Below, piece after piece: positions 1 through 37,409 of a stretch of 37,409 nucleotides of DNA. Origin of the DNA: an archaeon HR04. GTDB lineage: Archaea > Thermoproteota > Nitrososphaeria > Nitrososphaerales > Nitrosocaldaceae. Location of the stretch: NCBI GenBank assembly GCA_002898655.1, contig BEHG01000002.1, positions 1-37,409 of the forward strand, read 5' to 3'. Position numbers and translations under genes: made by a program. A model generated the notes under the pieces. It was not told the DNA's origin. It did not search any database and saw only the letters and a list, made by a program, of their open reading frames with translations. Position 1 is the first letter of the stretch. Every line of letters starts with the position of its first letter.

Positions 1-507
1 GTTCCTAATACCAGTCTCTGGGTTCTTTGTTAATACTAGCCCAAATGTTATGAACCTTCCAGCATCCTTTGGCCAGCACTTCAATGCTGGTAATGATAGT
101 AGTGATGCATGATCCTCACCCTCATAAGCCTCATTTACTGGACCCTTGCCAACGATCTTTGGTGCTGTATCTGCAATATCAGAGAGCTTGGGGAGCATCC
201 TTATCTTCCCTAACAGACTTGAAGGCATCTCCATCCTTGCAAGAGATGTTATCCTCTCACCTATCTCCTCAAACTCCTCCATCTGTAATGCTAGCTTCAT
301 CCTCTCAATGCTACCGAATGCATTGCCTAGAACCCTCATGCTATAGTTATCAACATCCTCAAAGAGTAGTGCTGGTCCCCTTGAATACATAACCCTCCTC
401 AGTATCTCAGCCATCTCAAGATCAACACTAACCTTTGTCTTAACCCTCTTCAGCATACCTGAAGCATCTAGAGCATCCATGTACTCCCTTAGGTTCTCAA
501 ATGGCAT
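1..507 (-). CDS. UbiD-family decarboxylase, N-terminal part (cut by window edge)
   Basis: The reverse strand reads openly from an ATG at 507 to the window edge, giving 169 residues of the N-terminus. The start MPFENLREYMDAL, then LLFEDV, and near the edge LKCWPKDAGRFIT followed by LTKNPETGIRN, are characteristic of UbiD-type decarboxylases that use prenylated FMN. Family members decarboxylate aromatic or unsaturated acids. In archaea they serve menaquinone-type pathways or act as anhydromevalonate phosphate decarboxylase in the modified mevalonate pathway, and the visible part cannot decide between these. The gene lies 29 nt downstream of an unrecognised gene on the same strand, so the two are probably co-transcribed. 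The C-terminal catalytic region is outside the window. Confidence 0.9.
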   Translation of the reverse strand, partial: MPFENLREYMDALDASGMLKRVKTKVSVDLEMAEILRRVMYSRGPALLFEDVDNYSMRVLGNAFGSIERMKLALQMEEFEEIGERITSLARMEMPSSLLGKIRMLPKLSDIADTAPKIVGKGPVNEAYEGEDHASLLSLPALKCWPKDAGRFITFGLVLTKNPETGIRN

Positions 508-536
508 TGTACTCTACTGCTCTATCCCTCCATACA

Positions 537-1214
537 TCATTTATTTACTTTACCTAATGCAGCATCTTCAATAGCCTTTATGCATGATGTTATATACATA
601 CTCAACCCATTCAGATGCTCTAACACCCTTGCTAGACTGTTGGTGTAGTTATGCACTGATAACAGGTACTCATCATCATCAGTGTAATCCAACTCCATCT
701 TGCTCCACTCATACTCCTCTTCTTCTTTATCATCCTGCCTTGGAAGCGATACAAGTTCTATCTTACCGAATGGATTCCTATGCGCTATGAAGCCATCGAA
801 CTCCTTCAGAGCAACTATATGCCTAGCACTTATACTGCTCACTACTCTACTTGCCTGCACACCTCCTCTTATCCATGCATTGGTTAGCAGAGAGCATGCA
901 TACAACTCATCATCTATACTCTTATGCATCTCATCACGTATAACCATCCTTACCAGGTTTATATGCGCAATGAAGCTGCTAACCTGCTCCTCCCTTATTG
1001 CTATTGCAGCAATGTTCATGCCCTTCCCCTTCATCCTTGTGAACCTTGATGGTCTTGTAGTGAAGTTGCCCCTAGCAACAACACCCTGCTCTGCACTCAT
1101 GAGTGAGAACCCATTGCTCATCATAGCCCTTATGAAGCTCTCAGTATCAGCAAGTATAGCCTCCCTGAAGAATAGTTCCAGTGCTATTGTCATACTCCTT
1201 ATCCGTATCTGCAT
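537..1214 (-). CDS. Conserved-looking hypothetical protein, 225 aa
   Basis: I do not recognise a family. The protein is soluble by composition, with no clear membrane segment. It has an acidic stretch (EEEEYEW) near residue 165 and a C-terminal portion rich in Leu and His that looks helical. The start could be the ATG at 1214 or the next in-frame ATG at 1193 (MTIALEL); nothing nearby decides between them. It is followed closely by the UbiD-family gene, so both probably share a promoter in the AT-rich divergent region 1215-1410, which also serves the plus-strand gene at 1411. It is called real because it is a long open frame with codon use like its neighbours and sensible spacing. Confidence 0.7.
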   Translation of the reverse strand: MQIRIRSMTIALELFFREAILADTESFIRAMMSNGFSLMSAEQGVVARGNFTTRPSRFTRMKGKGMNIAAIAIREEQVSSFIAHINLVRMVIRDEMHKSIDDELYACSLLTNAWIRGGVQASRVVSSISARHIVALKEFDGFIAHRNPFGKIELVSLPRQDDKEEEEYEWSKMELDYTDDDEYLLSVHNYTNSLARVLEHLNGLSMYITSCIKAIEDAALGKVNK

Positions 1215-1410
1215 CTATAGACCATCAATCGAAGTATAATACAACCCTTTCCATACCTCTAATGCTTTAGTTGGTAACCAGTTAGCATCTGTAAATATAT
1301 TAAGTTAAAATATTCTAATGTGATAGGATTTCTCTTATAGTATTATCAAAATATTAGTAGTTCATTATCAAATACAAAAGGTTAATAATATGTTATAAGT
1401 AATAATTAGT

Positions 1411-1734
1411 ATGTTGAGCTCGAGCGAGGATATGGAGGCTACGGCATTCGAGGAGTTCGAGGGCAAGTATCCAGAGGAGTTGAAGAACCAGATATATGAT
1501 CTAGTATTGACTGCGATAGGAAGGTACATAGAGGGCAACAACCTTAGGGATAGTGATTTCCCAAGGATTGCATCATCAGCACTCTACATACTAGCACTAT
1601 CCCTAGCAAGGAAGGGTCCAATAGAGAGTGTTGAGGAGGCTGAGAGGTATCTACTGGATCAACTACACAGTATACATACAAAGGGTCATACTGCGATAGA
1701 GGAGATATACAGGAATGCTATGGAGAGGAGATAA
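1411..1734 (+). CDS. Small hypothetical helical protein, 107 aa
   Basis: A compact acidic protein that appears almost entirely alpha-helical, with no cysteines and no membrane segment. I do not recognise the family. The ATG at 1411 follows a very AT-rich region (1300-1405) carrying TATA-like sequence, as expected of a short-leader archaeal mRNA. The gene stands alone on the plus strand, divergent from the 537-1214 gene and convergent with the gene ending at 1858. The codon pattern (AGG for Arg, ATA for Ile) matches the rest of the window, which supports a real gene. Confidence 0.65.
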   Translation: MLSSSEDMEATAFEEFEGKYPEELKNQIYDLVLTAIGRYIEGNNLRDSDFPRIASSALYILALSLARKGPIESVEEAERYLLDQLHSIHTKGHTAIEEIYRNAMERR

Positions 1735-1857
1735 TGAATGAATAGATAAGGCAGTTAGGATGATTGATGAATATAAAATTAGCACTAGCAGTCTATAGAT
1801 GGTATGGGTAGAAGAATACACACCATCATCATACCTTGGGCTCATTTTATTTATGAT

Positions 1858-2211
1858 CTAACAATCAACCCACTGATCTGGGAGCACCAATCCTGAGTTA
1901 TCTACTGCAAAGGCCATGTTGTTGAGCGTTACCTGAAACCTCATCATGCCCCTACTGACTATAACCTCTATATCATCTATAGCATCAGGATCTATGCTAG
2001 GCTCTATCCTCTTTATAACTGCATGTATGCTCTCATGCGATATTATAGCCTCAATGTAGCGCTCTATCCCCTTGAACCCACTCATGCCATGCCTTGCATG
2101 CATCTCCGAGTTTATTATCAGCATAGTACTTCCTTCGTACGTGAAGTATGGAGGAGAGCCATCTATGGCACATGCAAACATAACATCATCTATACACATA
2201 TCCTCCATCAT
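1858..2211 (-). CDS. Small protein with a HExxH zinc-peptidase-like motif, 117 aa
   Basis: The protein contains ISHESIHAVIKR at about residues 53-64. This places HESIH in a predicted helix, the pattern of zincin metalloproteases (HExxH). No confident third zinc ligand is visible, although a short acidic DAIDDIEV follows about 15 residues later. At 117 residues it is far smaller than most zincins and lacks a signal peptide or membrane segment, so it would be a minimal cytoplasmic protease-like domain or a zinc-binding protein derived from one. The start is the ATG at 2211 or the adjacent ATG at 2208. It lies 53 nt downstream of the aIF5A stop codon on the same strand. The metal-binding role is inferred from the motif only. 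Confidence 0.6.
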   Translation of the reverse strand: MMEDMCIDDVMFACAIDGSPPYFTYEGSTMLIINSEMHARHGMSGFKGIERYIEAIISHESIHAVIKRIEPSIDPDAIDDIEVIVSRGMMRFQVTLNNMAFAVDNSGLVLPDQWVDC

Positions 2212-2264
2212 AAAATCCTCTCAATTAAAAATTTTAGTTTCTATTATCTATAACCTCTATTATA

Positions 2265-2692
2265 TCACTGCTCCTTAACCCTCATGACTCTATTCCTTCC
2301 TAGCACCCTCCAGTACTCAACCTGTGCTCCCTGCTTAACCTTTGCCTTTGCATCCTCCTCTATAGAGTCTGTCTCAAATACCTCGAAGGTCTCTAGATCC
2401 ATGAGTTGGAGCATGTTATTATTTATAGATATTATCTGTCCATTCCTCTTCTCTATTATTGGAACATCTATATTTGCATCAACTGGAGACACTATGCTAC
2501 GCTTCACACCATCGAATAGTCCTATGGCTACTACCCTAGCCTTCGCTGAGCCATGCTATCTGGGCAACCTTACACCATGCAAGGTTGCATACCAGGCTTG
2601 CTCTTCTCGTATGAGACTATCTTACAGGGTTCTCCATCTATTATTATGTATGAGCCTTCCTTCACACTACCTAGATCAACTGGCTTGCTCAT
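2265..2692 (-). CDS. eif5a: Translation factor aIF5A, interrupted by a 32-nt bulge-helix-bulge intron
   Basis: Archaeal IF5A, the ribosome-binding factor that carries hypusine and relieves stalled translation. The gene is in two pieces. Exon 1 (2692-2590) encodes 34 codons plus one base, beginning [10 protein letters not shown] and ending EKSKPG. Exon 2 (2557-2265) begins with the last two bases of a Lys codon and continues [16 protein letters not shown] through to RVMRVKEQ. Joining them gives 131 residues, the normal aIF5A length, with an intact KPGKHGSAK hypusination loop. K35 is the lysine expected to be modified. Without splicing, the frame shifts after G34 and stops at TAA six codons later, giving a useless 40-residue peptide. 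A GTG-initiated frame from 2507 would lack the whole N-terminal SH3-like domain including the modified Lys, so it is not a sensible gene. Exon identity is very secure; splicing is inferred from structure and frame. Confidence 0.93.
2558..2589 (-). other. Archaeal-type (BHB) intron in the aIF5A pre-mRNA
   Basis: Read on the minus strand, the junction forms a canonical bulge-helix-bulge. CTGG (2595-2592) pairs with CCAG (2563-2560) as the 4-bp central helix. A 3-nt bulge TAT (2591-2589) and a 3-nt bulge ATA (2559-2557) lie on opposite strands. The inner helix GCAACCTT/AAGGTTGC is 8 perfect pairs closed by a 9-nt loop (2580-2572). The outer side pairs GC/GC next to the motif and then GAGC/GCTC. 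Cutting after the second base of each bulge, as the tRNA splicing endonuclease does, removes exactly 32 nt (2589-2558) and creates GGT-AAG-CAT-GGC, that is G-K-H-G. The length is not a multiple of three, so removal is required for a functional product. Confidence 0.9.
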
Positions 2693-2751
2693 ACCATATT
2701 GCATATGCAGGAGTTATTTAATAATTTGCATACACCATTGAGATAACCTAT

Positions 2752-3345
2752 TTACTTCAACTGCTCAAGTATGGATAGGCTCATGAGATGCTCAACGTAT
2801 ATACCTCTCCTTATCACATCCAACCTTACCTTCTCACAGTACCTCTGCTCACTTATATGGCTCTCATCGCTATCCAACTGTAAGAGCAGTATATTATCAG
2901 CATAAGGATATGCAAACTTGAGCATCCTCTCTGGGATGAGTTGCATCCTTGCAAGGTTTGCTGTCTTTATCCTCCACTGCTTTCGTTGGAATACACTCTC
3001 CAGATCCTTCACCTCAACCCTGCCATATCCACGCTTCAGAACATTGACGGATACAAAGTTAAGCCTTGATATCCTTGGTCTATCAAGTAGTTCAAGCCTA
3101 TTTGAGAAGAGTATGGATATGCTTGATGGTATATATGTATAGATATCCTCTACCACCTCCTCCCTATCATTATATGTTGCAATAAGGTAGTGGTTCACAT
3201 ACTCGGCGAGGTATGATCTCAACTCATTGGACATGGTTACAGTAGCAAAGTATAGATCAATTATGTTGGGCGAGTCCCTCCAGTAGACCTTGAGCCTCTT
3301 GCTACCCTCATCATGTACGTAAGGTACGCAGACTATATCTATCAA
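2752..3345 (-). CDS. Hypothetical protein, 197 aa
   Basis: Unrecognised soluble protein with mixed alpha/beta composition, rich in Tyr, Leu and Arg. It has no cysteine motif, signal peptide or membrane segment. The frame opens with a TTG at 3345 (reading LIDIVCVPYVHDEG) just after an in-frame stop, so TTG is the probable start. The next ATG is residue 38 and would remove a well-formed beta-rich beginning. The gene ends 59 nt upstream of the aIF5A start codon on the same strand. Its upstream region (3346-3420) is AT-rich with several TATA-like stretches and is shared with the divergent dehydrogenase-like gene at 3476. Confidence 0.65.
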   Translation of the reverse strand: MIDIVCVPYVHDEGSKRLKVYWRDSPNIIDLYFATVTMSNELRSYLAEYVNHYLIATYNDREEVVEDIYTYIPSSISILFSNRLELLDRPRISRLNFVSVNVLKRGYGRVEVKDLESVFQRKQWRIKTANLARMQLIPERMLKFAYPYADNILLLQLDSDESHISEQRYCEKVRLDVIRRGIYVEHLMSLSILEQLK

Positions 3346-3475
3346 TACCTAACACTTTATACAGATATAAAATATAAATAAGTTAAAAAGACGATGTGTA
3401 TAAAACACGTTTATATGTTGAGTATATAGATTAGGTAAAAGATAATATCATGAAGAGAGATGAGTAACTGATGGT

Positions 3476-4369
3476 ATGGGCTTGGGTGAGGCTAGTAGTA
3501 AGAGTGATGATGGTAGCAGTAGTAGCAGTAGTAGTAATGATATGATGAAGAAGGATGGAGGTGAAAGGAAGGATGATGAAATATGCAAGGTTGTGCTGAT
3601 AAACAACATAACCAATGGGATAGGATTAGCATTATCATCAAGACTTACAAGCATGGGCCTAATAACTTATGCTCTTGGCATTGGTGAAGAATCAACAACC
3701 TCTAGCATAAGGATGGTTGGTAGGTATGGTACTGATGGGGTAGAGGAGTGTATAAGCACTATATTAGAGGAGGCTTCTAGCATAGATGCTTTAATAAACC
3801 TACCAGCATATGCACAGTTGGGCACAATTGAGGATATAACTGTTGAGGAACTTGTAGAGCAGTTAAACGCAAATCTATTCCATACTGCAAGACTCATCAA
3901 GGCAGTCGTGCCAGTTATGAAAGAGCAGGGTAGAGGTGTGATAATCAACGTAACTTCCCTAGCAGGGATGATGGGGTTCCCTGCAATAACTGCATTTGCT
4001 AGCAGCATGTTTGCATTAGAAGGGTTGAGTGAGTGCCTTAGGTATGAACTCATGCAGTATGGGATAGATGTGGTGCTTGTAGAGCCTGGGGCAGTTAAGA
4101 GTGATAAGCATATTCTAAGGCTACCAAGGAGATGCTCAGATATACTCAACAGCGTGCATAGAGGCTTGACCCATCTCATAGAGCATGGACTTAACGCTGA
4201 TGATGTTGCAGATACCATAGTCAAGATAATAAACGACTGCTACAAAGGTGTAAGACCAAGGATGAGGTACATAGTTGGGGATCATGCATATGTTATGTTT
4301 GAGGCAAAGAGGAGCATGAGCGATGATGAGTTCGAGGAACTTGTAAGGAGGGATGTGGGCTTGGCTTAG
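3476..4369 (+). CDS. Short-chain dehydrogenase/reductase fold protein with degenerate active site
   Basis: The Rossmann-fold SDR pattern is clear. There is a cofactor-loop sequence NNITNGIG at about 43-50, NLPAY at 108-112 in place of NNAG, GVIINVTSLAG with the catalytic-position Ser at 161, then FASSMFALEGLSECLRYEL, and VEPGAV. In normal SDRs the third block is YxASK. Here the Tyr position is Phe174 and the Lys position is Met178, and the first Gly of TGxxxGIG is Asn. The catalytic Tyr and Lys are therefore absent and ordinary oxidoreductase chemistry is unlikely; a binding or scaffold role is more plausible. Residues 1-35 form a Ser/Asp/Lys-rich low-complexity extension encoded by AGT/GAT-type repeats, and the true start may be an ATG near 3542. 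The frame is otherwise complete, so this is not a decayed gene. Confidence 0.85.
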   Translation: MGLGEASSKSDDGSSSSSSSNDMMKKDGGERKDDEICKVVLINNITNGIGLALSSRLTSMGLITYALGIGEESTTSSIRMVGRYGTDGVEECISTILEEASSIDALINLPAYAQLGTIEDITVEELVEQLNANLFHTARLIKAVVPVMKEQGRGVIINVTSLAGMMGFPAITAFASSMFALEGLSECLRYELMQYGIDVVLVEPGAVKSDKHILRLPRRCSDILNSVHRGLTHLIEHGLNADDVADTIVKIINDCYKGVRPRMRYIVGDHAYVMFEAKRSMSDDEFEELVRRDVGLA

Positions 4370-4468
4370 CATACATAGAAGAGCATAGAGCAAGAGGCAG
4401 GATAATGCATTGTATGATGAGGCGATGGAAGAGGAGTAGAATCACTAACTGTAGCATGTATTTAGCAT

Positions 4469-5674
4469 CTATGGCGACTCCAACGGGTTAGGCCTCTCAA
4501 GTAGCGTTGCTCTAACATCCATCACATTCCCATCCCTTACCACAGTTAGTGTGATCTGATCACCAACTGACTTTGCTCTCTGTAGATAAACCAGTATATC
4601 GTTTATCTTCCTAACAGGGTTACCATCTATAGCTATTATCACATCTCCTCCAACCTTTATCATTGAGCCATCGCTAAGTGTGACTGTCCTGCTACCTCCC
4701 TTTATACCAGCCTTCTCTGCTGCACTGTTAGCAACAACATCTATAACAAGGAAGCCTCTAGCCTCCTTCAAGCCTAGGATCTCTGCAATCTCTGCATTCA
4801 CATCCCTTCCTGATACTCCAAGCCATGGATGCCTATACTTACCCTCCTCTATAAGTACTGGGACTATCCTCTTAACCGTATTTGATGGTATTGCAAACCC
4901 TATGCCAGCGAACTCTCCAGTCCTTGATGCTATGGCTGTGTTAACACCTACAACCTCGCCATACATGTTAAGCAATGGACCCCCAGAGTTACCTGGGTTT
5001 ATTGCAGCATCTGTCTGTATAACATCTGGTATGTTGAACCCATTTGCTGTCTCGAGCATCCTACCCAACTGGCTCACTATGCCAGAGGTCATCGAGCCAC
5101 TGAGCCCGAATGGGTTACCTATAGCTGCTACCTGCTCCCCAACCTCAAGCTTAGATGAGTCTCCTAATGGTAATGGTCTTAACTTATCCCTGCTTACATC
5201 ATCAACCTTTATAACAGCAATATCTGTGTATGGATCTACACCAACAACCCTCGCCCTATACTCAGTACCATCAAGGAACGTTACGTTAACCCTGCTAGCA
5301 TTCTCAACAACATGATAGTTTGTAACTACATGCCCTTGCAGATCGTATATGAAGCCAGAGCCTATTCCCCTAGCACTACCCTTCTGTACAGATATCTGTA
5401 CTACACTCTGCTCAGCATACTTGAAGAGTTCTGTTAGTGTTAGTCTTCTACCTTCACGCCCCTGCTCTTCTTGTGAACTTTGCATGCCTGTCTGCTCTGC
5501 TGTGTTAGGCACACCTCCTGGTTGTGCATTAACATGGTTACCCTCCTGTACCCCTGGTTGAGGGGATGATACTTGTGATGGGTTGAAGAGATTGATGTTG
5601 TAGTTATAGTAGGCTAGTAGCGATGCTACAACACCAACAACAACTATTATAGCGATGAGGGATGCTCTCATCAC
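4469..5674 (-). CDS. htrA: HtrA/DegP-like membrane-anchored serine protease with PDZ domain
   Basis: A 401-residue protease. Residues 5-25 form one N-terminal membrane anchor, followed by a Pro/Gln/Ser-rich linker to about 75. The trypsin-like domain spans about 85-275 with the full triad: His121 in TNYHVV, Asp151 in YTDIAVIK and Ser230 in NPGNSGGPL. A PDZ domain occupies about 285-395 (WLGVSG, then GGDVIIAIDG). The family degrades misfolded proteins outside the cytoplasmic membrane, and the anchor orientation suggests the catalytic part faces the exterior. The start is ATG at 5674 or the next codon, also ATG. It is preceded on the same strand by a glycosyltransferase gene 44 nt away, so the two may form an envelope-related unit. 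Length and architecture are typical of DegS/HtrA proteins. Confidence 0.93.
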   Translation of the reverse strand: MMRASLIAIIVVVGVVASLLAYYNYNINLFNPSQVSSPQPGVQEGNHVNAQPGGVPNTAEQTGMQSSQEEQGREGRRLTLTELFKYAEQSVVQISVQKGSARGIGSGFIYDLQGHVVTNYHVVENASRVNVTFLDGTEYRARVVGVDPYTDIAVIKVDDVSRDKLRPLPLGDSSKLEVGEQVAAIGNPFGLSGSMTSGIVSQLGRMLETANGFNIPDVIQTDAAINPGNSGGPLLNMYGEVVGVNTAIASRTGEFAGIGFAIPSNTVKRIVPVLIEEGKYRHPWLGVSGRDVNAEIAEILGLKEARGFLVIDVVANSAAEKAGIKGGSRTVTLSDGSMIKVGGDVIIAIDGNPVRKINDILVYLQRAKSVGDQITLTVVRDGNVMDVRATLLERPNPLESP

Positions 5675-5718
5675 TCTTATTGCTTTATGCTCTAATTAAT
5701 GCTTTACCTCTGCATCTA

Positions 5719-6930
5719 TCAGATCTTAAACCCATCTGCCCTGTATATGCTGTATGTATAGCTTCTACCCCTCCATACAACACCATACCTGCTCTTCCTC
5801 ATCCCTATCAGGAACCCAAGCGGTATGAGCAGTGAGCCTAGAGGTGATGCAAAGGCATAGAGAGGGCTTATACCTAGCCCCTTGATCGAGTGGATGAGCG
5901 ATGTTACTGCTATGGTTATGCATGTAGCCATGCTTGTAACTGCAAGACTCGTGCCTAGGTCTAGGTTTAGGCTTAACACTTGAAGGGAGTACGATGCTAG
6001 TAGGAATGGGTAGAGGAAGAGGAAGAATGTTATTAGGAATATGCTGAATGCTTTAGCCTTACTGACATGGTATATTGGTACTATCAGCCTTGATAGACCA
6101 TTTATTAGCGTATTCAGATCCCTAGCCCATACTGCAGAGAAGAGATCATCAGCAAGGAACATCCTCATCCTAAATCCTTGCTTCTTAACCCTTGCTCCCA
6201 ACGCACCATCCTCTACCATCTCATTCCTTACACCTTTATGGGTACCTACAGCCTCATACACCTCACGCCTAATAATGTAGTAACTGCCAAAGAAGTAACC
6301 TGTATCATGCTTGTTGCTGTTAACCCTCAATGGGGAATATCTGCTGTGGAGGAATACAAGTAGCAATGGTAGTGTAGCCTTGGTCCATCTATCTATACAC
6401 TCTAGCCTAGGTACAAGGGTTAGTGCATCCAGTCCATCCTTGAGGAGCCTCTTAACTGCTAGAGGGAGGAGCTTCTCATCATGTACGCTATCTGCATCTG
6501 TGAAGAGCAGCAACTCTGCATCAGACCTTAGATATGCTTGGTAGCATGCCCAGTTCTTGCCTACCCATCCATCTGGCTTCTCGCCAGCATGGATGAAGAG
6601 CACTCTACCATCTCTTCCAGCAAACTCCTCCATTATCCTTGCTGTACTATCCGTACTTGAATCATCCACTGCTATTATCCTAAACTTACTGTACCTCTGC
6701 TTAAGCAGTGAATCAAGGCATCTTGCTATGAACCTCTCCTCATTTCTTGCTGGTACTATGATATCAACCTTAGGCTCTTCAAGTACTGATCCATCACCAT
6801 CGTGGAGCCTTGGTGCATACTTGTATGATCTTATTGTGTATGCTAGTAGATAGAGCCATGTTCCAAGAACACCAAGGATTATTGCAAGGAGGATAGCGTT
6901 GAATGCATCTGTTGCTGTAACTACCATCAT
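5719..6930 (-). CDS. Membrane-bound family 2 glycosyltransferase
   Basis: A 403-residue GT-A fold glycosyltransferase. There is one N-terminal membrane segment (about 10-32), then the catalytic domain beginning VDIIVPARNEERFI (56-68), with DDSSTDS (89-95) for nucleotide binding and the metal-binding TDADS at 144-148. An EDGALG segment, near where the family's catalytic acid sits, lies at about residue 230. Three or four hydrophobic segments occupy about 290-370. The layout resembles the HpnB-like/cell-wall glycosyltransferase group that transfers sugars from nucleotide donors to membrane lipids or polyprenyl carriers; the exact acceptor cannot be told. It lies directly upstream of the HtrA gene on the same strand. 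The start is ATG at 6930, with a second ATG immediately after. Confidence 0.88.
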   Translation of the reverse strand: MMVVTATDAFNAILLAIILGVLGTWLYLLAYTIRSYKYAPRLHDGDGSVLEEPKVDIIVPARNEERFIARCLDSLLKQRYSKFRIIAVDDSSTDSTARIMEEFAGRDGRVLFIHAGEKPDGWVGKNWACYQAYLRSDAELLLFTDADSVHDEKLLPLAVKRLLKDGLDALTLVPRLECIDRWTKATLPLLLVFLHSRYSPLRVNSNKHDTGYFFGSYYIIRREVYEAVGTHKGVRNEMVEDGALGARVKKQGFRMRMFLADDLFSAVWARDLNTLINGLSRLIVPIYHVSKAKAFSIFLITFFLFLYPFLLASYSLQVLSLNLDLGTSLAVTSMATCITIAVTSLIHSIKGLGISPLYAFASPLGSLLIPLGFLIGMRKSRYGVVWRGRSYTYSIYRADGFKI

Positions 6931-7040
6931 GCTACTAGCACCACCATTTCATCCAGGAGCAACACTACATAAATACATACATCCATCATCCATCCATAAT
7001 CTGTATACTCATATTAGGGTGGTTTATAGACAATGAGTAA

Positions 7041-7472
7041 TCAACCTGCATTACTGCATGCATCATTACTTACCCTCTCAAGAGCATCCCTTGTACCCTC
7101 CTCTATATGCCCCTTAACCATGGATGAGAACATTGAGAGCATACCCTTAAGCCTTATATCCCAGAGTACATCTATCCTTGTCTTGCCATTAAGATCTGTT
7201 AACGTTACTATCTTATGCCCTACCATTGGGCCATCCAAGATGTTGATATCTATCTTCTTCAACTCTGGCTCTATACTTACCTCTTCCCTGCATATGGAGT
7301 TCTTGAATGCTATGGTAACCTCTCTAGTTATCCTATTGCCCTCTCTGCTTATGTTGTTTATACTCTTTGTACCATGCCAGTACTTGTGCTCATTATCCAC
7401 ATCGCTAACTATCTTCCATACCCTCTCTATTGGAGCATCTACTACCCTGCTCACCTCAAGCCTTATACCCAT
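7041..7472 (-). CDS. SRPBCC (START-like) superfamily protein
   Basis: 143 residues, the usual size for a single helix-grip domain. It opens with EVSRVVDAPIERVWKIVSDV, the strand-helix signature of polyketide-cyclase/START-like proteins. Alternating beta strands and a long C-terminal helix (about 115-140) follow. Such proteins bind hydrophobic ligands in a central cavity; no ligand can be deduced here. The coding frame begins with ATG at 7472. Upstream on the minus strand an AATTAAAAAG element (about 7494-7503) lies about 26 nt from the start codon, which fits a TATA box and a nearly leaderless transcript. The neighbouring zinc-binding gene at 7499 is on the same strand but would end within that promoter. 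Confidence 0.85.
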   Translation of the reverse strand: MGIRLEVSRVVDAPIERVWKIVSDVDNEHKYWHGTKSINNISREGNRITREVTIAFKNSICREEVSIEPELKKIDINILDGPMVGHKIVTLTDLNGKTRIDVLWDIRLKGMLSMFSSMVKGHIEEGTRDALERVSNDACSNAG

Positions 7473-7498
7473 GCCTTGAGTATAGTATGAGACCCTTT

Positions 7499-7723
7499 TT
7501 AATTTATCATGCCTATATCAAGTACCTTATACTTTCCATTGCTGTTCTTATCAACGAACTTGATGAACTCCCTTGCACACTTTGAGCAGAGTGGTATAGG
7601 CTCCTTTATCATCAAGCTATTCCAGAATACAGCATAGAAGCTCATGTAACCCCTATACGATTCACAGTCAACACACCTTAGATCCTTAACGTACCTAAGA
7701 TCTATCCTCTTGCCGTTATGCAT
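7499..7723 (-). CDS. Small zinc-binding (two CxxC) protein, 74 aa
   Basis: The protein has two cysteine pairs, CVDC near residue 17 and CSKC near residue 48, which together suggest one structural zinc site. The region between them is aromatic-rich (YRGYMSFYAVFWN). The frame can be read from a TTG at 7738, but the ATG at 7723 (MHNGKRIDLRY) gives a cleaner start and is preferred. Its function is unknown; small zinc-ribbon proteins of this type are common in archaea and often associate with nucleic acids or larger complexes. It lies upstream of the SRPBCC gene on the same strand. Confidence 0.7.
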   Translation of the reverse strand: MHNGKRIDLRYVKDLRCVDCESYRGYMSFYAVFWNSLMIKEPIPLCSKCAREFIKFVDKNSNGKYKVLDIGMIN

Positions 7724-7821
7724 GATTTCATTACCCAATGCATTGTTATGAACGGTATTCTGTAAGATCTATTACATACAGATCATCATGATATATATGG
7801 TAGATCCTTCAACCTTATCTG

Positions 7822-8145
7822 ATGAGCATAAGTTACGATGAGTTCAAGAGGCTGGATATAAGGGTTGGTGTAGTGCTCAAGGCTGAGAGTATAGCAGGGA
7901 AGAGCAAGATAATGAAGGCTATTGTAGATATTGGTGGTGAGAAGAGGGAGCTTATAGTTGGAGGGGCTGAGTACTACAAGCCAGAGGAGATGGTTGGTAG
8001 GAAGGTTGTAGTTCTAGCAAACCTTGAGCCAAAGAATATAGCAGGGGTAAGATCCCATGGGATGCTCCTTGCTGCTGATGTTGATGGCAAGCCATATTGG
8101 CTAACTGTTGATGGAGATGCACCTGCAGGAAGTAAAGTAAGATGA
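7822..8145 (+). CDS. tRNA-binding (Trbp111/CsaA-like) OB-fold protein
   Basis: A 107-residue stand-alone EMAP/Trbp111-type OB-fold domain. It opens with YDEFKRLDIRVGVVLKAE, the signature of the tRNA-binding domain fused to some methionyl-tRNA synthetases. It ends with the typical ANLEPKNIAGVRSHGMLLAA block, which shapes the RNA-binding and dimer surface. It may act as a tRNA-binding partner of MetRS or as a free tRNA chaperone; no synthetase lies nearby to decide. The ATG at 7822 follows a short AT-rich promoter region. The gene is complete and of normal family length. Confidence 0.92.
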   Translation: MSISYDEFKRLDIRVGVVLKAESIAGKSKIMKAIVDIGGEKRELIVGGAEYYKPEEMVGRKVVVLANLEPKNIAGVRSHGMLLAADVDGKPYWLTVDGDAPAGSKVR

Positions 8146-8246
8146 TTATACCATGGGCTATATGAACAGATTATGGATGGATGGATTGATGGATTGATAT
8201 ATTAATTATGGATGGATAGTATAGGGATGAGGTAAAAGCAAGATCA

Positions 8247-9221
8247 TCAAGATTGCTTCTTCATCATCCTATCTCTATTTGCAATCCTCAAGAACTCCAG
8301 CAATGCTGTATAATCCTTGTCTGCCAACTCTGTCTTGCTTGCTAATCTATAGCACTGTTCAAGCATAGATGCCATTGGTAGAGATATGTCAAGTGCTCTA
8401 GCAGCATCATTTATGGTCTTTACATCCTTCAGCATCATCTCTAGAGCAAAGGACTTCTCATACTCCCCCTTAACCATCCTTGGTCCTTTGCGCTCACTCA
8501 TTCCAGTCTTGAAGTATGTTGAGTTGAGTATCTCAAGGAAGAGCATTGGATCAAGCCCTGAACGCTCGACTAGGAGTATCCCTTCAGATAGTGCTGCTGC
8601 TATCATTGCTATCTGAAGGTTTAATGCCAACTTCATTGTATGTGCAGATCCATTGCACCCTATGTAGAATATCCTTCCTGCCATCCTATTGAATACATCT
8701 ATGAACCTCTCAAAATGCTCCCTACTCCCTCCAACCATCATCACAAGATTGCCCTGCTCAGCAAGTTGAGGTCCTCCCATTACAGGGGTATCAAGCATGA
8801 TTATGCCATGCTCATTGAGCCTTGATGCTATAGCCTTTGATGCAAATGGGTTTATAGTGCTTACATCAGCAAGTGTTAGCCATCCATCACCACTACCATC
8901 ACCATCATCACTACCACTACCATCACGATCATAACCCTTCTTCCCCCCTTCCCTGTAATGTTTTGCATATACTACACCATTGCTTGAAAATAGCACATCC
9001 TCCAACGCATGCTCATCCTTAACAACCGTTATCAGCAACTCTACCTGCTTTGCAACATCCATTGGTGTCTCTGCTACCATAGCGCCATAACCCTTCAATG
9101 CCTCAGCCTTCCATCTACTCCTGTTGTAGACTATGAGCGTATAGCCAGATGCTAGAAGCCTCCTTGCTATTGCACTCCCCATCATCCCAGTACCTATAAG
9201 ACCTATCCTTGTATCTCTCAT
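8247..9221 (-). CDS. Beta-hydroxyacid (3-hydroxyisobutyrate-type) dehydrogenase
   Basis: An NAD(P)-dependent dehydrogenase of the 3-hydroxyisobutyrate/tartronate-semialdehyde family. The N-terminal Rossmann motif is GLIGTGMMGSA (7-17). The substrate-binding DVSTINP lies near 119-125, DTPVMGG at 144-150 replaces the usual DAPVSGG, and the catalytic Lys197 sits in GSAHTMKLALN. Helical C-terminal half as expected. A 25-residue Gly/Ser/Asp-rich insertion (about 91-113) interrupts the loop just before the DxST motif and is encoded by a GAT/GGT-type repeat at about 8880-8940. The insertion lies at a surface loop, so activity is probably kept. The natural substrate is not evident. It is complete at 324 residues, about 30 longer than usual because of the insertion. 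Confidence 0.9.
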   Translation of the reverse strand: MRDTRIGLIGTGMMGSAIARRLLASGYTLIVYNRSRWKAEALKGYGAMVAETPMDVAKQVELLITVVKDEHALEDVLFSSNGVVYAKHYREGGKKGYDRDGSGSDDGDGSGDGWLTLADVSTINPFASKAIASRLNEHGIIMLDTPVMGGPQLAEQGNLVMMVGGSREHFERFIDVFNRMAGRIFYIGCNGSAHTMKLALNLQIAMIAAALSEGILLVERSGLDPMLFLEILNSTYFKTGMSERKGPRMVKGEYEKSFALEMMLKDVKTINDAARALDISLPMASMLEQCYRLASKTELADKDYTALLEFLRIANRDRMMKKQS

Positions 9222-9261
9222 CTCAGATCTATGAATGGATGAATAAATGGAATAATTTAAT

Positions 9262-12174
9262 TTAATCCCTAATGTTGTATGCTTTAGCTATGAGATCAAT
9301 GGTTAGCCCAATCTCCCTTCCAGAACCTTCCTCCATCTGCAATCTGCATGACTCACCAGTTGTGTAGACCTTCTTATCGCTAGCCTTCACAGCATAGAAG
9401 AGTTCTCTACCTATCTGCATTGAGAGAGCATAGTTATCCTTTATGAATGAGTATGACCCTCCAACACCACAGCACCCCTTCTCCAGTATGCTGAACCTTA
9501 ATGATGGTATGCTCTTTAGAAGTGATGTAATATGCCTATCATAACCCTGAACTATGGTATGGCAGTGCATATGTACAAGTATATCCTCATCAACTGGCTT
9601 GAACTCTACAAGCTCTGCTCTACTCTTAAGGTTGTAGAGTAACTCATGCACATCCTGCACATGATCTGCAACTGCTCTACTCCTATGATCATCAAGCACG
9701 TTAAGATACTCCATCCTCAATGCTAGAGATGCACTTGGGGAGAATGTTACTATTGGTATACCTTTGGATGCGTATGGGTAGAGGCTGGAAGTGTTGAACT
9801 CAACTATCCTCCTTGCTTTATCTACAGCACCTTCAAGTATTGCTGGTAGGCCAGATGAGAACTGCTCTGGGAACTCTACCCTGTAGCCATTGATGTTGAG
9901 TATCCTTACAATCTTGAGCCCAAGCATGGGGTCTATGTACCTTATGTATGTATCTGCAAAGAATGCTACACTCTTATCTAGTGCTGGTTGCCTATACTCA
10001 TGGAAGAGATCATCAAACACCTTGCTGCTGAACCTTGGTATCCTCTTCCTAGCATCTATACCTGCTAGATGCTCAAGTACAATCCTGAATAGTCTGCTGT
10101 TGATAAGCATGTTTGATAGCCATGAGTATCTACATGCAAGTTTAGCATACCTATCTATCTCAGCAAAGTATGCATAACCTTTAGGTAACCCATTGATCTT
10201 TGCATATCTAGCCCTAGCCTCTGCCATTATCTTCCCAACATTTACATTCGATGGGCAGTCGATGAGGCACATCTTGCACTGTATACAGTACTTGTATATC
10301 AACTCCTCATACTCCTTGCTACCCATCAGAGTATCTTGCTCTTGCCTCTCAACTGTATGGGCAATGTTGAGTAACCATCTAAGTACGTTGTTCCTTCCCC
10401 TGCATGATGCTACCTCATCCTCCAAACCTTTGTATACTGGGCACATCCTTACCTTGTAGTTCAACTCTCTACACATACCACATCCATGGCATAGACCAAC
10501 CTCATCAGCATATGCTAACTCCTCTTCATACCCTGTTACCCTACTTGCTATAGCACTACTCTTAGAACCCCATACAAGCATAGTATTATCATCATCTCTA
10601 CTTACACCCTTGCTATAGCGTAGGTTCTTAACTAAAAGATCCCTATGGTTGGTAACCTTCTTCTCAGGATTCATTATATTCTTTGGGTCTAAGACCTGCT
10701 TTACCTTAACGAAGAGCGAGTATATCTCATCCCCATAGAGCATCCTTACAAACTCAGATCTTGCAAGACCATCCCCATGCTCTGCAGATATACTTCCTTT
10801 CATGCTCTTCACTACGTTGAAGACCTCATAGGCTAGAGCCTTCATCACCCTAAGACCATCATCACTGCTTAGATCCAGAATGGGTCTAGTATGGAGGTTC
10901 CCATCACCAGCATGTCCATACATTGTGTATTGTACACCATACATCCTATAGATCCTCCTGAGCGCATCAACAAGATCAGGGAGCTTATCAACCTGTACAA
11001 CTGGGTCCTCTATGAATGCTATAGGCTTGCTCTTACCCATCCTAACCTTCATCGTGTACGCTAACGCTCTCTTCCTAACCTCCCATAACCTTGAGATCTC
11101 ATCCTCATCGTATGAGCATGTTATATGCTTGAGACCTTTTGCATTGCTTGATATGCTCATCAGTTTATCCATCATGGATCTAACATCATCCATGCTATTG
11201 CCATCTAACTCAAGGAATAGTATGCACTCATAATCTTTGTAACCATGAAAGTTGCTATCTATACTCCTTGCCATATCAATTACTGTTCTATCTATGAGTT
11301 CTACAGTTGCTGCCCTTAGCCCTCCCATAACTATATCCCTAACATACAATGCAGCATTGTATGTATCATCAAAGGCAAGTAATGCCAATGCCCTGAACCT
11401 TGGTATATCGATGATCCTTAGAGATGCTCTAACAACTATCCCAAGTGTACCTTCTGATCCAACGAATAACTTTGCAAGATCTACAGTATGTTCATTCAGC
11501 AGAACCCTATCAATCCTATAGCCTGAGGAGTTCTTGCTTACCTTAGGGAACCCCTCCCTTATCACATCCATCTTGGGGGCAAGCATGCTGTATAACTCCC
11601 TTGCCAACCTTGCCTCAACGCTATCATCATCATAGTTTAGATCAACCTTCCTAGCATGTATGATGCTACCATCTGCAAGCACAACATCAAGCTCCTCAAC
11701 GTAATCTATCATGCTCCCATACTTGACCGTATGCGCACCAGATGCATTGTTTGCTATCATCCCACCTATGGTACAGTAATCTGAACTTGAAGGGTCTACT
11801 GGTATGAACTTGCCATGCCTCTTCAACTCCCTATCGAGTACACCTTTGTACATCCCTGCCTCAACGGTAACATACCCCTCCTCTAGATTTAGAGTAAGTA
11901 ACCTGTTCATACGAGTAAGGTCTATGATTATGCCAGAGCCTATGGCTTGACCAGCAAGTCCACTACCTCCTCCCCTTGCTGTAACTGGTACCCCATGCTT
12001 ATATGCAACCTTCACAGTGCTCGCAACATCCTGCACATCCCTAGCAACGACTATGCAGAGAGGGAGCATCTCATATGCACTTGCATCACTTGCATACATG
12101 TACCTATCAAGCATGCCTGTAAGTACCCTACCCCTTACGCTTGCCCTTAACTCATCTATGAGTTGCTCATGCAT
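9262..12174 (-). CDS. GlcD-GlcF-type fusion: FAD-linked 2-hydroxyacid dehydrogenase with Fe-S/CCG domains
   Basis: A 970-residue fusion. Residues 1-490 form a FAD-binding PCMH/GlcD half, with VTARGGGSGLAGQA for FAD binding near 60, TVKYGSMID, and the C-terminal cap ending DPKNIMNPEKK. A ferredoxin-like region follows, with CHGCGMC...CP near 565-580 and CIQCKMCLIDCP near 640, ligands for two [4Fe-4S] clusters. The C-terminal part carries cysteine-rich CCG motifs including EKGCCGVGGSYSF near 910. The arrangement matches D-lactate, glycolate or D-2-hydroxyglutarate dehydrogenases of the YdiJ type, which pass electrons to quinones or other carriers at the membrane. The substrate is unresolved. 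It is upstream of the hydroxyacid dehydrogenase gene on the same strand (40-nt gap), suggesting a shared hydroxyacid pathway. Confidence 0.9.
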   Translation of the reverse strand: MHEQLIDELRASVRGRVLTGMLDRYMYASDASAYEMLPLCIVVARDVQDVASTVKVAYKHGVPVTARGGGSGLAGQAIGSGIIIDLTRMNRLLTLNLEEGYVTVEAGMYKGVLDRELKRHGKFIPVDPSSSDYCTIGGMIANNASGAHTVKYGSMIDYVEELDVVLADGSIIHARKVDLNYDDDSVEARLARELYSMLAPKMDVIREGFPKVSKNSSGYRIDRVLLNEHTVDLAKLFVGSEGTLGIVVRASLRIIDIPRFRALALLAFDDTYNAALYVRDIVMGGLRAATVELIDRTVIDMARSIDSNFHGYKDYECILFLELDGNSMDDVRSMMDKLMSISSNAKGLKHITCSYDEDEISRLWEVRKRALAYTMKVRMGKSKPIAFIEDPVVQVDKLPDLVDALRRIYRMYGVQYTMYGHAGDGNLHTRPILDLSSDDGLRVMKALAYEVFNVVKSMKGSISAEHGDGLARSEFVRMLYGDEIYSLFVKVKQVLDPKNIMNPEKKVTNHRDLLVKNLRYSKGVSRDDDNTMLVWGSKSSAIASRVTGYEEELAYADEVGLCHGCGMCRELNYKVRMCPVYKGLEDEVASCRGRNNVLRWLLNIAHTVERQEQDTLMGSKEYEELIYKYCIQCKMCLIDCPSNVNVGKIMAEARARYAKINGLPKGYAYFAEIDRYAKLACRYSWLSNMLINSRLFRIVLEHLAGIDARKRIPRFSSKVFDDLFHEYRQPALDKSVAFFADTYIRYIDPMLGLKIVRILNINGYRVEFPEQFSSGLPAILEGAVDKARRIVEFNTSSLYPYASKGIPIVTFSPSASLALRMEYLNVLDDHRSRAVADHVQDVHELLYNLKSRAELVEFKPVDEDILVHMHCHTIVQGYDRHITSLLKSIPSLRFSILEKGCCGVGGSYSFIKDNYALSMQIGRELFYAVKASDKKVYTTGESCRLQMEEGSGREIGLTIDLIAKAYNIRD

Positions 12175-12259
12175 ACTACTACTACCATTCCTTCACGATG
12201 AGATTTATAGATTGATATATAAGGAAAGGCTTTAATGTAATTGGAAGGCTACAGGTAGG

Positions 12260-13462
12260 ATGTTGATCATGGATATTGGTATAGGCATGATGATGATCAT
12301 TGGTATAAGCATGGGTCTAGTTACGATGATTGATGTAGGTAGCATAATGATGCAGATGAACCCTCTCTTCCCATCTGGGGATGCACAGCAACAGTGGTGG
12401 GTATACCTACTATGGATAGTTCCATTCTTCATCTTCCTCCTCTACGGGCAGAGGATACAGATGTGGATGGTTCTTAATGATGTTGCAAGATCACTGAACA
12501 GGTTGAAGAGCATGCAGGATAAGGCTAGAGATGAGGCTATAGCGTATCTTAAGAGCGTTAACCCAAACCTTGCTAGTACTGAGAGGCTTGATATGATGAT
12601 GGAGCATTTTGCAATAACCCCTGTAGACATGGACCCATATGGTATAGTCAGGAAGGTACAGCATATAATAAGGCTGAGGGATGATAGGATAAAGGCTCAG
12701 ATCAGGATACTAGCACCTCAGGCAGATGAGGTCACTGCAAGTAGGCTTGAGAATGTGCTAGAGGTTGCAACAGCACTGCATATGCTCTACAAGATAGTTA
12801 GACACTTCTACCTAATGGGCAAGAAGACAACTAGCATGTTCTTCCTTGTACAGTTGCAGATGCTCATGCCCATTATAATGCAGTCAGCAGAGGCATTCAA
12901 CAAGGCAATCCCTGCAATAAAGAATGGGCAGCCAATAGGGGATGGTATAGGACCAATGGTAGTTGGGAGGCTCATGCTCAACAGGGAGAAGATAGCTATA
13001 GCAAGGGATACGGTTATGAGCGAGTATGAGTACAATGGAAGGAGGCTTTACCTTGTCAAGGCTCAAGGCCCTGGGGGTACGGTTGGGGAGCCCCATACTG
13101 CTGTTGAGAGGCTCATAAATGAGATGGGTGTGAAGGTTGATATGATAATAATGATAGATGCTGCACTCAAGCTTGAAGGGGAGAAGACAGGGGATGTTGC
13201 TGAGGGTGTTGGTGCTGCCATAGGAGGAATAGGGGTTGAGAAGTACCAGATAGAGGAGGTTGCTACAAGGCATAGCATACCCCTCTACGCTGTTATAATA
13301 AAGCAGTCCATCCTTGAGGCAATAACAGCAATGAGGAAGGAGATAGCAGAGGCTGTTGAGAGGGCAAGCAAGAGTGTGTTTAGGATGATAGATGAGCATA
13401 GCAAGGAAGGAGATAATATTCTAATAATAGGAGTAGGGAATACACTAGGTGTAGGACAATGA
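12260..13462 (+). CDS. DUF1512-like archaeal membrane-anchored protein
   Basis: A 400-residue protein. A very hydrophobic Met/Ile-rich stretch (1-25) and a second membrane segment (about 47-65, WWVYLLWIVPFFIFLLYG) are followed by a large soluble domain. The soluble part contains ALKLEGEKTGDVAEGVGAAI and ends IIGVGNTLGVGQ, a glycine-rich pattern I associate with the archaeal DUF1512 family; this assignment is from memory of the pattern. The function of that family is unknown to me. The first Met-rich stretch could also be partly untranslated if the ATG near 12345 is used. The stop codon overlaps the start of the next gene by four bases (ATGA), so both are translationally coupled. Confidence 0.7.
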   Translation: MLIMDIGIGMMMIIGISMGLVTMIDVGSIMMQMNPLFPSGDAQQQWWVYLLWIVPFFIFLLYGQRIQMWMVLNDVARSLNRLKSMQDKARDEAIAYLKSVNPNLASTERLDMMMEHFAITPVDMDPYGIVRKVQHIIRLRDDRIKAQIRILAPQADEVTASRLENVLEVATALHMLYKIVRHFYLMGKKTTSMFFLVQLQMLMPIIMQSAEAFNKAIPAIKNGQPIGDGIGPMVVGRLMLNREKIAIARDTVMSEYEYNGRRLYLVKAQGPGGTVGEPHTAVERLINEMGVKVDMIIMIDAALKLEGEKTGDVAEGVGAAIGGIGVEKYQIEEVATRHSIPLYAVIIKQSILEAITAMRKEIAEAVERASKSVFRMIDEHSKEGDNILIIGVGNTLGVGQ

Positions 13463-13662
13463 GCCATGATATGAAGGATGATAAGGATAAGGATAAGAGG
13501 TCCATAGTCTACACTATAGAGGAGTGCCAACAATGCGGGGTCAAGAACAAGCGCATATTCAAGGTTGGAGATTATGTGTACAAGTTTGGTGGCTCCTGCT
13601 TAAGGTGCAAGGGTAGCACACTCATAACTATGATATACGCTGAGTATGTGAATGGTACATGA
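13459..13662 (+). CDS. Small zinc-ribbon protein coupled to the DUF1512-like gene
   Basis: 67 residues with CQQC (about 23-26) and CLRC (about 47-50), spaced as in a zinc ribbon, after a charged Asp/Lys-rich N-terminus. The ATG overlaps the upstream stop codon in an ATGA arrangement, strongly implying translational coupling with the membrane protein before it. Its function is unknown. The coupling suggests it acts with the DUF1512-like protein, possibly as a regulatory or nucleic-acid-binding partner; that is inference only. Confidence 0.75.
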   Translation: MSHDMKDDKDKDKRSIVYTIEECQQCGVKNKRIFKVGDYVYKFGGSCLRCKGSTLITMIYAEYVNGT

Positions 13663-13751
13663 GTAGATAGATAGATGGTCCAATCACACCACGACAAACT
13701 AATCATCATCATCAGCAACAACCAAACCATCATATCATCATCATACAATGA

Positions 13752-14633
13752 TCAAGCAGTTATTACCACTGTACCTTCCATTGTTGGCACTATAGTATGC
13801 TCAGCCTGTGCTACATACCTGTTGTTGCCTTCAACAAGCACTGGATATGTCCTTATAACCTTCTTCTTGAGGAGGAAGGATATCATCTCCCTAGCATGGT
13901 TCACATCCTCATCCTTGAGCCATCTCAATGCGAATGGCAGTGTCTTGAACCTGGTCCAGAGCATATCTAGGAAGGTATCTGCCTCCTTCCTCTCCGTTCT
14001 CTTCCTACTCACTATTGAGTATATATTGCTTATATCACCATTGTATACCAAGCCAGAACCATCCCCAGTGGTTACAAATGGCTCTATAGCATACACTTCA
14101 CCTTGCTGGAGGGAGAATGAACCTATAGTCCATATGTTTGGTATAGACTTGCCAGCATGTATAGTGTACTTTGCTATTGAGTGCCCACTTAGGTTCTGTA
14201 CTGGCTTAAGACCATAAGACTTGATGGTATGCTCTATAACCCTGCCTATATCACCTGCCTTGACCCCTGCCCTTGCTACACGTATTGCCTCTCTTAGAGC
14301 ATGCTCAGCAGCCTCTACAAGGATGCTGTATGATGGGTTGTAGCATACAGTTACAGCAGTATCTGCTATCGAACCATTCACATGCACCCCTATGTCTATC
14401 TTGAGCACATCACCATCCCTAACCTCAATGCTATCGTTAGGCTCAGCAGTGTAGTGTGCAGCAACCTCGTTGAGGCTTACATTGCAAGGGAATGCTGGCT
14501 CCCCTCCCTTAGCCCTTATCATCTCTTCCGCCTCTTCACATATATCGAGGAGTGTTCTTCCAACATGGTAACGTTTCCTCATATGCTCCCTAACCTCTGC
14601 TGCTATCTTTCCTGCCTTGATATAATCCTCCAT
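13752..14633 (-). CDS. map: Methionine aminopeptidase, type II
   Basis: Removes the initiator Met from new proteins. With the start at ATG 14633 the product is 293 residues, the normal archaeal type II length. The open frame extends 35 codons further upstream, but that extension is hydrophobic, unlike the family, and runs into the tRNA promoter area, so it is rejected. Metal ligands are visible: Asp80 and Asp91 (KIDIGVHVNGSIADTA), His151 (SGHSI), Glu184 (AIEPF) and Glu286 (EGTVVITA). His60 in VAAHYTAEP is also in place. The type II insertion between the last two ligands is present. It is convergent with the zinc-ribbon gene and divergent from tRNA-Pro. Confidence 0.95.
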   Translation of the reverse strand: MEDYIKAGKIAAEVREHMRKRYHVGRTLLDICEEAEEMIRAKGGEPAFPCNVSLNEVAAHYTAEPNDSIEVRDGDVLKIDIGVHVNGSIADTAVTVCYNPSYSILVEAAEHALREAIRVARAGVKAGDIGRVIEHTIKSYGLKPVQNLSGHSIAKYTIHAGKSIPNIWTIGSFSLQQGEVYAIEPFVTTGDGSGLVYNGDISNIYSIVSRKRTERKEADTFLDMLWTRFKTLPFALRWLKDEDVNHAREMISFLLKKKVIRTYPVLVEGNNRYVAQAEHTIVPTMEGTVVITA

Positions 14634-14742
14634 GCTTGCTAGCAACAGCAGATCTATGCTATAGGGATAAATAAAAGTAAGGTTGAATGCATGGGAATAA
14701 GTTTTTAGATGCATCAATGGCTGTATGTAATGTAGCAATGGC

Positions 14743-14865
14743 GGGGTCGTGGGCTAGCATGGTATTCACTAACTACTTGCTCATGCAGGTAGGTAGGCAA
14801 TGAAACAGAGTGCTTCGAGCCTTGGGCGCTCGAGGTCGCCGGTTCAAATCCGGCCGACCCCACCA
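14743..14865 (+). tRNA. tRNA-Pro (anticodon UGG), intron-containing, CCA encoded
   Basis: The acceptor stem GGGGTCG (14743-14749) pairs with CGACCCC (14855-14861), followed by A73 and a genomic CCA. The T arm is GCCGG-TTCAAAT-CCGGC. The anticodon arm CGAGC-CTTGGGC-GCTCG gives anticodon TGG with G37, as expected for Pro. The D arm begins T-G-GGCT-AGCATGGTA and the matching 3' strand TGCTT is found only after about 46 extra bases, so an intron interrupts the D arm. After removal the D stem pairs G10-T25, G11-C24 and C12-G23, with a T13-T22 mismatch that also occurs in other archaeal tRNA-Pro. There is no direct copy of the 3' end elsewhere in the window. Confidence 0.88.
14766..14811 (+). other. 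Intron in the D arm of tRNA-Pro, about 46 nt
   Basis: The extra segment is 46 nt. Because T flanks both sides it may equally be 14765-14810. It folds into a long hairpin in which CTAACTACTTGC (14769-14780) pairs with GCAGGTAGGTAG (14785-14796), with one mismatch and one wobble and a TCAT loop. TTCA/TGAA adds four more pairs beyond a small bulge. I could not build a canonical bulge-helix-bulge at the required cut sites; outside the intron AGCA/TGCT can pair as an outer helix. A non-canonical position and relaxed motif are known for introns of thermophilic archaea, but the exact boundaries here are inferred from the mature tRNA fold. Confidence 0.65.
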
Positions 14866-15074
14866 GTCATGTAGTCCATTATTATACGGTATGCATAGCA
14901 AGAAGAGGAAAGAGAGCGGGCAGGAGGAAGGAACTCTAGTGACAAAAGTCATCTATCTGTTAGACTGTAGTTCACGTAAACGTTAGGAACCTCAGCCTGG
15001 GTAACTTACCTGCCTATACCTACCTACTTATATACTGTTTAAGCACAATTCTACTTAAGCAGTAGTTGGGCAGG

Positions 15075-15245
15075 CTTACTCTTTATGTTGCACTTAGCGA
15101 GCAGGATAGCAAGAGAGGTTATGAGGTTTACAGGGATGAGGATGTTGATCTAGATCAGCTTGGTATATGGGATGCAAGCATAAAGTGCTTGGAGTGGTAT
15201 AATGGTTATATGCAGCGCAATTGTACCCCCATTATGCAAAGGTAG
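15075..15245 (+). pseudogene. Unidentified open remnant without a start codon
   Basis: A frame open for 56 codons (GYEVYRDEDVDLDQLGIWDAS near its middle) with composition like real coding sequence but no plausible start codon or TATA box. It lies between tRNA-Pro and the alcohol dehydrogenase remnant. I do not recognise the family. It is best read as the tail of a decayed gene. The preceding stretch 14866-15074 shows nothing I can assign. Confidence 0.35.
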
Positions 15246-15258
15246 AGGCTAGACCATT

Positions 15259-15452
15259 CTACAACAGACTTTATCTATCTTCGGTGAGTATCTAGGCAGT
15301 AAGCAGATGGAGATGCTAGAGCTCATACACAAGAATAGGATCAAACCCGTCATAGATAGACTCTTGTGTTAGAGGATGCAGTGCTTGCTCATACAAGGAT
15401 GGAGATGGATCAGCACTTTGGCAAGATAGTGATCAAGGTAGCATCCATCTAA
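15259..15452 (+). pseudogene. C-terminal remnant of a zinc-type (MDR) alcohol dehydrogenase
   Basis: Only the last 60 or so residues of a medium-chain dehydrogenase survive, in two frames. From 15280 one frame reads GEYLGSKQMEMLELIHKN then RIKPVIDRLL and hits TAG. A frame shift near 15365 then continues LEDAVLAHTRMEMDQ, HFGKIVIKVASI and a stop at 15450-15452. The block IKPVIDR...LEDA..AH..M....HFGKIVIKV is the standard end of the MDR alcohol dehydrogenase/quinone reductase family. The catalytic and cofactor-binding parts are gone, so this is a dead fragment. Confidence 0.8.
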
Positions 15453-15557
15453 CTATATCATGGAAATTTTTATAGCGCTTTATCCTAAATTGTAATGATT
15501 TTAGATTACCTATAAAATATTTATAATATCATCAGAGAGAGTAATGTAGAACTGGAT

Positions 15558-16179
15558 ATGAGAAGGGTAACGAGCATAAACATGATTACTATGGCTATAG
15601 TCACGCTAGCAGCATCTATATACACCCAACATATACATATGCAAATGGTTACTCATTCTCTAGCAGAGAAGGGTTGGTAGATGCTATAGGAGAAGCACTA
15701 TCCAACTCCTTTACAGATGAGGAGGTTCAGCAGGCTATAGATGCTATACATAGTGAGTATAACCTACCAGAACAAGGTTCCATTATCATACAGGCAGAGC
15801 AAGGAAACCTATACGCACTTGCATGCATACTACTACATGATCCACCATTAAGAGTGTACAATGCCTTGTACTCTACATGAGCCTAGGCTCCCCAATAACT
15901 ATAGATGATCTACATGTTTATGCAGATGCACCAAGTGGTACAATCAATATACAGAGTTGGAACTGGGCACCAAACACAATACCAGATCCATTCATATGGC
16001 TTGGTTCAATAACCATGAGTGAAGCAGGTACATGGAGCATAGTTGCTGACTTTACCACACAAGGTAGTGTAGTGTTGAGCATACCAGTAACATTCAATGT
16101 TGTTCCAGAGAGTATGATAGGTGCAGTAGGTGTAGTTGGGGGTTCATCTGCAGCAGTTGTGTATAGGAGGAGCAGGTAG
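15558..16179 (+). pseudogene. Frameshifted secreted/surface protein with C-terminal anchor
   Basis: Three frames together make one sensible protein. A signal-peptide-like start (ATG 15558, MITMAIVTLAAS) runs to about 15620. A body in a second frame reads YTYANGYSFSREGLVDAIGE and on to a stop at 15880. A third frame (15877-16179) reads SIVADFTTQGSVVLSIPVTF and ends with a small hydrophobic segment followed by YRRSR, a membrane-anchor tail. The last two frames overlap by ATGA and might be separately translated, but the missing signal peptide on the body and missing anchor on the first part favour a broken gene. No bulge-helix-bulge explains the shifts. The cargo domain is unrecognised; the C-terminal part looks like a beta-sandwich. 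Confidence 0.55.
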
Positions 16180-16207
16180 AGTAAAAGAGATCGATTCAAT
16201 TAATTAC

Positions 16208-16224
16208 TTTTTTATTTTATTACT
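16208..16224 (+). terminator. T-rich transcription stop after the broken surface protein
   Basis: A run of six T followed by ATTTTATTA directly after the plus-strand frame ending at 16179. Archaeal termination typically occurs at such U-rich tracts without a required hairpin. Confidence 0.45.
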
Positions 16225-16264
16225 TTATTTGAATTGATCATTCTTATAACATCCTTCAACTCAT

Positions 16265-16683
16265 CTAGATATCAAACTCATATCTATTGAATAGGTTGAT
16301 CAACTTAACAACTCCCTATTCTCTTGGTTCCTTGTAGACTCCATGAAATCAACCCTGTTTATTACACCCTGAAGGTAATCGTTATGCTTTGCTATCTCAT
16401 TTATTGCATCTGCTAGATTGTTTGGAAGGTTATTTGCATCCTTTGTAACCTCATCCCATAAGTATTTTCTTGGTATATACTCTAATACTCGCTGCTCCAA
16501 CTCCTCTCTATCTGCTCATCACTTAACCCCTTCACATCCTAACCTTTTCTCTCTCATACATAGCCTTATCGCTAAGCCTCTTGAAGAATAGCAAGACAAG
16601 TACGAACTTGTAATCTAAAGCAGTCATTATTATATCTGCTACATCATCAACGAGTTTGATTAGTTCATCTTTACTTATAAAGT
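16265..16683 (-). pseudogene. hsdM: Fragmented type I restriction-modification methyltransferase (HsdM)
   Basis: Pieces of an HsdM-type N6-adenine methyltransferase N-terminal region lie in order but in different frames. First comes VADIIMTALDYKFVLVLLFF followed by KRLSDKAMYEREKVR, matching the family's ADILRGKLDYKFVLLLLFLKRLSD-type block. Next is EELEQRVLEYIPRKYLWDEV and NLADAINEIAKHNDYLQGVI (open 16300-16500). After another shift comes VKLINLFNRYEFDI and a stop at 16265. Several internal stops and frame shifts separate the pieces, and the AdoMet-binding catalytic domain is missing. No hsdR or hsdS is nearby. This is a decayed remnant of a restriction system. Confidence 0.75.
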
Positions 16684-17027
16684 ATTGCAGGCGTCAATTA
16701 GAACGCTTGAACATTATAAGGTTAATAGTATGATATATTAGTTGTAGGACATATCTATTATCTGTTAATCTTCCTTTACCGTTACGAATAGTATACCTTT
16801 TCTCTTACCTTCTCTAATTGAGTAGCATCTAAACTTGAGTGTACTACTTGCAGATCTAGCAATATTCTTCCTAAATTCAGACTACCTTTATTACTGCAAT
16901 TCTCTGCCTCTCTGCATTATTTATATTTGGGTTAAGGTATGATTAGAACATATAGTTGTAGGTTGTTAAATAGTTACCATATTAATTTATTATTATTTCT
17001 AGAAATAGATTTAAACTTATATAAGAT
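16684..17027. other. Gene-free AT-rich stretch
   Basis: 344 nt between the hsdM remnant and the ParB-like gene. On the minus strand a 38-codon open stretch (16765-16881, containing FRCYSIREGKRKGILFVTVK) looks like eroded coding sequence but has no start and no recognisable family. The rest (16900-17027) is very AT-rich with nothing I can assign. Confidence 0.4.
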
Positions 17028-17891
17028 TTATAAATCATGTTTGGCCTTTATCACATCATCTATAAGGTTGTGTACAGTCAATCTGATATGCATGAGGGTG
17101 TTTGTAATACTTATAGCATCATTGGGCTCAAGTGTCTTCTTTGTCTCCTCCATGAGGGAATCTAACCTGTAGAGTGTGAGTTTTAGTGCTATTATAGTCT
17201 TCTTGAGTATGCGTATCTTCTTTTCATTTATGTAAGTTCGTTTATCGATGTAAGACTCTTCAAAGGATTCCAACTTCTTCAACTCTCTTACAGCCTTCAC
17301 AGATAGTCTATCCTGTATTATAGCATTGACCATCTTTTCTTGCATAGAAGGGCTTAGATTGACCAGTTCCAATGCATGGCTTACACTCAGCCTACCTTTG
17401 TTGATCTCTTGCTTTATACTCTCTGGCAGCCTTAGTAGTTGTATCCTATGGGATACATACTCCTCACTCTTTCCTATACACTTTGCTAATTCAGTAACAC
17501 CACCCCAGCCATATTCCATGACGTACTTACTGAATGCCTCAGCCTCCTCTATTGGGTCTAACGTTTGTCTTTGAATATTCTCTACCAACTGTACCTCATA
17601 CGCCTCTTTATCATTCAACTCCTTTATTATACATGGTATGGTTCTCCATCTCAAAGACTTGCATGCTTGAAGCCTCCTATGCCCTGCTACCACCTCAAGG
17701 TAATCCTCGACTGGTCTGACTAGGATGGGCTGGAGTAGTCCATGTTGCTGTATACTAGAGGCTAGTTCCTTTATCTTGCTAATCTCAAGTTCAGTACTAT
17801 GCCTGATCGAGTACCTTGATGTCTTTATAAGCCTTATCTCAACATTCTCTACTACCGAATCAGCTAGCCTATTCTCTAACTCTTTATACAT
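17028..17891 (-). CDS. ParB/Spo0J-like DNA-binding protein (orphan)
   Basis: 287 residues when started at ATG 17891. The frame also opens 24 codons earlier (17963), but that part overlaps a good TATA box (TTTATATA, 17913-17920) placed about 26 nt before 17891, so a nearly leaderless start at 17891 is preferred. The ParB N-terminal domain includes the GHRR motif (about 70-73) and ENIQRQTLDPIEEA (about 104-117). A central helix-turn-helix follows (about 131-151, ELAKCIGKSEEYVSHRIQLL), then a helical C-terminus. ParB proteins bind centromere-like sites and, in the classical family, hydrolyse CTP through the GxxR region. No ParA ATPase is beside it, so it may be a plasmid or element leftover, or an independent nucleoid/transcription factor. 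Confidence 0.88.
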   Translation of the reverse strand: MYKELENRLADSVVENVEIRLIKTSRYSIRHSTELEISKIKELASSIQQHGLLQPILVRPVEDYLEVVAGHRRLQACKSLRWRTIPCIIKELNDKEAYEVQLVENIQRQTLDPIEEAEAFSKYVMEYGWGGVTELAKCIGKSEEYVSHRIQLLRLPESIKQEINKGRLSVSHALELVNLSPSMQEKMVNAIIQDRLSVKAVRELKKLESFEESYIDKRTYINEKKIRILKKTIIALKLTLYRLDSLMEETKKTLEPNDAISITNTLMHIRLTVHNLIDDVIKAKHDL

Positions 17892-18128
17892 ATTACTTCT
17901 ACTATTAATCAGTATATAAAACTTTTTATTTTTTATAACCCCTAAATAAATACTAGAATTCATATTAACTCAATAACGTAGTATATTTATTTTAAACATT
18001 CACTCTACTAGGAACTAGTTTTAGTTACCATACTCTATGTTATCATAGCATGGAAAGTTAGCAGAATATTCATTACTCAATATGATTAAAAAGGTTAATA
18101 AGATCAAAGCAGTAAATGATATGTATCT

Positions 18129-18662
18129 ATGAGAGTACTCATAGCAGAGGATGAGATAGATACTGCGATACAATATAAGATAGCATTAGAGGAAAGGAAT
18201 CATGAGGTTATGTTAGCTATGGATGGAGAAGCATGTATCAGATTATATAAGGAAGAATTAAGGAGACATGCATACTATAAGCAGGATGAAGTAAACAGGC
18301 CTATACATAATGAATGTCTTAATCCTGCTGTATTTGATGTAGTTGTACTTGATTATAGAATGCCAAAGGAGAACGGTATGAACGTTGCAAAAGAGATATT
18401 GATGTTGAATCCACAACAAAGGATAATATTTGCATCAGCATATGTCAAAGAGACTCTCTTCGATTCTATCAAACAACTTAGGCATGTGGTAGAACTCATA
18501 CAGAAACCATTCGAGTTAGATGCACTAATCAATATGATTGAGGATGAAACATCATATAAGAAACTCCAGGAGTTGAATGAGTACCTTAAAGAGTTGAATG
18601 AGTTTGATCTTACACAGGAGCAGGTAAAGGATTTGTTGGATAATATAGAAAGGTTAAGATGA
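18129..18662 (+). CDS. Single-domain response regulator
   Basis: A CheY-like receiver of 177 residues. The acidic pocket is Glu7-Asp8 (AEDE), the phosphoacceptor Asp lies in VVLDYRMP near residue 75, a Thr/Ser position is replaced by the ASAYV segment, and the conserved Lys is in IQKPFE near 121. An insertion of about 25 residues lies between helix 2 and strand 3 (EELRRHAYYKQDEVNRPIHN). There is no DNA-binding output domain; a helical tail follows (about 135-177). A TATA-like GATTAAAAAG at 18084-18093 lies upstream. It converges on the transporter-kinase fusion gene with only 22 nt between them, which makes that kinase the likely partner. Confidence 0.92.
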   Translation: MRVLIAEDEIDTAIQYKIALEERNHEVMLAMDGEACIRLYKEELRRHAYYKQDEVNRPIHNECLNPAVFDVVVLDYRMPKENGMNVAKEILMLNPQQRIIFASAYVKETLFDSIKQLRHVVELIQKPFELDALINMIEDETSYKKLQELNEYLKELNEFDLTQEQVKDLLDNIERLR

Positions 18663-18684
18663 TTAGATAACATCTATTATTAGA

Positions 18685-21444
18685 TCATAAACACTTGGTG
18701 CTATCGAATGGGAGTGTTATTATGAATGTTGCACCACCCCTATCATTGTTATATGCAGTTATCTCTCCCTTATGCGCATTAACTATAGCCCTGCTTATGA
18801 ACAGACCTAATCCAACACCATATTGATTACCGTCATGTATGCTCTTTGTAACGAACTTCTCAAATAGAACAGGAAGAAGATCTTCTGGTATACCTCCTCC
18901 AGTATCACTTATGCTTATCTCTATCCTCTCCTTGTTCTTTAATACCATGCTCTCTATACTTATCTCACCATACTTTGTGAACTTTATTGCATTATCCAGT
19001 ATGTTTGTTATAACCTGATTGATTCTTATCTTATCAATATATACTTCTACATTCTCATCAAGCCTGACATTTAATGACACCTCATTGTTAATATTTGGTC
19101 TTAGAGTATTTATAACATCCATTATTATATCATTTATCCTTACCTTCTCCATGTGCAGTACAAGATTCCCGCTCTCTATCCTGCTTACATCGAGTATCTC
19201 ATTTGTGAGATGTTGTAGCCTCTTTGCATGTCTGAGTATACCATCCCAAGCAGTATCTGGATCTATCTTACCTTTCCTTGCTAAGCTTACAAACCCTAGG
19301 ATAGGTTGTATTGGGGTTCTAAGTTCATGTGATGCTATACTTATGAACTCATCCTTCAGCCTATCCTTACGCTTCAACTCTGCATTAGCCAACTCCAACT
19401 CTCTAGTCCTTATCTCAACCAACTTTGAGAGCTTGATGTTAAGCATTATAACTATGACTGCGAATCCTCCTATTACACCTAATAGGCTGTAGATGAACAC
19501 TAGAATATGTTCTGCTACATCTTTATTCTTCTCTTCTATGGATGAGTATAACATGATAGATGTTATTATTGCTACTGCCATTATCGCTGCTAATACTGTT
19601 GGTATTATAATATTCTTCCAGACGTGCATTATCCTACTCCTCTCCTCTACCAATGGTAGTACTATTATTACGATAGATGCTACGCTAGCCCATATAATTG
19701 CTATAGTAACCCATACATAGTATATCGCTTCAGAGAATATATAGTTGGAGAAGTACAAAGGTAGAGGCCATGCAACAACCAAGGCTAGTGTTATTGCTAC
19801 TGCATATCTATAGGTGAACCGCCTAGCCTTCTCTAAGAATGCCTCATCTTTATCCTCAAGCAATGATCTTATTTTATCATCAACAATCTTTATCCTTCTC
19901 CTCAATACGCTGAAATCAAATCTCTCTGGTCTTAGAATGCTATAGATAAGTGATATAATAGCACTAACAGATAAGGATGTGATGTTTCCAAGCAAAAGAG
20001 GTATACTCTGTCCTGTAGAAGATACCGAGATCTCTCCATACAATATATTTGCTGAGTAGAGCCAGATTGATACACCACATACAAGGCCTAGTATGGCACC
20101 CAACGTTACTGCCATCTTGTTTGCTCGCTTAGATAGTATAGATAAGGCTATAGGTACTACAGCAGAGCTTATCAGTATACCCATCGAGAGGTATACGTAT
20201 TGGAGATTAACCCCTAGTTGAAGCAATAGGGATGCTAGTATCCCTATCCCTATACCAAATGCTATTATCACTATCCTTGATATCTTTATCAGTTCCTTAC
20301 CTGTTGCTGTCCTTTTGATATACGTCCTATAGATATCGTATGTTACTAGAGATGATACCGCTATGAGTTCAGCAGAGCCAGCAGATGTTACTGCCATAAA
20401 CAGCATCGTCAGGAGAAGTATTGCACCCACATCGCCCAGTATATGTGATGCTGCCATTGGTGCTGCTAACCCAGCACCTACATCTGCTTGGCTGAGTGTA
20501 ATACCTGTTGCAACGGCAGTCAAGCCTAGCGTAGTTGCCAGAGTGAATGGTATGGCGAACCATGCTAACCCTCCAAGTAGGAACCCCTTTGCTGCGGCCC
20601 TTGGTTCTGCTGCTATGGCCCTCTGCCAGTAGGCCTGATCAACGAACACTGTACCAAAGTTCCCGACTATGTTTATTATGCCAAAGATGAGTGCACCAGT
20701 GGAAGCCATCGTTAGATATGAACCAGAAGCATTGCCCTCTACAGGTCTTAGTATTGATGCTGATGTTAATTTATTATACATGCCTGTTATACCACCTATC
20801 TCTGGGTTCATGAAGTAGATGACTGTAACAAATATCAGTAGAACTATGAATATTAGCGTTGCATTAAAGTAATCTGCCAAGAATGTCGCCTTTAGGCCCC
20901 CAAAGAATGTATATATGATTACCCCAAAGGGTATAAGCATTGCTGCTATGTATATGTTAACGCCAGTTAGAGCATGCACAGCAGCTGCACCACCAAGCAC
21001 TAGCATTGCAGTGACTATGATATTTGTCATTAACGCAAAGAAGAGGAATATCTTGTGCGTATTACTCCCAAATCGAGCATGTATGATCTCTGGGAACGTA
21101 TGTGCTGTTGGAGCCTTTTTCTTCAGTTCTATGACAAGTATGGCAAACAGGACTATCTGTATGCTTGCACCAGCAGCGTACCAGAATGGTCCACTTATGC
21201 CGAATTGATATGCAACTGTTGAGGATTGGAGTAGTGTTGCAGCCCACGTCCATGCAGATACTACAGATGCTGCAACTAGCCCACTCTTTATATTCCTCCC
21301 TGCTGTAGAGAACCATTCAGATGTAACCTTTGTTCCCAACCATTTGAACTCTGCCTTGATGAGCAGTGTGACTATAAGTGCCATTATAGAACCAAGTCCA
21401 ATTAGTATAAAGTATCCTACGCTTTCAGATAGTATTGAGACCAT
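18685..21444 (-). CDS. Sodium:solute symporter-histidine kinase fusion (CbrA-like)
   Basis: 919 residues. About 1-500 is an SSS-family permease with some 13 hydrophobic segments. Four further membrane helices (about 540-670) precede a coiled stretch (RTRELELANAELKRKDRLKD). A HisKA domain has phosphoacceptor His706 in FISIASHELRTPIQP. The HATPase domain has an N box (NILDNAIKF), a G1 box (DTGGGIP) and a G2 box (GVGLGLF). This architecture is like bacterial CbrA, where transport and signalling are joined. The gene is divergent from the urea channel, next to the urease cluster, and convergent with a receiver protein. SSS members include the DUR3 urea transporters, so urea is a reasonable candidate ligand, but the substrate is inferred from context only. 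Both transport and kinase motifs look intact. Confidence 0.93.
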   Translation of the reverse strand: MVSILSESVGYFILIGLGSIMALIVTLLIKAEFKWLGTKVTSEWFSTAGRNIKSGLVAASVVSAWTWAATLLQSSTVAYQFGISGPFWYAAGASIQIVLFAILVIELKKKAPTAHTFPEIIHARFGSNTHKIFLFFALMTNIIVTAMLVLGGAAAVHALTGVNIYIAAMLIPFGVIIYTFFGGLKATFLADYFNATLIFIVLLIFVTVIYFMNPEIGGITGMYNKLTSASILRPVEGNASGSYLTMASTGALIFGIINIVGNFGTVFVDQAYWQRAIAAEPRAAAKGFLLGGLAWFAIPFTLATTLGLTAVATGITLSQADVGAGLAAPMAASHILGDVGAILLLTMLFMAVTSAGSAELIAVSSLVTYDIYRTYIKRTATGKELIKISRIVIIAFGIGIGILASLLLQLGVNLQYVYLSMGILISSAVVPIALSILSKRANKMAVTLGAILGLVCGVSIWLYSANILYGEISVSSTGQSIPLLLGNITSLSVSAIISLIYSILRPERFDFSVLRRRIKIVDDKIRSLLEDKDEAFLEKARRFTYRYAVAITLALVVAWPLPLYFSNYIFSEAIYYVWVTIAIIWASVASIVIIVLPLVEERSRIMHVWKNIIIPTVLAAIMAVAIITSIMLYSSIEEKNKDVAEHILVFIYSLLGVIGGFAVIVIMLNIKLSKLVEIRTRELELANAELKRKDRLKDEFISIASHELRTPIQPILGFVSLARKGKIDPDTAWDGILRHAKRLQHLTNEILDVSRIESGNLVLHMEKVRINDIIMDVINTLRPNINNEVSLNVRLDENVEVYIDKIRINQVITNILDNAIKFTKYGEISIESMVLKNKERIEISISDTGGGIPEDLLPVLFEKFVTKSIHDGNQYGVGLGLFISRAIVNAHKGEITAYNNDRGGATFIITLPFDSTKCL

Positions 21445-21647
21445 ATCTTATTCTTATACCATCTATCTATAAAGATTATTTTGAATGTTACATCCAATGG
21501 CAATATAACATCTTCCTGTATTATAATACATCATATTTTCTAGCATCTTCATATACTAATACCAATTATAAAAGATCATTTTAGTATGTTATAAATTAAA
21601 TCCCAATATTTTAAAAAGAATTAAACTACCTTGTAATTCATTACTAT
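21445..21647. promoter_or_regulatory. Divergent promoter region between transporter-kinase and urea channel
   Basis: A 203-nt AT-rich spacer between two start codons facing apart. On the minus strand TTTATAGATA (about 21467-21476) sits about 26 nt from the kinase start, fitting a leaderless mRNA. On the plus strand there are two TATA-like elements, TTATAAATTA (21589-21598) and ATTTTAAAAAG (about 21608-21617), the latter about 30 nt before the urea channel ATG. Co-regulation of urea uptake and sensing from this spacer is plausible. Confidence 0.55.
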
Positions 21648-22811
21648 ATGGCAGGAACATGTTGTCCTAGCTACAGTACTGGAGACCCTCTACTGGACTT
21701 CTTCTACATACTCTTCAATGGAATATCTGAAGTACCATTGTTCAGTTCACCAGTGAATGGGATATTGATACTTGCGGGTGTATTGCTGGCATCGTGGAGG
21801 GCAGGTGTTATGATGGTCATAGCAGGCTTGGTAGGCGCAGGGATGGCATTGATGATGGGTGCACCGTACGATCTAGTAACGTTCGGGCTCTTTGGATACA
21901 ACTCCATCCTTACTGGAATGGCGTTCTGGTCTGGTCCATTCGTTAAATCCAATCATGCAACATTCTGGATATCCATATTTGGTGCTGCATGGACAGCTGT
22001 ATCATGGATGGCATTTGCACATGTGATGGGTGACTGGTTTGTACTAGGAGGACAAGGTTGGGCAATACCCGGATTCACGTCATCCTTCATATTCACAACA
22101 TGGGCAATAATGCTTGCAACTAAAAGATTTGGCCATAACATCTGGCCAGCCCCAGCCCAGAAAGAACCTATAGTTGCTGCAGTTGCTAGTGGTACAAGTG
22201 TAAATCAATTGATGTCTGATAGTAGTAACCCTGAGCCTGAACACTCATTCAAATGGACACCAAAAGAATTCATGATAGCAGTGCTTAACGGTGTATCACA
22301 GGTAACGTTCGTAGAGAACTGGAAGACTGGTATATTCTGGGTAGTAGGACTTACATTGTCATTTGAGTTACTCTCTGCTACATATACTACTCCAGATGGC
22401 ACATTGACTGTATCAAGGTTGTTTACAAACGCATATACAACACAATGGGATCCAACATCACCTCTCTACCTAGCAGGATTGATGGCACTTATCGGCTCTG
22501 CCATAGGTGCAGGGATGGCTATACTGCAAAGGTTACCTACAAGCGAGATAAGGATGGGGTTACATGGATTCAACCAAGTACTTGTTATGATAGCATTGAC
22601 GAGTTTTGTACCATTGACATGGCAGACCTTCCTCTACGCTGTCTTGGCAACTATAGCATGTTCATTCATGATGCCTGCATTCCAGAACCTGTTTGGAAGA
22701 TGGGGTCTTCCTGCATTGACCGGCCCATTTGTATTCACAGCATGGATATTCTTACTTGCTCTTGCAGGGTTCCAGTATATACCAGCAGGGATAGGATGGG
22801 CAAGGCCTTAG
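21648..22811 (+). CDS. Urea channel/transporter, UT family
   Basis: 387 residues with about ten hydrophobic segments in two similar halves, as in UT-type urea channels. GYNSILTGMAFW in the first half and GLHGFNQVLVMIALTSF in the second are the matching pore-lining blocks. A polar loop between the halves (about 170-205) is rich in Pro, Ser and Glu. The family moves urea down its gradient through the cytoplasmic membrane. It lies 141 nt upstream of ureA on the same strand, with a T-rich stop signal between, and is divergent from the SSS-kinase fusion. It is complete, with an ATG start. Confidence 0.92.
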   Translation: MAGTCCPSYSTGDPLLDFFYILFNGISEVPLFSSPVNGILILAGVLLASWRAGVMMVIAGLVGAGMALMMGAPYDLVTFGLFGYNSILTGMAFWSGPFVKSNHATFWISIFGAAWTAVSWMAFAHVMGDWFVLGGQGWAIPGFTSSFIFTTWAIMLATKRFGHNIWPAPAQKEPIVAAVASGTSVNQLMSDSSNPEPEHSFKWTPKEFMIAVLNGVSQVTFVENWKTGIFWVVGLTLSFELLSATYTTPDGTLTVSRLFTNAYTTQWDPTSPLYLAGLMALIGSAIGAGMAILQRLPTSEIRMGLHGFNQVLVMIALTSFVPLTWQTFLYAVLATIACSFMMPAFQNLFGRWGLPALTGPFVFTAWIFLLALAGFQYIPAGIGWARP

Positions 22812-22849
22812 CAGAGAGGATGCACACCCAAGCAAACTAGATAAACTTA

Positions 22850-22855
22850 TTTTTT
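22850..22855 (+). terminator. T-tract after the urea channel gene
   Basis: Six consecutive T about 40 nt after the stop codon at 22811, before a fresh TATA-like element for ureA. It suggests that the channel and the urease genes can be transcribed separately. Confidence 0.4.
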
Positions 22856-22952
22856 GTAGACATCGACTAAATCACTGCAAGTTAACTTATATTAATTCTT
22901 ACTAAAAATTCTAAAATATTTGCCTGATAATTATCCTATAGAGCTGATTAGT

Positions 22953-23255
22953 ATGATGTTAGCACCAAGAGAAATAGAAAAGATGTTGATATGGACAGCT
23001 GCACAGATTGCAGCACAACGCAAGAGCAGAGGCTTGAAGTTGAACTATGTGGAGGCAGTTGCATACATAGCCAATTACGTTGTAGAAGGGGCGAGAGAGG
23101 GCAAGAGCGTAGCACAGCTTATGAAGGAGGCAAAGACTATTCTAAAGAAGAATGATGTGATGGATGGGGTAGCAGATATGATCCATACAGTACAGGTGGA
23201 GGCAACATTCCCAGATGGTACAAAGTTGGTGACTGTACATGACCCAATACAGTAG
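22953..23255 (+). CDS. ureA: Urease subunit gamma
   Basis: The 100-residue gamma subunit of nickel urease. It starts at ATG 22953 (or the following ATG), giving [12 protein letters not shown], the normal family beginning. The upstream TTG at 22920 is rejected because it adds an unrelated 11 residues and overlaps a TATA-like CTAAAATA (22911-22918). The block [14 protein letters not shown] in the middle and the end [18 protein letters not shown] are typical. UreA packs with UreB and UreC into the (UreABC)3 core in the cytoplasm. It is three bases from the ribosome-binding region of ureB. Confidence 0.96.
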
Positions 23256-23270
23256 GAGGTGGCTGCGAGT

Positions 23271-23639
23271 ATGAAACCAGGAGAATACATACTCGCTGCA
23301 GAGCCTGTTGTATGCAATCAGGGTAGGAATACTGTTAAGGTGACTGTGAAGAATACTGGCGATAGACCTATACAGGTTGGTTCTCATACGCACTTCTTTG
23401 AAGTGAATAGAGCATTGGAGTTCCCAAGGGAGAAGGCATTTGGTTACAGGCTTAACATACCTGCAGGCACAGCAGTTAGGTTCGAGCCAGGAGATACAAG
23501 GGAGGTGGAGTTGGTGGAGTTTGGAGGCAAGAAGGTGTTCTATGGATGTGGTGGCTTGACGATGGGTAGCACAACATCTAGCGTAGTAAAGAGGATGGCT
23601 TTGGAGAAGGCTAGGATGAGAGGCTACAAGGGGGCATGA
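23271..23639 (+). CDS. ureB: Urease subunit beta
   Basis: A 122-residue beta subunit beginning MKPGEYILA at ATG 23271. A strong Shine-Dalgarno AGGAGGTG (23254-23261) ends about 10 nt before this ATG. A GTG at 23259 is in frame but lies inside that ribosome-binding site, so it is rejected. Typical blocks are [20 protein letters not shown] and [16 protein letters not shown]. It forms the urease core with UreA and UreC. It is separated from ureA by 15 nt and from ureC by 9 nt, in a tight operon. Confidence 0.96.
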
Positions 23640-23648
23640 GGTGAGAGC

Positions 23649-25376
23649 ATGGTTCTCAAGTTAACTAGAAAGCAATACACAGAACTATATGGTCCTAGCA
23701 AGGGTGATAGGGTTAGGTTAGGAGATACAGACATAATAGTAGAAGTTGAGAAGGATCTGATAGCCCCAGGGGATGAGTGTGTATTTGGAGGAGGTAAGAC
23801 GCTGAGGGACGGTTTGGCACAGACACCAGGCGTTACAAATTCACATGGTGCACTGGATCATGTGATAACCAATGCGTTGATACTTGATCCCATTCTAGGC
23901 ATAGTCAAGGCAGATATAGGCATAAAGGATGGGAAGATAGCAGGGATAGGGAAGGCTGGCAATCCATACATAATGGATGATGTAGATCCTAACATGGTTG
24001 TTTCTGCATGCACAGAGGCTACTGCAGGAGAACATACGATATGTACACCAGGTCATATAGATACGCATATACACTTCATATGCCCACAGCTTTACATAGA
24101 GGCTATAAGTGCTGGCACAACTACACTCATAGGAGGAGGCACTGGTCCTGCAGATGGCACAAATGCTACTACATGCACTCCTGGAGTATTCAACATAAGC
24201 AGGATGCTTGAGGCTGTGGAGGACTTTCCAGTAAACTTTGGGTTCCTAGGCAAGGGTAACGATTCTCATCCTTCCCTTGCAACACAGCTGGAGCAGATAG
24301 ATGCTGGTGCAATAGGCACAAAGATACATGAGGATTGGGGCACTACACCAGCAGTCATAGATGCAGCACTTAGAGCAGCAGATATGACAGATACTCAAGT
24401 AGCTATACACACAGATACACTTAACGAATGTGGTTATGTTGAAGATACCATAAACGCAATAGATGGGAGAACTATACATACGTATCATACAGAGGGTGCT
24501 GGAGGGGGTCATGCACCAGATATAATGAAGATAGCAGCAGAGGAGTTTGCATTACCATCATCAACAAACCCAACTAGGCCATACACTGTAAACACTGTTG
24601 ATGAGCATCTAGACATGCTTATGTTCTGCCACCATCTTAACCCTGCAGTACCAGAGGATGTTGCGTTTGCAGAGTCAAGGATAAGGGCTGAGACAATAGC
24701 AGCAGAGGATGTGCTTCATGATGAAGGAGTACTGAGCATGTACTCATCTGATAGCCAAGCAATGGGTAGGATAGGAGAGGTAACACTAAGAGCATGGCAG
24801 ACTGCAGATAAGATGAAGAAGATGAGAGGTAAGCTGAAGGAAGATTCTGTAGATAACGATAACTTCAGAGCAAAAAGGTACATAGCAAAGACAACTATAA
24901 ACTGTGCAAGGACTCATGGTATAGCAGATTATGTAGGCTCATTAGAGCCAGGTAAATACGCTGATATAGTTATGTATCCTATACCATTCTTTCCAGCAAA
25001 GCCAAAGATGGTATTCAAGGGAGGGTTCATAGCATGGTCTATAATGGGTGATCCAAACGCATCAATACCAACACCTGAGCCCGTCTTCTATAGACCTATG
25101 TTTGGTGCATTTGGTAGAGCCGTGAAGAATACAAGCTTCACATTCGTATCGAAGAGGGCAATGGAGTTGGGTGTGAAGAACAGGCTTGGGTTGGAGAAGA
25201 TAGTCCTTCCAGTTAGGAACTGTAGGAACATAAGCAAGAAGGATATGGCATGGAACTCTAGCACCCCAAAGATAGAGATAGATCCAGAGACGTATGAGGT
25301 GAAGATAGATGGTAAGATAGCAACTGTAGAGCCAGCCAAGGAGCTAGCGTTAGCACAAAGGTACTTCATATCATGA
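23649..25376 (+). CDS. ureC: Urease subunit alpha (catalytic)
   Basis: The catalytic subunit, which hydrolyses urea to ammonia and carbamate at a bi-nickel site. 575 residues, full length. Nickel ligands are present: HIDTHIHF (about 134-141), the Lys225 to be carbamylated in GTKIHEDWG, later His residues in AIHTDTLNE and [15 protein letters not shown], and Asp in SSDSQAMGR. The mobile flap Cys327-His328-His329 is MFCHHL rather than the common MVCHHL. The C-terminus [10 protein letters not shown] matches the family end. The start ATG at 23649 follows GAGGTGAGAG, a good ribosome-binding site. It is followed by a T-rich tract and the chaperonin gene. Confidence 0.97.
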
Positions 25377-25426
25377 TAACGCAAGTGCGTAGCAGATAAT
25401 AAGATAAGGTGTATAAGAACCAAAAT

Positions 25427-25440
25427 CTTTTTTTATTTTA
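25427..25440 (+). promoter_or_regulatory. T-rich tract: stop for ureABC and possible promoter for chaperonin genes
   Basis: Seven T, an A, then TTTTA between ureC and the chaperonin gene. It could end ureABC transcription. TTTATTTTA lies about 25 nt before ATG 25460 and could also serve as a weak TATA element for a second unit comprising chaperonin and accessory genes. Confidence 0.4.
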
Positions 25441-25459
25441 ATTTCATCACTCCTATAAG

Positions 25460-27010
25460 ATGACAAATACAAACGTATGGCGTCCTATGGCACAGAACAT
25501 AGAATTCGATGCATTAGAGTCTAACGTTAATGCTGTTATAGCAGTGGCAGATACCGTAAGAACTACACTTGGTCCAAAGGGATTAGATAAACTGCTAATA
25601 GATCAGGCAATGAATAGGCATGTATCCAATGATGGTGTAACCATACTACTATCGTTGAAGACCATACACCCCGTTGCAAGAATGGTTGTGGAGATCGCAG
25701 AGAGGCAGGAGCAGTTGGTTGGTGACGGTACTACTACTGCAGTGGTCATGGCTGCAGAGATGGTTAAGGAAGGGAAGAGGCTTATAAAGGAACTAGGTGT
25801 GCACCCAACCAAGGTTGTTGAGGGTATAGAGAGTGGTGTATACTATGCATGTGAGTTGCTAGAGAAAGTAGCAAGGAAGATATCAATCGATGATGTAGAG
25901 TTGGAGTATGTAGTTAACACGTCATTAGCATCGAAATTGGATGGTAAGAGACTTGCATCTATAGTAATATCTGCAATAAGAGCTGTAGGCAATAACGCAT
26001 CCTATAATGGTTCATACGATTTTGATAAATCAATAAAGATCGTGAGAAGAATGAATATGGATGATAAAGTGATCTCTGGCCTGATACTTGAAAGGGGTAG
26101 ATTGGATAAGGATCTACCGTTAGAGATAAGGGACGCAAGGATACTTGTATGCAAGCTCGATCTCAAGCCTGTGAAGGAGTCATGGCTCAAGGAGAATAGT
26201 AGATACGAAGACATCCTTACCATGGAGAAGGATAGGGTAACAAAGGCAAAGGAGATAGTAGATGCTATGCTAGCAACGGGGGCAAATGTTATACTCATAG
26301 CATCGCCTGAGATAGATGATGCTGTAGAGAATCTGTTGATAAGTAGAAGGGTATTCACTGCAATAATCTCTACCGATGAAATAGAGCATGTAGCACGTTA
26401 TACTGGAGCCAAGCCTGTAAGGCTTATGGATGATCTTAAGCTCCCAGATATCCTTGGTTATGCAGATAGAGTCTATGAAGATGAGGATAATAATATAATA
26501 TACATAGAGAATGGCAAGAATAAGAACATAGTCACAATAATAGTCTCTGGTACAACTAAGGAGACATCGCTGGAGCGATGGAGGGCTGCTAGGGATGGAG
26601 TTAATGCCGCAGAGGCTGCGCTGAACAATGGCGTTGTTGTTGGTGGAGGTGCTGCAGAGTTACATGTAATAGATAAGATGAAGGGTTTGAAGTTGAAGGG
26701 TTTAGAGCAGGTTGGGGTAGATGTTGTTGCAGCAGCACTGGAGAGCATAATGAGGCAGATACTCACCAACGCTGGCTTCAATGGGCTAGAGAAGGTCATG
26801 ACTGCAAAGGCATTGCCAGATACCTTTGGTATAGATATAAACACTGGCGAGCCAATAGATATGATGGAGGCAGGTGTACTGGACCCACTGCTGGTAAAGA
26901 CAACTGCTCTAAAGGCTGCTGGTGAGATAGCAAAGGCAGTGCTGAGGATAGATAGGAACCTTGCTGCAGAGGACCTCAGCCAACAAGCGATATCAGAGAG
27001 TAGGAGGTGA
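25460..27010 (+). CDS. Thermosome-like group II chaperonin subunit inside the urease cluster
   Basis: 516 residues of the TCP-1/thermosome family, which folds proteins in a two-ring ATP-driven chamber. ATP-site motifs are present: TLGPKG (36-41), SNDGVTIL (56-63), GDGTTT (88-93), an Asp near 377 (RAARDG) and GVVVGGGAAE near 391. The last carries Val where most members have Pro (VVPGGG). The protein is divergent from housekeeping thermosomes, is slightly shorter (usual about 540-550), and lacks the Gly/Met-rich C-terminal tail, ending AISESRR. It lies between ureC and the accessory genes ureE-ureF-ureG-ureD on the same strand. A dedicated role in urease assembly is a hypothesis from position only. 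Confidence 0.92.
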   Translation: MTNTNVWRPMAQNIEFDALESNVNAVIAVADTVRTTLGPKGLDKLLIDQAMNRHVSNDGVTILLSLKTIHPVARMVVEIAERQEQLVGDGTTTAVVMAAEMVKEGKRLIKELGVHPTKVVEGIESGVYYACELLEKVARKISIDDVELEYVVNTSLASKLDGKRLASIVISAIRAVGNNASYNGSYDFDKSIKIVRRMNMDDKVISGLILERGRLDKDLPLEIRDARILVCKLDLKPVKESWLKENSRYEDILTMEKDRVTKAKEIVDAMLATGANVILIASPEIDDAVENLLISRRVFTAIISTDEIEHVARYTGAKPVRLMDDLKLPDILGYADRVYEDEDNNIIYIENGKNKNIVTIIVSGTTKETSLERWRAARDGVNAAEAALNNGVVVGGGAAELHVIDKMKGLKLKGLEQVGVDVVAAALESIMRQILTNAGFNGLEKVMTAKALPDTFGIDINTGEPIDMMEAGVLDPLLVKTTALKAAGEIAKAVLRIDRNLAAEDLSQQAISESRR

Positions 27011-27019
27011 AAGAAAGAG

Positions 27020-27379
27020 TTGCTTATACGTCATTGTGTAGAAGAATCAAATGTTGATGAAAATATGTATGTTATAGATCCTAGCAGGATAAAACATGTT
27101 ACAATAGTTGCAGGTAAGATAGCAGCCATGTCAGGTTACATAGATCCTTTAACCCATCTTAACCTTGACTATCCTTACCATAAAGTAACAATATGTGTTA
27201 TAGCAGAGAGGTTTGAGATAGGCGCAAGGGTGAAGTTCAGCAACAGTGGTCTATTATTTGCATTTGTAGATAGACATGCATACAAGCATTATGGATTAAT
27301 AGATAGTACACAAAGGATGCTCGATATGCATGATGCTGTTAAGAGGTTAAAGGAAGCAAGGGTGAGCAAGAAGGTATGA
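27020..27379 (+). CDS. Unknown protein in the urease accessory operon, up to 119 aa
   Basis: I do not recognise the family. It is a small soluble alpha/beta protein with VTIVAGKIAAMSGYIDP, YHKVTICVIAERFEIGARVK and a His-rich tract DRHAYKHYGL. It can start at TTG 27020 or at ATG 27065 (MYVIDPSRIKHV); the latter would give 104 residues and leaves a clean 54-nt gap from the chaperonin. The stop codon overlaps the ureE start (ATGA), so translation is coupled to the nickel chaperone. Placement between the chaperonin and ureE suggests a role in urease maturation. Confidence 0.7.
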   Translation: MLIRHCVEESNVDENMYVIDPSRIKHVTIVAGKIAAMSGYIDPLTHLNLDYPYHKVTICVIAERFEIGARVKFSNSGLLFAFVDRHAYKHYGLIDSTQRMLDMHDAVKRLKEARVSKKV

Positions 27380-27900
27380 GTACTAGCATACAGATCAGTT
27401 CAATAATAGGCAATATAAAGAGGGATAGCATTCTTAGAGCACGGTATGAAGAGATGTCAAGACAAGGGTTATGTGAGATCGTGAAGATAAACAGGATAGA
27501 GTCAGAGAGAGTGAGGATGCGCAAAGTAACGGATAAGGGTAGCGATGTGATCATAACATTACCTCAAGGTTCTAGATTAAGACACGGGGATGTAATTCAT
27601 CTATCTAATGAGAGGATGGTAGTTGTAGAACTAGAGGAAGAAAACCTTGCAATGATAAAGATAAAGGACGATACTCCTGTAGATCATGTTGTGGAGATTG
27701 CTGTTAGGGTAGGGCATACGATAGGAAACTTGCATAGGCCTATAAAGGTTGAAGATAGGAGCGTTTACTTCCCTATACAGGCTGATACCGAGATGGAGAT
27801 GATAAAGAGACTGCTTAATCCTATACTTGACCATCTTGTGATTGAGAAGACAAGGATGGTATTTGAACCAGAAGAAGGAGTTGAGGTACATGAGCACTGA
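27376..27900 (+). CDS. ureE: Urease accessory protein UreE (nickel metallochaperone)
   Basis: 174 residues. An N-terminal peptide-binding beta domain contains VIITLPQGSRLRHGDVI (58-74). The C-terminal nickel-binding domain contains the signature GHTIGNLHRPIKVE (113-126). The tail ends HEH, a short version of the His-rich nickel tail. UreE carries Ni to UreG during activation of urease. It starts with ATG overlapping the preceding stop codon and overlaps ureF by 11 nt at its end. Confidence 0.94.
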   Translation: MSTSIQISSIIGNIKRDSILRARYEEMSRQGLCEIVKINRIESERVRMRKVTDKGSDVIITLPQGSRLRHGDVIHLSNERMVVVELEEENLAMIKIKDDTPVDHVVEIAVRVGHTIGNLHRPIKVEDRSVYFPIQADTEMEMIKRLLNPILDHLVIEKTRMVFEPEEGVEVHEH

Positions 27901-28690
27901 TGTGGGAGAGAAGATTAGTAGTAGTAAAGCATACAATCGTGTAAAGAGTAATAATTATGATGATAATGTAATAGATGCAATAGGTGTAGAAGATATAAGC
28001 ATTATGCAGTTAGCCGATTCCTTCTTTCCAACTGGTATGTATACAACATCAAACGGGTTAGAGATGTTCTTTTATAATAAGAGGGTGAAGAATGTGGAGC
28101 ATCTTAAGAATCTATTGAGTGTATTCCTGAAGCAGCAGATAGGTCCTGCGGATTGTGTAGCATTTGGTAATGCATATCAGGCTGCTAAGGATTCAGATTT
28201 AGCTAGGCTAATAGAGATAGATAATACAATATTTGCTATGAGGCTTATAAAGGAGATAAGAGAAGCATCTGTAAGATCTGGTATACAACTAATAAGATGC
28301 TTGAATCAAATAGTTAGTAATAAGATGCCAAATAATAATGTTCACTCTATATTAGAGTCGTATGATAACGCAGTAAGGTCTAAGAAGGCAAACGGTGTAT
28401 ACCCAGTAGCCTTAGCAGTAGCGTGCAACATGTTTGGTATACCAAAGCCTAAGGCTGGACTCATACTGCTATACTCCTTCTCCATAAGCGTAATAGGTGC
28501 AGCATTGAGGCTAGGTATGTTAAATCACTTTCAAGGACAGATTATAGTAGATGAGCTTAAGCCATTGATGGTCTCTATTGTGAAGGAGAATATAGATAAG
28601 CCATTATCGAGCATGTGGCAGTTTGCACCAGAGGTAGATATTGTGCAGATGATGCACGAGAGACTTGCTACGAAAATGTTTATAACTTGA
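27890..28690 (+). CDS. ureF: Urease accessory protein UreF
   Basis: 266 residues from ATG 27890 (MSTDVGEKISSSK). An open frame from 27842 exists but lies inside ureE, and the ATG at 27890 has GTTGAGGT in front of it. The all-helical UreF pattern is clear: QLADSFFPTGMYTTSNGLE, QIGPADCVAFGNAYQAA and YPVALAVACNMFGI. UreF forms the UreD-UreF-UreG complex that controls GTPase-driven nickel insertion. A 30-residue polar N-terminal extension precedes the conserved part. Confidence 0.94.
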   Translation: MSTDVGEKISSSKAYNRVKSNNYDDNVIDAIGVEDISIMQLADSFFPTGMYTTSNGLEMFFYNKRVKNVEHLKNLLSVFLKQQIGPADCVAFGNAYQAAKDSDLARLIEIDNTIFAMRLIKEIREASVRSGIQLIRCLNQIVSNKMPNNNVHSILESYDNAVRSKKANGVYPVALAVACNMFGIPKPKAGLILLYSFSISVIGAALRLGMLNHFQGQIIVDELKPLMVSIVKENIDKPLSSMWQFAPEVDIVQMMHERLATKMFIT

Positions 28691-28698
28691 GAGCATAG

Positions 28699-29364
28699 AT
28701 GATGTTACATATGAGTGGTAAGAGAATACCCAGGTTAGGAGTAGGTGGTCCAGTAGGTTCTGGTAAGACCATGCTCATAGAAAGGATAGTACCAATACTA
28801 GCAGCAAAGGGTTACAAGATAGGTATAATATCTAACGATGTTGTATCCAAGGAGGATGCGGAGAGGATGCGTAGACATCTGGCCAAGGAGATGGGTATAA
28901 TGCCAGAGGAGCTTGTGATAGGGGTAGCAACAGGAGGATGCCCACACACTGCAATACGTGAGGACCCTTCAATGAACCTTGCTATAGTGGAGGAGTTGGA
29001 GAACAAGTACCCCTATCTTGATCTCATAATAATAGAGAGTGGAGGAGATAATATAACAACTACGTTTAGCCCAGCACTTGCAGATTACTTCATATACATA
29101 GTTGATGTCTCTGCTGGAGACAAGTATCCTAGGAAGAGAGGGTTAGGGATAGAGACATCGGATCTGCTTGTTATAAATAAGGTGGATCTTGCTCCATATG
29201 TTGGTGCAGATCTTAGTATAATGGAGAGGGATGCAAGGATTGTGAGAGGGAATAAGCCATTCGTGTTCACCAACTGCAAGACTGGTGAAGGGATAGATAA
29301 GGTTGTAGAGTATATAGTAAGAGATGTGCTATTTGAGGCACAACCAAAGCCAATCACTAGATAA
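28699..29364 (+). CDS. ureG: Urease accessory GTPase UreG
   Basis: 221 residues, a SIMIBI-class GTPase that powers nickel delivery. P-loop GGPVGSGKT (16-24), the invariant metal-binding Cys-Pro-His motif in TGGCPHTAIRED (about 77-88), IIESGGDN as switch/G3 region, and NKVDLA for guanine recognition. It starts at ATG 28699 with several in-frame ATG codons close by (28702, 28711). It is nine bases after ureF. All catalytic motifs are intact. Confidence 0.97.
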   Translation: MMLHMSGKRIPRLGVGGPVGSGKTMLIERIVPILAAKGYKIGIISNDVVSKEDAERMRRHLAKEMGIMPEELVIGVATGGCPHTAIREDPSMNLAIVEELENKYPYLDLIIIESGGDNITTTFSPALADYFIYIVDVSAGDKYPRKRGLGIETSDLLVINKVDLAPYVGADLSIMERDARIVRGNKPFVFTNCKTGEGIDKVVEYIVRDVLFEAQPKPITR

Positions 29365-29421
29365 GCTAATGATTTAGATTCAATTAATTTAATATTAGAA
29401 ATAAGATTAATTTATGCATAT

Positions 29422-30456
29422 ATGTATGTTAGGCATGGTAATGGTATGAACAGTGATGATGTGAAAGTTATCGGCAATAGTAACGATAAGGACATCCCTA
29501 CTGCTAACTATCCCGATGCTATAGATTACACAAACATAAAGTTCTACACACCTGACGATATACCATCTGAAGTGTTGGCATATGAAGCAAGGCTAGCACA
29601 GCTAGATGTGGGCAGATCTGGGAAGACAGGCCTACTTTACTTGATGCTTGAGAGCGATCCCAGCACTGGTAGAACTGTGATAAAGGAAAAGTTCTCAAAA
29701 GTACCATTAGTTGTACTTAAGGCTATGTATCTTGAGGAGTCACTACCAGAGATGGCATATATATACATCATGTCTCCATCGGGAGGAATACTGCAAGGCG
29801 ACAGGTACAGGGTGGATATAATACTGAGGAATAAAGCAATGCTACATGTAACAACCCAAGGCGCAACTAGAATATACAGGATGAATAGGAATTATGCTAC
29901 GCAGATGGTTAACATTTATGTAGATGAAGATTGCTACATGGAATATATACCTGATCAGATAATTCCTTACAGAGATTCACGTTTCTATCAGAAGATTAAC
30001 TTGAATGTTCATGAACATGCTACTTTAGTATACTCTGAGATAATAGTACCTGGAAGGGTTGCACGGAATGAAGCATTCCAGTATGATATATGTTATATGA
30101 AGACCATAGCAAGGAACCAGTATGGTAATGTAAGGTTCATGGATAATGTAGTCCTGGAACCAAAGAAGAATAACCTTAAGACAATGGGTATACTAGATGA
30201 GCATGATGTGGTTGGAAGCATCTACATAATAACTAGAGCAGAGTATGTTAATGCTATAAGTGAAGAGGTCAATGCTACAATTAAGCACTTTGCTAATGTG
30301 GTTGGAGGAGCATCCATACTACCCTATGACTCTGGTGTAATTGTTAGGCTGTTAGGTAACATAGCAGATGATATAAGAGGTTTTGTGTATGAAGTGGTTA
30401 GAATAGTTAGAAGAGTTGTTCTTAATGCTAGGTTCAGTGGTATAAGGAAGGGTTAA
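29422..30456 (+). CDS. ureD: Urease accessory protein UreD (UreH)
   Basis: 344 residues. UreD blocks are visible: YIMSPSGGILQGDRYRVDI, LHVTTQGATRIYRM, YIPDQIIPYRDSRFYQKIN and SEIIVPGRVARNEAF. UreD contacts the urease core and joins it to UreF and UreG, with an internal tunnel for nickel transfer. The gene follows ureG after a 57-nt AT-rich gap, so a small internal promoter is possible. A 45-residue polar N-terminal extension precedes the conserved domain. It closes the urease accessory set: E, F, G and D are all present. Confidence 0.95.
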   Translation: MYVRHGNGMNSDDVKVIGNSNDKDIPTANYPDAIDYTNIKFYTPDDIPSEVLAYEARLAQLDVGRSGKTGLLYLMLESDPSTGRTVIKEKFSKVPLVVLKAMYLEESLPEMAYIYIMSPSGGILQGDRYRVDIILRNKAMLHVTTQGATRIYRMNRNYATQMVNIYVDEDCYMEYIPDQIIPYRDSRFYQKINLNVHEHATLVYSEIIVPGRVARNEAFQYDICYMKTIARNQYGNVRFMDNVVLEPKKNNLKTMGILDEHDVVGSIYIITRAEYVNAISEEVNATIKHFANVVGGASILPYDSGVIVRLLGNIADDIRGFVYEVVRIVRRVVLNARFSGIRKG

Positions 30457-30499
30457 CTCCTATAACTATCTTCTATAGTGTTTCATCTGAACGTAGTAT

Positions 30500-30646
30500 C
30501 TATCCCCTTTCAATTACGAACTCGATTACTTTTATAGTATGGCCAGTCTGTTCTGCATGTTCTTCTGCAACTTGCAGGATATCGAATACTGCATCGCAAT
30601 CATTACACCATATCGCACAACTCTTTTTATACCTCTTAACACTCAT
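30500..30646 (-). CDS. Tiny C2H2 zinc-finger protein, 48 aa
   Basis: From ATG 30646 the product is 48 residues with CNDCDAVFDILQVAEEHAEQ then TGH, that is C-x2-C-x12-H-x5-H, a single C2H2 finger. The frame stays open up to 30766, but that extension overlaps the upstream gene (30693-31283) in another frame and covers an AT-rich TATA-like region, so the short form is preferred. Single-finger proteins of this size are frequent in thaumarchaea and presumably bind nucleic acid or protein. The specific role is unknown. Confidence 0.7.
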   Translation of the reverse strand: MSVKRYKKSCAIWCNDCDAVFDILQVAEEHAEQTGHTIKVIEFVIERG

Positions 30647-30692
30647 GTACTCGTATATATTACACAGGAGTGGTATAATAATGTTAACATTA

Positions 30693-31283
30693 TTATATGT
30701 TATCGAGTCCTTCAGGTAAAAATAACCTCTGTACCTCTTTTGGAAGGAGAGAGTCCTCAACATCAATATTACCTAACGCTAGATCTTTTGTAAGCTCTAT
30801 GCCAAACATCCTTACAAGATGCCTTATAGGCTGAAGGTAAAGGTCTATGATCCAGTCAGGATAAGTAGGTTTAGCATATCTATACGGTTTAAGCATCTCT
30901 AAGGTAAAGTACCATGCTAGTGCTTCTCTAAGATGTTCAGGGAGACCATCATGCATAACTGCAAATACCATCTCATGTAAATAGTTGCCAAAGTTGGCCT
31001 TATCTTTTCTTATAATTATCTCCTTTAACCTAGTATCTGTGAAGGATGTATTATTTGTATCGCTGAACCTCATCATCTCGCTATACTTCTTCTTCCTATG
31101 GATTATACTCTGCACAGTCATGGCCCACTCACCTTCACATATAACTATGTTGAAATCTCTACATCTCTTGTTGAAGTAATTGAATATAGCCTCATCGGCT
31201 ATATTAACGAGCATGATTATATTATTTTTATCTTCTTCAGTAATATCACATAAGAATTCTATTCTTTCTTTGATATCATCCAT
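30693..31283 (-). CDS. Hypothetical protein with peptidase-like remnant motif, 196 aa
   Basis: Unrecognised as a whole. The middle (about 108-140) reads GNYLHEMVFAVMHDGLPEHL followed by REALAWYFTLE. This resembles the helix pair of gluzincin peptidases (HExxH plus a downstream Glu in an EALAWY-type segment). However, the motif is HEMVF, lacking the second His, so a zinc protease activity is not supported unless another residue substitutes. No signal peptide or membrane segment is visible. The start is ATG 31283, and a divergent promoter region is shared with the nickel permease gene at 31374. Confidence 0.65.
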   Translation of the reverse strand: MDDIKERIEFLCDITEEDKNNIIMLVNIADEAIFNYFNKRCRDFNIVICEGEWAMTVQSIIHRKKKYSEMMRFSDTNNTSFTDTRLKEIIIRKDKANFGNYLHEMVFAVMHDGLPEHLREALAWYFTLEMLKPYRYAKPTYPDWIIDLYLQPIRHLVRMFGIELTKDLALGNIDVEDSLLPKEVQRLFLPEGLDNI

Positions 31284-31340
31284 CGCTTATCTACTCTATA
31301 TAAAATAGCTATATTTTAATCAATCGGTTTCATGAGAAGT

Positions 31341-31349
31341 AATATATAA
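31341..31349 (+). promoter_or_regulatory. TATA box for the nickel/cobalt permease-like gene
   Basis: AATATATAA lies with its centre about 28 nt before ATG 31374. This spacing predicts transcription starting at or next to the start codon, a leaderless mRNA as is usual in many archaea. Confidence 0.5.
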
Positions 31350-31373
31350 TCGAGTGCTACAAAGCCTATAACG

Positions 31374-32075
31374 ATGATAGATGGTGTGCTTATAGGCATC
31401 ATAGTATTTGGATTATTACATGGGGTTAATCCATCACATGGTTGGCTGGTAGCGGTGCTATATTCCATGCATAGTAGGAGACCATTAGTAAGCAGCTTTA
31501 TAAGCTCGGGGATCATAGCAGGTGCTCATTTCCTATCATCGATGGTTGTTGTTATAGCATACATCTTAATCTCTCCATTAATAGAGATACCCCATCTATA
31601 CTTACAGTATGGCGTTGCTACAGCCTTAGGTGTTCTAGCATACTTATTCTGGAGGGAGAAGGGTGAAGACTTTATAGAGACCCAGCATGGGCATCTACAT
31701 GATAATACGCAGTTGATAGAGCATGAGCATGTGCACTGGCATAAAGATATTGGATACCATTCTCATCTGCATGTGCATCTAGCTAGAACAATGCCAAGTT
31801 TGAGTACAATAGCAAGCTTTGCATTGATGCTAGGTTTTGTACATGAGGAGGAGTTAGTTATACTTGCTTTGGCAGCAGGGGGAGTTGATCCGTTACTATT
31901 GATCGTTGCATATGCTATTGCTGTAGCCATAGCACTGATAGGGATAACTGTGCTTGCTGTGAAAGCATACATGTATGTTCAGCATAGGATCATTCCATAT
32001 AGCAGGTATATACCAAAGATAACAGCATCTGTACTAGCAGTTATGGCTATGGGCTTTGCACTAGGACTATTTTGA
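31374..32075 (+). CDS. Nickel/cobalt permease-like membrane protein with His-rich loop
   Basis: 233 residues with about six membrane segments. The first carries LLHGVNPSHGWLVAVLYS (14-31), resembling the His-containing metal-binding signature of NicO/NiCoT and related permeases (HxxxxxH in helix I/II). A cytosolic or external loop (105-136) holds about twelve His. A second helix block GFVHEEELVILALAAGG carries further potential ligands. Its position right after the urease accessory genes, with a hydrophobic His-rich design, suggests nickel uptake for urease. Metal specificity is inferred from context. There are two symmetric halves and the gene is complete. Confidence 0.8.
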   Translation: MIDGVLIGIIVFGLLHGVNPSHGWLVAVLYSMHSRRPLVSSFISSGIIAGAHFLSSMVVVIAYILISPLIEIPHLYLQYGVATALGVLAYLFWREKGEDFIETQHGHLHDNTQLIEHEHVHWHKDIGYHSHLHVHLARTMPSLSTIASFALMLGFVHEEELVILALAAGGVDPLLLIVAYAIAVAIALIGITVLAVKAYMYVQHRIIPYSRYIPKITASVLAVMAMGFALGLF

Positions 32076-32254
32076 TAAACATAGTTATAATATAATATCT
32101 ATTGGTAGATATAGAGTTCTGGTTTACATCTTCAGAATCTCATCCTAAAGTTGTATGTCATGCTCTTTAAATAAATAGCGATTATTCTTATCAAGCCTGT
32201 ATAACATACCAACAGCCATAACAGTGATTGTTATGTATATATCATGCTAATTAT

Positions 32255-32264
32255 GTTATAAATA
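32255..32264 (+). promoter_or_regulatory. TATA box upstream of the siroheme reductase gene
   Basis: GTTATAAATA in an otherwise gene-free 235-nt spacer (32076-32310). It predicts a transcript start near 32285 and a short leader of about 25 nt before ATG 32311. A second AT-rich element, TTTTAAATAT, lies too close to the ATG to serve as its TATA box. Confidence 0.45.
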
Positions 32265-32310
32265 GTATCTTATTCCATAATATTTATTTAGAGAAGTTTT
32301 AAATATAACG

Positions 32311-34164
32311 ATGTTATCATACTGCTATATGCAAAAGCAACAAGACCACCATAGAATACATATTGAGAGTAGTGAGAATGAACGTGAGAGTTGGGGTCTA
32401 CCTGAAGAGGTTACAAGCGTTGAGGAGATGGTTAGACTCTACAGGGAAGGTAAGATAAGCGAGGATGAGTTTAGAAGGTTCAGGTTACAGCATGGTATGT
32501 ATGGTTCAAGACTTAACAAGGACTACACAATGGTAAGGATAAAGGTCCCTGCTGGTATACTCTACCCAGATCAACTTATAAGATTAGCAAAGTTATGTGA
32601 AGACTTCTCCATAGGGAGTGTACATGTTACAACTAGGCAGAATATACAGATGCACTGGGTCTATCTAGATGATGCGCCTGCAGTTGAGAAGGGATTGGTA
32701 GAGGTTGGACTAACGAGTAGAGAGGCATGTGGTAACACAGTTAGAAATGTTGTATGCTCCCCATTTGCAGGCATATGCAGGAATGAACCATTCGATGTTA
32801 CACCTTATGCAAAAGCATTGGCAAGGTTCTTTCTGCGCAACCCTATGTGCCAGAACCTTCCAAGGAAGTTCAAGTTCAACTTTGCATGCTGTGATGAGCA
32901 TAGTTATGCAAGGATAGCAGATGTTGGGCTTGTACCTGTTGTTAGGGAAGAGGAGGTATCTGATGGTAATGCTAGTAGGAAGGTTAGAGGCTTCAGGGTC
33001 TACATAGGTGGAGGCTTGGGACCAGCATCATACCTTGCTGAACTTCTTGAAGATTTCACGCCAGAGGATATGCTATTACCAACATGCATGGCAGTTATAA
33101 GGTTATTCGATAGGCTTGGTGATAGGGAGAAGGTGCATAGGAATAGAATGCGCTACCTTGTCCATGATATGGGCTTTGAGAGGTTCAGGGAGCTGGTGTT
33201 GAAGGAGAGGAGGATAGTGCTTATGACAAGATCAGTTCTAGCAAATCTCTACATAAGAGAGGATAAGGTTGATGCTCCACATACAGATGATATAGATCTT
33301 GTTGAGTTGAAGCCATTCAATGCTCCAGATGGGTTCCATAGATGGGTTAAGAGCAATGTGATGGATCAGAAGCAGAAGGGTTATGCTATAGTATTCATAC
33401 CATTACCTGCTGGTGATGTTACAGCAAGGCAGTTGAGAGCATTGGCAAGTATATGCAGGGAGTTCTCCCATGAGGGCTGTGTTGTAACAACCCCATACCA
33501 AGGATTTGCATTAAGGTGGGTTATGAAGAGCAGGTTGGTTGAACTCTACAAGAGGTTATCAGAGACAGGGTTAGCAAACTATGGTGCACTGAGCATAGCA
33601 TCTGTAGTTGGATGCACAAGCACAACCTCATGCAACCTAGCAATAACCAATGCCCATAGATTAGCAAAGGAGATAAGGAGCAGGTTGATAGAGTTAGGGC
33701 TTGACATGGACGATGCTTTAAGGGATTCAACGATAAAGATTAGTGGATGCCCAAACTCCTGTGGTCAGCATATGATAGCAACGATTGGGTTCTTTGGTGC
33801 TGCTGTGAGGATGAATAATACGCTCACCCCAGCATACAACATGCTATTGGGAGGTAAGGTAGGCAAGGAGAGCGCTCTAGGAAGGATAGTTGCAAGGGTA
33901 CCAGCAAAGCGAATCATAGATGTTATCCTAAGGCTCATAGATGTGTATAGAAAGGAGAGGCTTGATGGAGAGGGTTTCGCATCTTGGATAGATAGGGTGC
34001 TGGAAGGTAATGGTACCAACATAAAGAGCGTTGATGATCTCAAACCTATAATAGAGGAGGCATCTAAACTCCCATCACCTGAGGAGGATCCAGAGAGTTA
34101 CGTTGATTATGGTAGTGATTCTAGGTTCATAGTCAAGACTGCTAGGGGTGAGTGTGCTGCATGA
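32311..34164 (+). CDS. Siroheme-dependent nitrite/sulfite reductase
   Basis: 617 residues with the two ferredoxin-like half domains and two siroheme/[4Fe-4S] domains of the NirA/SiR family. Cluster and siroheme ligands are Cys435 and Cys441 (GCTSTTSCN), and Cys480 and Cys484 (GCPNSCGQ). The N-terminal half carries HVTTRQNIQMHWV, the typical substrate-pocket block. It reduces sulfite to sulfide or nitrite to ammonia with ferredoxin electrons; sequence features I can judge by eye do not separate the two. The overlapping rhodanese gene tilts the balance toward sulfur assimilation. The N-terminal 20 residues are polar and the start may be the ATG at 32329. It overlaps the next gene by four bases. 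Confidence 0.92.
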   Translation: MLSYCYMQKQQDHHRIHIESSENERESWGLPEEVTSVEEMVRLYREGKISEDEFRRFRLQHGMYGSRLNKDYTMVRIKVPAGILYPDQLIRLAKLCEDFSIGSVHVTTRQNIQMHWVYLDDAPAVEKGLVEVGLTSREACGNTVRNVVCSPFAGICRNEPFDVTPYAKALARFFLRNPMCQNLPRKFKFNFACCDEHSYARIADVGLVPVVREEEVSDGNASRKVRGFRVYIGGGLGPASYLAELLEDFTPEDMLLPTCMAVIRLFDRLGDREKVHRNRMRYLVHDMGFERFRELVLKERRIVLMTRSVLANLYIREDKVDAPHTDDIDLVELKPFNAPDGFHRWVKSNVMDQKQKGYAIVFIPLPAGDVTARQLRALASICREFSHEGCVVTTPYQGFALRWVMKSRLVELYKRLSETGLANYGALSIASVVGCTSTTSCNLAITNAHRLAKEIRSRLIELGLDMDDALRDSTIKISGCPNSCGQHMIATIGFFGAAVRMNNTLTPAYNMLLGGKVGKESALGRIVARVPAKRIIDVILRLIDVYRKERLDGEGFASWIDRVLEGNGTNIKSVDDLKPIIEEASKLPSPEEDPESYVDYGSDSRFIVKTARGECAA

Positions 34165-35087
34165 TGAAAGCAAGGAGGAGGATGTATCCAGTGCTTGTTG
34201 AGCCAGAAGAACTACTCAATATCTCAAGCAAGGATGTAGTGCTTATAGATGTACGCAAGGAGGAGGATTACATACATGGGCATATACCAGATGCAGTATC
34301 ACTACCATTGGCAAGGGTACTAGAGAGTATGGACCCTAAGCAGTTACATAGACTGTTCAGGAGCGTTGGGGTTGATGATGCAAGCAAGTATGCAATAGTT
34401 TATGATGATACGTTTGGTGCATTAGCAGCAAGGGTAGCGTGGGCATTGGAGTACATAGGACATGAGAGGGTATCTCTCCTCTCCATCACTTATGGAAGAT
34501 GGGTATCATTAGGCTATGCAGTTGAGAAGGGTAGAGGCAAGGGCAAGGGTATTGAGCAGATATCTACTGTTGATGATAATGATGATACAGGTATAGATAT
34601 CAGTGCAGATTATGATATACTTGCAACGTACGATTACATCCAAGCTATAATAGAAGGGATCAAGCAGTTACAGCAAGGTAAAGAGACCAACATCAATAGT
34701 AGCAGTAGTAGTAACAGCAGCATCAAGAAGGGTGATGGTGATGGCAAGGTACTTCTAGATGTAAGAGAGAGGCTTAACTATCTAGACCATCACATCCCAT
34801 ATGCAATGAATATACCATGGAAGGCATTTGCTGGAGAGGATAGGATACTCAAGTCTGTGGATGAGATAAACTCACTCCTATCATACAGGAAGATAAGCAG
34901 GAGTGATGAGGTTATAGTATACTGCGGTAGCGTTGGTACACTATCTGGCTTATCATACTACGCATTGAGGTTGGCAGGTTACACTAGGGTTAGGCTATAT
35001 GCAAGATCACTCAAGGAGTGGAGGTCTCTGAACCTACCAGTTGAAGGTTTCAAGAATGCTCATTACTGGGACCTATCTGCAGAGTAA
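34161..35087 (+). CDS. Tandem-domain rhodanese (thiosulfate:cyanide sulfurtransferase-like)
   Basis: 308 residues from ATG 34161, which overlaps the upstream stop codon as ATGA. The N-terminal rhodanese domain (VLIDVRKEEDYIHGHIPDAV) lacks the catalytic Cys, having YDDTFGALAAR instead. The C-terminal domain has VLLDVRERLNYLDHHIPYA and active-site Cys255 in YCGSVGT. This inactive-active pairing is normal for two-domain rhodaneses. The linker (about 125-195) is unusually long and rich in Gly/Lys/Asp and Ser, with a Ser/Asn run encoded by AGT/AGC repeats. It probably supplies or handles sulfane sulfur for the same pathway as the siroheme reductase. Confidence 0.92.
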   Translation: MMKARRRMYPVLVEPEELLNISSKDVVLIDVRKEEDYIHGHIPDAVSLPLARVLESMDPKQLHRLFRSVGVDDASKYAIVYDDTFGALAARVAWALEYIGHERVSLLSITYGRWVSLGYAVEKGRGKGKGIEQISTVDDNDDTGIDISADYDILATYDYIQAIIEGIKQLQQGKETNINSSSSSNSSIKKGDGDGKVLLDVRERLNYLDHHIPYAMNIPWKAFAGEDRILKSVDEINSLLSYRKISRSDEVIVYCGSVGTLSGLSYYALRLAGYTRVRLYARSLKEWRSLNLPVEGFKNAHYWDLSAE

Positions 35088-35130
35088 AGATCAATAATAA
35101 TAATCAATCAACAATAATTAATCTACCCTC

Positions 35131-35838
35131 CTATCTGATGTTAACATCGTTCTTATGTTTCTGCTGCACGAATACCTTAACGTTTATCCTATCACCATAC
35201 CTTAAGCCTAGAGCATCCATTATCTTCACTGGGGCTATCACTTCCATTATGCTCTCATCATGATGGGTTCTTTCAAGTACAAGCATAGCACCATCTATCC
35301 TATCATTGATCTTTGCAGTGTAGCACTTAACCCAGCCATAGGTTCTCTTACCATCACTGAACCCATCTATCGTTATAGCAGGGTACATAGCCAACTCCCT
35401 CTTGAGGTCTACGTATATCTTATCTAGCCTGATGTTTAAGGTTCCAGGGTATGGGTCGAAGCCCAATCTCTCTAAGAACTGCCTCCTGTAACCTTCTAGG
35501 GACATGTAGTAGCCTCCCTCTCCCATACCTGCTACTGCTACCCCTATCAACTCTATAACCTTTGGTGATGGTTCAATTGCAGCCTTGAGTCTTGTGAAGA
35601 GTTCTTGAACCTCCCTGTAGCCCTTCTCAGTAACCCTTACACAGAACCCCTGTCCACTCTTCCTCCTACTTATATAACCCTTCTCCTCCAACTCAAGGAG
35701 ATGCTTTGATGCTGCCTGCTGTGATCTTCCTATCTTTGCCCCCAACTCCCTTGTTGTTATACTAACGTAGTTATCCCTAGCACCTCTTAGCAGTAACTCT
35801 GCAATGGTTAGTATATGTTGCACCCTTATCTCGCTCAT
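35131..35838 (-). CDS. ribK: CTP-dependent riboflavin kinase with N-terminal helix-turn-helix
   Basis: 235 residues. The N-terminal winged helix-turn-helix (about 10-90) includes TTRELGAKIGRSQQAASKHL then EEKGYISRRKSGQGF. The C-terminal DUF120 kinase domain begins GVAVAGMGEGGYYMS and contains FDPYPGTLNIRL, the signature of archaeal riboflavin kinase, which makes FMN using CTP. The fused DNA-binding domain suggests that it also represses or regulates flavin-related genes, as proposed for such fusions. Its start overlaps the end of dnaG by four bases, so the two are coupled. Full length. Confidence 0.93.
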   Translation of the reverse strand: MSEIRVQHILTIAELLLRGARDNYVSITTRELGAKIGRSQQAASKHLLELEEKGYISRRKSGQGFCVRVTEKGYREVQELFTRLKAAIEPSPKVIELIGVAVAGMGEGGYYMSLEGYRRQFLERLGFDPYPGTLNIRLDKIYVDLKRELAMYPAITIDGFSDGKRTYGWVKCYTAKINDRIDGAMLVLERTHHDESIMEVIAPVKIMDALGLRYGDRINVKVFVQQKHKNDVNIR

Positions 35839-37076
35839 GTAAGCCTTAACTGGTTGAATGTTAGAGCCTTTATATTATATGTGTTCTTTATATCAGCCAT
35901 CCTATGGCCTATGACGTACTCAACACCAGCCTTTGAACATGCATCTAGCAGCCTCTGCGTTATTATACCATCAAGCACTAGATATTTGATATCCTTCTCC
36001 TCCTGCAGCCTCTGTACAACCTCGCTCACTGGTACCCTGAACCTCTGCTGCATATCAGCATCCAATGCTACAGCCTCTAACGTCTCATTTATGGAAGAGA
36101 ATGCTTCATTTATCTTGCTTGTTAGTGCCTCATCAAGTACAACCCCTTCCTCCTCCTCTACCACAACCTCCCTACCACTCTCCTCTTTTGCAATCCTCTC
36201 CCTGTACCTTGTACCCCCAATACCTTCCCTCTCCCTTTCTCTCTCCCTTATCTTAGCCTTTAACTCCTGTTGTGAAGGCACTGCATCCTTGAGCAACTCC
36301 TGTATCTCTAGAGGCGTTAGATCCTCAACCTCTCTACCTTGGGGAGCCCTAACAACCTTATCTATCCTTATAGTATTCTGTAGTTCTTTAAGGATAAGAT
36401 CCGCTGCCCTATCACCATCTAGGAAGGCTACAACATAACTCTTCTCCTTGCTCAACCTTACAACAGCATCAGATATCTTTGCACCCTCTATCGCTATTGC
36501 ATTATCATAACCTGATCTTAACAGGTTTATAACATCTGCCCTACCTTCAACAAGTATTATCCAGTCTGAATCGAATATACCAGCACCACATGCAAGATGC
36601 TCCTTGCCATAGGTTGTTAACCTTGCTGGCTTTACAGCATCATATATATCCTTTAGCATCTCCTCAGATTCACTCATGGTCTTTGCAGCCCACTCCTGCA
36701 CTATCTTCTTTGCCCTCTCAACTATAAGCTTCTTCTTCAACTCCCTAACATCCTCTATAACATCAAGGGTAAACTTTGCATTGAATGGTCCAACCTTATC
36801 TATGGTCTCTACTGCTGCTGCTATTAGTGCTGTTGTACTTATATCAGCACTCATTGGTATGATCACTTCTCCACTGCTCTTGTTGCTCTTCACATCTAGC
36901 GTAACCTCTATCCTTCCAACCTTCGATGTCCTCTGCAGCTCGTTAAGGTTCATCTCTGGGCCTAGTAACCCCTCTGTCTGCCCAAAGAGGGCCCCTATTA
37001 TATCTGCCCTCTCTACTATCCCATCCACCTCGAACCTTATCTTTACATTGTATTTAACAACCCCTGAGTTAGGCAA
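35835..37076 (-). CDS. dnaG: Archaeal DnaG-like primase
   Basis: 413 residues of the archaeal DnaG family, associated with the exosome and with RNA primer synthesis. The Toprim domain (about 165-250) carries the catalytic Glu in LVEGRADVINLL and the acidic pair in FLDGDRAADLIL. The N-terminal region (VDGIVERADIIGALFGQTEG LLG-type) is typical. A low-complexity Arg/Glu-rich linker (about 272-310) leads to the C-terminal domain. The start is TTG 37076, giving MPNSGVVKYNVKI; no better ATG is in frame. It is upstream of, and translationally coupled with, ribK. Confidence 0.93.
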   Translation of the reverse strand: MPNSGVVKYNVKIRFEVDGIVERADIIGALFGQTEGLLGPEMNLNELQRTSKVGRIEVTLDVKSNKSSGEVIIPMSADISTTALIAAAVETIDKVGPFNAKFTLDVIEDVRELKKKLIVERAKKIVQEWAAKTMSESEEMLKDIYDAVKPARLTTYGKEHLACGAGIFDSDWIILVEGRADVINLLRSGYDNAIAIEGAKISDAVVRLSKEKSYVVAFLDGDRAADLILKELQNTIRIDKVVRAPQGREVEDLTPLEIQELLKDAVPSQQELKAKIREREREREGIGGTRYRERIAKEESGREVVVEEEEGVVLDEALTSKINEAFSSINETLEAVALDADMQQRFRVPVSEVVQRLQEEKDIKYLVLDGIITQRLLDACSKAGVEYVIGHRMADIKNTYNIKALTFNQLRLT

Positions 37077-37154
37077 TACTTCTCTCCTCTCCTCTCTTTA
37101 GTATAACAAGGAGCATACCAAACCCTTAGATATAAGTGTTCCATCTCTCTCTTT

Positions 37155-37409
37155 ATGGTAGAGGGAGAGTATTATGATGTTGCAATAATAGGCTCTGGCA
37201 TAGTTGGGCTCTTCATATCTTACATGCTTGGCAGGATGCAAGGGGAGAGGAGGCTCAAGATCATCTGCATGGATAAGGAGCATTCAGTTGCACAACATGC
37301 AAGTAGTAGAAACTCTGGAGTTATACACTCTGGCATACATGCTAAGCCTGGAACCTTGAAGGCTAGGTTCTGTGTCAAAGGTAACAGGATGATGTATAGC
37401 ATACTAGAT
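37155..37409 (+). CDS. L-2-hydroxyglutarate oxidase-like FAD protein, N-terminal part
   Basis: The first 85 residues only; the gene continues beyond the window. The FAD-binding Rossmann motif YDVAIIGSGIVGLFISYML is followed by SRNSGVIHSGIHAKPGTLKA, the distinctive block of the LhgO/DAO family that oxidises L-2-hydroxyglutarate or related hydroxyacids. ATG 37155 is preceded by AGATATAAG (about 37128-37136), a TATA-like element at the right distance. It is divergent from dnaG. Confidence 0.87.
   Translation, partial: MVEGEYYDVAIIGSGIVGLFISYMLGRMQGERRLKIICMDKEHSVAQHASSRNSGVIHSGIHAKPGTLKARFCVKGNRMMYSILD

Follow-up and report, generated by a model that had tools for sequence, protein, structure and literature searches.

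A DUR3-type urea transporter fused to a histidine kinase at a Ca. Nitrosocaldus urease locus: a candidate urea transceptor kinase

Can a single protein both take up urea and report it? The question arises in Ca. Nitrosocaldus, a heat-loving ammonia-oxidising archaeon (AOA), from a locus of genome G000 (1.21 Mb in 142 contigs, ~68% complete), where the window – the whole stretch of 37,409 nucleotides that was analysed – places a transporter-kinase gene between a response regulator and the genes for a urea channel and urease. An earlier note on this DNA described an SSS permease, joined to a complete histidine kinase, that converges on a single-domain regulator and is divergent from the urea channel and urease; each part of this description holds. 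Open reading frame calls put the fusion at 18685-21444 on the minus strand (919 aa) and the receiver at 18129-18662 on the plus strand (177 aa), with stop codons that face one another, tail-to-tail, across 22 bp (18663-18684), an arrangement that recurs in other AOA kinase/receiver pairs. SSF, HisKA and HATPase_c domains are all present in the one 919-aa frame. On its other side, a divergent promoter region of 203 bp (21445-21647), each end of which holds blocks that three Nitrosocaldus genomes conserve, separates the fusion from the gene for a UT-type urea channel on the opposite strand (21648-22811, plus strand; 387 aa; PF03253, 178 bits). The urease gamma, beta and alpha subunits (22920-25376; gamma by Pfam at 22920-23255, alpha by an alpha-subunit match) and the accessory genes UreE, UreF, UreG and UreD (27376-30456; profile and homology matches) are also on the plus strand, and a thermosome-like chaperonin gene sits inside this block, after urease alpha and before the accessory genes. 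A ParB-like gene (17028-17963, minus strand; Pfam ParB_N and HTH_ParB) is divergent from the receiver gene, across an intergenic region of 165 bp. Comparison of the fusion/UT promoters with the ParB/receiver promoters revealed no shared operator, the longest common word being an AT-rich 7-mer. A chance or misassembled fusion is ruled out: a 919-aa frame with matching neighbours occurs in three genomes, and in the two others its sequence is 91-92% identical to that of the window.

The identity of the transporter bears directly on the question. Pfam finds SSF at residues 45-453 (90 bits), and a search of all PDB sequences returns plant DUR3 (Arabidopsis) as the best match, over residues 3-608 (616 bits, E ~1e-183); vSGLT, SGLT1 and choline carriers match the fusion at E 1e-10 or weaker. 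A fold search with the full-length model (mean pLDDT 85.7) likewise ranks Arabidopsis DUR3 first, in inward-open and urea-bound states, with target-normalised TM-scores of 0.84-0.90 for the model of the whole fusion (about 0.9 against the urea-bound structure), while the C-terminal part of the same model retrieves HK853-type kinases. The earlier note had offered a DUR3-type carrier as a possibility, to be set against a grouping with carriers of unrelated substrates: no such grouping was seen, and a carrier of another substrate class is ruled out by the DUR3-first ranking in both sequence and fold. Aligned to 9j7c, the DUR3 domain comprises residues 1-605 (19630-21444, minus strand). Two Arabidopsis DUR3 entries among the fold matches are described as dimeric; a DUR3 dimer would suit a dimeric kinase.

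If the domain still carries urea, residues that are fixed among DUR3 transporters should be retained. Invariance was defined from 65 non-kinase DUR3 domains (AOA, Bacillota and two plants, one of which, in both alignment and tree, is maize DUR3, 9vim), among which 122 columns reach an invariance of 97% or more. Of these columns the window fusion retains 120, the exceptions being P378R and W438S; its two relatives in Nitrosocaldus show two and three deviations, and the Nitrosocaldus deviations fall at positions 378, 389 and 438. By comparison, two DUR3-kinases of Nitrosopumilaceae (L034 and L035) deviate at 16 and 14 of the 122 positions, including T66, Q96, H115 and E119, all retained by other DUR3 proteins. 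Because of this difference (two to three against 14 to 16 deviations), the Nitrosocaldus domain looks like a working carrier, whereas the DUR3 domains of L034 and L035 may not be. In comparisons among Nitrosocaldus, dN/dS is ~0.08-0.10 for the DUR3 part and the kinase part alike, and ranges from 0.03 to 0.12 throughout fusion and receiver; by this measure both halves of the fusion are under purifying selection.

These data bear on a reading in which urea bound by the DUR3 domain drives the kinase while transport has been lost, with UT supplying the urea. Ks-Amt5 stands in this relation to Amt carriers: it senses ammonium without transport (PMC5764959), and sensing and transport are thus separable. 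UT adjoins the fusion gene, as this reading would have it, and in the Nitrosopumilaceae DUR3-kinases, which lie away from urease, 14-16 of the 122 invariant positions are no longer conserved, a loss that a protein devoted to sensing might show. In Nitrosocaldus, however, the DUR3 core is kept, and the fusion is the sole DUR3 in a genome assembled as a single contig (G001, 1.58 Mb) in which the urease locus is present. We regard loss of transport as unlikely here.

The signalling half appears complete. Pfam and motif inspection identify a HisKA domain at residues 697-759 (19168-19356, minus strand), with the phospho-acceptor H706 in the motif SHELRTP, and a HATPase_c domain at residues 804-914 (18703-19035, minus strand) with N (809-822), G1 (847-853), F (860-864) and G2 (876-882) boxes. 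The receiver carries Response_reg alone, with a complete set of phosphorylation residues (E7/D8, D75 at 18351-18353, S103 and K126). It is modelled as a receiver fold extended by two C-terminal helices, and its fold matches are receivers; neither Pfam, nor the model, nor the fold search gave any DNA-binding domain, in agreement with what had been noted from the sequence at the outset. In a census of thaumarchaeal regulators, 77% were such REC-only proteins, and its text names no transporter-kinase (PMC5847659).

The kinase part is most closely related to stand-alone AOA kinases (51-61% identity over ~240 aa for the best ones), and the receiver to AOA receivers (46-61% identity). These kinases and receivers are themselves neighbouring genes, usually end to end: 16 of 19 distinct pairs examined, the three Nitrosocaldus pairs counted in, have the facing arrangement. 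Kinase similarity and receiver similarity run in parallel (Spearman 0.71 for all pairs and 0.63 for the window row, values confounded by species relatedness). Because the related pairs face one another and vary in parallel, DUR3 is, on present sequence evidence, joined to a pre-existing and widespread tail-to-tail AOA signalling cassette; on the same grounds, the layout of the genes and their parallel similarities, the cognate partner of the fusion kinase is very likely this receiver.

What connects the two halves is a linker of residues 606-703 (19336-19629, minus strand) that matches no known domain. Hydropathy shows extra hydrophobic stretches near residues 612-630 and 647-665, an additional transmembrane hairpin (~612-665) that leads to a signalling helix. 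A single unbroken helix (638-723) is predicted to run from the second hairpin segment, through the signalling helix, into the DHp helix that bears H706, with pLDDT of 63-76 over most of the hairpin and linker. Pfam and PDB searches found no STAC, PAS or HAMP domain in the linker (STAC being sought without a dedicated profile), and the model has no beta strands at residues 602-758. Since no other sensory domain was found, this leaves the membrane part as the sole evident input.

Fusion need not mean coupling: DUR3 and kinase could work independently, with the kinase answering some other input. Kinases of this class pair with PAS-like, Cache or four-helix sensors – the inputs of the related cassette kinases are PAS-like, HAMP/four-helix or Cache – which marks the kinase as a promiscuous module. 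Against independence, linker, DUR3 and kinase are all strongly constrained (dN/dS of the linker is 0.03-0.09), and a second group of DUR3-kinases has a similar linker: within the local ORF set the linkers of L034 and L035 match that of the window (26-36% identity, E ~1e-5) and almost nothing else does. A fusion without coupling is therefore, in our judgement, highly improbable.

A further expectation is that a urea-reporting pair should remain with the urea genes. Across seven Nitrosocaldaceae genomes (G000, G001, G018, G030, G039, G055 and G047), the fusion, the receiver, the ParB-like gene and true urease alpha co-occur in three (G000, G001 and G018). All four are absent from three other Nitrosocaldus genomes that are 91-98% complete (G030, G039 and G055), and also from G047, of another genus, where the urease match (25 bits, in a 455-aa frame) is taken for another amidohydrolase. 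The conservation of the pair near urea genes, on which the earlier note had made its proposal depend, is thus borne out in the three urease-bearing Nitrosocaldus genomes, and the pair is gone along with urease in three relatives. In G039 the genes that border the island, those for an M24 peptidase and DUF1512 at one end and for sulfite/nitrite reductase at the opposite end, are found inside ~4 kb, separated by one unrelated gene. Because these flanking genes lie together, the island (approximately 15-31 kb of the window) is gained or lost as one block. It follows that the pair belongs to a urea module; by the same token, the joint absence of its genes does not count separately for each of them.

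This pattern also weighs on the possibility that the kinase reports the state of the transporter or the energisation of the membrane (proton/sodium, osmotic), with urea merely cargo. For PrlS, an SSS-kinase, the reported signal is ionic strength (PMC7918813), and CbrA can signal without its SLC5 domain, which is reported not to be essential for signal perception (PMC9100948). By the CbrA result, a transporter can be fused to a kinase without being its sensor; yet CbrA has a PAS domain and the Nitrosocaldus fusion does not. Given that the fusion gene is part of the urease island and disappears with it, and that the protein holds no extra sensory domain, we consider a signal other than urea quite improbable.

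The surroundings of DUR3 in other AOA point to a possible effector. In the AOA DUR3 tree there are two clades, one of plain DUR3 (support 87) and one that unites the kinase fusions with DUR3 proteins bearing a C-terminal universal-stress-protein (USP) domain (support 97; Pfam Usp, 71 bits), in which the USP domain of the orthologous DUR3 occupies the place of the kinase. Nitrosocaldus is the first branch in the kinase/USP clade (support 91), and Nitrosocaldus species likewise branch first in published trees (PMC5797428). Neighbours were counted over distinct sequences at loci whose flanks extended for 1.5 kb or more; the organisms are related, and the figures are counts rather than independent events. 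Within 2.5 kb, a ParB-like neighbour was counted for 15 of 17 DUR3-USP genes, three of four DUR3-kinase genes (all three of Nitrosocaldus) and none of 47 plain DUR3 genes, although the order of this gene relative to DUR3 differs between Nitrosocaldus and the USP-form loci. An Lrp/AsnC-type regulator (E 6e-8 against LrpA) shows a different distribution over the same 2.5 kb: 15/17, 0/4 and 1/47, respectively. In Nitrosocaldus the receiver sits between the ParB-like gene and DUR3, a place held elsewhere by the Lrp-like gene, for which a search of the Nitrosocaldaceae gave family-level matches alone (about 20-24 bits) and no clear orthologue. Being a DNA-binding neighbour that follows the kinase/USP clade across AOA, the ParB-like protein is the best candidate for an effector of the receiver.

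L034 and L035 are not beside urease. Tree comparison is compatible with either a single or separate origins of the two DUR3-kinase groups (AU p = 0.42); their kinases are 26% identical, and their linkers look related. No DUR3-kinase fusion was found on plasmids at 80% coverage (72,556 records). In the phylum sample DUR3 was confined to AOA of one order, that of Nitrosocaldus, and outside it the scan of the genome collection, by ORF class, gave plain DUR3 only, in Bacillota. A broader and more tentative idea is that one AOA lineage of DUR3 could both transport urea and regulate, its cytosolic module being exchangeable (USP in the majority of members, the cassette kinase in Nitrosocaldus and another type of kinase in certain Nitrosopumilaceae), and could signal urea to a ParB-like DNA-binding protein, co-opted to control transcription of the urease locus, through an Lrp-like factor in the USP form or a phosphorylated receiver in the kinase form. 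We offer this as conceivable, with more doubt than confidence.

For the Nitrosocaldus fusion itself we favour, as the probable reading, a urea transceptor kinase: uptake and report of urea in one protein. It is favoured by the DUR3 identity and preserved core, the complete set of kinase and receiver residues, purifying selection, and co-absence with urease; the signal, coupling, phosphotransfer and output are what we infer. The DUR3 domain would bind urea and very probably still imports it; binding, or the transport cycle, would move the transmembrane hairpin at the C-terminal end of DUR3, along with the unbroken helix that leads into the DHp helix, and so alter autophosphorylation at H706. 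The phosphoryl group would pass to D75 of the tail-to-tail receiver, which, having no DNA-binding domain, must act by protein contact, possibly via the adjacent ParB-like DNA-binding protein, the end effect being an adjusted use of the UT/urease locus. The anatomy of the fusion is well supported, and its function is proposed.

Ca. N. cavascurensis grows on urea, and 'two urea transporters' have been published for it (PMC5797428). More generally, AOA are major nitrifiers, many of which live partly on urea, and a 2025 study describes the mechanisms that control their use of urea as unclear (PMC12686405). The DUR3-kinase with its adjacent receiver is a concrete candidate for a urea sensor, and the USP-fused relatives carry the question to abundant marine and soil groups; annotation as a mere 'SSS urea transporter' hides the signalling half. 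The literature searched, mostly other than subscription papers, describes no DUR3-kinase and no urea transceptor kinase, and its papers on AOA DUR3 and on Nitrosocaldus speak of no fusion to a kinase or to USP. If the function holds, this would be the first urea-specific transporter-kinase within that literature.

Several known systems share parts of this design. The DUR3 urea/proton symporters (9j7c, 9j7d and 9x5u of Arabidopsis; 9vim of maize) match the fusion over residues 3-608 and are alike in fold, but none of the plant or bacterial DUR3 proteins sampled carries a kinase. Closest to the fusion among AOA are the DUR3-USP proteins, likely the 'copy 2' DUR3 of PMC10753782, which have in common with it the DUR3 clade (support 97), the ParB-like neighbour and the urease neighbourhood, and differ in having a USP domain in place of the kinase and an Lrp-like regulator in place of the receiver. 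The AOA HisKA/receiver cassettes are 46-61% identical to the fusion's pair and likewise facing, but their inputs are not DUR3. Ks-Amt5, from an anammox bacterium that lives on ammonium (PMC5764959), also joins a nitrogen-substrate transporter to a kinase without HAMP; it differs in that its transporter is an Amt, does not transport, and has no identified receiver, whereas the fusion has, instead of an Amt/Rh domain, an SSS/DUR3 transporter with a core that looks intact, and an adjacent receiver. CbrA, CrbS/MxtR and RpuS, the SLC5/STAC kinases, similarly place an SSS transporter N-terminal to a HisKA kinase, and CbrA both transports histidine and signals (PMC7096432, PMC7918813, PMC13022988). 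Here the SSS subfamily is another one, STAC and PAS were not found and a transmembrane hairpin with a direct helix stands in their place; and while the CbrB/CrbR regulators have a DNA-binding domain, the window receiver has none. Membership of the SLC5/STAC family is ruled out, STAC, PAS and a DNA-binding regulator all having been sought and not found. By analogy, the best reading is that the fusion would work like CbrA, CrbS, RpuS and Ks-Amt5, from outside the SLC5/STAC family.

DUR3-kinases are encoded in two Nitrosopumilaceae genomes (at loci L034:8352-11096 (+) and L035:3871-6540 (-)), where they lack a neighbouring receiver or urease, carry a kinase part that differs from that of the Nitrosocaldus protein, and have lost 14-16 of the invariant residues of the DUR3 core; they are perhaps a sensor-only form. 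In soil and marine ammonia-oxidising archaea (AOA) the orthologous DUR3 is fused to a universal-stress-protein (USP) domain (loci L005:1018-3336 (-), L037, L064 and L108, plus ~59 ORFs elsewhere), with genes for a ParB-like protein and for an Lrp-like regulator alongside. No mention of this AOA DUR3-USP fusion was found in the literature searched.

Between the M24 peptidase and ParB genes of the window lies a small ORF of 100 aa (15877-16179 (+)), the end of which, PESMIGAVGVVGGSSAAVVYRRSR, looks like a C-terminal membrane or sorting tail. The gene next after the ParB-like gene in the Nitrosocaldus genome G001 is large (L032:14801-17695 (+)) and has no counterpart in the window. In that genome the urease island and its other flank are ~65-70 kb apart. 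This may be the site of a mobile-element insertion; ICEs are reported for the published genome.

Comparison of window positions 14739-31283 with locus L158 of a close relative shows that the whole urease island is missing from the relative as a single block, the flanking genes there being ~4 kb apart. Several AOA genomes carry, alongside the normal urease gamma, a diverged second gamma-like frame scoring 42-51 bits (G009:C1:277254-277517; G140:C6; G088:C26; G164:C1, as genome and contig). Within the urease cluster of the window stands a thermosome-like chaperonin (25460-27010 (+)), an arrangement already known for Nitrosocaldus and Nitrososphaerales (PMC5797428).
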